From Melioribacteraceae bacterium (lineage in GTDB: Bacteria; Bacteroidota; Ignavibacteria; Ignavibacteriales; Melioribacteraceae): a stretch of DNA of 64,000 bases. The DNA lies in the NCBI GenBank assembly GCA_022181065.1, contig BQMY01000076.1, positions 62,001-126,000 on the forward strand. The letters are read 5' to 3'. The position numbers and the translations under genes are program-made. Positions 1 to 64,000 of this stretch are shown one piece after another. Under the pieces are notes generated by a model. That model was not told the origin of the DNA. It made no database searches and saw only the letters and a list, made by a program, of their open reading frames with translations. Position 1 is the stretch's first letter, and each line of letters begins with the position of its first letter.

Positions 1-493
1 TCACCGCTCCATCAATTCCCGACATTGCCGCTGCCTGATAAGTTAAACTGCTTTTTACCCTCAACGCGTCAGAAGGGGCTGAGCGTCTGAATTCAACTTT
101 ACCTGCAAGTCCGCATTGATTTAATGAACCTGATTTACTTAATTCAACCGACTCCATATCCATCGGGTTTACCCTTGTTAAAGGGGAGTCCATCCTGTTC
201 GGACACGCGCTGTGATATCTTTCTCCATCAACTACTACATTGATATCATCACGTTTAAAGCCGTCGCTGTAAATATCCTGAGCGAAAAAGACACCTTTCC
301 TGATAAGGTTAAACCCGTTATTATTTAGTACAACACCGAGATTATCTTTATCCATCGGGTACATTCTGTCTGAAAGCGCAACTTTTTTGGATACTATTTC
401 AACGGCTTCAAGATGATATACTTTTATGCTGTCTTTCTCCTGAGCGAACATAAGCACTGAGAGAAAGAGAAAAAGAATAAATTTGAATTTCAA
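1..493 (-). CDS. TonB-dependent receptor, N-terminal part (runs off the window)
   Basis: About 164 codons are readable without a stop and the gene continues beyond position 1. The chosen start is a TTG at 493, because a perfect GGAGG lies five bases upstream (499-503) and the first 17 residues form a signal peptide ending LMFA before QEKD. Residues about 50-125 look like a TonB plug domain, with the stretch SACPNRMDSPLTRVNP at about 94-109 followed by a VELSKSG-type strand. A CPN-M-D-PL segment of this kind is what I remember from TonB receptors annotated as copper-related; this is memory, not a search. The neighbouring Cys-rich small protein supports a metal link. The barrel is outside the window, so the substrate is inferred only. 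Confidence 0.75.
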   Translation of the reverse strand, partial: MKFKFILFLFLSVLMFAQEKDSIKVYHLEAVEIVSKKVALSDRMYPMDKDNLGVVLNNNGFNLIRKGVFFAQDIYSDGFKRDDINVVVDGERYHSACPNRMDSPLTRVNPMDMESVELSKSGSLNQCGLAGKVEFRRSAPSDALRVKSSLTYQAAAMSGIDGAV

Positions 494-498
494 TTTTT

Positions 499-503
499 CC
501 TCC
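499..503 (-). promoter_or_regulatory. Shine-Dalgarno GGAGG deciding a TTG start
   Basis: On the minus strand GGAGG is followed by five A and then TTG. It selects the TTG at 493 over the in-frame ATG inside the signal peptide. Confidence 0.7.
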
Positions 504-537
504 GTTATAAAATTAGTTATAGTTTTTTGATAGTAAA

Positions 538-924
538 CTAAAACCTGGGAGGAGGTGAAGGGATTTCATCTGAGTAGGTTATGAGAGATGCATTTATATT
601 GGTATATTTAATACTATTAGATATGGAACAGTTTGGAATATCTACCGATTTACCTGATAAATGATAAGATACAAGAACCGGTTTTACATCCGGTTTTTCT
701 GAATTGTATTCACCATATTTCTGCTTCTTTACTGCTTCTTTCACCTGATTATTCAAATAGCAGCTGCCCATACAGAGATTTTCTTCGAGATCACGCTCTA
801 CACAATAATTTTTAATAATTTCATCCAAATTGTAGTAATATTCAACGAAAGGCACGACCCAAAGATTATTCGTCAGCAAGTAGATTATAAGTAAAAGGAG
901 AGATATTTTCTTGCGATAGCCCAA
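538..924 (-). CDS. Small Cys-motif membrane-anchored protein next to TonB receptor
   Basis: 128 residues from a TTG start; no better in-frame ATG is seen near it. Residues about 5-27 are a hydrophobic signal or anchor. A Cys cluster follows: C41, C51, and C55 in the order NYC-x9-CMGSC, then a variable region with one more Cys near 101 and a Pro-rich end (PSPPPRF). From memory, small Bacteroidetes proteins with an N-terminal hydrophobic segment and a C-x8/9-C-x3-C motif sit upstream of copper-type TonB receptors, and the same arrangement holds here: it ends 45 nt before the receptor start, same strand. A periplasmic metal-binding role is inferred. I know no established function. Confidence 0.6.
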   Translation of the reverse strand: MGYRKKISLLLLIIYLLTNNLWVVPFVEYYYNLDEIIKNYCVERDLEENLCMGSCYLNNQVKEAVKKQKYGEYNSEKPDVKPVLVSYHLSGKSVDIPNCSISNSIKYTNINASLITYSDEIPSPPPRF

Positions 925-1007
925 TTATACGACCATTTGTCCCAAATTTATACTACAATAATACTATTTGAGTACAATATAATCAAGACGACCAGTATCA
1001 TTAAAAT

Positions 1008-1036
1008 AAAAACCCGGATTAAATTACCCGGGTTTT
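1008..1036 (-). terminator. Rho-independent terminator after the MqnA/D-like gene
   Basis: Arms AAAACCCGG (1009-1017) and CCGGGTTTT (1028-1036) enclose a loop of about 10 nt. Reading on the minus strand the hairpin runs into a T-rich stretch (TTTTTATTTTAAT). It lies 12 nt past the stop of the gene at 1048. Confidence 0.75.
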
Positions 1037-1047
1037 ATAGAACAAAC

Positions 1048-1803
1048 TCACACAAAATTTACTTCAATTATATCTTTCAAGACTCCCTGATAAAAGGGCA
1101 TTCTGATCATCTCCTCGAAACCATTTATTTCATTTTCAGTAAGCTCAAAATATAACTGATTCAATTTAGATTTTATCATAGAAACAACTGATGCATCAAA
1201 TCCACTACTATCGAGGTATTTGCCAATGTTATCTTCTATTTTTTTATCGAGTGCGCTTAAACTTTTATTAAAGTCTTCTATCGCTTCTTTTGTTTTTGCC
1301 GCAACGAGATAGTTTACGTATGGAGCATCCAGCATATCGGCAACCTGATCAGAAAATGAAAGTCCCGATTTATACAAGTCATCTTCAAAGTTTTCTCCGC
1401 CGGCAATAATGTAGTTTTTATTTTCAAGATCAAGCTCGCCTGTATCGAGTGTTACAGTAATCTCTTTTTTCAGTTTTTCCTGAAAAATCAGCTTACTCAA
1501 GATTATATCATTGCTGGTCACATCACCCCGCATGAAAAAAGAATCGATAGCACCGCCACCATTAAAATATAAATAGCTGTTTGATAACTCTCCATCGAAA
1601 GAAATCGCTGCCTTTTTCGAAATGAAAAGCTCTTTATGCGTGAATAAATCGCATGAAGGTATAAGCGCAAGATCCAACTTTCCATCACTCAATTCTTTAG
1701 CGATCACCGCAGAAGACATTCCGCTTATTGCCGCCTGATATTTATCCGGAAGAGAAAAAGCAAAAATCGCGGCAAAAATATTTTGAGGTATTCCAAATTT
1801 CAT
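1048..1803 (-). CDS. MqnA/MqnD-like periplasmic-binding-fold protein
   Basis: 251 residues, ATG start. The N-terminal third has the pattern GKLDLALIPS followed by KELFISKKAAISFDGE, which resembles the MqnA/MqnD family (chorismate dehydratase and cyclic dehypoxanthinyl futalosine synthesis steps of the futalosine route to menaquinone) and related solute-binding folds. There is no signal peptide, which fits a cytoplasmic MqnA-like protein rather than a transporter subunit. No other menaquinone gene is in the window. Sequence similarity is partial, and a diverged paralogue of unknown substrate is possible. Own transcript end: terminators lie both before it (after rplS) and after it. Confidence 0.5.
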   Translation of the reverse strand: MKFGIPQNIFAAIFAFSLPDKYQAAISGMSSAVIAKELSDGKLDLALIPSCDLFTHKELFISKKAAISFDGELSNSYLYFNGGGAIDSFFMRGDVTSNDIILSKLIFQEKLKKEITVTLDTGELDLENKNYIIAGGENFEDDLYKSGLSFSDQVADMLDAPYVNYLVAAKTKEAIEDFNKSLSALDKKIEDNIGKYLDSSGFDASVVSMIKSKLNQLYFELTENEINGFEEMIRMPFYQGVLKDIIEVNFV

Positions 1804-1820
1804 ATTATATCCTGTTCAAA

Positions 1821-1850
1821 AAAAAAGCCGCTAAATTAGCGGCTTTTGTA
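1821..1850 (-). terminator. Rho-independent terminator after rplS
   Basis: AAAAGCCGCT (1823-1832) pairs with AGCGGCTTTT (1838-1847) across a 5-nt loop. On the minus strand it continues into a long T run. It ends the ffh-to-rplS cluster 14 nt after the rplS stop. Confidence 0.9.
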
Positions 1851-1863
1851 AATCCGTAAAATT

Positions 1864-2214
1864 TTATCTCTGGTTTTTATCTTTAATTCTCGCGGCTTTA
1901 CCAGATAGCTTCCTTAGATAATAAAGTTTAGCTCTTCTAACTTTACCTTCTCTCAACAATTCAATTTTAGCGATTTTTGGCGAATTAAAAGGAAATATTC
2001 TTTCAACACCAACACCACTTGTAACTTTACGCATAGTGAAAGTTCTGCCCATTCCACTAGCTTTAATAGCAATTACATCACCTTCGAAAGGCTGAATTCT
2101 CTCTTTATCACCTTCAATAACTCGTACGTGAACTCTTATCCTGTCACCCGCTTTAAAATTTGGCAACTCATCTTTTCTCACCTGATCAGCGACAAGCTCT
2201 GTTAATTTATTCAT
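1864..2214 (-). CDS. rplS: 50S ribosomal protein L19
   Basis: 116 residues, usual family length. It contains the L19 core: [16 protein letters not shown] near residue 20, [32 protein letters not shown], and the basic end [20 protein letters not shown]19 lies at the interface of the two ribosomal subunits. It follows trmD by 3 nt in the classical rpsP-rimM-trmD-rplS order and is the last gene before a strong terminator. Confidence 0.97.
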
Positions 2215-2217
2215 AAC

Positions 2218-2898
2218 CTACTCCACACTATTAATGTTTTTCCACTTTTCTGTTAAAATTCTGGATTGTTCTTCTTTCCAATCCTTAATCTTTTTATCAT
2301 GCCCGGAAAGTAGAATTTCCGGTACTTTTTTACCTTTATATTCTGCAGGTCTGGTATAATATGGCGCTTCTATATATTCACCATCCATAAATGAATCCTG
2401 CAATGCTGACTCGCTGTCATTCAGAACCCCCGGTATCAACCTGACAATCGCGTCAACAACAACAAGTGCCGGAAGTTCTCCACCGCTAAGCACAAAATTC
2501 CCAAGGGAAACTTCGTCGGTAACAAACTGCTCCCTGACTCTGTCGTCAATTCCTTTATAATGACCGGCAATAATTATAATATTTTTGCCAAGTGAAAATC
2601 TGTTTGCTTCTGTCTGATCAAATATTTTACCCAAAGGAGCTGTAAAAATAATATGATCGTAATTTCTTTCACCTTGCAATTTTTCAATGCACTCAAAGAA
2701 CGGTTCCGGTTTAAGAAGCATTCCGGGTCCGCCGCCAAACGGCTTATCATCAATTTGTTTGTGCTTGTCGTAAGCGTAATCACGCAAATTATGCACGAAA
2801 ATTTCAACTTTTCCTTTATCCTGAGCCCTTTTAACAATACTAACATTAAGGGGGCTGTGAAGTAATTCGGGAACTGCCGAAATTATATCAATCCTCAT
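2218..2898 (-). CDS. trmD: tRNA (guanine-N1)-methyltransferase
   Basis: Methylates G37 of tRNAs that read CNN codons, preventing frameshifts. The protein of about 226 residues starts MRIDIISAVPELL; an in-frame longer reading from 2919 adds seven residues with no family match, and ATG codons at 2901 and 2898 are both possible. Visible family features are HNLRDYAYDKHKQIDDKPFGGG (substrate loop, about residues 38-60), IIAGHYKGIDDRV, and the SAM-binding trefoil-knot stretch VSLGNFVLSGGELPALVVVDA. Its start overlaps the rimM end by about 11 nt. Confidence 0.96.
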   Translation of the reverse strand: MRIDIISAVPELLHSPLNVSIVKRAQDKGKVEIFVHNLRDYAYDKHKQIDDKPFGGGPGMLLKPEPFFECIEKLQGERNYDHIIFTAPLGKIFDQTEANRFSLGKNIIIIAGHYKGIDDRVREQFVTDEVSLGNFVLSGGELPALVVVDAIVRLIPGVLNDSESALQDSFMDGEYIEAPYYTRPAEYKGKKVPEILLSGHDKKIKDWKEEQSRILTEKWKNINSVE

Positions 2899-3400
2899 CA
2901 TCGTAAATATTATCCTCACCCGGTTTAAGTATCATCTTTTTATTGAAAGCATCAAACCTGTCAATAAAATCTTTTACAACCGGAATAAGCAACTCATCGT
3001 CGTTACCATGAATAACCAGAACATCATTTGCCGGAGTAGATAAAACATCATCAATAACTCCGAGCAATTTATCATTCCTGAAAACTTCCGAACCAATTAA
3101 ATCATGTATAAAAAACTGGTCATCCGGAAGTTCAATCATTTCCGCAGAATGTATAAGCAACTTTCTACCATTCAGAAACTCGGCATCTTCAAAGGTGTCA
3201 AAGTTTCTGAATTTCAATAGAATTTTTGAACCGTTCAATTCAACATTTTCAATATAGAACGATTTTGTTACACCAAATACTTCTATAAAGACAGATTTTA
3301 ATTCTTTAAATCTGTCCGGGAAATCGGAATAAGAGAATATCGATAGCCAGCCGTCATCATCGACAGCTTTAATTTCACCGATCAATACAAGATCATTCAA
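2888..3400 (-). CDS. rimM: 16S rRNA processing protein RimM
   Basis: 170 residues from a TTG start. It has the RimM layout: an N-terminal barrel beginning LVLIGEIKAVD, then a PRC-barrel C-terminal half beginning near residue 95 (DDQFFIHDLIGSEVF, LLGVIDDVLSTPANDVLVI, ELLIPVVKDFI). RimM binds S19 and helps mature the 30S head. It sits between khpA (6 nt upstream) and trmD (overlapping), the standard order. The acidic tail EDNIYDDED is ordinary for the family. Confidence 0.93.
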   Translation of the reverse strand: MNDLVLIGEIKAVDDDGWLSIFSYSDFPDRFKELKSVFIEVFGVTKSFYIENVELNGSKILLKFRNFDTFEDAEFLNGRKLLIHSAEMIELPDDQFFIHDLIGSEVFRNDKLLGVIDDVLSTPANDVLVIHGNDDELLIPVVKDFIDRFDAFNKKMILKPGEDNIYDDED

Positions 3401-3405
3401 AAAAC

Positions 3406-3639
3406 TTAATCCAGAATTTTAAGAATCGCGCGTTTTCCTTCTTTCGCAGCGATAGCCGTAAGTAAAGTTCTCATAGCCTGCGCCGTTTTACCCTGTTTAC
3501 CGATAACCTTGCCGACATCTTCCGCGCCAACTTTCAGAGTCATCTCGATGGTCTTTTCGTTGGGCATAGTTTCTTCAATAGAAACCGATTCGGGATTGTC
3601 AACAAGATGCTTGGCAATGAATTCGATAAAATCTTTCAT
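3406..3639 (-). CDS. khpA: KH-domain RNA-binding protein KhpA
   Basis: 77 residues with a single KH domain. The RNA-binding loop reads VGKVIGKQGKTAQAMRTLL, giving the GxxG as GKQG near residue 47. KhpA proteins bind RNA broadly and partner with KhpB/Jag in some bacteria; no Jag is in the window. Its position between rpsP and rimM is the usual one. Confidence 0.93.
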   Translation of the reverse strand: MKDFIEFIAKHLVDNPESVSIEETMPNEKTIEMTLKVGAEDVGKVIGKQGKTAQAMRTLLTAIAAKEGKRAILKILD

Positions 3640-3722
3640 AACAGTACCTTTATAAGTTTAGAAACAGGGTACTTATTTAACAAAGCGACTCAACAATCCG
3701 GATAAAGTGAGGAATTACAGAA

Positions 3723-4208
3723 TTATTCTTTATCCTCAGTAGGTTCACTCTCAGAAGCAGTACCCTTTACTTCCGGTTCTTCTTTTTCACCTTTGGGTTC
3801 TTCAACTTTTGCTTCTTCTTTAACTTCTACTACTTCTTCTTTAACTTCTTCTTTTTTCTCTTGTTTTTTTACCGCAGGTTTTGCTATACCTTGTTTATTC
3901 AACCAGGCTTCTACCTGTGCTTCGATTTCGTCTTCGCCAACACCTTTCTTGAGCAGGTTTTTTCTTAAATTAACACCGCTTTTAGAAAGAAGGTTATTAA
4001 CAGTAATTGTAGGCTGTGCACCAACTCCTAACCAGTATAAAGCTCTTTCTGCGTCTATTTCTATCGTTGCAGGTTCAGTTTTTGGGTTATATAATCCAAT
4101 CGATTCGATAATTTTACCGTCTCTTGGTGAACGTGCATCGGCTGCAACAACTTTATATACAGGTTGTCTCTTCTTACCCATCCTTCTTAATCTTAACTTA
4201 ACAGCCAA
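3723..4208 (-). CDS. rpsP: 30S ribosomal protein S16 with long charged tail
   Basis: 161 residues, about twice the 80-90 of a typical S16. Residues 1-85 are canonical ([48 protein letters not shown]). Residues about 110-161 are almost only K, E, V and P and end in an acidic stretch (SEPTEDKE). The start is TTG at 4208, supported by GGAGGAG eight bases upstream and by the family start AVKLRL. It lies 38 nt after ffh. A gap of 83 nt follows before khpA. Confidence 0.95.
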
Positions 4209-4246
4209 ATTAGTGTCTCCTCCAAATTATTATTTTGCTTACTAAA

Positions 4247-5584
4247 TCAGTTATATCTGAATTTTTTTAAATTTTTTCCTAACATACGTTTACCACCTTT
4301 TTTATTAAACATCTTCATCATCTTCTGCATTTCCTTGAACTGTTTAATAAGGCGATTAACATCCTGAATTGAATTTCCGCTACCACGAGCAATTCTTTTT
4401 CTTCTGTTACCATTCAATAATGGAGGATTTTTTCTCTCCTCTTTTGTCATTGACTGAATGATAGCTTCAACTTTCACCATTTCCTTTTCGTCAATATCAG
4501 CATCTTTAATAGCTGAACCAACTCCCGGAAGCATTCCCATAATCGATTTTAACGATCCCATTTTTTTGATCATCTTGATCTGTTTAAGGAAATCCTCAAA
4601 ATCGAATTTGTTCGATAAAAGTTTTTTTCCAAGGTCTTCCGCTTCGGTCTGGTCTATCTGCTCCTGTGCTCTTTCCACGAGTGAAACAACATCACCACGC
4701 CCCAATATTCTTGAAGCGAGACGATCAGGATGAAATACTTCAAGTGTTTCAACTTTTTCACCCAAACTCACAAATTTCACAGGTTTATCAACAACTGCTT
4801 TAATAGATAAAGCACAACCGCCGCGGGTATCACCATCAAGTTTTGTAAGAACAATTCCATCAAAAGAAACACGATCATGGAACGCTTTTGCCGAGTTAAC
4901 AGCATCCTGACCCGTCATGGAATCAACCACAAACAATGTTTCTGTCGGTTTTACAGCCGACTTAATAGCTGATACTTCATCCATGAGGTTTTCATCTACA
5001 TGTAAACGTCCGGCAGTATCAACAATAACGGTATTTAAACCGTTCTCTTTAGCGAAAATAACCGATTCCTTCGCGATTTTAACAGCGTCTGTACTGTCAT
5101 CAATCGAAAAAACCGGTACATCTATTTGTTGTCCTAACAACTTCAACTGTTCTCTCGCCGCCGGGCGATAAACGTCTGCTGCTGCCAGAACCACACTTCT
5201 ATTCTTTTTTGTAAGATAGCGCGCTAATTTTGCACTAAAAGTTGTTTTACCGGAACCCTGTAAACCAACTAACAAAATCACTGTTACGCCGGTTGGGTTT
5301 ACCGAAATTTCAAAACTGGTACCACCCATTAACCTTGTCAGTTCATCATTAAATATTTTAGTGATCAACTGACCCGGTGTAACCGAGTTAACAACTTCAC
5401 TACCTAAAGCTCGTTCCTTAACGTCATCAATGAACTTTTTTGCAACTTTATAGTTCACATCAGCATCGAGCAGAACTCTTCTGATCTCTCTCAGGGAATC
5501 GGAAATATTTTCTTCACTGATTTTCCCCTGACCTGTAACTTTATTTAAGGCTTTTTCAAGCTTTTGCGTTAAGTCTTCGAGCAT
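4247..5584 (-). CDS. ffh: Signal recognition particle protein Ffh
   Basis: 445 residues, normal length. The N domain covers about 1-90; the GTPase has the P-loop GLQGSGKTT at 107-115, DTAGR at 189-193 and TKLDGDTRGG near 247; the Met-rich M domain (KQIKMIKKMGSLKSIMGMLPG onward) binds 4.5S RNA and signal peptides. It targets nascent inner-membrane proteins to FtsY. No 4.5S RNA gene was recognised here. It directly follows atpG (53 nt), so the SRP/ribosome cluster may be read partly from the ATP synthase operon. Confidence 0.97.
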   Translation of the reverse strand: MLEDLTQKLEKALNKVTGQGKISEENISDSLREIRRVLLDADVNYKVAKKFIDDVKERALGSEVVNSVTPGQLITKIFNDELTRLMGGTSFEISVNPTGVTVILLVGLQGSGKTTFSAKLARYLTKKNRSVVLAAADVYRPAAREQLKLLGQQIDVPVFSIDDSTDAVKIAKESVIFAKENGLNTVIVDTAGRLHVDENLMDEVSAIKSAVKPTETLFVVDSMTGQDAVNSAKAFHDRVSFDGIVLTKLDGDTRGGCALSIKAVVDKPVKFVSLGEKVETLEVFHPDRLASRILGRGDVVSLVERAQEQIDQTEAEDLGKKLLSNKFDFEDFLKQIKMIKKMGSLKSIMGMLPGVGSAIKDADIDEKEMVKVEAIIQSMTKEERKNPPLLNGNRRKRIARGSGNSIQDVNRLIKQFKEMQKMMKMFNKKGGKRMLGKNLKKFRYN

Positions 5585-5637
5585 AAATCTGAATTAAGAT
5601 AATAAAAATAATTTTCTAATCAAATACTATATCATGA

Positions 5638-6516
5638 TCACGCTTTAAGGGCGTTTGCACCTGATACAATCTCAATAATTTCACTTGTGATCGAAGCCTG
5701 ACGCTCTTTATTATAAGTCATCTGAAGCTGTTTGATCATCTCTTTCGCGTTTTCAGTCGCCATATCCATCGCGGTCATTCTCGCGCCAAGCTCAGCGGCA
5801 TACGATTCCAACAATGCCTGCCACAATTGAGCGTTTAATTGTTTTGGCAACAGATAATTAATAATCTCTGTTTTGTTCGGTTCGTAAATATATTCCGCGG
5901 TTGTATCATCTTCTTCTGTTTTATCAAACGGTTCAATAGGAAGTAGCTGCTCAACAGTTAAATCCTGCTGAATAACAGATTTGAATTTGTTATATACAAT
6001 TACAACTCTGTCATATGTTCCGTTTATATAAAACTCTTTCATTTTGTTCATCAAACCCGCCGCAAACTCAAATTTGAGATGAGCAAATATATGCGGATAT
6101 GATTCAGCGATATTGTACGGTAATCTTTTGAAGTAATCATCACCTTTTTTACCGATTGTAAAAAGATCAAGATTACCCGTTTCTACAAACTTTGCGTAAT
6201 CTTCTTTTAACAATGTCTCAACTTGTCTGATCACGTTCATGTTAAACGCGCCGCAAAGACCTCTATCGGATGTAACTAGCAAAATGGCAACCTTCTCTGC
6301 AGGTCTGATTTCGAACAGAGGGTTGTTGATATCTTTCTCAACTGAAAGTAAATGAGCAAGAACCTGAGATATTTTCCTTGAATACGGACGAGCATTGATA
6401 ATATTTTCCTGTGCTCTTCTCAGTCTCGCCGCGGCTACCATTTTCATTGCCTTGGTGATCTGCTGGGTGTTTTTTACACCCGTAATCCTGCTTTTTATAT
6501 CTCTTAAAGTTGCCAT
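5638..6516 (-). CDS. atpG: ATP synthase gamma subunit
   Basis: 292 residues. The N-terminal coiled-coil helix starts MATLRDIKSRITGVKNTQQITKAMKMVAAARLR-type sequence, and the C-terminal helix ends MTYNKERQASITSEIIEIVSGANAL, both hallmarks of the central stalk. SDRGLCGAFN near residue 80 is conserved. Gamma rotates inside the alpha3beta3 head. A terminator-like hairpin lies between atpA and this gene, and ffh follows directly where atpD and atpC would stand in a classical operon. Confidence 0.96.
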   Translation of the reverse strand: MATLRDIKSRITGVKNTQQITKAMKMVAAARLRRAQENIINARPYSRKISQVLAHLLSVEKDINNPLFEIRPAEKVAILLVTSDRGLCGAFNMNVIRQVETLLKEDYAKFVETGNLDLFTIGKKGDDYFKRLPYNIAESYPHIFAHLKFEFAAGLMNKMKEFYINGTYDRVVIVYNKFKSVIQQDLTVEQLLPIEPFDKTEEDDTTAEYIYEPNKTEIINYLLPKQLNAQLWQALLESYAAELGARMTAMDMATENAKEMIKQLQMTYNKERQASITSEIIEIVSGANALKA

Positions 6517-6540
6517 AATTCTTATATTTTATAGACACAA

Positions 6541-6576
6541 AAAACCAATACCGAATATTTCACGGTACTGGTTTAA
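6541..6576 (-). terminator. Terminator-like hairpin between atpA and atpG
   Basis: Arms at 6542-6553 and 6563-6574 pair over 12 bases; the single A/C mismatch on the plus strand becomes a G-U pair in minus-strand RNA, so the RNA stem is complete. A run of T follows on the minus strand. Within an operon this may act as a partial terminator or a processing site. Confidence 0.6.
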
Positions 6577-6596
6577 AAATTTTTAATTTTTATTAG

Positions 6597-8147
6597 CTAT
6601 TCGCTTACTTTGAACTTGGTTTTAAACTCTGCAACCGTCTCTTTAATACCGGCAACCAGTTCATCAGTCAATTTTTTCTCTGTTCTTACAATATCAAAAA
6701 GTTCAGGTTTTTTCAGTTCAACGTAATCAATATACTCTTTTTCAAATCTTTTTACATCAGAAACAGGAATACCTTCAAGGAAACCCTGTGTGCCGATATA
6801 CACACTGAGTACCTGCTTTTCAACCGGTATAGGTGTGTACTGACCCTGTTTCAATAACTCAACAAGTCTTTCACCTTTGGCAAGAGTTCTCTGTGTTGCC
6901 TTATCAAGGTCGGAACCAAATTTCGCGAATGCTTCCAATTCCCTGTACTGCGCAAGATCAAGTTTCAACGACCCGGCAACTTTCTTCATAGCTTTAATCT
7001 GCGCGTTACCTCCCACACGGGATACAGATATACCAACAGAAATGGCCGGACGAACACCCGCGTTAAACAGATTCGGCAAGAGATAAATCTGACCGTCAGT
7101 AATTGAGATAACGTTAGTTGGAATATAAGCGGAAACGTCACCCTGCTGAGTTTCAATAATCGGAAGCGCTGTAAGAGAACCGCCGCCAAGCTCATCATTA
7201 AGTTTTGAAGAACGCTCAAGCAAACGCGAATGAACGTAAAAAACGTCACCGGGATACGCTTCACGCCCGGGAGGTCTTTTCAACAATAGTGACAGCTCAC
7301 GATAAGCGACCGCTTGTTTTGAAAGATCATCATAAATTATCAACGCATGCCTGCCTGTATCACGGAAATGCTCACCAAGTGTCGCGCCTGCGTAAGGAGC
7401 GATATACTGCAATGGAGCAGGAGTTGATGCCGGAGCTGATACAATAGTTGTATATGGCATCGCGCCATTTTCTTCAAGTTTGGCAACCACCTGTGCAATG
7501 GTTGAACTCTTCTGTCCAACTGCTACATAAACACAATAAACAGGATCAACACCGTTAGCTTTCGCTTCTTCTGTATGGGTATATTTCTGGTTTATAATGG
7601 TATCAAGAGCAATAGCGGTTTTACCTGTCTGACGGTCACCAATGATCAACTCACGCTGTCCACGACCAATAGGAATCATAGCGTCGATAGCTGTAATACC
7701 AGTCTGAAGAGGCTCTGTCACAGGCTGTCTTGCTGTTACACCAAGCGCCTTGCGTTCAATCGGCATATATTTATCAAACTCAACAGCACCTTTACCGTCA
7801 TAAGCTACGCCAAGCGGATTCACCACTCTGCCTAGCAGGCCATCACCCACAGGAAAAGAAGCAACACGTTTTGTTCTGCGAACTGTGTCGCCTTCCTTTA
7901 TCAGGCTGGTCTCACCGAAAAGCACACAACCAACGCTATCTTCTTCAAGGTTAAGCACCATACCCATAACGTCATTCGGGAATTCAAGAAGCTCACTCGC
8001 CATAACCTTGCTTAACCCATAAACACGGGCAATACCGTCACCAACCTGCAGTACTGTACCAACATCGTATATTTCGGCTTCGTTATCAAAACCGGCCAAT
8101 TGTTTTCTTAAAATTGCAGAGACTTCATCTGGTCTTACTTCTGCCAT
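6597..8147 (-). CDS. atpA: ATP synthase alpha subunit
   Basis: 516 residues. It has the P-loop [15 protein letters not shown] near residue 169, the non-catalytic-site signature region ([33 protein letters not shown]) and the [11 protein letters not shown] barrel start. The alpha subunit carries the non-catalytic nucleotide sites of F1. It follows atpH by 35 nt. The matching catalytic beta subunit gene is not in this window. Confidence 0.97.
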
Positions 8148-8182
8148 TTCTATACCTTAAATTTTTATAATTTCCGTAACTA

Positions 8183-8725
8183 CTAATTTTCGTGAAGAAG
8201 TTTTTTCTTCAACAAACGCAACTGATTAACAACAGATGCATCAATTAACGTGTCACCATACTGAGCTACAAATCCTCCGATTAGTGAATCTTCGGTTTTG
8301 AAACTCATTTCAACTTCTTTTTTGGTGATATTCTTAAAACTCTCATTAAGCTTATCACTTTGCGATTTATCAAGCTCAACAGCGCTTTTAACACTTATTC
8401 TTACAATACCCATTTTCTGGTCTCTCATATCCAGAAATCTCGTCAGAATATAGTGCAAATCCGCAATTCGTTTTTTAGCTAAAAGAAAATTCAAAAACTC
8501 CAAAGTTGAAGTATGAATTTTACCGCTAAAAATCGCTTTAATGATATCCTTTTTTTTGGATTCATTAACTATAGGACTTGCAAGCGTAACTCTCAGATCA
8601 CGAGAACCCGAATATGTATTGTTAACAAACTCAACATCCCTGGCGATAACATTATAGTTACCACCCTCTTCTGCGAGTTGTGTTAAAGCTTTTGCGTACC
8701 TTGTGGAAACGTTATAGCTGCTCAT
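8183..8725 (-). CDS. atpH: ATP synthase delta subunit
   Basis: 180 residues. It starts SSYNVSTRYAKALTQLAEE, the usual delta/OSCP opening, and the C-terminal part holds MGIVRISVKSAVELDKSQSDKL and LIGGFVAQYGDTLIDASVVNQLRLLKKKL. Delta joins the peripheral stalk to the top of F1. It is 2 nt from atpF, as expected for co-translation. Confidence 0.95.
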   Translation of the reverse strand: MSSYNVSTRYAKALTQLAEEGGNYNVIARDVEFVNNTYSGSRDLRVTLASPIVNESKKKDIIKAIFSGKIHTSTLEFLNFLLAKKRIADLHYILTRFLDMRDQKMGIVRISVKSAVELDKSQSDKLNESFKNITKKEVEMSFKTEDSLIGGFVAQYGDTLIDASVVNQLRLLKKKLLHEN

Positions 8726-8727
8726 AA

Positions 8728-9273
8728 TTAATTCTTGGATAAATCGTCTATATATTGATTAACAAGCTCGATCTGCTTACCTTTATCAAGGCTGCTTCGA
8801 ACAATTTTTTCAGCTGCGTCAACAGCGATTTCAGCTACCTGTTCTTTCAGCTTAACGAAAGCCTCCTGATTTTTCCTTTCAATCTCTGCCTTTGCGGCAT
8901 CGATCATAGCCTGAGTTTCCAACTTCACCTTCTCTTCATTTTTAACACGAAGAGCTTCCGCTTCTTTTTTAGCGGAATCGATGATTTCTCTCGCCTTATC
9001 ATCCGCCGCGTCTATTGCCGCTTTGTTATCTTGCATCATCTTTTCAGCGTCAGCTTTGGCTGTTTCAGCCTTCTTAAGCGATTCTTCAATAAACTGTTCA
9101 CGTTCGCTCAAGGAAGTCAATATCGGTTTCCAGGCAAGTTTTTTCAGGATAAGCAGCAGGAGAATAAATGTGATAACCGTCCAGAAAATCAATCCGGGGT
9201 TAACATCCAATAATCCACCATTCCCGCCGCCTGCAGCTAAAACCATAGCAGCCAGGTTATTTATAAAAGACAT
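8728..9273 (-). CDS. atpF: ATP synthase b subunit
   Basis: 181 residues. One membrane helix (about 28-48, [20 protein letters not shown]) is followed by a long charged Ala-rich coiled coil to the end, the form of the peripheral stalk. Only one b gene is present, so the stalk is probably a homodimer. A gap of 64 nt separates it from atpE. Confidence 0.95.
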
Positions 9274-9337
9274 ATAAATATCCTTCCGTTTTTATAAAAT
9301 CAAAAGGAGTGCAACAAATACACCCCACTTAAACCGA

Positions 9338-9556
9338 TTATTTCAATGCCAATAGAATACAAATTACAAGCGCGAATAGAGAAATACCTTCTATAAGTGC
9401 AGCAGCAATAATCATAGAGGTTCTGATATCTCCTGCAGCTTCTGGCTGACGTCCACTTGCGTCCATTGCTGAGCTTGCAAGTTTACCTATACCGAAAGCA
9501 CCACCGATAACTGTTAACGCCGCGCCAAATCCGGCTGCCAAATATGCGAAATCCAT
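9338..9556 (-). CDS. atpE: ATP synthase c subunit
   Basis: 72 residues, two membrane helices joined by the polar loop GRQPEAAGD (about 35-43). The ion-binding carboxylate is E56 in ALIEGISLF. It is followed by Gly rather than Ser/Thr, and the Gln typical of sodium-binding rings is absent from helix 1, so proton coupling is the more likely reading. This is an inference from the known sodium-binding pattern. Confidence 0.97.
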   Translation of the reverse strand: MDFAYLAAGFGAALTVIGGAFGIGKLASSAMDASGRQPEAAGDIRTSMIIAAALIEGISLFALVICILLALK

Positions 9557-9585
9557 TTATATTCCTCCAAATAAATTAAAATAAA

Positions 9586-10431
9586 TTAATGATCCTGGTG
9601 TACAGCCATTCCTATGAACAGGGATGACAACATTGTGAATATGTATGCCTGTATCAAGGCAACCAATATTTCCAGTAAATATATAAATAAAGCAAACGCT
9701 ACTGATACAGGTGCGACAAAATACGTTTGCAGAATAAAAATCAAACCAAGTAAAGCCATAATTACAATATGACCCGCGGTAAGGTTAGCGAACAACCTGA
9801 TCGCAAGCGCGAATGGCTTGGTGAATAAACCTAATAACTCTACCACGAACATAATAGGGATCAGCCATGTTGGCAACCCGTGCGGTAACAGTCCTTTAAA
9901 ATAGCCGAAAAATCCGTTTTTCATTATACCGCCCGCCTGAATAACGATAAAGGATATAGTAGCGAGTGAAGCGGTAACCGCAATGTTACTGGTTGCAGTA
10001 GCGCCGTACGGGACTAATCCGAGGAAATTACAGGTGAGAATAAAGAAAAACGCGGTAAGAAGATAAGGTACAAATTTTTCAAAGCCATGCCCGATCGTTG
10101 GTCTGGCAATTTCATCCCTTACAAAAAGAATGAGCACTTCCATCAAGTTGTTTATACCTTTGGGGACTAAAGATTTTTTATAAGCTTTCGCGACTCTGCC
10201 AAGTAAAAACACGAGTATGATAACCGCAAGCCACATAAATATAACATGGCGGGTAATAGAAATATCCATTCCCAACAGATGTAATTCGGGTAAATGAACA
10301 ACGCCAAATGGAGGGAATTCAAGGTAGTTGCCATCAAGAATATGATGCATTATCCAACCGGTATCTTGCGCTTTTTCAGTCACCTGTGCTAAAGTATCGG
10401 AAACAACAGCTTTAGTTGAGTCTATATCCAT
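9586..10431 (-). CDS. atpB: ATP synthase a subunit
   Basis: 281 residues with an N-terminal extension of about 60 residues before the first membrane helix, then five or six helices. The essential Arg helix is visible as FALAIRLFANLTAGHIV. Together with the c ring it forms the ion path. It precedes atpE by 29 nt. Confidence 0.96.
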   Translation of the reverse strand: MDIDSTKAVVSDTLAQVTEKAQDTGWIMHHILDGNYLEFPPFGVVHLPELHLLGMDISITRHVIFMWLAVIILVFLLGRVAKAYKKSLVPKGINNLMEVLILFVRDEIARPTIGHGFEKFVPYLLTAFFFILTCNFLGLVPYGATATSNIAVTASLATISFIVIQAGGIMKNGFFGYFKGLLPHGLPTWLIPIMFVVELLGLFTKPFALAIRLFANLTAGHIVIMALLGLIFILQTYFVAPVSVAFALFIYLLEILVALIQAYIFTMLSSLFIGMAVHQDH

Positions 10432-10449
10432 TTTATATTCGGTGTTTTT

Positions 10450-10818
10450 CTAAGTCTTCAGCTTATTAAAATGATATATTTTATGCACCATGGTAAAGAC
10501 ATAAAATATAAAGAATACTAATATAAAAGCATATTTATCAATATTCAAGAATATTAATAAAATTAAAATAGCTATAAGCGTTACAAACATGCTTAATAAA
10601 GTGCCGCCTAATGCTACTATATAAAAAGTCTGATTTGATTTTTTGATAGAGTAATCTACCGCGAAATGAACTGCGGACGAGTCAACCAAAGTTAATACCG
10701 CCGCGTAAAGTGCTGCCGTTACCATTGGGGCAGTTATAACATCTGTAATATACAAAATTATTACCGGAATAAAGCCCGCAATGTGTATAAGAACTGTTTG
10801 AATGAGTTTTTGTTTCAA
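10450..10818 (-). CDS. AtpI-position membrane protein
   Basis: 122 residues from a TTG start that overlaps the end of the preceding gene by 4 nt. Four hydrophobic segments (about 8-25, 28-45, 65-90, 95-112) match the size and layout of ATP synthase subunit I, which helps c-ring assembly or magnesium supply in other bacteria. The sequence itself is poorly conserved, so the call rests mainly on position between the AtpZ-like gene and atpB. Confidence 0.6.
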   Translation of the reverse strand: MKQKLIQTVLIHIAGFIPVIILYITDVITAPMVTAALYAAVLTLVDSSAVHFAVDYSIKKSNQTFYIVALGGTLLSMFVTLIAILILLIFLNIDKYAFILVFFIFYVFTMVHKIYHFNKLKT

Positions 10819-11048
10819 CGTTTCTTTCTGTTATTTAAGTCTAAAACTGTCTTGATGAAATTGTATATCCCCGCGAAGCCGCCGAAAAGCACAAAAATGA
10901 TCATCAGTAGCGGATATGTCTCAAAATATTCATCAAGTTTATATCCAATGTAAAGCATAAATACCATTGTAGCGGCAAGCTGAAATCCGAGACCAAGATA
11001 GGGCCCTATTTCCGCGTACACCGGTTTTTTCTCTGGCTCTTCTACCAT
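10815..11048 (-). CDS. AtpZ/AtpI family protein
   Basis: 77 residues with two membrane helices. The family pattern YLGLGFQLAATMVFMLYIGYKLDEYF and GGFAGIYNFIKTVL is clear: a first helix, a Gly-Tyr-x-Leu-Asp turn, and a second helix. These proteins accompany F-type ATP synthase operons and are linked to assembly or divalent cation transport. Its ATG overlaps the stop of the bactofilin gene. Confidence 0.85.
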   Translation of the reverse strand: MVEEPEKKPVYAEIGPYLGLGFQLAATMVFMLYIGYKLDEYFETYPLLMIIFVLFGGFAGIYNFIKTVLDLNNRKKR

Positions 11049-11437
11049 TAAAGAAGTTGATCTTTATTTATTTCTTCTTCTCTGGATCTGGGAGCATCAC
11101 CTTTCATGTTGGTTCGCCCTTCAAAAAGAGCCCCTTCTTCAATTACAAGAATTTTTGCCCTTACATCCGCTGTAACCGCCGAATTCTTTTCAAGCACTAA
11201 CTTTTCTGATGAACTGATCTTTCCTTCCAGTTTACCATTTATTGTAATATTACGTGCTTCTATCTCACCGTTTATAACAGATTTATCTCCCAGCGTAAGG
11301 TTACCGTTTACCACTACCGAACCGATAACGCTTCCATCGATCCGAACGTTCCCTTCACTACTGATTTTCCCCTCGATTTTTACGCCCGTACTGAGGATAC
11401 TCACATCCTCATTTGAAGAATTATTATTCCTCGCCAT
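11048..11437 (-). CDS. Bactofilin (polymer-forming cytoskeletal protein)
   Basis: 129 residues. The central part (about 15-110) is the bactofilin right-handed beta-helix, seen as regular six-residue turns: TGVKIEGKISSEGNVRIDG, SVVVNGNLTLGDKSVINGEIEARNITINGKLEGKI. Short polar tails flank it. Bactofilins form filaments at the membrane and often recruit cell-wall enzymes. The adjoining M23 peptidase gene, 6 nt upstream, is the expected partner. Confidence 0.93.
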   Translation of the reverse strand: MARNNNSSNEDVSILSTGVKIEGKISSEGNVRIDGSVIGSVVVNGNLTLGDKSVINGEIEARNITINGKLEGKISSSEKLVLEKNSAVTADVRAKILVIEEGALFEGRTNMKGDAPRSREEEINKDQLL

Positions 11438-11443
11438 TAAAAA

Positions 11444-12292
11444 TTATCTCCTATTGGTTATCAATAAATCAAGCGGATTAATCGCCTTGCCTTCTTTCCA
11501 CAACTCGAAATGCAGATGCGGACCTGTTGTATTTATCCCCGTATTACCACTTAAAGCAATCAATTCACCCTGATTTACATAGTCTCTTTCTTTGACCATT
11601 AAACCGGAACAATGTTTATATAATGAGTAATACTCATCTTCATGTTTAATTAGTACCTTGTACCCGTCTTCTATCGTATAATTTGCAAATAGAACTATTC
11701 CACCCGCGGTTGCATAGACAGGAGTACCCGTTTTAACCCCGTAGTCTATTCCCATATGCCCTTCTTCGGGCTTGTAGCCATATATAACAAATCCTTTCAC
11801 CGGATTTGTAAAAAATAGCTTCAGGGGTTCGTCATTCTGAAATATCTCCGCAAACAAGTTCAGCAGAGTACCAAATACATTTCCTTCAACAGGAACAATT
11901 TCATCAAGATTTTGCCTCAAACTGTCATAAACTGCCGAATTTGAATCTAATGAATCAGCACTGTCTGCCAATATCAGCGCGTATTCAAGCTTTTTATTTG
12001 CCGAGGAAACATCCCTAAGCTGTGTGGCAAGAAAAACTATTTTTTCTTCAAGAGCATCGAGTTTAGCCGATTCGGTTGCCAACTGTTCGTTTTCGAGTAT
12101 AAAAACAAACCTTTTAATTGGAGTTAGAGCAATTATCGAAGAAACAACAATCGTTATCAACAATGTATAAAGCATCATTATCCCAAGAATACGATAAACA
12201 CTCACTTTATACCGTTTGGTTGTAATTGCCGGAAAATTGGGCGTAATATAAACCGTTGATTTTCTTAAATCGCTAAAACTTATTTTTGCCAT
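11444..12292 (-). CDS. M23 (LytM-type) peptidoglycan peptidase, membrane anchored
   Basis: 282 residues. One membrane helix (about 33-55) is followed by a coiled coil (about 65-110, EQLATESAKLDALEEKIVFLATQL) and a C-terminal M23 domain (about 175-282). Zinc-site motifs GHMGIDYG and GPHLHFELW are intact, so it should be an active endopeptidase cutting peptide cross-links. Paired with the bactofilin it probably acts at a localised wall site. Confidence 0.92.
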   Translation of the reverse strand: MAKISFSDLRKSTVYITPNFPAITTKRYKVSVYRILGIMMLYTLLITIVVSSIIALTPIKRFVFILENEQLATESAKLDALEEKIVFLATQLRDVSSANKKLEYALILADSADSLDSNSAVYDSLRQNLDEIVPVEGNVFGTLLNLFAEIFQNDEPLKLFFTNPVKGFVIYGYKPEEGHMGIDYGVKTGTPVYATAGGIVLFANYTIEDGYKVLIKHEDEYYSLYKHCSGLMVKERDYVNQGELIALSGNTGINTTGPHLHFELWKEGKAINPLDLLITNRR

Positions 12293-12345
12293 AAAATGGA
12301 CTATTTGTTAACAAATTCATCGTTAAATATACCATTAATTTCGCT

Positions 12346-13341
12346 CTAAGAAAAGATTTTACTGACGACTGTTTGCGGGGTTAAATTGTTACCGCAATTA
12401 AAATGTGACTCGGGGCATTTTTTGTATCCATGAATTCCACACGGCTTGCACCGGAGATCATCCAGCCCAATACTTTTGTCTTTTTCTCCGTATGGATAAA
12501 ACCCGAATGCCGGTACTGTGGAGCAGTAAATTGTATAGACTTTTATTCCGGCGGCTACACCCATATGCGCGGGGGCACTGTCATTGCTTATGATCAAATC
12601 ACAGTTCTTAAGAACCTCTACTGTTTCCGGAATTGAATATTCCCCTGCTAAATTATTAGCAGAAACACCCGACTCTCTGATAATTCGATCACATAATTCT
12701 CTGTCAGATACTCCCCCTACCGTAACTATATTATAATTTCCTTCGCTCATCTCTCTAATTAGTTTAGCAAAATATGATTCTGGGTATTTTTTTGTTTCCC
12801 AGACAGATCCTGGCGCTATAACCGCTATTTTATCACCAATACTTTTTACTCTTTCACGTATGCCGGATGCTTTGTCTTCTGAGATATTAATTATTGGTCT
12901 GATTCTCCACTCCCCTGTGTATCCAATCAGACTCAAATCCCGCTTTACTTCATGGGAGTTTTTATCATATTTTATTTGTTTATTGAAGACAAATGGCAGC
13001 GCGGAATTGGAAAACCCTGTTGAGTCTTTAATCCCGGAAAAATAGACAAGCAGCGCAGTACGTAAAGAACGATGCGGAGTGATAATTTTATTATAGCCAT
13101 GCTTAACAAATTGTTTCGCGAATTTATTCACATCACGCAACTTTTTATGATCACCTCTCTTATCAAGAACAAACACTTCATCAACCGAAGGCGATGCTTC
13201 AAAAATTGACTTTGTTGAAGGGATCGCAATAACACCAAGCTTTTGGTCGGGTTCAAGCTCTTTTATTTTTTGCAGAAGAGGCAATGTTAGTATAGCGTCT
13301 CCGGGGAAGGCGGTCTGTATTACTAACGTATTCGTGGGCAT
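12346..13341 (-). CDS. Glycosyltransferase family 9, heptosyltransferase-like
   Basis: 331 residues. GT9 features are seen: the opening LVIQTAFPGDAILTLPLLQKIKE, the central IAVIAPGSVWETKKYPESYFAKLI, and the nucleotide-sugar part IISNDSAPAHMGVAAGIKVYTIYCSTVP. These enzymes add ADP-heptose or similar sugars to lipopolysaccharide core. The C-terminus has a Cys cluster (CKPCGIHGYKKCPESHFNC) common in this family. It is 1 nt from the LpxL-like gene, indicating LPS assembly as the shared process. Confidence 0.88.
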   Translation of the reverse strand: MPTNTLVIQTAFPGDAILTLPLLQKIKELEPDQKLGVIAIPSTKSIFEASPSVDEVFVLDKRGDHKKLRDVNKFAKQFVKHGYNKIITPHRSLRTALLVYFSGIKDSTGFSNSALPFVFNKQIKYDKNSHEVKRDLSLIGYTGEWRIRPIINISEDKASGIRERVKSIGDKIAVIAPGSVWETKKYPESYFAKLIREMSEGNYNIVTVGGVSDRELCDRIIRESGVSANNLAGEYSIPETVEVLKNCDLIISNDSAPAHMGVAAGIKVYTIYCSTVPAFGFYPYGEKDKSIGLDDLRCKPCGIHGYKKCPESHFNCGNNLTPQTVVSKIFS

Positions 13342-13342
13342 T

Positions 13343-14212
13343 TTAGTACTTCCAAATGTTGTGCATCCAGAACCACTGCTCGGGATATTTTTTGAGCGCG
13401 GTTTCCAGTTTAAACATATACTCCTGAGTTATCCAGGCTATTACTTCTTCCTTGGTACCTTCAACTTGCTCATAATTGATTCTTTCAAAAACCGCTTCAT
13501 AAACCTGATTTTCATTACGTACCATCAGAAAGAAGAAAATCGGTGCTTTCGTTTTATAGGCAATTGCCGCTGTCCCGATATATACGGCAGTATCTTGCCC
13601 GAAAAACTTTACTCGCAATCCGTCACTCGGTCCCCGCTGATCACTTACCATCAGCATAGCGCTTCCCGATTTCAGTTCATTGAATATTTCACGCACACCC
13701 AGCCCTAGAGAAACGACCTTTGTTCCAAACAATTCGCGGGCGTCGTTTATCCATTTATTCACATAGCCGTTACGCTGTGGTTTCGCGAGTGCACAAAATT
13801 GTTTGGTAGTAAAACTGTTTAATGATAATCCGGCATACTCCCAATTTCCAAAATGAGCAGATAATAGTAGTGCGCCTTTATTGTTTTCAAGTTCTTTATT
13901 AACTATATCAATGTTTGTATAGTTTACGCGAGAAAGCACTTTCTCTTTTGGTGTGGTAAAAAAGCAGGATACCTCATGCAGGATGGTAATTAAACTTTTA
14001 TAGTTTGAAAGTGTGAGTCTTTTAATCTCCTCTTCGCTTTTGTCGGGGAAAGCCATTTTGAGATTTTTTCGAACAACTTCCTTTCTGAGAGGGATAACGT
14101 AGTACAAAAATCGAGATAATACCGCCGATGTGGAGGCTGCCCGGTCAATTCCGAGCAGACTAAATATTTTCACAAAAAATAGTAAAACCCAATATTCAAG
14201 TTTATTTTGCAT
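13343..14212 (-). CDS. Lipid A biosynthesis acyltransferase, LpxL/HtrB family
   Basis: 289 residues. An N-terminal hydrophobic segment anchors it to the inner membrane. The acyltransferase motif is HFGNWE with His120 and Glu125 (H-x4-E/D), and the glycerophosphate-type block VSDQRGPSDGLRVKFFG follows. It transfers a secondary fatty acid to a lipid A precursor. The close pairing with GT9 supports a complete lipopolysaccharide in this organism. Confidence 0.88.
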   Translation of the reverse strand: MQNKLEYWVLLFFVKIFSLLGIDRAASTSAVLSRFLYYVIPLRKEVVRKNLKMAFPDKSEEEIKRLTLSNYKSLITILHEVSCFFTTPKEKVLSRVNYTNIDIVNKELENNKGALLLSAHFGNWEYAGLSLNSFTTKQFCALAKPQRNGYVNKWINDARELFGTKVVSLGLGVREIFNELKSGSAMLMVSDQRGPSDGLRVKFFGQDTAVYIGTAAIAYKTKAPIFFFLMVRNENQVYEAVFERINYEQVEGTKEEVIAWITQEYMFKLETALKKYPEQWFWMHNIWKY

Positions 14213-14224
14213 ATAAACCCGCTA

Positions 14225-15592
14225 CTAATTGGTTTGAACCCTTCTGGTCCAATTATCATCACGAATCTCACCACGTTTGGTTGAGCTTAACAACTCATAA
14301 TCACTAAATCCTGTGATATCGCCAAATACGAAATACACACCACCTTCAATAGTGTTAAAGTACCAAATTTCATAGGGCTTCATATTCGTTTCATTAGGGT
14401 ATCTGTCAATCTGATCAGGTTCACCATAAAGAAGATAAATCCTGCCTCTGTCAGTTCTGTAACCCTTTTTATAAAACGAGCCATATCTTTCATTTACATA
14501 ATCGAGTCTGTACATATACTCGATTTTAAACTCATTCTCATTTGTTGACGGGTCAGGATCTCTTTTTTTCCAGAACTCGTAAAAATATTCTCTTTTTGAG
14601 TTTAGCGAATCAAGTTTTTCGTACTGATCTATTTCAGATGAAGCGGCAATATATTTACACTTGGCGAACATATCATCAAGTTCTTCTTCACTACTCACGC
14701 CAAACTCTGAACCAAGATAATTAGCTATATATACTTCGGTGTTTGTCGTATCCTTAACATCCGGATTTATCATGTAAAACCGCTTTGTACTGCTCAATCC
14801 CTCATTTTCCGTTGAATCAAACAGAGTCATCACCATGTTGTACGAATCTGTCGGAAATTTCTGCATATTCAATACACCAACTTCAACAATTGACGCATTC
14901 TTTCTCGAGACAGATTTAGTCTTTTGATCAACCAGAATTCCCCGACTATTAAATAAATCCCGCTGCAATATCAATGGGGCATCAGAACCCATATTAAGCC
15001 CATATAATTCCGTGTAGTAAAAAACAACCGGGTTGTTATTAGTGAAAACGGTTATGGGGTTCGGAAGTACTTCGAGAGTATTTTTATAAAAAATAGAATT
15101 TTCGTTTACATTATCATTTTTAATATTTGAAGCCAACTGTATATCAGAAAGTGAAAAATCATCTCTCAATCTCGGTATAACAGTCAGATCTTCGCTAAAC
15201 TCTTTAACCATAGCTGTTTGATTAGGGTCATAACCCTTTACAATTGCCTTGTAATCTCCCCTCGGAACAACAAGTCCGAGCACACCAACCAGGGATTTGG
15301 AGCTGTTCACACCATCTTCAACAATGTTATTTACGCTCCACTCGCGAGAAACATAAGGCGTATCTACACTAATTTCTTTCAGATCAATAAACAGCTTTGC
15401 GGTTACGGTAGTCTGATTCTCTTTTTCGATCCGCTTTAGCTGCTGCTGATTGAAGGAATAATAAAACTCAATATAGTTTGAAGTGGAATCAAATCCGAAC
15501 TGCGCATAGTCAAACTCAAAACTGAAATCATCCTGAGCAGGGATTAACGCGTTTAATATTAAGATAAATAGAACTGTGAAAGTTTTTTTCAT
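14225..15592 (-). CDS. GWxTD-domain secreted protein (paralogue 1)
   Basis: 455 residues with a signal peptide ending near residue 19 (LNALIPAQ). The C-terminal about 150 residues are the GWxTD domain: FWKKRDPDPSTNENE, then GYRTDRGRIYLLYGEPDQIDRYPNE, where the motif is GYRTD instead of GWxTD, then PYEIWYF. The N-terminal 250 residues are predicted mostly beta strand. Function is unknown; the family is widespread in this phylum group. It lies 5 nt after the GT-C/TPR gene and resembles the gene at 17488 over its whole length. Confidence 0.85.
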   Translation of the reverse strand: MKKTFTVLFILILNALIPAQDDFSFEFDYAQFGFDSTSNYIEFYYSFNQQQLKRIEKENQTTVTAKLFIDLKEISVDTPYVSREWSVNNIVEDGVNSSKSLVGVLGLVVPRGDYKAIVKGYDPNQTAMVKEFSEDLTVIPRLRDDFSLSDIQLASNIKNDNVNENSIFYKNTLEVLPNPITVFTNNNPVVFYYTELYGLNMGSDAPLILQRDLFNSRGILVDQKTKSVSRKNASIVEVGVLNMQKFPTDSYNMVMTLFDSTENEGLSSTKRFYMINPDVKDTTNTEVYIANYLGSEFGVSSEEELDDMFAKCKYIAASSEIDQYEKLDSLNSKREYFYEFWKKRDPDPSTNENEFKIEYMYRLDYVNERYGSFYKKGYRTDRGRIYLLYGEPDQIDRYPNETNMKPYEIWYFNTIEGGVYFVFGDITGFSDYELLSSTKRGEIRDDNWTRRVQTN

Positions 15593-15596
15593 ACTG

Positions 15597-17444
15597 TCAG
15601 TCTTGCTTTTGTAGTTGTAATTTCAATTTAATATTCTCTATATCTTTCTGAACAAGAGAATTTACTTCCGGATCGGTCGATAATGTAAGAAACTTCTCAA
15701 AATATGGAAGAGCCTCTTCGTATAATTCCTGCACATACAATGTAATGCCTAAATTTCGGTAAGCATTTGCGAATGTCGGGTCAAGTTCTATACAGGTATT
15801 GTATTCTTTGATAGCTTCCTGAAAATTGCCCATTTGTGTATAAGCGAATGCAAGATTGAAATGAGCCAGCAGGTTATCACCATCACGGTTAATAGCTTTT
15901 TGGTAAGAGGAAACCGCGCTTCTGAAATCTTTTAATCTCGCCAAAGCGTTACCCATATTCATATAGGCAAGCGCGTTATCCTGGAAAAACAAAGATCTGT
16001 TATAATATTCCACTGCCTTTTCATAGTTCTCCTCTTCATATTCAATATCACCCAAATGAATATAAGCGTCAAATTCACCATAAACCGGTTGAAATGAAAA
16101 GAATGTGTAGAAGAACAAAAATCCTCCAATTACATATCCCGGTAGCTTCAGTTTACTGAACTCGCCATTTTTAATGATATCAAAGATATTATATACCGAA
16201 TATGACGCCAGAATTATCAATGCCGGGGTTATGCCGAGTCTGTATCTGCCATTTACAAAGAACAATAATGTTGCTGCGATATAAGTAAAAACAAAAAGAA
16301 TAAACAGTTTATTTTGATTTTTATCCCTGAAACTGAAAACTATTCCAATAATACTCAATAACGAGATAAGGAAAAATCCGGGTAGCGGCAATGTAAGAAT
16401 ATTTGAATAATGCTTTTCAAAGTATCCCAAATCCATAATCGTTGATTGCGGATTCTCACCTTCACCCCAAAAAAGAAAAAACTTGTTCGCGTATAACAGA
16501 ACCGCATCACCCGGTTCTCCGGTCAAGTAATCAATACCACGGCTATACCAGTATGACGAAGCATCTGAATCGGTCATCTTTTGACCGGTTTGGCGTTGCG
16601 CAAACTTCTTACCCGCCATATCCGAACTAATGTCAAATTCTTTCGGGTTTATGTACACACCTGGCGAATCTTCATTATTTCCGAGATAAAAGTTTATCCC
16701 GCCATTGGTTGTAAGGAGAACAAAATCTCCTGAAACAGCGTAATTATAGCCTGTTACAGGCAATATAGGTATAAAAGTACCTACCAAAAAGAAAATAGCG
16801 GCTGTTATTCTTCTGTTTTTGGCAATTAATTTTTCCGATAGCCTGAATATCCAAATCAAACCTACTGGTAAAAACAATAAGATGTTACCGCGAAACAGAA
16901 CCGCAAGTCCGAGTAATATTCCGGTCAATAACCAATGCTTTGTATCAGAATACTTATCTTTTTGTACAAGCATCAGCAGCAGTAAAGACAACACAAACAC
17001 CTGAAATGTTTCCGAAAGTATCGCCCCGCTGTAAAAAATAAAAACCGAGTAGAGTGCTGAAAGTATCGCCCCGATATAGCCGGTAGTTTTTGAATGATAT
17101 TCTCTGCCTGTTAGATAGATCACCAGAATGTTTAGTGTACTCACCAATGCTTGGACAACACGGAAGAAAAATAGTGACTCACCGAATATCTCAACGTAAA
17201 CACCTAAGATGTGCGGGTAAACAGGTGCCATAAAAAATGGGATGTTCCCGATCCATCCATCATTAGCGAGGCTTTTTGCCCAATCTAAATATATTTTGGA
17301 ATCGGAAAATAGATGTGCTACGAACGGAGTACCGGATGTCTCAACAATAAAGAACACCCTTAATACCAGTCCGGTTAAGACGATGTACAATAAATTCTTT
17401 TTCTCTGATTCATCTAAACTGAACATATTCAACATATTTGTCAT
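15597..17444 (-). CDS. GT-C type membrane glycosyltransferase fused to TPR repeats
   Basis: 615 residues. Residues about 1-450 hold ten or more membrane helices with the acidic first outer loop FSDSKIYLDWAKS typical of the PMT/ArnT (GT39-like) fold, which uses lipid-linked sugars. Residues about 470-605 are at least four TPR units (AYMNMGNALARLKDF, AHFNLAFAYTQMGNF, AYRNLGITLYVQELY). The TPR part probably recruits an acceptor protein or complex. It sits between two GWxTD genes, whose products could be acceptors; that is a guess. Confidence 0.8.
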   Translation of the reverse strand: MTNMLNMFSLDESEKKNLLYIVLTGLVLRVFFIVETSGTPFVAHLFSDSKIYLDWAKSLANDGWIGNIPFFMAPVYPHILGVYVEIFGESLFFFRVVQALVSTLNILVIYLTGREYHSKTTGYIGAILSALYSVFIFYSGAILSETFQVFVLSLLLLMLVQKDKYSDTKHWLLTGILLGLAVLFRGNILLFLPVGLIWIFRLSEKLIAKNRRITAAIFFLVGTFIPILPVTGYNYAVSGDFVLLTTNGGINFYLGNNEDSPGVYINPKEFDISSDMAGKKFAQRQTGQKMTDSDASSYWYSRGIDYLTGEPGDAVLLYANKFFLFWGEGENPQSTIMDLGYFEKHYSNILTLPLPGFFLISLLSIIGIVFSFRDKNQNKLFILFVFTYIAATLLFFVNGRYRLGITPALIILASYSVYNIFDIIKNGEFSKLKLPGYVIGGFLFFYTFFSFQPVYGEFDAYIHLGDIEYEEENYEKAVEYYNRSLFFQDNALAYMNMGNALARLKDFRSAVSSYQKAINRDGDNLLAHFNLAFAYTQMGNFQEAIKEYNTCIELDPTFANAYRNLGITLYVQELYEEALPYFEKFLTLSTDPEVNSLVQKDIENIKLKLQLQKQD

Positions 17445-17487
17445 TTTAAATTGTGCGTATTTATAGTTGAAAGATACGGAAATTTAA

Positions 17488-18870
17488 TTATCGTGAGAAG
17501 TAATCAGTTCCTTCAATATTTATTTGCTGCTGCCAAAAACGATTACTTATTTCACCTCGCTTATTTGAATGAATTTGTCTGTAATTTCCCAAACTGTTAA
17601 AATCCGCGAATACAAATATCACTCCGCTTTCCAGACTATTATAGCGCCATATTTCATATGGTACTCTTTCTGATTCATTGGGATATCTTGAAATATCATC
17701 AGGTTTTCCGTAAATCATGTAAACCCTGCCCATATCAGTTTTGTACCCGTTCTTGATAACAATATTGGAATACTCCGTATTCGCGAACTTGTATCTCTTA
17801 AGATATTCAGCTCTGGCTTCATTTTCTGGTGTTGACGGATTTGGATCTCTTCTCTTCCAGAATTCGTACAGATAATTTCTTTTTCCATCAACTGTAAGAA
17901 TCGCTTCCCACGCGTCAATCTCATTTTGGGTTGCCAGATATTTACTGTAAGAGAAAACAAACTTTAGTTCTTCATTATCCATAAGTGAAAACTCTGTAGC
18001 TAAAAGATCATTCTCTGTGCTGATGGCTAATGTTGTGTCGATCTTTTCCGGGTTATATACAAATATTTTCCTGAACGAGTATGCGCTTTTGTTACTTACT
18101 GTATCTGTTAACGAAACGTTAATTGTATAAGCTCCGGCGGGTAAATCCATAATATTAATAGCGCCAATTTCAACTCTTGAGCTCGACTTTCTGCTTATGT
18201 ATTTACTTTTGGAATAACTTATCTCATTCCGTGTATTGCGTAATTGATGATCGACCCTTAGTTTCTCGGAATCTTTCGATTTATCCAGATTATATAGCTC
18301 GCAGTAAAAGTATAATACAGGCAGCCCTTCACCGAATACCATACCGGGGTTAGGAATTACTTCCATTCTGTTTTTATAGAAAATTGATTCTGTGTTTTCT
18401 GTAAACTGAATAATATCACTTGCTATTTCCAGATCACTTATTGAGAAAACAGCGTCATCAGATTTTTGTGCAACCAGTTCAAATTCTTTGCTGTCAGAAT
18501 TGATATCCGCGAGAATGTCCTTACCTGAAAGATTCACAACATATCTTCCAAACGGGACTTGCAGACTTATTAACCCTGTGAGGTTACCCTCGGAAAGTTC
18601 TTTTTTATTTCGCTCGAATTCCCAGGAATCGCTATAGTAGGGGACCAGTTCTTTTTCCTGTTTCTTCATTTCAAGAACAAGTAAACCCTTAACAAAGTCT
18701 TCACCTTCAATCAACTCACTCGTCATACTATTTACCGGAAAACTATAGTAAATCTCGAGATATTTTGATGTATCATCATAGTTAAAGAGAGCATAATCGA
18801 AAGCGGGTGCAAATTCGCTCTGCGCCCACAAACTTGAGAAAGCAACGAAGAAAAACAAAATCTTTTTCAC
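17488..18870 (-). CDS. GWxTD-domain secreted protein (paralogue 2)
   Basis: 460 residues from a GTG start; signal peptide ends near residue 17 (FSSLWAQ). Same layout as the gene at 14225: beta-rich N-terminal part, FWKRRDPNPSTPENEARAE, then GYKTDMGRVYMIYGKPDDISRYPNE and PYEIWRY. The motif again has Tyr for Trp. It is 43 nt upstream of the GT-C/TPR gene and begins after the terminator that closes the porV transcript, so it may have its own promoter in the 80-nt gap. Confidence 0.85.
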   Translation of the reverse strand: MKKILFFFVAFSSLWAQSEFAPAFDYALFNYDDTSKYLEIYYSFPVNSMTSELIEGEDFVKGLLVLEMKKQEKELVPYYSDSWEFERNKKELSEGNLTGLISLQVPFGRYVVNLSGKDILADINSDSKEFELVAQKSDDAVFSISDLEIASDIIQFTENTESIFYKNRMEVIPNPGMVFGEGLPVLYFYCELYNLDKSKDSEKLRVDHQLRNTRNEISYSKSKYISRKSSSRVEIGAINIMDLPAGAYTINVSLTDTVSNKSAYSFRKIFVYNPEKIDTTLAISTENDLLATEFSLMDNEELKFVFSYSKYLATQNEIDAWEAILTVDGKRNYLYEFWKRRDPNPSTPENEARAEYLKRYKFANTEYSNIVIKNGYKTDMGRVYMIYGKPDDISRYPNESERVPYEIWRYNSLESGVIFVFADFNSLGNYRQIHSNKRGEISNRFWQQQINIEGTDYFSR

Positions 18871-18900
18871 TGTATAACCCCGAAAGTAATTGTAAATACA

Positions 18901-18926
18901 AAAAAAGGCTGATCACTCAGCCTTTT
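18901..18926 (-). terminator. Rho-independent terminator after the PorV-like gene
   Basis: AAAAGGCTGA (18903-18912) and TCAGCCTTTT (18917-18926) with a 4-nt loop; on the minus strand a T run follows. It separates the surface module from the GWxTD/LPS cluster. Confidence 0.92.
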
Positions 18927-18950
18927 CTTGCGTAATGTAAAAATTGTTAC

Positions 18951-19988
18951 TTAAAAACCAACATTTAAAGTCACCATGTGGTTCGCGTCGAAGTAAGTCG
19001 CGCTTCTGAAAGCGTAATCAACACCAAGTCGCAAGTCACCTGGTACCTTGAAACCAACACCGAAAGTAGGACCAAAAATTGATTCTTCTTCAACATTTGC
19101 CGCTTCTGATACATAAGTGTAACCACCACGGATAAACACCATATTATCATAAACAAATTCACCGGCAAATTTATACTCATCATTGGAGAAGGTATTATTC
19201 TGGAATGATGATGAGAAAGTTGCTGAATACAAATCAGAAAATCTTCTTTCGTATGCTAAACCGAGTTCCATCTGAGATGGTAATTCGAATGCAGCAGCGT
19301 TAATTTCTCTAAACTGAGCGCCTTTTAGTGTTTCATCATCAGTAGCGCTTCTCAAAAGGTCAGGACCGGAAAATTGCATTTTCGGACCAAGGTTCTTAAG
19401 AACCAATCCGAATTTGAGTCCTTCAATACCCGCAAGACCGTTATACTGAACACCAGCGTCAAAAGCAACACCTGACGCAGCAACACGTTCAATTTCTTCA
19501 GTAATAAGGTTAACATTCAATCCAACACGAATTCTGTCAGTAAGCGCGTTAGAATAGGTTACACCAAATATTACAAATGTTGGTGAAAATGTTGCGCCTG
19601 TTCCATAAGGGTTTTCGATTGTAGTATAAGGTATATCGCCAAAGTCAAGGCTTCTTACGCTTATACCGATGGAACCGAAATCTTCCATATGGAATGCAGC
19701 CGCAGCATATGTAAAGTTAATATCAGCAATGTAGTTCATGTACGAGAACATAGCTTCAGCGTTACCACCGGCTGCGCCCAATCCAGCAGGATTGTAGTAA
19801 ATCGCATCAAGCCCGGTAATTCCTGAAGTATACGCACCGCTAAGAGCAAGACCTCTTGCGCCAACCGGTATCAGCAATTCCTGGGCACCTCCGGTACCGT
19901 TTCTCTTGCCGCCTCCGGCAAATACATCGACGAAGAGCACAAGAAGAACAACAATTGCCGCTAATATATGTGTACTTCTTTTTAACAT
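18951..19988 (-). CDS. PorV/PorQ-family outer-membrane beta-barrel protein
   Basis: 345 residues with a signal peptide. The block GAQELLIPVGARGLALSGAYTSGITGLDAIYYNPAG (about 33-70) is the diagnostic start of the PorV/UPF0164 barrel family (FadL-like). The rest is alternating beta strands, ending MVTLNVGF with a C-terminal Phe. PorV shuttles T9SS cargo to the attachment complex; many genomes of this group have several paralogues with specific partners. It follows the 1065-aa protein by about 60 nt and ends at a terminator. Confidence 0.88.
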   Translation of the reverse strand: MLKRSTHILAAIVVLLVLFVDVFAGGGKRNGTGGAQELLIPVGARGLALSGAYTSGITGLDAIYYNPAGLGAAGGNAEAMFSYMNYIADINFTYAAAAFHMEDFGSIGISVRSLDFGDIPYTTIENPYGTGATFSPTFVIFGVTYSNALTDRIRVGLNVNLITEEIERVAASGVAFDAGVQYNGLAGIEGLKFGLVLKNLGPKMQFSGPDLLRSATDDETLKGAQFREINAAAFELPSQMELGLAYERRFSDLYSATFSSSFQNNTFSNDEYKFAGEFVYDNMVFIRGGYTYVSEAANVEEESIFGPTFGVGFKVPGDLRLGVDYAFRSATYFDANHMVTLNVGF

Positions 19989-20052
19989 TTTTCAATCTCC
20001 TTAATAATTTTTGCAATACAACATACCCGGGGAAAATTCACCCCGGTTACGC

Positions 20053-23000
20053 TTATATTCTATCGATGTATTGCGCTTCCACAATTATCGCCAATTTCAA
20101 TATTTTCTCGCCGATTCCCGGCATCTCAATGTGAGCGATATACATACCGCTGGCTACCGGAAGATTATCTTTATTCAACAAGTTCCAGTTAACCCAGTCA
20201 GCTGTGTCATTCTTTTCAATTTTTGTGATAAACACACCGGAAAGTGAGAATATTCTGATTGTAGCTTCCTGGGGTAAACCAAGGAATCTAACAAATCTGT
20301 CATATTTACTCCCTTCAAGAGAATGACTAGCAAAGTATGGATTCGGGAATACGGTAATTTCATCCATATTGGCTTTACCTTCTTCAAGATCCTGAGCTTC
20401 AGATGCATTAACTGAAAATTCAAACGCATCACCGGATTCGAGAGGTCTGTAAGATACTAATCTAATAACAGTACCGGTTGGAGGAAGGTCACCGTCAAAA
20501 ACAAGGTTACCAATTCTCTGGGTATTTCTGTTATATTTAGGAGATTCTGCATCAAAAGTTGCTGGATAAGTATCCACTTCAAATGTATAAATAGCTTCCC
20601 ATTGGCCATTTGCCGCTTGTGTCCATTGACCATCTGTAGTTGGAATATCATCATTCGCGTCTTTATCCATTACTTTAACCACAAGACGAGTATCATCTGC
20701 AGGATCATCCAAATCGGCACCAAGGTTCCAAACTTCAAAAGGAACTGTGTTAGGAGCCAATGGATCACCGGCGATACCTGCACCGTTAAACGCAGGAGAT
20801 CTCATACTGGCAGCATAATACTGACTACCCGCTGCGGTAAATCTTACTTCATAAGTAAATAGACCAATTTTATCTTCAACATTCAATGTAGCTTTTGTTG
20901 GCGGATCAGTCCTTCCAGCTGGTAAGTAAGCACTAGACAAAATCTGATAATTTGCCGCGGTACCTGTTTCACCAAATACATTACCGGTAACTTCTCCGTT
21001 TACAACTTCAAGTACGTCACGGATTCCGCTATCGTTACCATCAAGTGAATCGAGACCATCATCAAATACATTCACGTAGAAACCATCAGTTACTCTGTTA
21101 AATTTAGAGTCATCAGTTTCAACACCAAAGTTAGGCATGTGCAATAACAATGTATCTTTTGGTTCTGTATTGTCAATTTTGTAGCGTGTAACATCGAACA
21201 GATTCCATGTAAGGTCACCATCAACAGTTTCCATTACTACTTCATAAGTAGCGTCTTCCAATGCCCATGGATCAACAACGGTAAAGTTAACTCGCGCGTG
21301 AGCGTCACCTTCGGAAAGTGTACCAAATTGCTCTTCACCGGGCTGTAACGAGTAACTTTCGTCAATGTTTTTCCTGCGAGGGAAAATTTCCTGAATTACT
21401 GGTGGACTTTCAAGGAACTGAGGAACACTATTTTCGTTGTAACCATATGCGGTAACAGCAAAGTAGTATGGATTACCATTAACCAATTTTGAATCATCCC
21501 TGGTAGCATCAACATCAACTTTAAATGTTGTTGTCAATCCTTCATCCAAACTCTGGAATACAATAAATTCTACAGGAACCGGACTAATATCACCAACAGT
21601 ACGTATTTCTGTAATTTTGCTTATTCCGTTTGCTATATCAAAGGTAGCGAGCAATTCAGCTTCATCAAGGGAAGAACTGATACTTGGGAACTGCCATACT
21701 CTGTAACCTTCAAATGTGTAAGTTGTATCGTCATAACCAAGGTTAAAGATCAACGGGTTAACTTCATCATAATCTTCTGAATTAGTTTCCCACCATAATG
21801 TAATTTCACTATCACCGGAAAAGGCGTGAACATTTGGTGCCGGAGGTGGAGGAGTAATATCGAAGTCAAGATCATACGCGATCTGAGCAGCATTATCCAA
21901 TCGTTTAAGCTCCGTAACAGAATTTAATCTGTCTGTACCTTGTGCAATTAGAATACCAACTACAACTTCCTGAGTATCACCTACTTCCATAGTAAAAGGA
22001 CCGGAAGCCATTAGGTGTCTCCTGTCGCCAGGATCAGGACCACCGCCCCAACCACCAGGACCTTCATACCAACCTGTTTTACCAACAGGATCACCCGCAA
22101 GAACGAAATCTGTAGGCTGATTTGTATTTGGATCGATAAATTCATCTCCATTCCATACATATCCGTCAAGGTAGTTGTACATCTGCTGTGAACCGGCAGC
22201 AACACCAAGGTCAGGATCAGAGTAAGTAGCGTCACCGTTAATGTAGAAAGTAAACGCTGTCATTGGAAGGTTGCTGTAACCATGTCTCCATTCACCCAGG
22301 AATTTAGCGCTGTCAGCTGCAGTAGCTTCAACAATAGGCCCCTGGAAGAAATCATAACCAACGGCAGGCGGAGGTGAACCATATATATCATTATCGTCTT
22401 CATCACCATTATAGGTATAACCCAAACTTAACACTGTATCACACCCGGTATAGTCATCAGTAGCAAATCCAAGGTCCGTATCCGACCAGTAACCGAGGAT
22501 CATGTCATTAAGTGATCTTGAACCTTTGTTAATGATGGTATACTTCTTAAAGACCATGTTACCAAGGTCACCAGTCAGGTTAAAACCAAATACTGTAGTC
22601 TGAATTTCAAGACCCATCGGGTTTGTACCATATAAGAATGTAGTTCTACCGGCATCCATATCATTCGATACACACCAGAGTACTTCATCACCAACAAAAT
22701 CAGGTTCATCGATTCCGGCGGTAAAAGAACCATCACCATCGACGTCTATATATGGTGCGCCATCTTCTGCAGGCCATTCGTCGTAATCTTTCTGCAATCT
22801 GTCACGAAGGTCAGGATCAGGAACTCCCTGCCAACCTTTTCTGATTTTGAAAATTCTGTACTTATCAAGACTCGGGTCATCTGCCAGACCGTTATCAAGA
22901 ATTTTACCGGCTTGCAAACCATATCGGTAAGTAGCGCCACCGGTTCTGATTTCACGACCAACTTTCGCGCCCCAGATCAAACCATCGGCAAAAATTGCAG

Positions 23001-23250
23001 TTTTATCCGCGTTTTCACCACCCGGCCAGTAGAAACCTGAGTCGTCACTACGAGGGTCATGAGAACCCATACCATTATTACCAATCCACATCAGGATCTG
23101 GTTAATGGAAATGTAATCATTAAAGTCATTTTGGCTTGTTTTAGACAAGCGGTTGTACGGACTGTCACCTTTCTCTTTATAAAAACCGAAAGAGAGGGCT
23201 CCCAGAAGCACCGCTACTGTCATAACAATTAAAATTTTATTTTTCGTCAT
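20053..23250 (-). CDS. Large secreted surface protein with FN3-like region and possible T9SS-type C-terminus
   Basis: 1065 residues, signal peptide at 1-24. The first 480 residues are rich in Gly, Asp and aromatic residues, including a calcium-loop-like DVDGDGSFTAGID and YNGDEDDND. About 480-625 resembles a fibronectin III domain (PPPPAPNVHAFSGDSEITLWWE, then NPYYFAVTAYGYNE). The end (about 970-1065: EITVFPNPY, IRIFSLSGVFITKIEK, ASGMYIAHIEMPG) has the form of a T9SS sorting domain but with an unusual extra tail VEAQYIDRI. No enzyme motif was recognised. Lies between the TonB receptor and PorV genes, so it may be their partner. Confidence 0.7.
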   Translation of the reverse strand: MTKNKILIVMTVAVLLGALSFGFYKEKGDSPYNRLSKTSQNDFNDYISINQILMWIGNNGMGSHDPRSDDSGFYWPGGENADKTAIFADGLIWGAKVGREIRTGGATYRYGLQAGKILDNGLADDPSLDKYRIFKIRKGWQGVPDPDLRDRLQKDYDEWPAEDGAPYIDVDGDGSFTAGIDEPDFVGDEVLWCVSNDMDAGRTTFLYGTNPMGLEIQTTVFGFNLTGDLGNMVFKKYTIINKGSRSLNDMILGYWSDTDLGFATDDYTGCDTVLSLGYTYNGDEDDNDIYGSPPPAVGYDFFQGPIVEATAADSAKFLGEWRHGYSNLPMTAFTFYINGDATYSDPDLGVAAGSQQMYNYLDGYVWNGDEFIDPNTNQPTDFVLAGDPVGKTGWYEGPGGWGGGPDPGDRRHLMASGPFTMEVGDTQEVVVGILIAQGTDRLNSVTELKRLDNAAQIAYDLDFDITPPPPAPNVHAFSGDSEITLWWETNSEDYDEVNPLIFNLGYDDTTYTFEGYRVWQFPSISSSLDEAELLATFDIANGISKITEIRTVGDISPVPVEFIVFQSLDEGLTTTFKVDVDATRDDSKLVNGNPYYFAVTAYGYNENSVPQFLESPPVIQEIFPRRKNIDESYSLQPGEEQFGTLSEGDAHARVNFTVVDPWALEDATYEVVMETVDGDLTWNLFDVTRYKIDNTEPKDTLLLHMPNFGVETDDSKFNRVTDGFYVNVFDDGLDSLDGNDSGIRDVLEVVNGEVTGNVFGETGTAANYQILSSAYLPAGRTDPPTKATLNVEDKIGLFTYEVRFTAAGSQYYAASMRSPAFNGAGIAGDPLAPNTVPFEVWNLGADLDDPADDTRLVVKVMDKDANDDIPTTDGQWTQAANGQWEAIYTFEVDTYPATFDAESPKYNRNTQRIGNLVFDGDLPPTGTVIRLVSYRPLESGDAFEFSVNASEAQDLEEGKANMDEITVFPNPYFASHSLEGSKYDRFVRFLGLPQEATIRIFSLSGVFITKIEKNDTADWVNWNLLNKDNLPVASGMYIAHIEMPGIGEKILKLAIIVEAQYIDRI

Positions 23251-23293
23251 TGTTTTCTCCGCTATAAATTAATTCAGTTTCACCAGAGAATTA

Positions 23294-26167
23294 TTAATAT
23301 TCAATCCTGATACCAAGATTTACCTGGCGTGGTGGTCCAAAATTGTTAGCATCATACACGTTTGCCAGATATACTTGCTGGTAAAGTTGAGCTGCTTCTT
23401 CTCCACCGATACGCTTCTGCTCGGATATCTGTCTCTGACCATCAGGTGATGCAAGATAACCATCATCATAAGGATCGCCGGTAACGTTAAACACACTAAT
23501 AACATTTTTAGTGTCAAGCAGGTTAACTACCCAAACATAGGCGTTAAGGCTTAAAGGACCAATTTCGAATGATTTGTCAATTCTTAGATCCAGCTGGAAT
23601 GTCCATGGCGTGGTTGACTCGTTCAACTGTTCCGTAGGAATTCTGGATTGATTAAAACCAGTCCATCTTGTGTAGTTGAAACCACTTGAGAAAGTGAACA
23701 ATAAGTTCGCGCCTAATTCAGAGAATATTTTTGAACCAAATAGTTCCGGACCATCATCTTCACCAAAACGGTAGTCAATATTCATTGCGCCTGAATGTGT
23801 CTGGTTAAATGACAATGGAGCTATCTGCTGAGGGAAGAATGGATCTTTTGTTGGCGACTGCCAAATCATTCTGGCCGCTTCGTTAGGTGTGGAACCTGTT
23901 CCCTGAGCATCACTGAATGTATAATCAACTGTTGCAGAGAGACGATTTGTTCTTCTTAAATCAAATTTTAACTCAAAACCTTTGGTTGTTGAGAAGTCAC
24001 CATTAACCAAAGCGTAATATCTTGAATGCTGTGCACCGGCATCGGCAAATATTGGTCTTGCCTGAATCTGGTCTCTGATATCTTTGTAGAAACCTGTGAT
24101 ATCAAACGCGAAGTTTTCACCCAACTGCTGACGGAAACCAATTTCGTACTGGGTTGTTCTTTCAGGTCTCAAACCATAACCAACAGGATTCAATTCAGCA
24201 AAACCACCTTTGATAATATCAGAGGCATTGTTGAAACCAAGATAAACGTTACGTAACTGCGACTGCTGAATAAATTTACCATACTGTGCATGGAAATTTG
24301 TTCTGTTTGTTACAGGGAATGAGAAACCAAGACGAGGACTGATCTGAAGCAATGGTTCAACATCTACCAAATAATCTGGATCAATTATATCGTCTGCGTC
24401 AAACTGAACATTACTAGCATTTTCAAATGTTTTTGAGTCAATGTCTATATAATCAAGACGGAAACCAAGGTTAACAACGAGATCAGAATACTCCATTTTA
24501 TCCTGAATATAGAATGCAGCGAAAACAGGATTTTTCGGACCATAGATTTCATCGTCAGTAGCGTTGCCGTAAACATCATAACCATAGTTGTCAAGTCTGT
24601 CATAAACGTCACGGATATCGCCATCAGGACGAGACATCAAGTTTGACAATAGTGGGAATGAGTAATAAGAATATCTTCTGATTGTATAATAAGTAAAGTC
24701 ACCACCTGTTTTAAATTCGTGGTGTTTTCCAATCTGATACAAGAAGTTAGCTTTACCACCGAAAGATTTAGTGCTCATCTTTCTGTAAGAACTTACACCT
24801 TCCTGCTCAAACACTGTATTAAAAGCACGAACACCAAGATCCCACTGACCATCAGTAATAGGATAATATCCAAGACCGGCATTGGCAATACTGTCACCAT
24901 AAGCAAGAATATCATGCTGGAAGTATGGATCCATAGTTACATAGAAGTCATCGAAGTAGTTAAAAATCACATCGTAGAATGACTTGTTGTTGATTGCGTG
25001 AGTTATTTTTACACTAGTGTTGAGAGTCTGATCTTCGTTCAAAGGAGCTTTATCCTCGAACATGATATCTTTCCAGTCAAAACCACTACGATATTTATTA
25101 TACTCGTAGTTAGCATTTACTTTAATAGTAAATGGCTGTAGTTCGTACATCAATGAAGCATAACCCTGATATTTGTTGCTTGCAGAGTTGGTTGACTGAT
25201 GAGGAGCTCTGTAAATACTGGTAGTATCAGCAGAAGCACCCAATGTAGCGTCAAACAATACCGGGAAATCATATTCTCTATAATATCTTGCTGCGGTTCT
25301 GCGGAAAATATTTGAACCCGCGAAGAAGAATTTAAGATTTTTCATTGAAGGCAATACAGGACCGCCAACAGTGAAAGAATATTCCGAATAACCATAAGGA
25401 TACCATCCGCCTGCAAATTCCTCACCAACTTCCGAACCCGGTATATTGTCAGTAATAGCTTCTAAACTGAAACTGTAGTTTTCACTACCGGTTCTTGAAG
25501 TAGTGGAAATAATACCACCATTCGCACCACCAAACTCGGCTGTATAACCACCGGCCTGGAACTGAACCTCTTCGATAGCGTTTTGGATTGGCTGTGTACG
25601 AGCGCCACCAAATACAGGGTTATTTACAAGTACACCGTCAACATAAAACGCAACCGCGTCACTTCTACTTCCTCTAACATAGAGGTTTCCACCCTGGTTA
25701 ACAACACCTGCCTGATTAGCAACAAGCGCGTTAACACCTCTTACCGGCAAGTTTTTAATATCGTCTTTACCAACAATATTTGTAGAGTTGGTAATGTTTT
25801 TATTAATAAGCGGTTTTGGTGCAATCACCGTAACCAGATCGGTTTCATAAGTTTCGGACGGAAGCGAGAAATCTGCTTCAGTAGTCAGGTTCACCGAAAC
25901 ACGGATGTTACTCATGGTAACTTCCTGGTAACCGATATAACGGGCTTTCAATGTGTACGTACCCGCAGGAACATTAAGTATTAGATACTCACCGTTTTCA
26001 TTTGTTGCGGCACCAAGTGTTGTACCTTCGATAAGGATATTAGCTCCGAGAAGAGCTTCACCAGTTTCAAGGTCTGTTACGGTACCAACAATTTTACCGG
26101 ACTGCGCGAAAGTTATAACCGGCAATAGAAACAGGAGTAAAATTAAAATTTGTTTAAACTTGGGCAT
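23294..26167 (-). CDS. TonB-dependent receptor with carboxypeptidase-regulatory domain
   Basis: 957 residues. Signal peptide ends at FAQ (about 22). Residues 25-105 are the CarboxypepD_reg-like domain (GKIVGTVTDLETGEALLGAN, GYQEVTMSNIRVSV). The plug is about 115-230 (NITNSTNIVGKDDIKNLPVRGVNALV, YVRGSRSDAVAFYVDGVLV). The remainder is a 22-strand-type barrel ending RQVNLGIRIEY. The receptor lacks a SusD partner in the window; a DUF4397 lipoprotein stands upstream instead. Substrate unknown. Confidence 0.9.
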   Translation of the reverse strand: MPKFKQILILLLFLLPVITFAQSGKIVGTVTDLETGEALLGANILIEGTTLGAATNENGEYLILNVPAGTYTLKARYIGYQEVTMSNIRVSVNLTTEADFSLPSETYETDLVTVIAPKPLINKNITNSTNIVGKDDIKNLPVRGVNALVANQAGVVNQGGNLYVRGSRSDAVAFYVDGVLVNNPVFGGARTQPIQNAIEEVQFQAGGYTAEFGGANGGIISTTSRTGSENYSFSLEAITDNIPGSEVGEEFAGGWYPYGYSEYSFTVGGPVLPSMKNLKFFFAGSNIFRRTAARYYREYDFPVLFDATLGASADTTSIYRAPHQSTNSASNKYQGYASLMYELQPFTIKVNANYEYNKYRSGFDWKDIMFEDKAPLNEDQTLNTSVKITHAINNKSFYDVIFNYFDDFYVTMDPYFQHDILAYGDSIANAGLGYYPITDGQWDLGVRAFNTVFEQEGVSSYRKMSTKSFGGKANFLYQIGKHHEFKTGGDFTYYTIRRYSYYSFPLLSNLMSRPDGDIRDVYDRLDNYGYDVYGNATDDEIYGPKNPVFAAFYIQDKMEYSDLVVNLGFRLDYIDIDSKTFENASNVQFDADDIIDPDYLVDVEPLLQISPRLGFSFPVTNRTNFHAQYGKFIQQSQLRNVYLGFNNASDIIKGGFAELNPVGYGLRPERTTQYEIGFRQQLGENFAFDITGFYKDIRDQIQARPIFADAGAQHSRYYALVNGDFSTTKGFELKFDLRRTNRLSATVDYTFSDAQGTGSTPNEAARMIWQSPTKDPFFPQQIAPLSFNQTHSGAMNIDYRFGEDDGPELFGSKIFSELGANLLFTFSSGFNYTRWTGFNQSRIPTEQLNESTTPWTFQLDLRIDKSFEIGPLSLNAYVWVVNLLDTKNVISVFNVTGDPYDDGYLASPDGQRQISEQKRIGGEEAAQLYQQVYLANVYDANNFGPPRQVNLGIRIEY

Positions 26168-26199
26168 ATTTTTCTCCCCTAAACTATGAATAAAACCAG

Positions 26200-27105
26200 T
26201 TATCTTGGTCTCGTAGATGTTATTAAACTTTCTTCGTACTTAGCAAACGAAGCGTTTGATGGCTCACCATGTAAAACTATCAGGGTAGTCATTCCGGCTT
26301 TCAGATCGAAAGTACCCGTTACATGAGAAAGCGTATCAAGTATATTTGCGTCATCAGGATTAGCCTGAATTGAATAAAATTCAAGGTCATAATTTCCTTC
26401 AGTAATGATACCGCCAACGTAATGAGGGTCGCTGGTAATTTCAAGAGCATCATCAGCATCACCAAGAAGTGTATCAATTTCACCCAATGTGTTATTTGTT
26501 AGCGTGATAAATGTGTAAGGCAATTCTAAATCAGTCTGACCTCCGGTATAAACACCTGCAGCAGCATGGATACATTTAAGAACACCCTGATTTGATTCAA
26601 GATAAACTTTTTCTTCACCATTAGGATCAGGAAGCTGATGATAATCATCAAGATAAGTTTGACCAAGCCAGATATACTGACCCATTACTGTATTATTGTC
26701 TTCGTTTGCGTCGTATGTACCGGTGAATATTAAAATTGCTTCTTCATAAGATCCCATACCAATCAAACCTTCAAATATTACAGTACCTGAGCTGTTTTGT
26801 AGCCTGATATTTCTGTTGCCTGCATTCACATCGAAGTATGCAGTATATTGTCCGTTTGTAAGATTGTTGGCAACAGCACTTCCGCCAAGACTGGTAAAAC
26901 TGTTCATCGCAGTAAAATTATCAACACCATCGTTTGTATTATCGATAGATACGTTGAGCACATCTGCGTTTGTCACAAAATTAGCCACCCTTAATTGCGT
27001 GTAAGGTCTTTCAAGTATTTCCATATCGGGTTCATCTACGCATCCGGTTAGGAACAAACCGCCAAATACTAGAAAGGTGATAAAAACTTTAAATTTAGAT
27101 AGCAT
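26200..27105 (-). CDS. DUF4397-domain lipoprotein
   Basis: 301 residues. Lipobox FLTGC puts the lipidated Cys at 22. The sequence YTQLRVANFVTNADVLNVSID starts a DUF4397 domain (cell-surface beta sandwich, unknown function), and a second similar half follows (QGVLKCIHAAAGVYTGG). An outer-membrane lipoprotein 32 nt upstream of a TonB receptor gene suggests a surface partner, in the position that SusD occupies elsewhere, though there is no SusD similarity. Confidence 0.8.
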   Translation of the reverse strand: MLSKFKVFITFLVFGGLFLTGCVDEPDMEILERPYTQLRVANFVTNADVLNVSIDNTNDGVDNFTAMNSFTSLGGSAVANNLTNGQYTAYFDVNAGNRNIRLQNSSGTVIFEGLIGMGSYEEAILIFTGTYDANEDNNTVMGQYIWLGQTYLDDYHQLPDPNGEEKVYLESNQGVLKCIHAAAGVYTGGQTDLELPYTFITLTNNTLGEIDTLLGDADDALEITSDPHYVGGIITEGNYDLEFYSIQANPDDANILDTLSHVTGTFDLKAGMTTLIVLHGEPSNASFAKYEESLITSTRPR

Positions 27106-27212
27106 TATTTACCTCTAATCTAATTGATTTTGTTTATTTAATGACAAATTTATCCGACTTGCAATTATTTAGCTAATATTAGTCGAGGTAAATCAAATAG
27201 ATGGTAACCAGA

Positions 27213-27238
27213 CGGGAAACCATATTTCAGGTTTCCCG
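27213..27238 (-). terminator. Hairpin after the T9SS cargo gene
   Basis: CGGGAAACC (27213-27221) pairs with GGTTTCCCG (27230-27238), loop 8 nt. No long T run follows, so it may stabilise the transcript or terminate weakly. Confidence 0.5.
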
Positions 27239-27265
27239 CGTGATTTGGAGCTTATTTTAAGCCAA

Positions 27266-29134
27266 TTATTTCAATAACATCATCTTGGCTGATTTCACAA
27301 AGTCACCAGCTTTGATTTCATAAATGTAAACGCCTGAGCTTAGGTTTGATGCGTCGAAGTTAACTGTGTAACTTCCTGCATTCTGTGCTTTGTTAACCAA
27401 AGTAGCTACTTCAGCACCAAGAACGTCATACACTTTAAGTGTTACGTTTGAAGACTTAGCAATTTCATATTTGATTGAAGTTGCAGGGTTGAATGGGTTA
27501 GGATAGTTCTGACCAAGATTATAGTCAAATTCACCAATACCATCTTCAACACTTGAAACAGTGGTAAATGATACTGCTACAGGAGCTGCATAATATACAG
27601 TTGGATCTGTCAATGGTACACCGGCACCATATTCAAATCCTGCAGGATAATAATAGAATGAGAAACCTGTATAAGTAGTAGTTGTGTCACCACCTTCAAC
27701 AGTTACTTCTTTCGCAAGACTAGGAGCGAAATGTGAACCGTTTTCGTTAAAACCGGGTGTTTCAGTAAGGTTCATTGCATCTGACCATTCAGCATCATCA
27801 AGATGTCTGTATGCCGCGTAAACATCGCAGAAAGCAGAGTCGCCACCATCATGAGTAACCCACTGAGCCATCATGAATTCGCGATCAGCATCAAATGCCA
27901 AATATACAGATGGACCCATCTGACCAAGAGCTACACCATCATACTGTGTAAATGTAGAGTCAGAAAGAAGTTCACCATCCAGGATGATTTTTTTATCCCA
28001 GCCAGCGTCTGTTTCAATAAATTCAACCATGAAGTTTGAACCATATTCATCAGAAACAGCTGTATCGATAGCTGTTACACCGGTAACGATGTGAACATAA
28101 CCATCTTTATCAACGTTAATGTCACCCTGATAACTGATAAATTCGTCACCTTTGATGTAGTCCCAAAGTTCGTGATAAGAAGCTCTGTCATCAATTACAT
28201 AAGTAAGTGAGTCAACGAGATTCCAGTCACTCCATGTATCACCATTATCTTCTGATTTACTGTAACCGATACCCCAGCCACCGAACGGGTTTGTCCAACC
28301 AAATTCTTCAGCGAAAGAACCGATAACACCATAATAAGCAACGCCATTAGCAGAAACGCCACCCATGGTAATGTTACCATTGTCACCGAATGCAGCTGAA
28401 TTCCAGTTTTCAGGATTGATTTCAGTTACGTCAGAATAGTCAGTAGTTTTCCACAATGTGATAGAAGCGTCATCAGTATTATCAGACATCCAGAATACAT
28501 AACCATTTCCATCGCCATCAGTGTGTGTGAAAACAGGTACCTGAGAGCTGTAAAGTGGAGTAGATGTTGGATCACCATCGTTAGTGATAGCAGCAAAGTC
28601 AGCGCCATCAAAACCCTGATCAGCCGCGAAACCAACATGCTGGAACTGTACAGGATTAGAATTCAATTCAGGCCATGCGAAAACAGCGATAGTTTCGCTG
28701 AAATCTTCTGCCATGCCAGGATTGAAAATAGCCGCTGACGGGTAACGAGCAAGAATCTGCGCGTTATCACCGTTAACAGAAGTAGCGCTTCTCATCCATG
28801 ATTGACCATGGTCAGTTGAATATCCGTACCACAATTCACCGGAACCGGCTGAATATGTAGTAGAACCACGATATACCACTAGAGCTGTGTTTGTATATGG
28901 ATCAAAAGCTGCGGGATTCAATGCGCCAATAGCAGGACCATAAACGTTAGGCATTGTATCAACAGCAACATAGTTAGCAGCCGTTACAGGGGATGGACCA
29001 CCAACATTAAGAACGCTCTCTACAGCAACTGCAGGTGCGTCCACGATAACTGGAGCTTTTTTAGCTGACTGCGCAAACATTACGCCTGAAGCTATCAAAG
29101 CTACCAAAAGAACGGTAAAGAGTTTTTTGTGCAT
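27266..29134 (-). CDS. T9SS cargo protein with Asp-box propeller-like repeats
   Basis: 622 residues, signal peptide ending at about 22. Two Asp-box motifs are visible, STDHGQSW at 106-113 and SEDNGDTW at 294-301, as in sialidase-type beta propellers, but no catalytic sialidase arginine triad can be claimed. The last 85 residues are a textbook type A sorting domain: NYPNPFNPATSIKYEI, VYDVLGAEVATLV, LSSGVYIYEIKAGDF. It is exported by T9SS and probably anchored on the surface. It has its own 5' region of over 400 nt. Confidence 0.85.
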   Translation of the reverse strand: MHKKLFTVLLVALIASGVMFAQSAKKAPVIVDAPAVAVESVLNVGGPSPVTAANYVAVDTMPNVYGPAIGALNPAAFDPYTNTALVVYRGSTTYSAGSGELWYGYSTDHGQSWMRSATSVNGDNAQILARYPSAAIFNPGMAEDFSETIAVFAWPELNSNPVQFQHVGFAADQGFDGADFAAITNDGDPTSTPLYSSQVPVFTHTDGDGNGYVFWMSDNTDDASITLWKTTDYSDVTEINPENWNSAAFGDNGNITMGGVSANGVAYYGVIGSFAEEFGWTNPFGGWGIGYSKSEDNGDTWSDWNLVDSLTYVIDDRASYHELWDYIKGDEFISYQGDINVDKDGYVHIVTGVTAIDTAVSDEYGSNFMVEFIETDAGWDKKIILDGELLSDSTFTQYDGVALGQMGPSVYLAFDADREFMMAQWVTHDGGDSAFCDVYAAYRHLDDAEWSDAMNLTETPGFNENGSHFAPSLAKEVTVEGGDTTTTYTGFSFYYYPAGFEYGAGVPLTDPTVYYAAPVAVSFTTVSSVEDGIGEFDYNLGQNYPNPFNPATSIKYEIAKSSNVTLKVYDVLGAEVATLVNKAQNAGSYTVNFDASNLSSGVYIYEIKAGDFVKSAKMMLLK

Positions 29135-29548
29135 AGGTTACTCCTTAAATTGTGAAATAATTAATTGAAGAATAGAATTGTTGCCAATGTATGTTTATTT
29201 ATTATGTTCAATCTGTAGCCAAATATTGTTACGGAACTTTTCCGATTTTCAAGAGTCTAATTCTTCAGACCCCAATTACACTTTCGGAGAGCAAATTAAT
29301 ACAATGTGAAGTCTTAGTCAAGAGACAAACATTGTAGAGAATTATATTTACCTTAGAATTATTTAAGGAAATTATTAAATAAAGTATCTTCTGTAGCCAA
29401 AACCCGAATTTACTTCATCTATCTTATTATGTCAATATTAATACGAGATTTAATCCCGATTTTCGTATTTAACTTCAACATAAACGTATAATTATACGAA
29501 ACCGCCCCGATATTTCAATCTACCGGCGGCGGCTTAAGATTTTTAATA
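29135..29548. promoter_or_regulatory. Leader region of the T9SS cargo gene with palindromes
   Basis: 414 nt with no plausible gene. It holds the exact 14-nt palindrome CGTATAATTATACG (29485-29498), an inverted repeat ATACGA/TCGTAT (29441-29446 and 29463-29468), and an 11-nt direct repeat CTGTAGCCAAA (29213-29223 and 29391-29401). A CCGCC/GGCGG pair near the trxA end (29502-29529) could be a weak terminator. No convincing -35/-10 pair was identified. Confidence 0.4.
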
Positions 29549-29869
29549 CTAAACTACCGCGTTAATCTTTTCAACAAATACCTGTTTTGATACGGCGCCA
29601 ATTATAGTTTCTTTTACTTCTCCGCCTGCAAAAAGCAAAACTGTAGGAATACTCCTTACACCATATTTAATTGCTGTTTGCTGATTTTCATCAACATCAA
29701 GTTTACCAACTTTAACTTTGCCTTCGTATTCACCGGCCAATTCTTCTATAATAGGGGCGATCATTTTACATGGACCACACCAAACAGCCCAGAAGTCTAT
29801 TAATACCGGTACATCACTTTTTAATACTTCTTCATCAAAATTTGCGTCTGTAAATGTTACAGGTTTCAT
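29549..29869 (-). CDS. trxA: Thioredoxin
   Basis: 106 residues, normal length. The active site is W30-C31-G-P-C34 in [14 protein letters not shown], and the cis-Pro loop is [10 protein letters not shown]. It reduces cytoplasmic disulfides and could serve the ArsC-like enzyme encoded at 50077. It follows the acyl-CoA dehydrogenase gene by 36 nt. Confidence 0.96.
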
Positions 29870-29905
29870 GTTATCTCCAAAATTTAAAAATAATCAATCT
29901 TTGAA

Positions 29906-31048
29906 TTACATCACGCCATTTTTCTTAATAATATCACGAGCTATAATTCCGCGCTGAATTTCATTTGTTCCTTCAAATATTTTGTTAATACGTGAATCAC
30001 GATAATATCGTTCTATAGGCAGTTCACGCGAATAACCCATTCCACCATGTATCTGAACAGCGTAATCGGCAACTTTATCAAGTGATTCGGAACAATACAA
30101 CTTCACCATAGCTGACTGGCGTGAAATATCTTTGCCCAGATCATACTCTACCGCGGTTCTATATACAATCGATTCCATATTGAATATTAATAATGCCATA
30201 TCTGCCAGCATAAACTGAACCGCCTGGAACTTGTTGATGGTCTGATCAAATTGTTTACGTTCCTTTGCGTATCGGGTGGAATACTCAAGAAGCTCTTTTG
30301 CGGCACCCAAACACGCGGCACCCAAACCAAGTCTGCCCGCGTCAAGTGTCTTCATCGCAAGCAAAAATCCCCTGCCATCTCTTCCGATGAGATTCTCTTT
30401 CGGAATTCTTACATTATCAAAAGTGATCGGATTGGTTTTACTTCCACGAATACCCATTTTTTTCTCAGCCGGGCCCGCGTGAAATCCTTCACGATCAGTT
30501 TCAACAATAAAGGCACTCACACCTTTCGGAGTACGCGCAAACACAGAAACAATGTCCGCAATTTCACCGTTGGTAATCCATAATTTTTCACCACTGATAA
30601 TCCACTCATCACCATCAGGAGTAGCTTTGGTTCTCACATTAAAAGAATCAGAGCCTGCCTGTGCTTCGGTTAAACAAAATGCGCCAAGTTTTTCGCCGTT
30701 TGCCAAAGGCACAAGATATTTCTGCTTCTGCTCTTCGGTACCACCTATATATATGGTGTTGGAACCAATCGACTGATGCGCGCCTATCATCGTAGCGGTT
30801 GACATACATCCCCTCGCGATCTCTTCCTGAGAGATGCAATATCCAACTTCCCCGAATCCTCCTCCTCCATATTCTTCAGGGAAGGAAACCCCGAGCACTC
30901 CAATTTCGCCCAACATTTTAATTAATTCCGGCGGGATGGCTTCATTTTCGTCTATTTTTGAAGCGATGGGTTTGATTTCATTATTGGTAAAATCTTTTAC
31001 CATCTCTCTGAGCATATTTTGCTCTTCGGTGAACTTAAATTCGAACAT
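29906..31048 (-). CDS. Acyl-CoA dehydrogenase (short/medium-chain type)
   Basis: 380 residues, standard size. FAD and substrate motifs are seen: AFCLTEAQAGSDSFNVRTKA, WITNGEIADI, and the C-terminal QIHGGMGYSRELPIERYYRD. The catalytic Glu is in IFEGTNEIQRGII. It oxidises acyl-CoA to enoyl-CoA and passes electrons to an ETF; no etfAB genes are in the window. It lies 26 nt after the SDR reductase gene. Confidence 0.93.
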   Translation of the reverse strand: MFEFKFTEEQNMLREMVKDFTNNEIKPIASKIDENEAIPPELIKMLGEIGVLGVSFPEEYGGGGFGEVGYCISQEEIARGCMSTATMIGAHQSIGSNTIYIGGTEEQKQKYLVPLANGEKLGAFCLTEAQAGSDSFNVRTKATPDGDEWIISGEKLWITNGEIADIVSVFARTPKGVSAFIVETDREGFHAGPAEKKMGIRGSKTNPITFDNVRIPKENLIGRDGRGFLLAMKTLDAGRLGLGAACLGAAKELLEYSTRYAKERKQFDQTINKFQAVQFMLADMALLIFNMESIVYRTAVEYDLGKDISRQSAMVKLYCSESLDKVADYAVQIHGGMGYSRELPIERYYRDSRINKIFEGTNEIQRGIIARDIIKKNGVM

Positions 31049-31074
31049 TATTCTTCCAAACTAGTGTGAGTAAT

Positions 31075-31896
31075 TTATTTAATAGGTTGACATACTTTAT
31101 CACCAAAATAATTCACTATAAATTCACCACCGTCAACACCAATTATATTTCCTGATATCCATTCTGCTCTTTCATCACACAGAAGCACGATTGCTTTTGC
31201 AACCTCTTCCGGTGTAGTTAATTTACCCAACGGATTTTTCATTTTCGCGGCTTCAAGCATTTTAGTATTACCCGGTATTTTCGCAAGTGCCGGAGTATCA
31301 GTTACTCCTGCCATAATTGCGTTCGCGGTAATTTTCATGCTTCCAAGCTCAACGGCAAGCTGGCGTATATGTGCTTCCATAGCTACTTTAGCCGCCGATA
31401 CAGCACCGTAACTTGGTATTACAGTCTGGTTACCCGCTGAGGTCATTCCAAAGATTCTTCCTCCTTCGGCAAACAAATCTCTCTGAATAAGTCCCTGAGT
31501 CCAATAAACAAGACTGTGAGCCATCACATCGAGGGTCATAACCATCTGCGCCTGTGTAATACAGTCAACGGGTGATTTGGCGACATATTTTTTTAACGCG
31601 CCAAAAGCAAGCGAATGCATCAACACATGAACTTTCTGTCCGTCTTTGGAAAAAGTTTCTCTAATTTCATCAAGAATATCGTTTCTTTTAATCTGGTCTG
31701 CGGCATTTATATTATAAAAGAGCTCTTCTGCACCGGCTCTGTGAATTTTGCGAATAATGTTTTTAACATTGGGCATTGTACTCTGTCTGTCGAGATGGAT
31801 ACCAATGATATTATATCCTTCCTTGGCTAGCTCAACAGCAGTAGCTCCACCGAACCCGCTGGATGCTCCTAAAATTAAAGCCCATTTTTTTTCCAT
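31075..31896 (-). CDS. SDR oxidoreductase, probable enoyl-ACP reductase
   Basis: 273 residues. The nucleotide loop is GASSGFGGATA (10-20), the catalytic set includes S153, Y163 and K170 (SYGAVSAAK), and the C-terminus ends with GNIIGVDGGEFI. HSLAFGALKKYV near residue 94 is like the FabI/FabL enoyl reductases rather than plain FabG. Reduction of enoyl-ACP in fatty acid synthesis is the best reading, but another enoyl or ketoacyl reductase is possible. Confidence 0.65.
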   Translation of the reverse strand: MEKKWALILGASSGFGGATAVELAKEGYNIIGIHLDRQSTMPNVKNIIRKIHRAGAEELFYNINAADQIKRNDILDEIRETFSKDGQKVHVLMHSLAFGALKKYVAKSPVDCITQAQMVMTLDVMAHSLVYWTQGLIQRDLFAEGGRIFGMTSAGNQTVIPSYGAVSAAKVAMEAHIRQLAVELGSMKITANAIMAGVTDTPALAKIPGNTKMLEAAKMKNPLGKLTTPEEVAKAIVLLCDERAEWISGNIIGVDGGEFIVNYFGDKVCQPIK

Positions 31897-31984
31897 GTCT
31901 GTTTCCTGTTCTTATTTTTTACAATAAATTAAAATTTAACAAATATAGACTGTTAAAGCAATTATTACTTTTTGCCCAAAACCC

Positions 31985-34900
31985 TTAAAACAAAGGTATT
32001 GACTTGAGTTTCACACTGTTATCCCCTAATAATTCCTTAATTTTAACGACTAAATTATCTTTTAGTTCTATTTTGCTTTCAAGTATAAATGAGCGTGTAA
32101 ACCCGTTATTTTTGACTAATATCGCTACATCAAGTTTTCCTTTGTTTTGCTCGAACAACTCTTGAAGTGATTTAATATGCTCAACGGTATGGGTGCCTTC
32201 CTCAACTTCAATAATCACGGCTTTCATAAATTCGGTGGCGGCTTCTTCAACCGGATATGCTTCATCCACATGTAGTTTTATCGCGTCACCACTCGATTCG
32301 GGTCTACCTTTAACCCAGACAGTCTCTTCTTCTTTAATGTAATCTTTACAATCTACATAAATCTTGGAGAACATTATACACTCGCATGAACCGGTAAAGT
32401 CATCCAGCTTGAAAAACGCCATCTGATTCCCCGATTTATCTATCTTGGTACGCATTTCTGTGATCACACCCACAGCGGTTACCTGTTCAGTGTTCTGGAA
32501 AGTCTCCGGTTCACCAAGGTGTACATTCGCGAGCGCGTTCCATTCGAGATCATATTTACGCAAAGGGTGATCGGAAAGATAAAAGCCCAGTACTTCCCTC
32601 TCACGGGATAATGTTTCCTTGTCACTCCACGGTTCAACTTCAGGTAACGAAGGTTCTTCTATCTCAAATCCTTCATCCATCCCGCCGAACAGACTGTTAG
32701 CCTGTGATTTTATCGCTTCCTGCGCTTTACTACCAAAGGATAGGGCATCTTCAATCGCCAAAAGGTTCTGAGCTCTGTGCCCTTCGCATGAATCAAAAGC
32801 TCCCGCCAGAACTAATCCTTCGAGAACTCGTTTATTTACCTGACGCGTATCAATATGTTGGCACATATCAAAAATACTTGTAAAACTTCTCCCCAACTCT
32901 CTATGCGCCCGTTCTAATTCCTGAACCGCGCCGGAGCCAACGTTTTTAATAGCCGACATCCCAAAAACCACTTTTCCATTTTTAACATTGAAGAATACGG
33001 AAGGATTATTAACATCGGGAGGAAGTACTTCTACTTTCAACCTGCGGCAATCGTCGAGCAGCATAGTAACTTTGTCTGTGTTGCCATATTCGTTCGTCAT
33101 GTTCGCGGCGAGAAATTCCGGCAGATAATGGGCTTTCAGGTACGCCGTCTGATACGCTACAACACTATACGCCACCGCGTGCGATTTGTTAAAACCGTAG
33201 TTTGCGAACTTGTCAATAACTGTAAAAATTTCATCCGCGACTTGCTCTTTAATACCACTTTTCACCGCGCCGGCGATAAACTTCCTCCGCTGCTCCTTCA
33301 TCGCTTCAAGATCTTTTTTACCCATCGCGCGACGTAAAATATCAGCCTCGGCAAGTGACATACCCGCGATTACGTTCGCGATTTTTATCACCTGCTCCTG
33401 ATAAACAATAATACCGTATGTTTCTTTCAGGATCGGTTCAAGATTTGGATGGAGGTACTCAATCTCTTTTCTGCCATGTTTACGCGCGATAAAGTCGTCA
33501 ATAAATTCCATCGGACCCGGTCGGTAAAGCGCGTTCATAGCCGAAAGGTCTTTTATACTTGTTGGAACAAGATTTTTCAGGTACTCGCGCATCGGTCCCG
33601 ATTCAAACTGGAATACCGCTGTTGTCTGACCACGCGCGAACAGCTCATAAGTTTTAGGATCATCCAGCGGGATATCATCCATATCAAACTCTTTGTTGCG
33701 AGTCTGTTTAATGAGCGTGAGTGTATCACGGATGATAGTGAGAGTACGGAGACCGAGGAAGTCCATTTTTAACAGACCCGCGTCATCCAGCTCTTTCATG
33801 TTAAACTGTGTAACGAGGTCGCCGTCACCGCCAGCTTTGGCGAGAGGGACAAAATTACTTACCGGACCCGGAGTAATTACGACACCGGCAGCGTGTTTGG
33901 ATGAGTTACGGTTCATTCCCTCAAGAATTTTACCGTATGATATCAAATCTTTTATTTTCGGGTCATCCGATTCTTTAACCCATTGAAGTTCAGGAACTTC
34001 TTCCAGTGCCTGCTCGATGCTAAATACGCGCCCAAACTTCGAAGGGATCCACTTGGTGATACTGTTTACAACAGGAATTGGTATTTTCAATACACGCGCA
34101 ACATCTCGCAAAACCGCTTTCGATGACAACCGGTTGAAAGTGATGATCTGACATACAGAATCTTCACCATATTTATTTTTGGTATATTCAATAACTTCAC
34201 CACGCTGATCGTCGGCAAAGTCAACGTCGATATCGGGCATCGATTTACGAGCCGGGTTAAGGAACCTTTCAAAAAGGAGGTCGTACTCAAGCGGATTTAC
34301 ATTCGTAATTTTTAGCGCATACGCGACAAGCGAACCCGCGGCGGAACCACGACCCGGTCCAACAGGAATGCCCCTGTCTTTAGCGGCGTTAATAAAATCC
34401 TGCACAATCAGGAAATACCCAGAATACCCCATTGAAGTGATAACATCAATCTCGTAATCAAAACGGTCTTCTATTTCCTTGTTGATTTTCTTGAATCTGT
34501 CGTCGAGACCTTCGCGCGCAAGAAGGGTGAAGTATTCATCAAGGTTTTTTGCGGGTGAGTCTGCCGGGATAGGGAAATTCGGGTAATGAAATCCCTCAAA
34601 TTCCGGTACAAAAGTAATTTTTTCATCTATTTCGAGGGTGTTTTCTATCGCTCCGGGAAAACCCTTGAATAGTTCCTTCATTTCCTGAGTGGAGCGGAAA
34701 TAAATCTCGTCAGTGCGGTAACGTAAATCGAGATAATTTGCTGTACCTGTCTTATCGCCGAGCAGGAGTAAAATATTATGCGCTATTGAATGATCCTGCT
34801 TGATATAATGGATATCATTCGTCGCCATTATCTTTATGCCCAATTCTTTCGAAAGTTTTGGCACACCTTCAAGAATCGGTTTATCTATATCAAGTCCGTG

Positions 34901-35446
34901 ATCCTGTATTTCGAGATAAAAATCATCACCAAATATTTCTTTCAGAAGTATGGCGTTTTCTTTCGCTTTTGCGTAATCACCATTAAATAATGGCGCTGAA
35001 ACCGGACCCGCGGCACATGCGGAAGTGCAAATGAGTCCTTCATTCATTTCCCGCAAAATATCCACATCGATACGGGGTTTATAATAAAAACCCTCGGTGT
35101 ACCCGATGGTGATCATTTTCACAAGATTTTTATAACCTTCCTTGTTTTTCGCAAGAAGTACAAGATGGTTATAATATTTCGATTTTTTTCTGCCGCCACC
35201 TTCAGTACCTTTATCAAAGCGACTCCCCTCGAAATTTACATATGCTTCAACTCCGATAATTGGTTTCACACCGGCTTTTTGTGCTTTTTTAGCGAACTCG
35301 GAGACCCCGAACATCACTCCATGATCGGTTAGTGCGATTGCGTGCTGATCATTCTCCACAGTTGCGGCTATAAGGTCAGGCACTGTGCAGGCAGCGTCCT
35401 GCAAACTGTAATGTGTGTGGTTATGTAGATGTACAAAATCACCCAT
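31985..35446 (-). CDS. dnaE: DNA polymerase III alpha subunit
   Basis: 1153 residues. The N-terminal PHP domain starts FVHLHNHTHYSLQDAACT with its His pair intact. The catalytic palm carries PDIDVDFADDQRGEVIEY near residue 400, and GPGRGSAAGSLVAYALKI precedes it. Helix-hairpin-helix and OB-fold (VTAVGVITEMRTKIDKSGNQMAFFKLDD) regions follow. It is the replicative DnaE type, with no exonuclease insertion as in PolC. It is 21 nt downstream of dut. Confidence 0.97.
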   Translation of the reverse strand: MGDFVHLHNHTHYSLQDAACTVPDLIAATVENDQHAIALTDHGVMFGVSEFAKKAQKAGVKPIIGVEAYVNFEGSRFDKGTEGGGRKKSKYYNHLVLLAKNKEGYKNLVKMITIGYTEGFYYKPRIDVDILREMNEGLICTSACAAGPVSAPLFNGDYAKAKENAILLKEIFGDDFYLEIQDHGLDIDKPILEGVPKLSKELGIKIMATNDIHYIKQDHSIAHNILLLLGDKTGTANYLDLRYRTDEIYFRSTQEMKELFKGFPGAIENTLEIDEKITFVPEFEGFHYPNFPIPADSPAKNLDEYFTLLAREGLDDRFKKINKEIEDRFDYEIDVITSMGYSGYFLIVQDFINAAKDRGIPVGPGRGSAAGSLVAYALKITNVNPLEYDLLFERFLNPARKSMPDIDVDFADDQRGEVIEYTKNKYGEDSVCQIITFNRLSSKAVLRDVARVLKIPIPVVNSITKWIPSKFGRVFSIEQALEEVPELQWVKESDDPKIKDLISYGKILEGMNRNSSKHAAGVVITPGPVSNFVPLAKAGGDGDLVTQFNMKELDDAGLLKMDFLGLRTLTIIRDTLTLIKQTRNKEFDMDDIPLDDPKTYELFARGQTTAVFQFESGPMREYLKNLVPTSIKDLSAMNALYRPGPMEFIDDFIARKHGRKEIEYLHPNLEPILKETYGIIVYQEQVIKIANVIAGMSLAEADILRRAMGKKDLEAMKEQRRKFIAGAVKSGIKEQVADEIFTVIDKFANYGFNKSHAVAYSVVAYQTAYLKAHYLPEFLAANMTNEYGNTDKVTMLLDDCRRLKVEVLPPDVNNPSVFFNVKNGKVVFGMSAIKNVGSGAVQELERAHRELGRSFTSIFDMCQHIDTRQVNKRVLEGLVLAGAFDSCEGHRAQNLLAIEDALSFGSKAQEAIKSQANSLFGGMDEGFEIEEPSLPEVEPWSDKETLSREREVLGFYLSDHPLRKYDLEWNALANVHLGEPETFQNTEQVTAVGVITEMRTKIDKSGNQMAFFKLDDFTGSCECIMFSKIYVDCKDYIKEEETVWVKGRPESSGDAIKLHVDEAYPVEEAATEFMKAVIIEVEEGTHTVEHIKSLQELFEQNKGKLDVAILVKNNGFTRSFILESKIELKDNLVVKIKELLGDNSVKLKSIPLF

Positions 35447-35467
35447 GATTAAATCCTGCTTCTCCTT

Positions 35468-35923
35468 TTAGTTTTTTCCGGTTGAACCAAATCCGCCTTC
35501 ACCTCTTTGGGTATCTGACAGAGTTTCAGTTTCAGTAACTTCCGCCTTGATTACTTCGGCGAAAACAAGCTGGGCAATTCTTTCGCCACGTTTTATTTCA
35601 AAATGTTCATCTGAAAAGTTGAACAGTATGACCTTTATCTCACCACGATAATCGGAATCTATGGTACCTGGTGAGTTTAAAACTCCAATACCATGTTTGG
35701 CTGCCAAACCTGAACGGGGGCGCACCTGAATTTCATAACCTTCCGGTATTTCGGCACTCAGGTTTGTGGGAACCATTGCAACCTTACCAGATTTTATCAG
35801 CAAAGGAACCGAAACAGCGGCTCGGATATCCATACCGGAACTCGCAGGAGTTGCGTAATGGGGTAATTCTATATCGTTGAATTTTTCATCCAGACGTTTA
35901 AACTTTACTTCAATTTTTTTCAT
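35468..35923 (-). CDS. dut: dUTP diphosphatase
   Basis: 151 residues, trimeric type. All five motifs are present: SGMDIRA (near 29), [10 protein letters not shown], the catalytic [19 protein letters not shown], and [10 protein letters not shown] at the end. It removes dUTP and supplies dUMP. Its ATG overlaps the flippase stop by one base (TAATG), and dnaE follows, a sensible replication pair. Confidence 0.97.
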
Positions 35924-37389
35924 TACTTCTTCTTGAATGATTTTAGAACGGTTTTAATTTCTGATACACGTATAACGCGGGTAATAAATAAAATGGCAAT
36001 AAAGAAAGCGGGAAGAATAAATTTATACAATAACGGAAGTCCGTTTTGTTCAAGCGCAAAATAGTAAACCACCGTACTACCCGAAATAAGGAACATAATA
36101 ATACTAATTTTCCCCCACTCATAATTAATTTTATAAAATTTTGAGGAAGAAAAATATAATCCTGCAGCCATCACTACATAACTTGCGAGAGTGGCGATTG
36201 CGGCACCCATTATCCCGTATAACGGAATTAATGCGTAGTTTACCGCCACATTTACAATTGCCCCGACACCCGTTACCCAAGGGAAATAGCTTGTTTTTTC
36301 TTTAATATATAAACCGGCGGTGAAATTATAATACATTCCGTGGAAAACGTAGGCGAGAAGTATTACGGGTACTATATAAAATCCGTCAACAAAATCGGCG
36401 CCTATTAATGTACGTCCACCAGGCAAATGAATATGAACAATATCATCAATGATCACAGTGAGGAAAAGCCAGATAAATCCGGCAAACAACACAAAAAGCG
36501 TCAAAACTTTTGAGAAGATTTCTTTCGCGTTTTTCTCTTTTGCGTTGGTGAGGAAGAAAGGTTGCCAGGCGTAATTGAACATCTGCACCACAAGCATCAT
36601 AAAGATACCCAGCTTGTAGTTTGCCCTGTATAACCCGACAGTAGCATAATCGGTAAGCGCTGTAACTATCGGAACATCTATCATTTGCACCATCATGGCG
36701 GTAATACTCGCGGGAAGAAAAAATATCCCGAACCTGAACATTTTTTTCAGCAAAGTCCGGTCAACTGATATAACAAGTTTTTTAACGATATCGGGGATTA
36801 GCAATAATAATACCGCCGCGGACGCAACAAGATTACTTATAAATATCGCCTCTATACCCATCTTGTAATACAATATCAAAATCAGGTTGAGTGTTAGATT
36901 TACAAAAATATTTATCAGTTTGAAAGCCGCGAACTTTTTCGCTTTTCGTTCAAGACGCAGATCGGCAAAAGGGATTAACGCGATTGTATCGAAGAGCAAA
37001 ATAAAAATCATATACAGCGTAAGATGGGAATATTCAGCCGGGAGAGCCATCAAATCACTTATTTGCGAAACACCGAGAAGCATTACCACCGTAAAAATTG
37101 ATGATGTTCCCGTCACAAATATAAAGGGTGTTGAAAACGCGGCTCGTTTCCCTTCCCGTTCGGCGTCTGCGCTATATTTCATAAACGCGGCGTCCATACC
37201 ATAGATATAGACAATATTCAGGAATGCAAGAATGGCGTACACAAACGTGTATATTCCAAACTCTTCCCTGCTGAACACGTTGGTATAAAAGGGTACAAGA
37301 AGAAAGTTCAGAAATCTGCCAACTATCGTGCTCGCGCCATAAATAGCAGTCTCTTTACTTAGCTGTTTGAGTTTATCGAGCATTCCCAC
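35923..37389 (-). CDS. Oligosaccharide flippase family protein (Wzx/MOP type)
   Basis: 488 residues with 12-14 membrane helices. The opening [34 protein letters not shown] is characteristic of polysaccharide exporters of the MOP superfamily. It should flip a lipid-linked glycan across the inner membrane. The start may be GTG at 37389 or ATG at 37383 (MLDKLKQ). No glycosyltransferase gene stands beside it, so the cargo is unknown. Confidence 0.88.
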
Positions 37390-37879
37390 CTGAAAGTATA
37401 AATTGATTATCCGCTTCCGTGAATTTACGGATTTTTAATGATAATCAATAAGGAGAGAAGGGAGATATTTTTGACCTTTTAAGGATTACATTTAACAGCT
37501 ATTTAGATTGCATAATATTTCAATAGAGGGATTTGATATGAAGAAAAACAAACTTTTCTGGAAAAATATTTCGCTTTATTGAAGATTATCTCAGGTTTGT
37601 GTTTTTTTTGAGAAAACGGCAATTCCCTTAAAATAATTACAAAAAATTGCGTCAATATTAAACTAAATTAATCTTAATCTTGTTCTACCCTACAAATCTT
37701 CAACCGTTTTTTCATTTTTACCTGCAAACCTGAATCATAATGATAACATATAGTGTTAAAATCAATTATAAATCCACAACCGTTAACAGGACATATCGTC
37801 CGCCAAATTATCCGGATTGAAATCCCATAAATAAAGAATAACGCACACTTCACTAATCAAACCGAAAGAACTAAAAAAT
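37390..37879. other. AT-rich divergent spacer
   Basis: 490 nt between the flippase (minus) and the YfcC-like gene (plus). Only a 14-codon reading frame with a good ribosome site is seen (separate entry). No repeat of the island type, terminator or recognisable promoter was found. Confidence 0.6.
37538..37612 (+). pseudogene. Short signal-peptide-like reading frame, possible gene remnant
   Basis: AGAGGG lies seven bases before ATG at 37538. The frame reads MKKNKLFWKNISLY and stops. One frame over, translation would continue ALLKIISGLCFF, which together looks like a signal peptide broken by a one-base change. A short leader peptide is the alternative. Confidence 0.25.
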
Positions 37880-39313
37880 ATGCGAAAATTCAAAATACCC
37901 CATGTCTTTATTTTTCTTTTTTTGATTATAATTTTCTCTTCAATACTCACCTACTTCGTTCCAAGCGGAAGTTATGAACGCACCACCAGAGATTATGGAG
38001 AACGCAAACAAACAGTTGTTATCCCCGATAGTTACAAAGAAATACCCAAACATTACTCGTTGCAGGGAGTCTTGACGGGTGAAGATGTTGAGGGAAAGTC
38101 AACTCCGGTTTCCCTGCTCGGTATCCTGAGCGCGATACCAAAAGGTTTAAGCGACTCGGCTGTGCTTGTGTTTTATGTGTTTATTATTGGCGCTGTTATC
38201 ACTCTCATTCAACAAACAGGTACATTCAACGCGTTTCTCTTCGGGTTAATTTCAAGATTCAGGAAAAAGCCCAAACAACTTCTGTTTCTTATCTATATGA
38301 CCATTTTTACAGGCTCCTCATTTTTAGGTATTGGTCCTGAAACAATAGCTTTAATACCTGTATTCTTTTTCCTGTCGAAACAATTGGATTACGACCGAAT
38401 ATTTGGTCTTGGTTTATTAAATATTCCTATTTTACTGGGTTGGACCTCCGGTGTAACTAATCCTTTTACCGTACAGATTGCTCAGATTATTGCAGAGCTG
38501 CCAATTGGTTCCGGTATGGGATTGCGACTTGCTCTTTTTGGAGCGCTTGCTCTCACCGGATTTTATTTTCTTATGCGTTACGGTGACAAAGTAAAAAAAG
38601 ACCCTTCCAAAAGTTTAATGCCGGATGACCGCTTTGAACTGGAAGATTACGGCTCATTCGAAGAAGTAAAACTGGAAAGAAAACATATCTTCATTCTTGG
38701 CTTTTTTATCGTCTCATATGCGTCTGTACTTTATGCTGTACAAACACTCGGATGGGGTTTAATTGAAATGAGCGCCAGCTTTATCGGTATAACCATAGTG
38801 GTTACAAAATTGGCAGGAATGACAGGCGATGAAGCGATGACAGCATTCACCAAAGGTCTGGGAGTTATGATAATTCCTGCTCTGGTAGTTGGTGTGGCGC
38901 GTGGTATTTCGGTAGTACTTTCAGAAGGTATGATCATTGATACGTTGATACATCACGCTAGTGTGGTGCTTATGTCAATGCCTAAAATTGTTGCTGCCGA
39001 AGGTATGCTCGTCTTTCAATCGACACTAAACTTTTTTATACCTTCTGCATCAGGTCAGGCATTAGTTTCAATGCCGCTTATGACTCCAATGTCGGATATA
39101 CTTGGAATTTCACGCCAAACTGCTGTGCTTGCTTTCATTTTGGGTGATGGATTATCGAATATAATTATCCCTACAAACGGTGTGTTAATGGCAATGCTCG
39201 GACTTGCAAAAATCTCCTTCGAAAAATGGTTCAGGTTCGTTTTACCATTATTCATTGTAAGTATAATAATCGGCGCGGCATTTATTGCAATCGCTGTCCT
39301 GACAGGCTATTAG
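37880..39313 (+). CDS. YfcC/DcuC-superfamily transporter
   Basis: 477 residues with 11-12 membrane helices. It starts IPHVFIFLFLIIIFSSILTYFVPSGSYERT, the typical YfcC opening, and has paired conserved stretches GPETIALIPVFFFL and NFFIPSASGQALVSMPLMTPMSDILGISRQTAVLAF. Family members exchange basic amino acids or C4-dicarboxylates. It stands alone on the plus strand, and no arginine or dicarboxylate pathway gene is adjacent, so the substrate is open. The ribosome site is weak. Confidence 0.85.
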   Translation: MRKFKIPHVFIFLFLIIIFSSILTYFVPSGSYERTTRDYGERKQTVVIPDSYKEIPKHYSLQGVLTGEDVEGKSTPVSLLGILSAIPKGLSDSAVLVFYVFIIGAVITLIQQTGTFNAFLFGLISRFRKKPKQLLFLIYMTIFTGSSFLGIGPETIALIPVFFFLSKQLDYDRIFGLGLLNIPILLGWTSGVTNPFTVQIAQIIAELPIGSGMGLRLALFGALALTGFYFLMRYGDKVKKDPSKSLMPDDRFELEDYGSFEEVKLERKHIFILGFFIVSYASVLYAVQTLGWGLIEMSASFIGITIVVTKLAGMTGDEAMTAFTKGLGVMIIPALVVGVARGISVVLSEGMIIDTLIHHASVVLMSMPKIVAAEGMLVFQSTLNFFIPSASGQALVSMPLMTPMSDILGISRQTAVLAFILGDGLSNIIIPTNGVLMAMLGLAKISFEKWFRFVLPLFIVSIIIGAAFIAIAVLTGY

Positions 39314-39345
39314 GAAATCAGGTCGAATTAACACATATATAAAAA

Positions 39346-39368
39346 GGAATGGTCGATGACCATCCCCT
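39346..39368. repeat. Palindrome ATGGTC/GACCAT, copy 1
   Basis: A 20-nt sequence (39349-39368) identical to 40077-40096. The stem ATGGTC-GAT-GACCAT stands 33 nt after the transporter stop and may also act as its transcription end. Confidence 0.75.
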
Positions 39369-39535
39369 GAGAAAAAATTTTTACTGTGTCTGTTGAGACT
39401 TAGCATGTTTACCCCGTAAGACGGGAGTACTCATCTATGCCATTCAGCCCGTCAATACCAGCCTCACCAACATTTCCCGGTTCTTCGACAGGTGATATCC
39501 TGAGCTTGCTGCAGGGCTCAGGAGCCTGGTATTTG

Positions 39536-39561
39536 TCATGCCCGAGTCCATCGGGCATCTT
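39536..39561. repeat. GTCATnCCC...GGGnATC hairpin element, copy 1
   Basis: ATGCCCGA (39538-39545) pairs perfectly with TCGGGCAT (39551-39558). It is homologous to 39951-39976 with paired differences in the stem. Confidence 0.7.
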
Positions 39562-39713
39562 GTTTACGTGATAGTTTTCCAATCAAGTTGAAAATGACAA
39601 GTTCAAGTGCATATTATGACATTTTTGCCCCTCCATTTGCCAAAGTTTATCCCGTGAAGCGGGAGGAGGGATAGGGGTGGGTTCTGATTGTTGATCGCGA
39701 TAATTCTACATCT

Positions 39714-39741
39714 CTGGATTCCCGCCTGCGCGAGAATGACA
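39714..39741. repeat. GTCATnCCC...GGGnATC hairpin element, copy 2 (inverted)
   Basis: ATTCCCGC and GCGAGAAT around a short centre, flanked by CTGG and GACA: the same family on the other strand. One stem mismatch on this strand is a G-U pair on the other. The form ATTCCC-N8-GAGAAT is reminiscent of the neisserial dRS3 repeat. Confidence 0.6.
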
Positions 39742-39841
39742 ATTGACTGGTAAACGGGAATGACTATGTGCTAATTAGCTTATTAATGAATAGATTTCCT
39801 CCGCCATTGGCAGATTCGCGGAAATTATACTTCCTAAAGTC

Positions 39842-39869
39842 TGTCATTCCCTTCGCCCCGGCGAATTGG
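39842..39869. repeat. GTCATnCCC element, copy 3 (degenerate)
   Basis: Begins GTCATTCCC and has an inner stem TTCGCC/GGCGAA; the distal GGGnATC end is degraded to TTGG. Confidence 0.45.
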
Positions 39870-39950
39870 TTGGGCCTCCATGGTTTCTGACCTCATCCCC
39901 CAGCCCCCTTCTCCTATCAACAGGAGAAGGGGAGTACATAATTACTTTTT

Positions 39951-39978
39951 GTCATACCCAACTCGATTGGGCATCCAG
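39951..39978. repeat. GTCATnCCC...GGGnATC hairpin element, copy 4
   Basis: GTCATACCCAA...TTGGGCATCCAG. Compared with copy 1, a G-C stem pair has become A-T on both sides, so pairing is kept. Confidence 0.65.
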
Positions 39979-40073
39979 TTGTTGTTTTTTAACTTACGTC
40001 TGGCAACTACAGACTGGCGAGCAAAGGCTAACGAATGTGGGAGTGGTTTTTATCAATCCTTTTAAAATTCAAA

Positions 40074-40096
40074 GGGATGGTCGATGACCATCCCCT
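40074..40096. repeat. Palindrome ATGGTC/GACCAT, copy 2
   Basis: Arms GGGATGGTC and GACCATCCC with loop GAT form a perfect 9-bp stem. The 20-nt core is identical to copy 1 some 728 nt away. Confidence 0.75.
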
Positions 40097-40126
40097 ACAT
40101 GAAAAATATATTATGAATGATTGTAA

Positions 40127-40193
40127 AGACGGCATATGGTTCGAGTGACGTTGTCCTGAGCATGCCGAAGGGCTCACCAACCTAATGCCGTCT
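40127..40193. repeat. Split palindrome AGACGGCAT...ATGCCGTCT
   Basis: The 9-nt arms (40127-40135 and 40185-40193) are separated by 49 nt that contain GTCCTGAGC...GAAGGGCTCACCAACC. In island B the same arms touch with a 2-nt loop. Confidence 0.65.
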
Positions 40194-40229
40194 CTACTTC
40201 GTGCTCGGTACTTTGCAATTACTAAATAA

Positions 40230-42407
40230 TCAAAAACGTTTATTTATTTCTTCCATGATTTTTATTCCGGCGTCAGGAATTTTAGTTCCCGGTCCGAATA
40301 TCGCCGCTGCGCCATGTTCGTACAAAAAGTCATAATCCTGTGCCGGAATAACACCACCGGCAATAACGATGATATCATCACGACCAAGTTTTTTCAATTC
40401 TTCTACTAACTGTGGCAATAAAGTTTTATGACCCGCGGCAAGAGAACTCATACCAACAACGTGAACATCATTTTCCACTGCCTGACGAGCGGTTTCTTCA
40501 GGAGTCTGGAATAACGGACCCATATCCACGTCAAAGCCCATATCGGCATAAGCGGTCGCGACAACTTTCGCGCCTCGATCATGACCATCCTGCCCCATTT
40601 TTGCAATCATGATACGTGGACGGCGACCTTCGCGTTCAGCAAAATCATCTGTCATTTTTTGTGCTTTTTCAACCATATCGTCTTTCTCTTCTTTGTACTC
40701 GCTGCTGTACACACCCGAAATCGTTCGTGTAACCGCCTGGTATCTTCCGCTTACTTTTTCAATCGCGTCGGATATTTCACCAAGTGTCGCGCGAACTCTC
40801 GCTGCTTTAACCGATAGTTCCAGCAAGTTACCATCACCTGTTTCCGCGCATTTTGTCAAGGCTTCAAGTGAAGATTTTACTTCCGCTTCGTTACGTTTCG
40901 ATCTGATTTCCTGCAAACGTTTTATCTGCGATAAACGTACAGCTGTGTTGTCAACCTCAAGGATTTCGATTGGATCTTCCTTGTCGAGTCTGTATTTGTT
41001 TACACCAACGATAGTTTCACGACCGGAGTCGATACGAGCCTGTCGCCTTGCAGCAGCTTCTTCAATACGCATCTTTGGAATTCCGGCTTCAATAGCTTTT
41101 GTCATTCCACCGTAAGATTCTACTTCAAGAATGTGTTCCCAACCTTTGTTGTAAAGAGCATCGGTGAGGGCTTCAACATAATATGAACCTGCCCACGGAT
41201 CAAGTACTCTTGTGATGCCGGTTTCATCCTGCAGATAAAGCTGCGTGTTTCTTGCGATACGCGCCGAGAAATCTGTTGGAAGCGCGATTGCTTCATCAAG
41301 TGAATTAGTATGGAGTGACTGTGTATGACCAAGCGCCGCGGCCATAGCTTCCATACAGGTTCTAACAACATTGTTGAAAGGGTCCTGTTCGGCAAGTGAC
41401 CAACCTGAAGTCTGAGAGTGAGTTCTTAATGACATCGATTTTTCGTTTTTGGGATCGAACTGTTTGATAAGCTGCGCCCAGATCAAACGGGCAGCACGCA
41501 TTTTCGCAACTTCCATAAAGTAGTTCATCCCCTGCGCCCAGAAGAAAGACAAACGAGGCGCGAACCTGTCAACGCTCATTCCGGCTTTTATACCTGTGCG
41601 AACGTATTCCAGACCATCGGCGAGAGTGTATGCCATTTCAAGATCGGCGGTTGCTCCCGCTTCCTGCATGTGATACCCGGAAATTGAAATACTGTTGAAC
41701 TTCGGCATATTCTCGGCAGTAAACTTGAAGATATCCGCGATTATCTGCATTGATATTTCCGGCGGATAAATATATGTATTACGCACCATATACTCTTTCA
41801 GGATATCATTCTGGATTGTACCGGTGAGCTGTTCGTGTGATACACCCTGCTCTTCGGCGGTAACTATATAAAACGCCAATACCGGAAGTACCGCGCCATT
41901 CATTGTCATCGAAACAGACATCTTGTCCAGAGGTATCTGGTCGAACAATATTTTCATATCCTCTACAGAATCAATCGCTACCCCCGCTTTACCAACATCA
42001 CCGACAACACGCTGATGATCACTGTCATAACCGCGATGTGTAGCAAGGTCAAACGCAACGGAAAGCCCTTTCTGACCGGCAGCAAGATTTCTGCGATAAA
42101 ACGCGTTACTCTCTTCTGCGGTAGAAAAACCGGCGTACTGACGTACTGTCCATGGTCTCATCACATACATGGTTGAATATGGACCTCGTAGGAAGGGTGC
42201 CAAACCCGACATATAATCCAGATGCCCGAGGTTTTTTATATCATCTTCTGTGTATAGAGGTTTAACATCAATTTTTTCCATTGTTTCCCAGACAAGATTC
42301 TCAACGGTTCTGCCTGTGGCTTTTTCTACTTGAGCTTTCCATTCCTCGTAAGATACTTTCTTATCCCGCAAGTTCAGGTCTATATTTTTAAAATCAGGTT
42401 TTTTCAT
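40230..42407 (-). CDS. mutB: Methylmalonyl-CoA mutase, large (catalytic) subunit
   Basis: 725 residues. The TIM-barrel substrate domain spans about 40-560 ([28 protein letters not shown]). The cobalamin domain is the last 140 residues, with the B12-ligand motif [11 protein letters not shown] near 605 and GGVIP near 690. It interconverts methylmalonyl-CoA and succinyl-CoA with adenosylcobalamin in propionate or odd-chain metabolism. One base separates it from the small subunit gene. No epimerase or MeaB/ArgK chaperone gene is adjacent. Confidence 0.96.
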
Positions 42408-42408
42408 T

Positions 42409-44574
42409 TTATAACGCTCCCAAATTTTTCAATAATTCTGAAATTATTGCGTAAACATCAGCGCCGAGATATATAAAGTCATCAACACCGGCTGCTTTGT
42501 ATTCTTCAACTTTATCCTTGGGGTAACCCGCGAGAATAACTGTTACATCGCCACGGGTTTTCGCTGCTTTTACGAACGGATCAACGAGTTCCGGATAAGT
42601 ATCATCAGTTGAACATAATACCGCAACTTTTGCCCTCGATGCCGCGAACTCTTTGGCAGCGGCTTCCGGTGTATCGAATCCTTTAGGATAGATTACATTA
42701 AATCCACCTGCCTCAAAAAATCCACGCGAGAAATCCGCACGGGCTTTATGTTGTTTCAGCGAACCCATAGTAGCAAGGAATATTTTGGGAGCCGATCCTG
42801 TTTTTTCCTGATACGCTAATGAAGCGTCACGCAGTTCTTCAAATATTTCCGCGATTCTGTAAGTTTTTATTTTGTCAGCAGTTACTTTCTCACCGGGATT
42901 TGCAAATACCGCTTTTGAAATTTCACCAATTGTCGCGCCTTCAAGGTATGCTTCGGCACCAACTGTTATCACATCGGCACTCGATTTATCAACAAGCTGC
43001 TGCAATTTGGCGAGTATGCTTTCATGTTTACCATTATCGCCGGAGATACGATACGCCTGCAAATATTTTGTGCGTTTTTCATGTAAACCTTTATGATCAA
43101 CAACCTTGGGTGTAATTTTCTTTTCGGTCATATTAGCGTACATGTTGGTTCCGACAAGTACTTCTTTACGTTTTTTGAAGTCTTTCGCTCGCGCTTCATT
43201 TACAGCCGCAATCTTTTTGTTAGCCTCACCGGATTTCAAAGTTTCAACAATTCCGCCTTTTTCATCAAGTTCGCCAAATAGTTCCCATGCTTTTTTTGCA
43301 ACTTCGTTGGTGAGCCATTCAACATAATAAGAGCCGCCTGCCGGATCAATTAACTGATCAAGATGTGATTCTTCCTTCAGGATAATTTGAGTATTTCTGG
43401 CTATACGACGTGAAAAACTGTCGGGGAGTCCGATTGTTTCATCGAACGGATTTGTGTGCATTGAATCAACACCCCCAACTACCGCGCTGAAAGCCTCCGT
43501 TGTTGTACGAAGCATATTTACGTATGGATCGTAAACTGTCTGGTTAAACTGTGACGCTTTAGCGTGGATAAACATTTTGCGCTGATCTGCAGCAACACCA
43601 TAAGATTCAAGAACTTTTGCCCATAATACTCTCACGGCGCGCAGCTTGGCTATTTCCATGAAGTAATTGGGGCCAATACCAAATGTAAATCTGATTTTTG
43701 AGGCGATATCTTCAACTTTCAAGCCTCTTTCAGTAAGTTGACTTATATATTCAACCGCGGTAGAAAGAGCGTATGCAAGTTCCTGAACGGCGCCTGCGCC
43801 GGCGTTATTATAAACTGCGGCATTGATATGTATTGTTTTTATTCCGGACGCGTTTTTCGTTGCCCATTCGGTAACACTTTTAAGTTCATCATAAGCGTTC
43901 TCAAGAGAAATTGGCAATTCACCTGTTTCTGCAAGATAACCAATCGGGTCAGCGTCGATGCTGCCGGTTATATCCGCGATATTGATATTTTCTTTTTTGA
44001 GATATGCCGCAAAAAGACTTATAAACGGTGTTGAGGTATAACCTGCATCCACATAAACAGGATATTTTGTCAAATCAATATCTTTGAATGCTCGCTTCAT
44101 TGAGAGGATCGCTGAAAACGATAATCCACCTTTACCTACTTGCTCCGGCTTTGCGTAATCGGCATCCAGACCAAGTTTTGTAGCTTCATCAAGCACAATA
44201 TTGATAGCTGTCTGACCTCGTTTAAGATCATATTTCAGCGCGTCGTTAAACTCTTCAGCATCACCGTAAGGTATTTCCTGAGCTATATCCCATGGTTTTT
44301 CAATATAACCGCCAATTTTGGTACTTCGCACATAACTGCCAAAGCCGGGTTTATCATCTTTCAAAGGTAAATCTTTAATATCTTCTCTACGGTAGGCAGG
44401 TTGAAGGTTTATACCTTCGTAAGTTTTTGTAACAAGTTTTTTCTCGAACGGAACACCTTTGAGGTCTTTTTCAACAACTTCACGCCACTGTTCATATGTT
44501 GGCGGAGTGAACATATCCCTCAAATTCAGTTTTTTGTCCAGATTTCCATCCGGTATGTTTTGTTCATTCGACAT
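42409..44574 (-). CDS. mutA: Methylmalonyl-CoA mutase, small subunit
   Basis: About 721 residues. The ATG at 44574 ([11 protein letters not shown]) is chosen because GGAGAG stands just upstream; an in-frame ATG at 44598 has no such site. The barrel is recognisable ([24 protein letters not shown]) but the cobalamin domain lacks the DxHxxG ligand motif, reading [15 protein letters not shown] instead, as is normal for the non-catalytic subunit. It forms the heterodimer with mutB. Confidence 0.95.
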
Positions 44575-44763
44575 AAAATCTCTCCAATCTGATGTCAATA
44601 TTATATTTTTAAATTCTTTATAATTCTAAAATTAAGAAAAATTTCTCGATTTCTCTTAAAAGTGAAACGAAACTTAATATTAGTATAATAAGTCCTAATA
44701 TTCCAGTAAGTTTTTTGTTAAATAAGAATTGATTTTTGCAATAATGCAGTAATATCACCTTGG

Positions 44764-44769
44764 TATAAT
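44764..44769 (+). promoter_or_regulatory. Possible -10 hexamer TATAAT
   Basis: A perfect TATAAT lies 73 nt before the DJ-1 gene in the divergent 240-nt spacer. No -35 at normal spacing was found, so this is weak. Confidence 0.25.
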
Positions 44770-44841
44770 GAGAGTGATAAGCAATTAACATGCCGTTTAA
44801 ATCTTTATTTGGTAATTATAAAATAGCACGCTCTATTTATA

Positions 44842-45393
44842 TTGATTATATTTGAAAAGATAAAAAGTAAGTTGGCATTGAGAAAAAAAGCACTATTAAT
44901 ATTACCCGAAAAAAAGTTTAATGAACGCGAGTTTAACGCCGTTCGTGAGGCGTTAATTAAAAACTATATTTCATTTTTTATCGCTTCTGATGCCATTGAC
45001 CTTTGCACAGGAGATAGAGGCAGCAAGGTTAAAGCAGATGTAAAACTTGTAAATATACATCCTGCTAATTTTGACGGACTTTGTATAATTGGCGGAGAAG
45101 GTATCCGCGATTATTTCGGCAATAAGAGTGTAATTAGCGTTATAAACCGTTTTAACAACGGCAAAAAAACGATAGCCGCTATTTGCGCAGCGTCCGTAAT
45201 CATAGCTCAAGCGGGAGTTTTGGATGGCAAAACAGGGACATGCTTTCCCGCCGATAAAAAAGAATTTACAAAATCGGGTGTTATTTACTCTGATGAGCCG
45301 ATTGTAAAAGATAAACATATCATTACTGCCAAAGACGCTGAAGCCTCGACCGAATTTGCCACGCTTTTTGTGAATACACTCCTGAATATTTAA
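44842..45393 (+). CDS. DJ-1/PfpI family protein
   Basis: 183 residues if the TTG at 44842 is used; a TTG at 44872 would fit the usual DJ-1 beginning (RKKALLILPEKKF) better, so the start is uncertain. The nucleophile Cys is in IAAICAASVIIAQAGVL, and FDGLCIIGGEGIRDYF supplies the family strand before it. Members act as glyoxalase/deglycase-like, chaperone or protease-like proteins. It is a single plus-strand gene between repeats and mutA, with no informative neighbours. Confidence 0.8.
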   Translation: MIIFEKIKSKLALRKKALLILPEKKFNEREFNAVREALIKNYISFFIASDAIDLCTGDRGSKVKADVKLVNIHPANFDGLCIIGGEGIRDYFGNKSVISVINRFNNGKKTIAAICAASVIIAQAGVLDGKTGTCFPADKKEFTKSGVIYSDEPIVKDKHIITAKDAEASTEFATLFVNTLLNI

Positions 45394-45529
45394 TCATTTT
45401 TCACTTCTGATTTCTGGATATCCTGTATAACGATATTTAAGTCGTGTTGTATGCAGTCTGAAATACCGCACATAAATAAAAACTGCACCCTGTCGAACCA
45501 CAGGAGCCTATTAGCGAGGTGTCTGAGTT

Positions 45530-45555
45530 TATCGTTTATCCCGCCTTGCGGGGAA
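45530..45555. repeat. 26-nt direct repeat, copy 1
   Basis: Identical to 45677-45702. The repeat begins TATCGTTTATCCCGCC and contains the hairpin CCCGC-CTT-GCGGG. Confidence 0.85.
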
Positions 45556-45637
45556 GACCCGTCAATGCACAGATTCTGAACATCTTCCGGCCCTTCGAGA
45601 ACCTCAGGAGCCGATTGGTGAGGTTGGTGAGCCCTTC

Positions 45638-45657
45638 AGACGGCATTTATGCCGTCT
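45638..45657. repeat. Compact palindrome AGACGGCAT-TT-ATGCCGTCT
   Basis: Perfect 9-bp arms with a 2-nt loop. It is followed by CTAC and preceded by GGTTGGTGAGCCCTTC, which is the exact reverse complement of a 16-nt piece in island A (40167-40182). Confidence 0.8.
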
Positions 45658-45676
45658 CTACGATGATTGGTGAGCC

Positions 45677-45702
45677 TATCGTTTATCCCGCCTTGCGGGG
45701 AA
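45677..45702. repeat. 26-nt direct repeat, copy 2
   Basis: Identical to 45530-45555, 147 nt downstream in the same orientation. Confidence 0.85.
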
Positions 45703-45913
45703 CCACAGGGGCCTGATAATGAGGTGGGTGAGATCCTCGAACCCCCGTCAATGCAAAAGCATACCACATCTTCTGGCGCTTCCCCGCTCTGCGGGACAGG
45801 CGAGGGTCTCAGACACCTTTTAGAGTCGTTTGTCAACAGTCTGAATCAAATCTGTTTTGATCGAGTTTGATCTGAACATTTCGTATCCTGGCTTAAAAAC
45901 CAAACCCGGATAT

Positions 45914-45935
45914 GTAGAAATTGGAACGTTTCTAC
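45914..45935 (-). terminator. Possible terminator hairpin after the MATE gene
   Basis: GTAGAAA (45914-45920) and TTTCTAC (45929-45935) with an 8-nt loop, 9 nt beyond the MATE stop on the minus strand. No immediate T run. Confidence 0.35.
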
Positions 45936-45943
45936 TCAGGTAA

Positions 45944-47266
45944 TTAAAGTCTGGTTTTAATACTAAATCTGATAGTAAAAAAGACCGCTGTGACAGTAAG
46001 TCCGGTAAGCAACCCTATCCATACACCCACAACACCCATTTCAAAATGGAACCCCAGCAAATACCCTACCGATACACCAACGAGCCAATAGGAAATAAAA
46101 CTGAGCACCATCGGCACTTTAACATCTGTGAGACCACGAAGGATATTCTGACCCACAGCCTGAATACCGTCACTGAGCTGGAAAAACGCGGCTACAATTA
46201 TCAGACTTACAGCAAAGTCAACAACCTGCGGGTTATCGTTATACAGGTAAGGGAGCTGTTCACGGAACAAAATAAATACCGTACCGGAAACCATCATAAA
46301 CAAAGTTGCGACACCCAATGCGGAAAAACCGGCTTTACGTGTTGCTTTTCTATCTTTCGCGCCGAGGAAAGTACCAACCCTGATTGCGCCGGCAGCACCT
46401 ATTCCAAGTATCATCATGTAGCTGATAGAAGCCAGATTTATAGCAATCTGATGTGCGGCAAGTTCATTTTTACCTATCCAACCAATCATTATCGCTGAGA
46501 ATGAGAACGCGCTCACCTCAAAGAAATATTGCAATCCGCTCGGGATACCAATATTTAATATTTTTTTGATCATGGGAAGATTAAATTTCCTGAACTTTAA
46601 TGACGGATCATATTTTTTCAGAGAATGATTCCCGAATACATACCACATCAGCACGATAGCAAGAAATATTCTGGTAGTGAGCGTAGCATAGCCAGCACCG
46701 TCCAACTCAAGTCGAGGGAAACCAAATTTACCATATATCAGCACATAATTAGCCGCAACATTTACTATGTTCGCAACAATAACAATATACATTGGCGGTT
46801 TGGTGAGCGATAAACCTTCAACAAATTGCCTGTATGTCTGAAAAATCATCAGAGGGATTATAGAAAAACTTATGATTTTAATATAGGATTCAGCAAGGAC
46901 AACAACATCTGCCGGCTGATCAAGGAAATAGAGTAAATCTCCCATAAAGTAGGTAAGGATAGTCAGGAGTACCGCGATTGTCAAATTCACTATAAGCGAT
47001 TGGCGGAGTATTACACCACACTTGTCATCATCACCCGCTCCGGTCGCGATGGCAACGAGAGGTGTAACAGCTGTGCTCACCCCTATCCCGAAGACGAGCA
47101 TAAGAAAAAATAAACCGTTAACCAGCGATGCCGCGGCAAGGTAGCTTGCGCCTATCTGACCTATCATCATACTATCAACAACACCGAACATTACATGTCC
47201 GAGCTGACCAATAGCTACAGGAATTGCAAGGTGTAAAGTTTTTCTGGCGTGTTCTCTAAATCGCAT
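45944..47266 (-). CDS. MATE-family efflux transporter
   Basis: 440 residues, twelve membrane helices in two related halves. The first half opens LAIPVAIGQLGHVMFGVVDSMMIGQIGASYLAAASLVNG and the second has IGIPSGLQYFFEVSAFSFSAIMIGWIGKNELAAHQIAINLASI, both typical of NorM-like MATE proteins. It should export cationic drugs or toxic metabolites using sodium or proton gradients. The promoter region upstream contains a long inverted repeat that may be an operator. Confidence 0.92.
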   Translation of the reverse strand: MRFREHARKTLHLAIPVAIGQLGHVMFGVVDSMMIGQIGASYLAAASLVNGLFFLMLVFGIGVSTAVTPLVAIATGAGDDDKCGVILRQSLIVNLTIAVLLTILTYFMGDLLYFLDQPADVVVLAESYIKIISFSIIPLMIFQTYRQFVEGLSLTKPPMYIVIVANIVNVAANYVLIYGKFGFPRLELDGAGYATLTTRIFLAIVLMWYVFGNHSLKKYDPSLKFRKFNLPMIKKILNIGIPSGLQYFFEVSAFSFSAIMIGWIGKNELAAHQIAINLASISYMMILGIGAAGAIRVGTFLGAKDRKATRKAGFSALGVATLFMMVSGTVFILFREQLPYLYNDNPQVVDFAVSLIIVAAFFQLSDGIQAVGQNILRGLTDVKVPMVLSFISYWLVGVSVGYLLGFHFEMGVVGVWIGLLTGLTVTAVFFTIRFSIKTRL

Positions 47267-47292
47267 ATATATATCTTTCCCTATTCAAAAGC

Positions 47293-47345
47293 TAAACTAA
47301 CGTATCTTTACATTTTTAACACTTAAAACAAGACGCGTTAGTTTA
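47293..47345. promoter_or_regulatory. 10-bp inverted repeat upstream of the MATE gene
   Basis: TAAACTAACG (47293-47302) and CGTTAGTTTA (47336-47345) are perfect reverse complements 33 nt apart, 27 nt before the MATE start and 50 nt after the CrtI-like stop. It could be a two-site operator or the stem of a long-loop terminator. Confidence 0.45.
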
Positions 47346-47395
47346 ACTTTTGTTCAGATAATAAGCAAAGTATATAAAAATAAATTATTCCGCAG

Positions 47396-48985
47396 TTAGC
47401 TGGAGGAGTTTTTTGCCGCGATGGTAACAGCTTTCATAATTTTCCCCATTGAAAATGGCATTCCCTGAGAAACCGCCGCAGCGAGAACACCACCCATCAT
47501 TGCTCCGGTTATTCCGTGCGCTGTACTGTCTGTCCCGGCAAGATAAAGATTCTTTACCGGCGTTCGGTAACCAATCCACTCCTGCCTGTATCTTTCCGGA
47601 GTAGCGGGAATACCATATATATTCCCACCACGATTCCCTGTGAAAAACTCTGTGGAAAGAGGTGTTGAAAGTTCAAAATAATCAACCGCATCCCTGAAAC
47701 CGGGATACCTCTCGTTTATGAAGTTGATGAGTGCTTCTGAAATTTTATCTTTCAGCAGTTGATAATCTGCTCCCCTGTTTTTCCAGGGCTCATTAGCCCA
47801 TTTCGTAAAAGACTCATAGTCTATAAATGAGATTATTTCCGCTGTATGTCCGGGAGCCTTTTCATTTTTCATTGATGGGAAGGAAAGAAAAGCCATATTT
47901 ACTTTACCGTCAAGCAACTCATTACGGTAAGTGTGAAGTTTATTTATATCGTAACCGGCGTAAATCCAGTGATTCGCGCCCGTGAAGCCAAGTTCTTCGG
48001 GATTTTGTTTTAACCCGATATATAAAGTGACATTTCCAACGGGCTTGAAAACCTTTTCGAGATTTATTCTGATACCGCTGAATTGCTCACCCTTCAGCAG
48101 TCGGTTATACGTAATCTCAGCCCCGGCATTGGAAATCACACTGTCGGCGAAGTATTCGCGTTCTATATACTCATTCCCCTTTTTTTCGGTTGCTCTCACC
48201 CCGGAAACACGCCCGTTTTTTACCACAATTTCTTTAACTTCATGGTTCATCAGAGCTTTGCTCCCGTTTGCTTCAATAGCGGGAATCATCGAATCGGCGA
48301 TAGTTTTCGAACTTCCAACCGGGAAATATCCACCCTTCATATAGTGCTGCATGATCACAGCATGTATCAGAAATGAACTTTCTGAAGGAGGCAGACCATG
48401 GTCTCCATATCTGGTGACGAGCAGTGCTTTTAGTTTTTCATCATTGAAATTTTTGTCGAGATAATTTTGGGTTGTTTGAAGTGACAATTCGGAACCGGCA
48501 TACTTATACCCTTTTAACAGCTTTCCGATAAAACCGGGCATAGCTTGTAAGATCTGATACTTGCGACTCCACTTCATTACTTTATTCATGTCTTCGAAAT
48601 AGCGGAGAATTGTATCCTTCTCATTTGGAAACTGATTGATAAGCGCGGATTTAAGATTTTCTTCACCTGCTTCAAAATCGAAAGTAAAATCGGGGAATAC
48701 ACCTTTGTCATAAACTTCGGGCATCCTTTGCCATTTTACTTTTCCGCCCGTGAGGAAGTCCATCATTTTCCGCGCTTCGCTTCCTTCATGCATCTCACCA
48801 ATATAGTGAACGCCAACATCCCAGACATAATTTGCCTTCCGCTTGAAGATATGTGTAAATCCTCCAAGCTTGAAATGCCTTTCAAGAATCAGAACTTTTT
48901 TACCAAACAGTTTTGAAAGAATAAATCCGGCTGACATTCCGCCAATACCTGATCCTATAATGATCACATCATATTTGTTTTCCAT
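47396..48985 (-). CDS. CrtI/retinol-saturase-like FAD oxidoreductase
   Basis: 529 residues. FAD-binding GSGIGGMSAGFILSKLFGKKVLILERHFKLGGFTHIFKR covers about 11-50, and the C-terminal signature GTDSTAHGITGAMMGGVLAA closes the dinucleotide fold. HYMKGGYFPVGSSKTIADSMIPAIEANG is the phytoene-desaturase-family middle block. Best matches by eye are the carotenoid isomerase/retinol saturase branch. No phytoene synthase or cyclase is nearby, so the substrate could be a carotenoid or another polyprenoid. Confidence 0.82.
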   Translation of the reverse strand: MENKYDVIIIGSGIGGMSAGFILSKLFGKKVLILERHFKLGGFTHIFKRKANYVWDVGVHYIGEMHEGSEARKMMDFLTGGKVKWQRMPEVYDKGVFPDFTFDFEAGEENLKSALINQFPNEKDTILRYFEDMNKVMKWSRKYQILQAMPGFIGKLLKGYKYAGSELSLQTTQNYLDKNFNDEKLKALLVTRYGDHGLPPSESSFLIHAVIMQHYMKGGYFPVGSSKTIADSMIPAIEANGSKALMNHEVKEIVVKNGRVSGVRATEKKGNEYIEREYFADSVISNAGAEITYNRLLKGEQFSGIRINLEKVFKPVGNVTLYIGLKQNPEELGFTGANHWIYAGYDINKLHTYRNELLDGKVNMAFLSFPSMKNEKAPGHTAEIISFIDYESFTKWANEPWKNRGADYQLLKDKISEALINFINERYPGFRDAVDYFELSTPLSTEFFTGNRGGNIYGIPATPERYRQEWIGYRTPVKNLYLAGTDSTAHGITGAMMGGVLAAAVSQGMPFSMGKIMKAVTIAAKNSSS

Positions 48986-49063
48986 ACCATTACCTCATTT
49001 TAATTATTGGTATGATGCAGCTAAAAGGAATAGGTTTTATCTGAAACCCGCCATGCGCAAGAA

Positions 49064-49522
49064 TCAAGAGTGTTTCATTAGTCGTGAATCAATTTCAAAT
49101 GGGTTGATACTAATAATTTTGACAGAATCAAACTCCCGATGCCTGCAATTTATTATATAATTGAAAGCTGATGAGATGATCGTACTGGGAACTTTTAGAG
49201 CAAGCTTACTCCCTTCTTTTATCCATGAGTCACCAATTTCTGATAAAACAGTCGGAGCAGGATAATTTCTCCAATTATCCGGGAGTTCATTTATTTGCAA
49301 ACTTTTAACTGATTTTGGAGGGATCTCGAGGGTCACAAGGTCTAAAAGAGGAGTGATGGAAACCGGCAGATGGACAAGAATTTCCAGTAATGCAATCTCT
49401 ATTGATTCCCCTGTATAAATCACAGGAGTACCTTTTCTGTTCCACCTGCCCCCGAACATCGCTGCTCCTGTGCCTGATAAATCATCCGAATGCTTATGGG
49501 AAACTATTCTATAAACCCGCAT
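49064..49522 (-). CDS. RES-domain toxin
   Basis: 152 residues, a normal length. The family core is clear: MRVYRIVSHKH, GGRWNRKGTPVIYTGESIEIALLEILVH with Arg26, Tyr36, Glu39 and His51, the residues expected in the NAD-binding pocket. RES toxins consume NAD+ (or ADP-ribosylate a target in the ParT case). It lies 3 nt after the Xre/DUF2384 antitoxin gene, the standard order. The pair is intact by sequence. Confidence 0.92.
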   Translation of the reverse strand: MRVYRIVSHKHSDDLSGTGAAMFGGRWNRKGTPVIYTGESIEIALLEILVHLPVSITPLLDLVTLEIPPKSVKSLQINELPDNWRNYPAPTVLSEIGDSWIKEGSKLALKVPSTIISSAFNYIINCRHREFDSVKIISINPFEIDSRLMKHS

Positions 49523-49525
49523 TTA

Positions 49526-49975
49526 TCAGCTATAGACTCCAAATTCAATCCGACCTATAATATCTCTCACTTTGGAAGCTCCATCGGGAAACTCCAGTAA
49601 TTCAACAGGCTCCATGTTTCCTAATGCAGTATTGGGGAGGCTCAGCCATTTGAAGAACTTATCGCGCACACCAAAAACCTCCTCGCCATAGAGAAAGAGG
49701 TCTGTGATTTCCAGGAGACGAATGGAAATATTTCTATCGAGCGTTTTGTCAGACCTCAACCATCTGTAAATAGTCGGTTCTGAAACATTAAGCAATTTTG
49801 CCGCAAGACTATGAGAAAAATTGAAGCCCGTCATGATTTTTTTTATCATTTGGGCTGAGACACCTTCGTTTGCGATCTGAATAAAATCAAACGGACTTTC
49901 AATCTCAAAATCGCGGGAAAGCATCAGACGAATATTTTCGTATCTCTCAATTGTATTTTTTCTATCTAATATCAT
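49526..49975 (-). CDS. Xre/DUF2384 (ParS-type) antitoxin
   Basis: About 149 residues from ATG at 49975 (MILDRKNTIERYENI); the in-frame TTG at 50035 would add a hydrophobic stretch unlike the family. The helix-turn-helix is FNFSHSLAAKLLNVSEPTIYRWLRSD, and the C-terminal toxin-binding domain is LYGEEVFGVRDKFFKWLSLPNTALGNMEPVELLEFPDG, with the family LG-x-P/E-xxLL pattern. It neutralises the RES toxin downstream and probably represses its own promoter. Confidence 0.9.
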   Translation of the reverse strand: MILDRKNTIERYENIRLMLSRDFEIESPFDFIQIANEGVSAQMIKKIMTGFNFSHSLAAKLLNVSEPTIYRWLRSDKTLDRNISIRLLEITDLFLYGEEVFGVRDKFFKWLSLPNTALGNMEPVELLEFPDGASKVRDIIGRIEFGVYS

Positions 49976-50076
49976 TTGATCTTTATAATTATCACTTGAT
50001 AGAATATAATAAAAAATATTCAGAATCAAAATCAACTAAAAGTGTCAGGCAAAATGCTCTTAATGTAACTTCCGCA

Positions 50077-50697
50077 TTATTTTTCAGCAATCTGCGAGAA
50101 CATCCAAAAAATTTCAGTTGCGATCTCAAAAGTACGTTTGGCATACATCTGCGCTTCTTTTTCCGTACCATCGAATTCTTTAGGATCTTTGTATGTCAAC
50201 GCTACTCTGGCATCCGAGCCGAATACTACAGGACAAGCCTCATCAGCAGAATCGCATGTCATAACTGCGCAAAATTCACTCTGCGGATTAAACGGATCAT
50301 TATACTTTTTCGAAAAAACAACTAATGGTTCAATTTCCCTGGCGAACTCCACCTGATAACGAGGATTTTCAGAATCGCTCGTTTGTTTTATGGAAACACC
50401 GGTTGACCTGATCGCCTTAACCGCCCTTGGGTTAAACGCGGTGGCTTCTGTTCCGCCCGACCATGTTACTATTTTATCGACGCCGTAATAATAAGCGGCG
50501 ACCTGAGCCCATATCTGCGATATTATACTTCTGCGTGAATTATGCGTACAGATAAAGTTAAGATTGATTGTTTCACGCGACTGATGTTTTGTGATATAAT
50601 CTATTATTTGTGACAGAATATTTTTTCTGCCTTCAGGTATAGAGTCAAAATTGCTCTCTACCTGATCGATGTAGTCGGATAACTGATTTGAGATCAT
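50077..50697 (-). CDS. ArsC-like low-molecular-weight protein tyrosine phosphatase
   Basis: 206 residues. The P-loop is C50-THNSR-R56 in NLNFICTHNSRRSIISQIWAQ, and the C-terminal acid loop is seen as CDSADEACPVVFGSDARVALTYKDPKEFDG, as in thioredoxin-coupled arsenate reductases. An N-terminal helical extension of about 45 residues is present. Arsenate reduction is possible, but no arsenic transporter or ArsR gene is nearby, so a protein phosphatase or other arsenate-reductase-like role stands open. Divergent from hydE by 100 nt. Confidence 0.75.
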   Translation of the reverse strand: MISNQLSDYIDQVESNFDSIPEGRKNILSQIIDYITKHQSRETINLNFICTHNSRRSIISQIWAQVAAYYYGVDKIVTWSGGTEATAFNPRAVKAIRSTGVSIKQTSDSENPRYQVEFAREIEPLVVFSKKYNDPFNPQSEFCAVMTCDSADEACPVVFGSDARVALTYKDPKEFDGTEKEAQMYAKRTFEIATEIFWMFSQIAEK

Positions 50698-50797
50698 AAC
50701 TCTTATTTTTATTTTGAAAATATTAATTTATCAATAAATTACTTTTATACACCTTTATGAAATAGTTAAATTTAGCAAACTCAAAAACGAATATATA

Positions 50798-51853
50798 ATG
50801 TTAGATAAAAAAGAAATAGTAAAATTCCTCAAAGAAACAGATAAATCGAAAAATAGTGAATTATTTAACCGTGCCCGTGAAATTAAACATCAGCTATGCG
50901 ACAAGGATGTTTACATACGCGGTTTGGTTGAGATCAGTAATTACTGCCGTAAAGATTGTTATTACTGTGGAATCCGCAAGTCAAACAAAAATGTGAACCG
51001 TTATTTGATGAGTGAAGATGAAATAATCAACACCGCAAAATGGGCATACGATAACGGTTATAAATCACTCGTTCTGCAATCGGGTGAACGAATTGATGAC
51101 ACTTTTATTCAATTTGTAGAGGACGTTCTCAAAAAAATCCGGCAATTCTCGAACAATGGTATTCATGTAACTATTTCTTTCGGGGAGCAGACAGAAGAAA
51201 CTTACCAACGGTGGTATGAAGCAGGCGCGCACAGATATCTGTTGCGTGTTGAAACTTCCAACCGTGAATTATATAAAAAGCTGCATCCAGAAGATCATAC
51301 GTTTGAAAATCGTATAAACGCTCTGAATCTTATCAAGGAAACAGGCTACCAACTCGGTACCGGTGTAATGATAGGACTCCCGCACCAGACGTATGAAGAC
51401 CTTGCAGATGATATAATTTTCTTCCGGGATATTGATGTTGACATGGTCGGGATGGGTCCCTATCTCCCTCACAAGGATGCCGCACTTGAAGATTCGGTAT
51501 ATAATCTTCCAACCGACAAGGAGGAGCTACTGACTCTAAGCCTGAAAATGATAGCTCTCACTCGTATATGTCTGCCCGATATAAACATCGCTTCAACCAC
51601 AGCATTACAGGCAATCAAATCATTCGGAAGAGAGCAGGGAATTTTGGCGGGTGCCAATGTTTTTATGCCAAATATTTCGGAAGGTGAGTACCGCCCAAAT
51701 TATCAATTATACGATAATAAACCTTGTATCGATGACAGCTCTGATGAGTGTATGGAGTGCGCCGGAAAACGCATTGAGATGATTGGCGAAGAGATACGCT
51801 ACGACGTTTGGGGTGATTCACAGCATTTTCTAAAGAAGAAAAAAGATGGTTAG
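50798..51853 (+). CDS. hydE: HydE-type radical SAM protein
   Basis: 351 residues. The cluster motif is C50-x3-C54-x2-C57 in EISNYCRKDCYYCGIRKSN, in a biotin-synthase-like barrel. Other HydE-like blocks are GYKSLVLQSGE, HRYLLRVETSNRELY and GTGVMIGLPHQTYEDLADDI, and it ends with a Cys pair CMECAGKRIEMIGEE. HydE makes part of the [FeFe]-hydrogenase cofactor. HydF, HydG and a hydrogenase are not in the window, so the gene may be an orphan or a paralogue (PylB-like). Confidence 0.8.
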   Translation: MLDKKEIVKFLKETDKSKNSELFNRAREIKHQLCDKDVYIRGLVEISNYCRKDCYYCGIRKSNKNVNRYLMSEDEIINTAKWAYDNGYKSLVLQSGERIDDTFIQFVEDVLKKIRQFSNNGIHVTISFGEQTEETYQRWYEAGAHRYLLRVETSNRELYKKLHPEDHTFENRINALNLIKETGYQLGTGVMIGLPHQTYEDLADDIIFFRDIDVDMVGMGPYLPHKDAALEDSVYNLPTDKEELLTLSLKMIALTRICLPDINIASTTALQAIKSFGREQGILAGANVFMPNISEGEYRPNYQLYDNKPCIDDSSDECMECAGKRIEMIGEEIRYDVWGDSQHFLKKKKDG

Positions 51854-52229
51854 TGACTATCACAAAATTAAAGTTTATTAAATTTTTTCTGTAGAGGCGT
51901 CTCATGCCTGCCCGTAAGGCGGGAAACCACCGGGAAAAGCATGATATTAAACGAACCCATCCTATCCGCCTGCGGCGGACTTCCCTTTATTAAAGGGAAG
52001 GACTTTTGACCGTTGGCAAATCTGCTAGTTTTAAAAGTCCTCCTTTCGAAGGAGGTGGATTTCGACGATAGTCGAAAGACGGAGGATGATTCATTGGGTA
52101 TTTAGACTTTTTAGTCAGCGTCTCCACGTCTTAAATCTATCAATTACTTCTTGTGCGGGAGGGATTGAATCCCACAGGGATGGCATGGTTACCACGCCCG
52201 TTAAAAACAAATCAAAAGACCAGATTAAA
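51854..52229. repeat. Repeat island C (convergent junction)
   Basis: 376 nt between hydE and mlaD, convergent, no gene. In order it holds GTAGAGGCGTCTCATGCC, CCCG/CGGG (51910-51922), TCCGCC/GGCGGA, CTTCCCTTTA/TAAAGGGAAG (51980-52000), CCTCC/GGAGG, TTTCGAC/GTCGAAA, GGGATT/AATCCC and GGCATGGT...ACCACGCC near 52185-52199. Confidence 0.8.
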
Positions 52230-53279
52230 CTAATTCCCATCGGAATCATCAACCCCGAGTTTGGACTCCAGTTCACGCAATTCTTCTAACTTACGGTCCA
52301 GCTCTTCATTGGTTTTGTTAAGCAGTTCCAGTTTCTCGTCGATTTGCCTTTCATAGTCTGCCCTGTCCCAATAACCGCGCTGCTCAAAATATGATTTAAA
52401 TAACCAGTTATGTTTCAACGCTTCCATATTTTCGCTGAAACCCTGAATACCATCCACAGCATATTCGGTTGTTAGCACTAGATTATTGATCACAGTTTTG
52501 ATAGAATCATATGTAGATTCATCTTTGAGAAGAGCACCGAGCATACCTTTACCTTCTTCAACACCTTCAATGAGGTGATTGACATCAAGTAGCATGGTAT
52601 CCACATTAGTGATAATACTTTCGACATTGCCACTAAGTGAGAGCACAAAATCACTTACCTCGTTTAATCTTCCTACAATCGCGCCAAGAGAAGTATCTGC
52701 CGATTGAGTAACATCAACTACAGAGAAATAAAGCTCTTCATCGTTAACAAGTTTACCTATGGTGCCTTTCCCTTCATTAATTTTTGTAACTATCTCGGAA
52801 AAGTTCTTTGAAATTTCATTGAAATAACTCAGCGCACTCTGTGTTTCCTGAATGATCTGGTTCATACTTACCGGTTGGACGGATCGGATCGTACCGCCAT
52901 CACTAACTATTTCCGATTCCGCGGAACCTGGTGTGATCATAACAAGTTTTTTACCTACAAGTCCTTCCGTACCAATTGTAGCTTCACTGTCAAGCCGGAT
53001 TAAATGCCTTACAGTATTTTCAATTCTCATGGAAACCTGTACGAGTCCGACTGTATCAGGGGTAAGTGAAATATTGGTAACCGCGCCGATATCCATACCG
53101 CTCAAACGCACAGGAGCACCGGTTTTAAGACCTTCCACATCACTGAAGATTGTTTTTACATTGATCGTTTGAACAAAAAGTGAATCTTTATTTCCAACCA
53201 AAAATATCGCGAAAACAAAAAGGGTTGTGGAAATAAATATAAAGATACCGAGGCGAGCGCCTTCCAAATTTTTAAACAT
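52230..53279 (-). CDS. mlaD: MlaD-family substrate-binding lipid transport protein
   Basis: 349 residues. One N-terminal helix (about 10-28) anchors the MCE domain (about 38-120: VKTIFSDVEGLKTGAPVRLSGMDIGAVTNI). The rest is a helical tail with a coiled coil at the end (ERQIDEKLELLNKTNEELDRKLEELREL). MCE proteins form rings that pass phospholipid between membranes. It adjoins mlaF and mlaE. The acidic C-terminus is longer than in E. coli MlaD. Confidence 0.92.
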   Translation of the reverse strand: MFKNLEGARLGIFIFISTTLFVFAIFLVGNKDSLFVQTINVKTIFSDVEGLKTGAPVRLSGMDIGAVTNISLTPDTVGLVQVSMRIENTVRHLIRLDSEATIGTEGLVGKKLVMITPGSAESEIVSDGGTIRSVQPVSMNQIIQETQSALSYFNEISKNFSEIVTKINEGKGTIGKLVNDEELYFSVVDVTQSADTSLGAIVGRLNEVSDFVLSLSGNVESIITNVDTMLLDVNHLIEGVEEGKGMLGALLKDESTYDSIKTVINNLVLTTEYAVDGIQGFSENMEALKHNWLFKSYFEQRGYWDRADYERQIDEKLELLNKTNEELDRKLEELRELESKLGVDDSDGN

Positions 53280-54038
53280 TTAACTACCCTGATTTTCCTT
53301 TATAATTTCATCACTGAAAAAGTTTTTTAGGAATTTATCATCTGAATCTACCAGATTATCAAGTGTACCTTCATACGCAATTTTTCCGCTGCGCAGAAAT
53401 ATCGCTCTGTCGGCTATGATTTTCGCGCAAATAAGATCATGTGTAACAGCGATGGAGGTCATATTAAATCTTTTCTGCATTGTCATAATTAAGTCACTTA
53501 TTTCCTTGGACGTTATCGGGTCCAGTCCGGTTGTAGGTTCATCGTAAAACATAATTTTCGGTTCGGTAATAATTGAGCGAGCCAGACCAATCCTTTTACG
53601 CATACCACCCGATAATTCCGAGGGCATCTTGTCCACCGCTTCTGCTAATGATACATGCTCAAGTACCGATTCAACTTTTTCATCCAGCTCTTCCTGTGTA
53701 AACTGAAAATGACGCTTCAGAGGAAACTCAAGATTTTGCCTCACTGTCATCGAATCGTACAAAGCCGCGCCCTGAAATAGAAACCCGGTTTGTTTCCTTA
53801 TTTCATTTAATTCTTTCAATGAAATATCAACAACATTTTTACCAAGCATCTCAACTTCACCTTCATCAGGTTTAAGCAGACCTATAATACATTTAAGGAG
53901 TACAGATTTTCCTGTACCGCTCTGCCCGAAAACAACAAGATTTTCACCTTCAATTACATCAAGATCAATATGATCAAGAACTTTGTGCGAACCGAACTGC
54001 TTTAGCAGATTTCTTATTTTTATCAGAGTGTTGGCCAT
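53280..54038 (-). CDS. mlaF: Mla-type ABC transporter ATPase
   Basis: 252 residues. Walker A GQSGTGKS at 38-45, signature LSGGMRKRIGLARSI, Walker B IMFYDEPTTGLD. It powers MCE-linked phospholipid transport. Its start overlaps the mlaE end by 16 nt, and mlaD follows with no gap. No mlaA, mlaB or mlaC is in the cluster. Confidence 0.95.
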   Translation of the reverse strand: MANTLIKIRNLLKQFGSHKVLDHIDLDVIEGENLVVFGQSGTGKSVLLKCIIGLLKPDEGEVEMLGKNVVDISLKELNEIRKQTGFLFQGAALYDSMTVRQNLEFPLKRHFQFTQEELDEKVESVLEHVSLAEAVDKMPSELSGGMRKRIGLARSIITEPKIMFYDEPTTGLDPITSKEISDLIMTMQKRFNMTSIAVTHDLICAKIIADRAIFLRSGKIAYEGTLDNLVDSDDKFLKNFFSDEIIKENQGS

Positions 54039-54829
54039 AACCAGAGCGTAATTTTTACCAATACAGTATCAACAAGAAGAATTAATAATGAAGCGACAAC
54101 TACCGCGGTAGTTGAAGCACGACCTACACCTTCGGTACCGCCATCTGCCATATATCCCTTGTAGCAGCCAACTAACCCGACTATGTAGCCGAAAATAAAT
54201 GTTTTAGCGACACCCGGTATCAGGTCACCAAATTCTATAGTGGTAACAATTGAATTTTTGTAGTACTCAAAACTCATATTTTCAGTCATGATCAGGGCAA
54301 TATACGCACCAATAAAAGCAAGAAAAATAACATAAATTGTAAGGATAGGCAGAATCATTGTGGTGGCTGTAATTCGTGTAACCACAAGATATTTAAACGG
54401 TTGAATTGCCGAGACTTCCATCGCGTCAATTTGTTCGGTTACCCGCATGGAACCCAACTCCGCCCCGATACCCGAACTCACCCTTCCCGCGAATATCAAT
54501 GCCGTGATGACCGGTCCGAGTTCTCTTACAACGGTAAGAGCGACAGTTCCCGGCAGGAAGTCAACCGCCCCGAACCTTACAAAAACCGGTTGCGACTGGA
54601 GTGCCATTACCAAACCAATTATCAATCCGGTGATACTTACAATCGGGAAAGTCTTCAAACCGAGTTCATTCATATGTTTTTTTACTTCTGTCACCTCATA
54701 AGGCGGAAGTAAACTCTGCTTGAGGTATTCAGCAGTAAAAATTGTCAACCCCGATATTTGTATGAAGAAATTCCTCAGCATAACTGAGAAACCGGGCTTC
54801 TGCATATATTTTGGTTTAGGTATATTCAT
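54023..54829 (-). CDS. mlaE: MlaE-family permease
   Basis: About 268 residues from ATG at 54829 (MNIPKPKYMQ); a TTG one codon upstream is less likely. Five or six helices with family motifs PIVSITGLIIGLVMALQSQ, ELGPVITALIFAGRVSSGIGAELGSMRVTEQIDAMEV, and GGTEGVGRASTTAVVVASLLILLVD. It is the membrane channel for the MCE lipid transporter. Confidence 0.95.
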   Translation of the reverse strand: MNIPKPKYMQKPGFSVMLRNFFIQISGLTIFTAEYLKQSLLPPYEVTEVKKHMNELGLKTFPIVSITGLIIGLVMALQSQPVFVRFGAVDFLPGTVALTVVRELGPVITALIFAGRVSSGIGAELGSMRVTEQIDAMEVSAIQPFKYLVVTRITATTMILPILTIYVIFLAFIGAYIALIMTENMSFEYYKNSIVTTIEFGDLIPGVAKTFIFGYIVGLVGCYKGYMADGGTEGVGRASTTAVVVASLLILLVDTVLVKITLWLWPTL

Positions 54830-54886
54830 CAAGTGTTATTTTTGATACGTAAACGGGAAAATAAAAAAATAGATGCTAAGATTAAA

Positions 54887-55234
54887 TCAAAAAGCATTTT
54901 CAATGTGATTAATTAGAGGATCATTACCTTTTTCCAGCAAAATTGCGATTACATCGAACCTGCAATCTTTATTTATGATCTTTTTTTCGTGCAGATATGC
55001 GTTCGCGATTTTCCTAAGTTGTTTCTGCTTGGAATAAGTAATGGCTTCTTCCGGTTCACCATACATGGTATTACTCCTTGTTTTAACCTCTATGAAAACC
55101 AATACATCATTCTTTGTCGCGATAATATCAATTTCACCATGCCCAAACCGGTAGTTTTTATCGACTATCTCATATCCTTTATCATATAAAATTGATGTAG
55201 CGAGCGATTCACCATATTTCCCCAGATTTGACAT
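54887..55234 (-). CDS. YraN/UPF0102 family nuclease-like protein
   Basis: About 115 residues from ATG at 55234 (MSNLGKYGESLAT); an upstream extension does not match the family. Its ATG overlaps the rnhB stop by one base. The nuclease-like core is RFGHGEIDIIATKNDVLVFIEVKTR, with D and E-x-K residues of the PD-(D/E)xK fold. A role in DNA processing is assumed from fold; biochemical function is not well known. It is commonly next to rnhB. Confidence 0.92.
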   Translation of the reverse strand: MSNLGKYGESLATSILYDKGYEIVDKNYRFGHGEIDIIATKNDVLVFIEVKTRSNTMYGEPEEAITYSKQKQLRKIANAYLHEKKIINKDCRFDVIAILLEKGNDPLINHIENAF

Positions 55235-55851
55235 TACAACAATCTCACTTCGGGCGAATCGCTTAATATTCTGCTGAGAAATGTCATTCTGTGCATATCG
55301 CAAGGACCATATTTTTTTATTGCGGTAATATGCTCTCTGGTCGGATATCCTTTATTTTTATGCCAGAGATATATCGGGTACTTCCCGGAAGCTTCTTTCA
55401 TAATTCTGTCGCGTGTTACTTTTGCGATAATTGAAGCCGCCGCAATGGCAAATGATTTTGAATCTCCTTTCACCACTGTCTTCACAGGAATTTCAGTATA
55501 AAACGATTTATTACCATCAATTAATACCAAATCGGGTTTAACCTCAAGCTTGTTGACCGATTCTTTCATAGCCTTCAGTGACGCTTGCAGAATATTAATT
55601 TTATCAATTTCATAATTATCTATTACTGTATAACTCCAGGAAAGAGCCTTTTTAGTAATTTCCTCAAAAAGTTCTTCACGTGTTTTTTCATTCAATTTTT
55701 TGGAATCGTTAACACCGTTTATAACGCTATCATTTTCGAATAATACCGCCGCCGCGACAACCGGTCCGGCAAGAGGTCCCCTTCCTGCCTCATCAGTACC
55801 TGCGACATATTGTATCTTTTCGGCAAGAAATGAGTTGTCGAACTTTTTCAC
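55234..55851 (-). CDS. rnhB: Ribonuclease HII
   Basis: 205 residues from a GTG start at 55851 that overlaps the ubiA stop (GTGA). The catalytic start AGTDEAGRGPLAGPVVAAAV gives D20 and E21, the third acid is in LVLIDGNKS, and ASIIAKVTRDRIM follows. It removes ribonucleotides from DNA. It is co-transcribed with yraN. Confidence 0.95.
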   Translation of the reverse strand: MKKFDNSFLAEKIQYVAGTDEAGRGPLAGPVVAAAVLFENDSVINGVNDSKKLNEKTREELFEEITKKALSWSYTVIDNYEIDKINILQASLKAMKESVNKLEVKPDLVLIDGNKSFYTEIPVKTVVKGDSKSFAIAAASIIAKVTRDRIMKEASGKYPIYLWHKNKGYPTREHITAIKKYGPCDMHRMTFLSRILSDSPEVRLL

Positions 55852-56702
55852 ATTATCCCCAGATATATCGCGATGAGTCCCAGAACCATATTACCCTTTA
55901 GCAGAGCACTCATTTTCCCGTAAAAGACCGGAGTTTTTTCTATACCGATATTTTTGAAGATATAAACATACAGAGGATTAGCTGTAATCATCACAGCAAT
56001 AAAAAATTCAATATGGTATATCTTGCAAAGAAATGGAATGAAGGTAAAGAGAATAATCACAATTGTGAAAACGCGTGTTACCAATACTCCGGTGTTAATT
56101 CCATATTTCTGCGGCAATGTGATTATTCCGTTTTTTTTATCTCCCTCAATATCCTGCATATCTTTCACAACCTCTCTTATAAGATTAGCAAGTAAAGCAA
56201 ATATACCGGGAATTATTCCCGCATACGGATTACCAACAGCAACTCCACCATAAACAAACGCGAGTCCGGTAAGGAAAGAGACAACAATATTTCCTATCAG
56301 AATCACTTTTTTAATATGGTAACAATAAAAGAAAATGAAGGTTACAGAAAAAAGTACTATTACAAGCGAGTACACATTGATCAAAGCCGCAAAAGAGAAT
56401 GCCGCGAGATTTATTATCAGATAGTAGTTTAGTGCCGCGTTTTTTGAGATAAGTCCTGCCGGTAAGGGTCTGTCGGGTCTGTTTATTTTATCAATTTTTA
56501 CATCGAATACATCGTTAATGATATTCCCGCCAGCGGCAGTAAAAGCGGCGGATAGAGCTGCATATAAAATTTCGGAATCAGAAAAAGCCCCGCCGCACAA
56601 AATTCCCGCAAGATAAAGTGATGCAAATGTTATCACCATATTTACAGGGCGTACAATTTTTAGATACGCAAGTAAAATTTTTATCAAACGGTCAGAATTC
56701 AT
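55848..56702 (-). CDS. UbiA-family prenyltransferase
   Basis: 284 residues, eight or nine helices. The Mg-prenyl diphosphate motif N63-DVFDVKID71 in GGNIINDVFDVKIDKINRPDRPLPAG is intact, and the second motif is DMQDIEGDKKNGI. Such enzymes attach prenyl chains to quinone rings or to glycerol phosphates. The DRPLPAG form is frequent in digeranylgeranylglyceryl-phosphate-type members. Its start overlaps the stop of the Omp85 gene by 11 nt. Confidence 0.85.
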   Translation of the reverse strand: MNSDRLIKILLAYLKIVRPVNMVITFASLYLAGILCGGAFSDSEILYAALSAAFTAAGGNIINDVFDVKIDKINRPDRPLPAGLISKNAALNYYLIINLAAFSFAALINVYSLVIVLFSVTFIFFYCYHIKKVILIGNIVVSFLTGLAFVYGGVAVGNPYAGIIPGIFALLANLIREVVKDMQDIEGDKKNGIITLPQKYGINTGVLVTRVFTIVIILFTFIPFLCKIYHIEFFIAVMITANPLYVYIFKNIGIEKTPVFYGKMSALLKGNMVLGLIAIYLGIM

Positions 56703-58443
56703 TAATTATTCCGAAATGTAGTTTACCGGTACTGAAACTATCACCCTCACCGAGCGCGTAACTAACTCCAAGAACTCCCAGACCTGTTTCCAGATTTAAT
56801 CCAAAACCATATCCGGTTTTGAAATCCGACTGGCGAAGGATATTTTGCTCAATATCCTCATTTCTAAGGAAATATCCTGTATCGAAAAACACAAAAGCAT
56901 AAGTTCTTGGTGTTAAAAGATACCGATATTCCAGATTAGACCAAAATGTTCTGTTGCCGAGAAATTGTCTCTCACGGTAACCTCTTAAGGAATTGGTTCC
57001 TCCCAAAGGATAGAGATCACTCACTTCAAATGATGAACCACGTAATTCCCTTCCCTGAAGTTTCAGGGCTATAATCTGCTTCCTGAAAACCTGTAAAAAA
57101 TAGTGGAAATCCAGTTCAATGCGCTGAAGATTTATTTCTGTTTCTGTATCGGGATTTAGAAATTCTTCCGGACCATTTATTTTTTTTCTGCTGAAACCAT
57201 ACTTGTTATTAAAAATCACGCCCCTGGTTGGCGCGTAATAATCATCCGTTGTGTTTAATGTAAAGGAAAACGCGGTAGTAAGTGAAGTAGAATTATAAAC
57301 AGTAAAAATGGTGTTTTCGTTATCTGTCGGGATTGTGCTTTCGGTGCTTATCTCAAAACCCGCAGATAAAATTTCGCTAGCCAAATAAGTAAGTTCCAGT
57401 GAATATTTCTGATTTATATAAGTTGTATCCTGCTTTCGCTGATACAATTCCCCCGATATATTGACAGGATATGAGAATACCCACGGTTCGAGGTATCGCA
57501 GTCGTAATTCCTGAGAGAGTCGTTCCTTTTTCTCCCAGAGTAAACCTAAAGCCCTCCCTGTTCCGAAGAGATTTCGTAAACTGATATTTACGTAACCTGT
57601 AAAAAAACCCGTCTCATCATCAGTTGTTGAAGGGACGTACCCCACAATTCCGTCAAAATTGTTTGTTTGTTTTTCACTCACATAAATTTTAAGAACGCCC
57701 TTTCCTTCCTCATTAAAAAAATAATCGGGTCGTCGAACAGGTTGGAAAAATCTTAGTCGGTTTAATACTTCAGGGATTTCATCAATTTTCTGCTGATTGT
57801 ATAGTTCACTATCCTCAATTCTAAGCTCTCTGACTATTACTTCGTTATCTGTTTTATCGTTGCCTTCAACAACAATTGTATCAATCACACTTTTTTGCTC
57901 TTTTGTAAATTTGATATAAAGAGTTGTGTTAAAAACTTCTTCCTTTTTTGTAAACTGAACTGATTCAATTTTAAAGTTTGCAAAAGGATAACCTTCTTCT
58001 TCATAGATAGTAAGCAGGTCGTTCAATTCAAGATTTAACAGTGCCGGTTCAAAAACAGCGTCAATCAGATAGTCAGTGCGATCTATAAAACGAGTAGAAT
58101 CAATGGTATCAAATCCTGAAAGCCGGAAATCAGTCAATTCAGATGGAAATGATTCTGCTACTTCTATATTTATTGTAGCTAGTGTAGAGTCGGGATTGTA
58201 CTTAATTTGAGGTGAGTCGATTGTGAAATGGTAATATCCCTCGGAATTCAGAAATGAAGCTATTCTGGATGAAACTGTATCCTTTATCCCTTCGAATATC
58301 TTCGACCCTTCGCTGATGTCAATTACTCGCAGATAGGCATCATCGTTAAACCTGGTGTTACCCGCTATGGTTATTTGTTCAACGACCTGCGCTGGTAGAA
58401 CAGAAACAAATATTAAAAGACTAATAGATAGTAGGCGAATCAT
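56692..58443 (-). CDS. Omp85/BamA-family outer-membrane protein
   Basis: About 583 residues from ATG at 58443. Signal peptide ends at VLPAQ. Three POTRA-like domains (about 20-270) are followed by a 16-strand barrel (about 280-583) with the family block SDLYPLGGTNSLRGYRERQFLGN and a C-terminal Phe (IINEF). At this size it is nearer TamA or a D15 paralogue than full BamA with five POTRA domains. It probably inserts or exports envelope proteins. It overlaps pfkB and ubiA. Confidence 0.87.
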   Translation of the reverse strand: MIRLLSISLLIFVSVLPAQVVEQITIAGNTRFNDDAYLRVIDISEGSKIFEGIKDTVSSRIASFLNSEGYYHFTIDSPQIKYNPDSTLATINIEVAESFPSELTDFRLSGFDTIDSTRFIDRTDYLIDAVFEPALLNLELNDLLTIYEEEGYPFANFKIESVQFTKKEEVFNTTLYIKFTKEQKSVIDTIVVEGNDKTDNEVIVRELRIEDSELYNQQKIDEIPEVLNRLRFFQPVRRPDYFFNEEGKGVLKIYVSEKQTNNFDGIVGYVPSTTDDETGFFTGYVNISLRNLFGTGRALGLLWEKKERLSQELRLRYLEPWVFSYPVNISGELYQRKQDTTYINQKYSLELTYLASEILSAGFEISTESTIPTDNENTIFTVYNSTSLTTAFSFTLNTTDDYYAPTRGVIFNNKYGFSRKKINGPEEFLNPDTETEINLQRIELDFHYFLQVFRKQIIALKLQGRELRGSSFEVSDLYPLGGTNSLRGYRERQFLGNRTFWSNLEYRYLLTPRTYAFVFFDTGYFLRNEDIEQNILRQSDFKTGYGFGLNLETGLGVLGVSYALGEGDSFSTGKLHFGIINEF

Positions 58444-59392
58444 CAATTATTTTCATTTTTTTACCGACAGGAGAAATATCGGCTAAAGAATTAAATGATT
58501 CAATTTCATTAATTTTGACCATACAAGTTTCTTCGGAAGTCGCGTTAAGCGCGCCCAGTTTAACAGCAAGATTCGTAAATTCATCATATACCAGGGCTTT
58601 CTCCATACCATAAACTATCCCGGCAACAAATGCGTCACCACTCCCGGTGGAATCGTATTCCTCTATTGCAGGCACCCCGATCTTGTAATGGAAATCGAAC
58701 TTGGATGAATAAAACGGCTTATTACCATTTGTAACAAATGAGAGCTTAATACCTCTATCGTAAAAACCGGAAAGCAAATTTCTGTATTCTTCCTCACTAT
58801 CGAGTGTAATGCCGAGAGAATTTACTGCCTCATCCCTGTTTATATGGAGTGCTGTAGGACCAGCGTTTATACAAGCCTCAAGGTGTTTTCCGTAGGTATC
58901 TGCAACTACACTTTTATCTTCGTTGATCGCAGCCTTGATAATCTCAGGGAAAATATGGTCACAAGTCTCGGAAGGGGATGACCCCGCGAGTACAACAACA
59001 GACGCGTTATTAATAACTTTAAGTGATTTATCGAGGAAATCATCAGCCTCACGTTGGGTAATATCGGAGTTCGGCGCGAAGAGAGAGGTTACCTTTTTGT
59101 TGGATTGATCAACCGCCACCCATGCCTGTCGGGTTTCTCCACCGGTTTGTACCGGACTGAATTCAATTTTTTCTTCCTTGAGAGTTCTTCTGAGCAGTTT
59201 GCCGCCATCACCACCCAGAAATGTAACGGCGGTATTTTTAATTCCGAGGTTATTCAACTGGCGGGAAACATTTATCCCCTTCCCACCAGCTCTGAATTTT
59301 TCTTTTTCGGTTCTGTTAACTTTTCCTGATTCAAATTTATCAAAATATAATCTTCGTTCAACAATCGGGTTTATCGTAATTGTAACAACCAT
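58421..59392 (-). CDS. PfkB-family sugar kinase, 1-phosphofructokinase-like
   Basis: 323 residues. The start VVTITINPIVERRLYFDKFESGKVNR and RAGGKGINVSRQLNNLGIK are typical of the FruK/LacC branch. The catalytic anion-hole motif is STGSGDAFVAGI near residue 250. It phosphorylates a sugar phosphate such as fructose 1-phosphate or tagatose 6-phosphate; no PTS or transport gene accompanies it. Its end overlaps the next gene by about 20 nt. Confidence 0.85.
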   Translation of the reverse strand: MVVTITINPIVERRLYFDKFESGKVNRTEKEKFRAGGKGINVSRQLNNLGIKNTAVTFLGGDGGKLLRRTLKEEKIEFSPVQTGGETRQAWVAVDQSNKKVTSLFAPNSDITQREADDFLDKSLKVINNASVVVLAGSSPSETCDHIFPEIIKAAINEDKSVVADTYGKHLEACINAGPTALHINRDEAVNSLGITLDSEEEYRNLLSGFYDRGIKLSFVTNGNKPFYSSKFDFHYKIGVPAIEEYDSTGSGDAFVAGIVYGMEKALVYDEFTNLAVKLGALNATSEETCMVKINEIESFNSLADISPVGKKMKIIDDSPTIY

Positions 59393-59395
59393 AAT

Positions 59396-60670
59396 TTAAT
59401 ACCTGTATCTGTACCAGTCTCCATATACCGGATTAAGTAATCTGTAATCACCAAATCCTGTTTCATCTACAAAAATAAACCTTTTATTTAAATCATAATA
59501 GTCCCACACCTCATAAGGTTTGGAATTATAATCGAACGGATGCCTGTCAACCTGATCGGGAGCACCGAGGGTGATGTAGATCATCCCCATATCGGTTTTC
59601 CAGCCGGGATAATAACTTTCAAACGCGGTATTACTGTATGCCACGCGTCTGTAATACTCAAACATTACTTCGTTTTCTTCTGTATTGGGTGATGGGTCTT
59701 TCGCGCCCCAGTAACTTACGTAACGATTCAATTTTTCGTCAAACGACTCCGGTGCCTGCAGGCTGTCCAATTCATCCGAGGAGGCGATATACATCATCTG
59801 TTTTATCGCTTCATCAAGATCAAGGATGGAATTGGGGAAACCATAAATTTTTGAGAGGAATTTTTTCGATGAACCGGTAATCAACTCATCATTTTCATCA
59901 TACAATTCTACATTGAGCTGATATTGACCGAGCGAGAGGCGTTCGAAAGTGATCTCCTGATTGATAACATTTTCACCTTTTGTCAGTTCTATTTTTTCAT
60001 CTCTGGAGAGAACAGCCTCTTCTTCAGCATCGAAAATTTTATATTTGGCAGCGATTGTTGTGCTCGTATCAGATAAAATTTCATAGAAAAAAGCAAATCC
60101 TTCATCGCGTGTTGTAAAAATATTTGACACATTAGGTATTACCTGCTCCGCAGTAGGACTGTTTACTCTGCTCTGAATAAACACCACATCACTCACCTGA
60201 ATACTGCCTTTGTATTCTTTGAGCGTGAGTGTACCTTCAGTCGTGAAACTTCTTTTACTATCACGGTCCTCAACAATAGTTCGCATGAAATAAGTACCGG
60301 GATACATTTCATTTGAACGATAACTTATGTTAAAATTGGAGTTTGAGTTGGTTTTGAGAAAATCATCAACAATAATCTGCTCATTCCAGATTTTCTCAAA
60401 CTGGATATTTTCCTTATCCTCATCATAAAATGTGAGTGTTACGGAATAGGCGCCTTTATATTTTGCGCCGTAACGAACAAACTGTATGCTGGAATACGGA
60501 ACCTTGAGGAACACATCAAGCCGTGATTTGTCCATCGTTTCCGCAGGGTAGGAGGCAAAATCCAAATAAAACCGGGGATCAATCGCATATGGATTGACAC
60601 CGGCCGATTGCTCAACCTGAGAATGGAGTACAATTGTAAATAAGAAAAAAACCGTTAAAGTTTTTAACAT
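59396..60670 (-). CDS. GWxTD-domain secreted protein (paralogue 3)
   Basis: 424 residues, signal peptide ending at HSQ (about 18). It has the canonical motif here: YYPGWKTDMGMIYITLGAPDQVDRHPFD, then KPYEVWDYYDLNKRFIFVDETGFGDYRLL. The block YWGAKDPSPNTEENEVM aligns with FWKKRDPDPSTNENE of the other two. It follows rimO by 4 nt. Secreted, function unknown. Confidence 0.85.
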   Translation of the reverse strand: MLKTLTVFFLFTIVLHSQVEQSAGVNPYAIDPRFYLDFASYPAETMDKSRLDVFLKVPYSSIQFVRYGAKYKGAYSVTLTFYDEDKENIQFEKIWNEQIIVDDFLKTNSNSNFNISYRSNEMYPGTYFMRTIVEDRDSKRSFTTEGTLTLKEYKGSIQVSDVVFIQSRVNSPTAEQVIPNVSNIFTTRDEGFAFFYEILSDTSTTIAAKYKIFDAEEEAVLSRDEKIELTKGENVINQEITFERLSLGQYQLNVELYDENDELITGSSKKFLSKIYGFPNSILDLDEAIKQMMYIASSDELDSLQAPESFDEKLNRYVSYWGAKDPSPNTEENEVMFEYYRRVAYSNTAFESYYPGWKTDMGMIYITLGAPDQVDRHPFDYNSKPYEVWDYYDLNKRFIFVDETGFGDYRLLNPVYGDWYRYRY

Positions 60671-60674
60671 ATCG

Positions 60675-61982
60675 CTATCCCCTTGTATTAGCTATATTTC
60701 CATATAAATCATACTCATTACAATCGTAAATATCAACGGCATAAAATTTTCCTAATTTCAACAATTTGTCGTTTTCAGCTTTAATCAAAACTTCTCCATC
60801 AACCTCGGGAGCGTCTCTTTCAGAACGGGCTACATAATATTCACCTTCAATATCATCAACAAGAACATTCATTCTCGTTCCGACCAGCTCACGGTTTTTC
60901 TCCAGCGAAATTTCACTCTGGAGTTCCATGAGTATCCTTTTCCTCTCCTCTTTTTCCTCGGGGGAAATGGTATCACCAAGAATGTATGCCGGGGTTGTTT
61001 CCTCGATGGAATAGTTAAATACACCAAACCTGTCGAAACGTATATCTTTCACAAAATCAACGAGTTCGTTAAACTCAGCTTCACCTTCATTAGGATATCC
61101 TGTAATGAATGTAGTTCTCAAAGTAATGCCGGGAACCCGCTCCTTAAGTTTGTAAAGCAGCTCTTTGGTTCGTCTGGAGGTAATACCTCTCCTCATAGAT
61201 TTTAGCACCGGATCACTAATATGCTGTAGCGGCATATCAAGATATTTCAACACTTTAGGGTTATCAGCGAGTACATCAATCAACTCATCAGGGAAATGCG
61301 ATGGGTAAGCGTAAAGGAGGCGTATCCACTCTATTCCGTCAACCTCCGAAAGTTTTGTAAGGAGTTCTGCCGTATTCCGTTTTGAATAAATATCCTTACC
61401 ATAATCTGTTGTATCCTGCCCGATAATGACAAGTTCTTTCACCCCTTTGTCGGCAAGACGTTTAGTTTCATCAACGAGTGATTCAATCGGTTTTGATACG
61501 TGTCCGCCTCTCATCAAAGGAATAGCGCAAAATGAGCAAGGGTTATCACAACCTTCCGATATTTTAAGGTACGAATAGTGCTTGGGAGTTGTGACAACTC
61601 GCTCACCAAGGAGTTCGTACTTTAACTCACCACCAAGATTTTTTATTATACCTTCGTAATCTTCAGTACCGAAAAAACTGTCGACTTCGGGAATCTCGTT
61701 TTTAAGGTCTTCCTTGTAACGTTCCGATAAACAGCCGGCAACAATAACTTTTTTAATGTCACCCCGTTTTTTTAATTCAATCGCTTCAAGAATTGTATCA
61801 ACAGATTCTTCCTTGGCGGCGTCAATAAATCCGCATGTATTTATTATAACCGTATCAGCTGTGTTAGGATCATCAGATATTTCAAATTTATTAGCCTGCA
61901 GCTGACTCAATATACGTTCACTATCAACAGTATTTTTTGAACAGCCGAGTGTTATAACTCCAATTTTTTCTTTTTTGCTCAT
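60675..61982 (-). CDS. rimO: Ribosomal protein S12 methylthiotransferase
   Basis: 435 residues. The N-terminal cluster cysteines are C14, C50 and C84 (GCSKNTVDSE, INTCGFI, AGCLSERY), the radical SAM motif is C145-x3-C149-x2-C152 (GCDNPCSFCAIP), and a TRAM domain closes the protein. It methylthiolates an Asp of S12. GHVSKPIESLVDE after the motif distinguishes RimO from MiaB. First gene of the compact run down to mlaD. Confidence 0.95.
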   Translation of the reverse strand: MSKKEKIGVITLGCSKNTVDSERILSQLQANKFEISDDPNTADTVIINTCGFIDAAKEESVDTILEAIELKKRGDIKKVIVAGCLSERYKEDLKNEIPEVDSFFGTEDYEGIIKNLGGELKYELLGERVVTTPKHYSYLKISEGCDNPCSFCAIPLMRGGHVSKPIESLVDETKRLADKGVKELVIIGQDTTDYGKDIYSKRNTAELLTKLSEVDGIEWIRLLYAYPSHFPDELIDVLADNPKVLKYLDMPLQHISDPVLKSMRRGITSRRTKELLYKLKERVPGITLRTTFITGYPNEGEAEFNELVDFVKDIRFDRFGVFNYSIEETTPAYILGDTISPEEKEERKRILMELQSEISLEKNRELVGTRMNVLVDDIEGEYYVARSERDAPEVDGEVLIKAENDKLLKLGKFYAVDIYDCNEYDLYGNIANTRG

Positions 61983-62154
61983 CTATTTCCTTCGTACAAA
62001 ATCGTTTCGAATTAAATGGAAAGATACTAAAATCGATTCAATTGTAACATAATATCTTCCGCAAAGGTTTAACAACAGTTATTTGGTTGGAGAGGAGAAT
62101 AATTCAACCGGAATTACCGGAGGTAATAAATCATTACTCACCCTGAAACAAAAC

Positions 62155-62910
62155 CTATATCTCCAGAATGACCCCTGCTGTAATCTCAAGGTCGCGTTTT
62201 AAAACTTCAACAGGCGGATCATTGTCATATCTGTAAACCATATTGAGTGCAAAAGACAAAACTTTGTTCACACCAAATATCGCGGATGTTTCAACAAGCC
62301 ATCGGTGATCATAGAGTTTGGTTACATTAGGTTGGAAATATGTTACAAAAGAAAGTTTTACATTATCAAATTCTTTTGAGATTGTAGTGTAAAAATTCCC
62401 TCGTCCAATAGTGGATTCTCTCTCAACACTCTTTACCTTTTCAGAAAGTTTTTCATATTCCTGCATAACGCCGGCACCTGTAAACCAGTTTAATGATGAA
62501 TCTGAAAGAACCGAATACCTGAGATTAGCTCCGGCAAGTTCACGAAAATCAATAAGTCTTACCAAATCAAAGTTTATTTGAAAAAACATTTCAACGGCAA
62601 AGTTTTTTCCAAAATTTTGGACAAAACGGGTATGAAACAATCCCGCGTTGGAGAATTCTTCATCATCGGTAAGATTATATTCGCCGTTGAGCACAAATAA
62701 CAATTTTGAATTTGCGAACTTGTAATTGAAAAGAGTTTCAATATCAAGCAGCATCTCATCCTCATTACCCGATTTAAAAGAGCCTTCAAGTTCCATAGCT
62801 CCGGAGAGACCTTTATTTTTCTCAAGTGACCTGAATTTTTCAGTATTTACTTGAGCTGCTAAAACGAAATTCAAGAGAAGACTAAATAGAATAAGTAAGT
62901 ATTTTGACAT
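62155..62910 (-). CDS. DUF481-like outer-membrane protein
   Basis: About 251 residues from ATG at 62910 (MSKYLLILF), since the longer frame begins with TTG and adds an unrelated hydrophobic stretch. A signal peptide ends at LAAQ. The rest is alternating beta strands (LSGAMELEGSFKSGNEDEMLLDIE, LLFVLNGEYNLTDDEEFSNAGLFHTRF), as in DUF481 barrels. Its C-terminus LEITAGVILEI is barrel-like. It has no operon partner and no known role. Confidence 0.75.
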   Translation of the reverse strand: MSKYLLILFSLLLNFVLAAQVNTEKFRSLEKNKGLSGAMELEGSFKSGNEDEMLLDIETLFNYKFANSKLLFVLNGEYNLTDDEEFSNAGLFHTRFVQNFGKNFAVEMFFQINFDLVRLIDFRELAGANLRYSVLSDSSLNWFTGAGVMQEYEKLSEKVKSVERESTIGRGNFYTTISKEFDNVKLSFVTYFQPNVTKLYDHRWLVETSAIFGVNKVLSFALNMVYRYDNDPPVEVLKRDLEITAGVILEI

Positions 62911-63098
62911 GATATCTGATGAATTTATTAAAAGATTTATCGCTACAACAAATATAATATAAAAGGGTTCCCGCAAGAATAAGGAGAGTTGGTGAAAAAG
63001 GAATTCATATCATTTATTAATAATGAATCTGCGACTAAAATTTTGTATATTTCTCACAATTAATAAAAAAATAACAAGAGAAGAGTAAAAGACACATT

Positions 63099-63519
63099 GA
63101 AGATCCAGATTGGGCAATTGCTGCTCATACATAATTTACGTGAGTAGAGGAAAGTCCGAACTCCGAAGAACAGGGTGCCGGGTAACGCCCGGAGACGTAA
63201 CAGAAAATCGTTACGTTATGGCAAGTGCAACAGAAAAAATACCGCCCCGTTAATGGGGTAAGGGTGAAATGGCAGGGTAAGAGCCTACCGCCCGGATAGT
63301 AATATTCGGGGTCCTGATTGCGGGAGTACTGAAAAGTATCGCTGTAAACCCCACCCGGAGCAAGGTCAAGTACAGGGAGTTCCTTTACGGATAGGAGTTG
63401 TTCGCTCCAAAATCCCGGGGTAGACCGCTTGAGGCTGTCAGTAATGTCAGCTCCAGATAAATAATTGCCGCCACGAGAAATCGGGGTTACAGAATTCGGC
63501 TTACAGATCCGGATCTTTA
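63099..63519 (+). ncRNA. rnpB: RNase P RNA, bacterial type A
   Basis: Universal landmarks in order: GAGGAAAGTCCGAACTCC (P4 5' side), GGGTGCCGGGTAACGCCCGG, the GGTAAGAGC-type ACAGGGT and GGGTGAAATGGCAGGGTAAGAGCCTACCG stretch, CCACCCGGAGCAAGGTCAAG, GCTTGAGGCTGTCAG, and AGAATTCGGCTTACAG (P4 3' side). P1 closes the ends: AAGATCC (63100-63106) with GGATCTT (63511-63517). It processes the 5' ends of tRNA precursors. The exact ends are estimated from P1. Confidence 0.95.
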
Positions 63520-63542
63520 TTGTGCTTTGCTATTAAATAACC

Positions 63543-64000
63543 ATGCTGAAAAAACGTTGGACTCTAAAGGAACAAGCTGATGAAAAATTAGTTCTTGCCT
63601 TGGCTGATAGTCTGAATATTTCCAATATTCTGTCGAATCTGCTTATTAAAAGAAACATCACTAATTTTTACGAAGCTAAAGCTTTCTTCCGACCCACAAT
63701 TGAAATGCTTCATGATCCTTTTCTTATGGATGGAATGGAAGCTGCCTCAAAAAGGGTGATCAAAGCTATTACCGGAAATGAGCGTATTTGTGTTTATGGT
63801 GATTACGACGTTGATGGAACCTGTTCAGCGGCGTTAATGACCCTCTTTCTTGCCGAATTGGGCGCTAATGTAACAACTTACATTCCTAACCGTATTACGG
63901 AAGGTTACGGTATTTCAAATACTTCGATCGACTCTCTGGAAGCAGATGGTGTTAATCTTATCATTTCAGTTGACTGCGGCATTACGGCTGTTGAAGAGGT
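63543..64000 (+). CDS. recJ: Single-stranded-DNA exonuclease RecJ, N-terminal part
   Basis: ATG at 63543 opens a frame to the window end (about 152 codons). YGDYDVDGTCSAALM near residue 86 is the DHH-type metal motif, with VDCGITAVEE later; FRPTIEMLHDPFLMDGM before it is also family typical. RecJ degrades 5' single-stranded DNA in recombination and repair. It starts about 24 nt after rnpB, in the same direction, so it may share its transcript. Confidence 0.93.
   Translation, partial: MLKKRWTLKEQADEKLVLALADSLNISNILSNLLIKRNITNFYEAKAFFRPTIEMLHDPFLMDGMEAASKRVIKAITGNERICVYGDYDVDGTCSAALMTLFLAELGANVTTYIPNRITEGYGISNTSIDSLEADGVNLIISVDCGITAVEE

Follow-up and report, generated by a model that had tools for sequence, protein, structure and literature searches.

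The closest described counterparts of the locus reported here are the PorZ-PorQ and PorU-PorV pairs of the Porphyromonas gingivalis attachment complex, in which a surface protein with a retained type A-like CTD is held on a barrel of the PorV/PorQ family. PorQ is reported to anchor PorZ, whose CTD is retained (PMC5562754, PMC10202324), and in F. johnsoniae the carbonyls of PorV N87 and F115 are reported to bind the lysine of the RemZ CTD (PMC10994853). In a related design the gene of a type B CTD cargo is directly followed by that of its own PorP/SprF barrel, a proposed anchor (PMC12618676, PMC9143113, PMC10202324), and in the BamG-BamH part of the Bacteroidota BAM the outer loops of a FadL-family barrel hold a surface protein (PMC12611786, PMC12578637). 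On the side of nutrient uptake, SusCD/RagAB and BtuBG each combine a TonB receptor and a large subunit on the cell surface; a sus operon has been reported for Melioribacter roseus (PMC3534657).

The locus shares features with all of these and coincides with none. PorZ-PorQ is the best family match of both the CTD of its large surface protein, here called LARGE, and its PorV/PorQ-family barrel, here called PORV; unlike PorZ and PorU, LARGE has neither propellers nor a sortase domain, and the operon includes a TonB receptor. In contrast to the type B systems, the LARGE CTD is kin to type A and PORV to PorV and PorQ. BamH is a lipoprotein and BamG serves BamA, whereas PORV falls far below the cut-off of the BamG model (NF053685, 26.3 bits against 250). 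Compared with SusCD, RagAB and BtuBG, the putative cap is LARGE, which is neither a lipoprotein nor a SusD and would be anchored by a separate barrel, and the receptor lies far under the SusC/RagA cut-off (TIGR04056, 57.3 bits against 368).

The gene unit and its conserved core

Within the window, the whole 64-kb stretch of DNA that was analysed, an ORF check recovered the four codirectional genes described by an earlier sequence-only reading, all on the minus strand (as are all features below) and arranged as one unit: a 301-aa lipoprotein (26200-27105), a 957-aa TonB-dependent receptor (23294-26167), the 1065-aa exported surface protein LARGE (20053-23250) and the 345-aa PORV (18951-19988). 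Gaps of 32 bp (lipoprotein/receptor), 43 bp (receptor/LARGE) and 64 bp (LARGE/PORV) separate them, and 80 bp lie between PORV and the next gene downstream. A strong hairpin with a T tract 3' of PORV (18898-18931; -21.4 kcal/mol, a stability reached by none of 200 shuffles) is a probable terminator, and a second hairpin, of -22.3 kcal/mol, precedes the lipoprotein gene on its upstream side within 27205-27250. Neither is listed by a consensus terminator scan, whose total of 7 sites is at chance level (shuffle mean 6.5); the scan does list a hairpin between LARGE and PORV (20046-20027), so that a partial stop within the unit is possible. Downstream lie a GWxTD-domain protein (17488-18870; TIGR04514, 96.1 against a cut-off of 28) and genes for a lipid A acyltransferase, a family 9 glycosyltransferase and an M23 peptidase. 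The GWxTD gene is a frequent neighbour outside the core, directly 3' of PORV in 30 of the 88 unique triads having a gene there; the word GWxTD was not found in the open-access PMC literature searched.

Receptor, LARGE and PORV recur in the same order and at close spacing in 100 intact loci from Ignavibacteria and other FCB groups, 92 of them unique, the unique count being used because some genomes are represented by both named and unnamed loci. Median gaps are 36 bp (receptor/LARGE) and 19.5 bp (LARGE/PORV), and they stay below 150 bp in 100/100 and 99/100 loci, respectively. This ordered recurrence is more than chance, and the constant core is these three genes, which bears out the proposal of a single conserved surface module. 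A TonB receptor stands upstream in 82 of the 92 cases of a tail-bearing LARGE with PORV, is absent in 3 and is hidden by a contig end in 7. Relatives of LARGE occur in 58 of 58 related genomes, its own included; this one genome has about nine LARGE-barrel pairs. A CTD profile detects the family in 256 of the 294 genomes of the class. Pairwise distances of the three proteins correlate (rho 0.776-0.857 in 85 triads, 7 of the 92 being left out as having proteins too short), as is expected anyway for genes inherited together.

The fourth gene is an optional member. Its product carries the motif LTGC, read by eye, which we take to be a lipobox, and is DUF4397-like: PF14344 gives 17.5 bits (E 0.0064), below the gathering score of 30.6, which the same-position homologues L062 and L108 exceed (47.2 and 44.3 bits). 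The gene-order expectation of the sequence-only reading thus stood for the three genes and failed for the lipoprotein, as a DUF4397-like gene lies directly upstream of the receptor in just 18 of the 80 unique triads having a gene there. On that count we reject, as a general reading, the suggestion that the lipoprotein takes the place of SusD; since the receptor is constantly accompanied by LARGE and mostly not by the lipoprotein, LARGE is the better candidate for that place. The remark that no published function fits the combination agrees with the open-access PMC literature searched, in which it was not found.

A PorZ-like CTD, its tail and a PorQ-like barrel

Residues 951-1051 of LARGE (20098-20400) form a T9SS-type CTD nearest to that of PorZ (NF052228, E 1.2e-7). 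The CTD alone is barely above the cut-off of TIGR04183 for type A CTDs (23.1 bits against 23) and the whole protein is below it (17.1); both the PorZ model and TIGR04183 match 54 of 54 LARGE CTDs at E<=0.01, the best PorZ E being 3.2e-14, and PF18962 matches 30 of the 54, the window protein not among them. The likeness is confined to this domain, as LARGE reaches 25.8 bits, from the CTD only, against the PorZ equivalog cut-off of 260, the two beta-propellers of PorZ are absent and the structure model shows a different N-domain fold. PorZ as a structural relative of the whole protein was rejected, its top Foldseek row combining an E of 8.8e-9 with a TM-score of 0.10.

PORV is a 14-strand barrel (NF033709, 155.2 bits against a cut-off of 90) with a model pLDDT of 90.8, and its nearest solved structure is PorV (6h3i_F, Z 33.3 over 278 residues). 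PorV_fam and PorQ models match 62 of 62 PORVs. Judged by profile scores, the best match of PORV among named T9SS barrels is PorQ (E 2.6e-25 against 7.4e-13 for PorV in the window protein), at 89.2 bits against a PorQ equivalog cut-off of 220 (NF033711). Assignment to PorP/SprF, BamG or FadL was rejected, these being under cut-off or more distant than PorV; TIGR03519 (PorP) matches 13 of the 62 PORVs and not the window protein. Independently, therefore, the CTD leading to PorZ and the barrel leading to PorQ point to a known anchored pair, and the proposal that a PorV-type barrel partners the large protein fits both.

Two loops of PORV, placed outside the cell by the usual rule that the C-terminal strand of a barrel ends in the periplasm, align with the lysine-binding sites of PorV: loop 1 at residues 86-90 (19719-19733), with A88 opposite PorV N87, and loop 2 at residues 116-136 (19581-19643), with F116 opposite F115. 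Their conservation is 2.89 and 2.64 bits against a mean of 2.25, and the periplasmic turn 149-152, at 3.14 bits, is more conserved than both. Couplings between CTD and PORV were computed in an 8-letter alphabet from 182 pairs (effective number 139), which were left of the 212 available after removal of those that lacked K/R at -14, ended in K/R or had a barrel match no longer than 250 aa. The top 5 coupled pairs all fall in the putative extracellular loops, equalled by 0 of 90 permutations, in a set with phylogeny not controlled and a noisy intra-protein signal; further down the excess fades, to 8 of 20 pairs, which 9 of 90 permutations reach.

The CTD is followed by a C-terminal stretch of fixed length, residues 1052-1065 (20056-20097; KLAIIVEAQYIDRI), which exceeds the usual type A end by 8 residues, against 1 extra residue reported for PorZ and 3 for PorU (PMC11285876). 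In an ordinary type A domain the closing strand reaches its K/R end some 6 residues past the lysine; LARGE has 14 residues there and a hydrophobic end. The atypical C-terminus described in the sequence-only reading is real and conserved, with lysine exactly 14 residues from the end in 86 of 92 unique triads and F, Y, I, L or M as the last residue. The same lysine occurs in 200 of 212 CTD-barrel pairs, the most selection-biased of the tail frequencies; as the loci were collected through their resemblance to the window LARGE or through matches to a CTD profile made from tail-bearing proteins, none of these frequencies is that of all T9SS proteins. The 12 exceptions comprise one with R at that place (L323), one that looks frameshifted (L174), two that are one residue short (L143, L146), one that is four short (L096) and seven paralogues from the own genome ending in K or R. 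Among 133 ORFs with at least 1300 bases downstream (others left out), 90 of the 100 LARGE proteins with PORV next to them carry the lysine, against 8 of the 33 without (Fisher p 1.6e-12, on rows that are not independent). In the seven further own-genome pairs LARGE has the C-terminus of an ordinary type A CTD (FALIK, FAVVR and similar ends), which means that pairing does not require the tail; moreover, P. gingivalis CTDs are reported to tolerate artificial C-terminal extensions (PMC11285876), and extra residues alone therefore prove nothing.

The receptor and the N-terminal domain of LARGE

The receptor consists of an N-terminal CarboxypepD_reg-like domain (PF13715), a Plug (PF07715) and a TonB barrel (PF00593), all over their Pfam cut-offs, and so has the carboxypeptidase-regulatory domain attributed to it earlier. 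A Pfam search gives no SusD match for any gene of the operon, and the two models PF07980 and PF14322 detect none in the own genome. A true SusCD was rejected on these grounds together with the SusC score of the receptor. SusD is not missing from the whole group, as 12 of 58 related genomes have a match.

LARGE itself gives no Pfam match at E<=1, and a PDB sequence search with its profile returns no relative below E 0.38; a T9SS enzyme was rejected for the same reasons. Its structure model (mean pLDDT 81.8) predicts an N-terminal domain at residues 44-465 (21856-23121) resembling in fold the non-catalytic domains at the N-terminus of glycoside phosphorylases and of glucodextranase (VIA-align Z of 19.4 over 256 residues for 9ju0, 18.8 for 1ug9 and 18.6 for 1lf6), and all 50 fold matches listed are carbohydrate-active enzymes. 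Predicted Ig/FnIII-like modules follow before the CTD; among them a beta-sandwich at residues 470-610 (21421-21843) appears FnIII-like by eye from its strand pattern, and fibronectin type III chains are among the Foldseek matches, with low TM-scores.

A model for the trio and its rivals

We propose a model that starts from the conserved operon, the domain content, the fixed tail, the PorZ/PorQ likeness and a genome equipped with a T9SS translocon (SprA, 1052.5 bits) and sortase (PorU, 922.9 bits, adjoining a PorV gene). The SprA cut-off is passed in 57 of the 58 related genomes and in 23 of the 24 genomes that contain other LARGE loci. In this model the trio would be an uptake complex of the outer membrane, its external part kept in place without the help of a lipid anchor. 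LARGE would be secreted via the T9SS and paired with its own barrel PORV, which we consider likely; its CTD, which we lean towards regarding as retained, would stay uncut on PORV, with the conserved 14-residue end perhaps helping to lock it there, leaving LARGE as a permanent surface subunit like PorZ on PorQ. By analogy with SusD over SusC, the N-domain, a fold used around glycans, would lie over or beside the receptor and capture its ligand, and we give such a cap even chances. A saccharide is the foremost candidate for that ligand, although we hold this with less than even confidence. The barrel pairing is well supported; the receptor contact and the glycan ligand we infer. Taken together, and leaving the ligand aside, LARGE as a T9SS-exported, PORV-held, non-lipidated counterpart of SusD is a reading that could fall either way.

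In the foremost rival reading PORV would be a dedicated shuttle only, bringing LARGE from SprA to the common PorU site; LARGE would lose its CTD there and then be bound to LPS or set free. The genes of receptor and LARGE would share an operon without forming a complex, and the tail would be a recognition code between parallel shuttles. The PorU in the genome does make cleavage possible, type B CTDs are reported to rely on cognate PorP/SprF shuttles whose genes lie immediately downstream (PMC12618676), and the own-genome pairs without a tail still have a barrel. We nevertheless consider a pure shuttle unlikely, as it leaves the constant upstream receptor unexplained and as the closest likeness of LARGE CTDs is to a retained one, that of PorZ. 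The idea that PORV is a FadL-type channel for hydrophobic compounds, with LARGE an incidental neighbour, draws on matches to FadL, TodX and CymD structures at Z 26-30, and appears scarcely credible given the closer match to PorV, the strict order in 92 unique triads and the conservation of the PorV CTD-binding loops.

A capped receptor need not take up sugars, and LARGE might cover a receptor for a metal chelate, cofactor or peptide as BtuG does on BtuB, these being capped receptors outside SusCD (PMC10404256). The receptor fails the SusC cut-off and fold likeness does not give a ligand, but the carbohydrate-active character of every N-domain fold match listed makes a non-sugar ligand rather unlikely. 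Envelope building, with LARGE and PORV as a pair like PorZ and PorQ, binding LPS or O-glycan to aid its display, and with a receptor that senses or exports rather than imports, seems to us improbable. PorZ, the best CTD match, is named for A-LPS delivery, and the lipid A acyltransferase, family 9 glycosyltransferase and M23 peptidase genes follow at this locus, clusters of such genes being seen again close to the trio in 26 and 17 loci. Against this, the own genome has roughly nine LARGE-barrel pairs and most of the other places are without such neighbours, LARGE lacks PorZ-type beta-propellers, and at the window locus the envelope genes sit beyond the 18898-18931 hairpin.

In many bacteria related to Bacteroidota, the trio probably sets a barrel-held surface protein beside a nutrient-uptake gate, which, if true, would amount to a novel construction of such gates and would give a first role to the LARGE protein family, so far without a Pfam model. 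The cap reading, if correct, would join T9SS secretion and TonB uptake, which have been studied apart, and suggest what many such bacteria use for uptake instead of SusD. More tentatively, the trio may represent a class of its own among capped TonB receptors, spread across the FCB groups, with the cap delivered by the T9SS and tethered by a dedicated PorV/PorQ-family barrel in place of a lipid, that replaces SusCD where SusD is mostly lacking, as in Ignavibacteria. Its tail would mark a distinct CTD sorting type, the 8-residue extension of fixed length plugging its hydrophobic C-terminus into or onto the barrel and shielding the CTD from sortase. The many natural LARGE-barrel pairs, with and without the tail in one genome, make this idea testable. 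In a survey of neighbours no glycoside hydrolase family and no single pathway stands out around LARGE; two-component systems lie beside some copies, NHL proteins occur in 6 of 36, and single cases include one GH3 and one transaldolase/PGI with G6PD.

The trio and its operon

Four genes on the minus strand (18951-27105) encode, in this order, a lipoprotein (26200-27105), a TonB receptor (23294-26167), a 1065-aa protein termed LARGE (20053-23250) and PORV (18951-19988), a barrel of the PorV/PorQ family, with intergenic gaps of 32, 43 and 64 bp. A T-tract hairpin 3' of PORV and a second hairpin ahead of the lipoprotein gene flank the unit, so all four genes probably share one transcript; both hairpins are missing from the list of a consensus terminator scan.

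Relatives of LARGE are present in 58/58 related genomes searched (its own counted in) and in 53/53 genera. By record, their loci belong to Ignavibacteria, Calditrichota, Zixibacteriota, Marinimicrobia/Neomarinimicrobiota, KSB1, Cloacimonadota and Rhodothermales, with the intact triad not at every locus. Reading the ORFs of the window and of loci L048-L186, found by likeness to LARGE, yielded 100 intact receptor-LARGE-PORV triads (92 with repeats removed), in which one gap is below 150 bp in 100/100 and the other in 99/100. A DUF4397-like lipoprotein is encoded directly upstream in 18/80 unique triads having an upstream gene, and a GWxTD gene lies directly downstream in 30/88. Receptor, LARGE and PORV are thereby the constant core; the sequence-only reading had proposed a four-gene module, of which this trio is borne out by gene order and the lipoprotein is not. 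Across 85 triads the patristic distances of receptor, LARGE and PORV are correlated (rho 0.776, 0.857 and 0.855), the highest rho in 200 label permutations being 0.228. This indicates that the three move as a set and does not imply contact between them.

The LARGE C-terminus and its barrel

Scanned alone, the T9SS C-terminal domain (CTD) of LARGE scores 23.1 bits with TIGR04183 (cut-off 23) and best matches PorZ; at E<=0.01 the CTDs of 54 relatives match PorZ and TIGR04183 in 54/54 cases each and PorU in 32/54. Whereas ordinary type A ends in the genomes studied have the lysine of the strand at position -6 (KMMLLK; KMSVIR in the genome's own PorU), that of LARGE, K1052 in the window, stands 14 from the C-terminus in 86/92 unique triads. 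It opens a tail of consensus K-[LV]-A-[IV]-[IV]-Q-E-Q-Q-x-L-D-R-[FY], the last residue of which is F in 44, Y in 28, I in 7, L in 6 and M in 1. PorZ (5m11) ends one residue past its last aligned strand residue (alignment E 0.95), and PMC11285876 reports one extra C-terminal residue for PorZ and three for PorU, and describes artificial C-terminal extensions of PorU, PorZ and PPAD as harmless. Lysine at -14 is found in 90/100 LARGE proteins with PORV next to them and in 8/33 without (Fisher p 1.6e-12; rows not independent), and in 200/212 CTD-barrel pairs, a set gathered by CTD profile and biased towards the tail. Seven further pairs in the own genome have the barrel yet lack the tail, their last residues being FALIK, FAVVR or similar.

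PORV belongs to PorV_fam (NF033709) and, among named barrels, scores highest with PorQ. Its model (pLDDT 90.8) lies nearest to the solved structures of PorV (6h3i_F, Z 33.3; 8gl6_F, Z 33.2), followed by CymD, TodX and FadL (Z 26-30) and BamG (Z 25-26). With the extracellular side assigned by the usual barrel rule, conservation in loops 86-90 (2.89 bits) and 116-136 (2.64) is above the protein mean of 2.25; loop 294-304, at 0.94, is below it, and one periplasmic turn exceeds the two loops at 3.14. In the alignment with F. johnsoniae PorV, A88 and F116 of PORV fall on N87 and F115. According to PMC10994853, the main-chain carbonyls of these two PorV residues bind a near-invariant lysine in the CTD of RemZ, a possible counterpart of K1052.

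In a coupling analysis of 182 LARGE CTD-PORV pairs (effective number 139), the top five couplings all fall in inferred extracellular loops (PORV 214, 216, 218, 222 and 333), with tail residue E1058 as one of the partners, a result matched by 0/90 permutations. Loops hold six of the top ten couplings, as reached by 1/90 permutations, and eight of the top twenty (9/90). Because kinship is uncorrected and intra-protein couplings are noisy, this covariation is no more than a hint.

A candidate external helper of the receptor

The AlphaFold2 model of LARGE (mean pLDDT 81.8) comprises a confident N-domain (44-460), beta-sandwich modules, a low-confidence middle, the CTD and a low-confidence last block; conservation is 2.24 bits per column in the N-domain, 2.61 in the CTD and about 1.2-1.3 in the variable middle. 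LARGE has no family match in Pfam at E<=1, and its profile finds PDB sequences at E 0.38 at best. The predicted fold of the N-domain is the one that glycoside phosphorylases, glucodextranase and glucoamylase have in their N-terminal domain, known as the super-beta-sandwich. The N-domain's best structure matches among those listed are 9ju0 (Z 19.4; 256 residues, 3.3 A), 1ug9 (Z 18.8) and 1lf6 (Z 18.6), and the list, drawn from the first 1000 Foldseek chains, consists of carbohydrate-active enzymes throughout (50/50); the helical catalytic partner of that enzyme fold is absent from the LARGE model. The N-domain may therefore bind glycans, as judged from a modelled fold that by itself gives no function. 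Acidic loops at 169-180 (DVDGDGS) and 257-271 (DTDLGFATDD) look by eye like calcium sites, and D257, D259, G261 and D266 are invariant across 62 sequences.

With SprA, PorU and an adjoining PorV in the genome, the simplest reading is that LARGE would cross the outer membrane by the SprA translocon, be picked up by PORV and remain there. According to PMC5562754, PMC8545088 and PMC10202324, two P. gingivalis proteins keep their CTDs: PorU stays attached to PorV, and PorZ to PorQ. In type B cargo, as described in PMC12618676 and PMC9143113, the cargo gene is directly followed by the gene of a dedicated PorP/SprF barrel, a proposed shuttle and anchor. LARGE-PORV is like the latter in genetics, the barrel gene being next to the cargo, and like PorU-PorV and PorZ-PorQ in protein kinship. 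The constant upstream TonB receptor suggests, by analogy, that LARGE would serve it from outside as SusD does SusC. We infer contact between LARGE and receptor, retention of the CTD, a role for the tail and a ligand; neither trio nor tail was found in the open-access PMC literature searched. SusD_RagB matches in 12/58 related genomes, LARGE in 58/58 and SprA in 57/58, such that LARGE-type caps would be commoner than SusD here, and the two also coexist.

Copies, variants and neighbouring genes

The own genome has 18 places that match LARGE, nine of them LARGE-barrel pairs; separately counted, 15 places in it are above the PorV_fam cut-off. Some LARGE-like proteins occur without receptor or barrel and with ordinary type A CTD ends, and thus the domain also works as plain secreted cargo. 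Tandem arrays of LARGE-like genes are seen in L171, L096 and L070, most without their own barrel and with shorter or ordinary C-termini. LARGE is broken into 251- and 1009-aa ORFs at the same place of one genome in L055 (9282-13124) and L178 (3427-7269).

Downstream of PORV, domain matches identify two GWxTD proteins (17488-18870 and 14225-15592), with a PMT_2 and TPR protein (TPR/glycosyltransferase-like) between them, within 14225-18870; the word GWxTD has no occurrence in the open-access PMC literature searched. Beyond them, at 11444-14212, are a lipid A acyltransferase (PF03279), a family 9 glycosyltransferase (PF01075) and an M23 peptidase, and genes like these recur near the trio in related genomes. 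Directly upstream of the operon lies an ordinary type A CTD protein (27266-29134), and similar secreted proteins are upstream in related loci, e.g. L080-L082, L084 and L108-L110. In L050, L051, L133 and L164 the trio comes directly after genes for a histidine kinase and a response regulator, and in L051 transaldolase/PGI and G6PD genes follow it.
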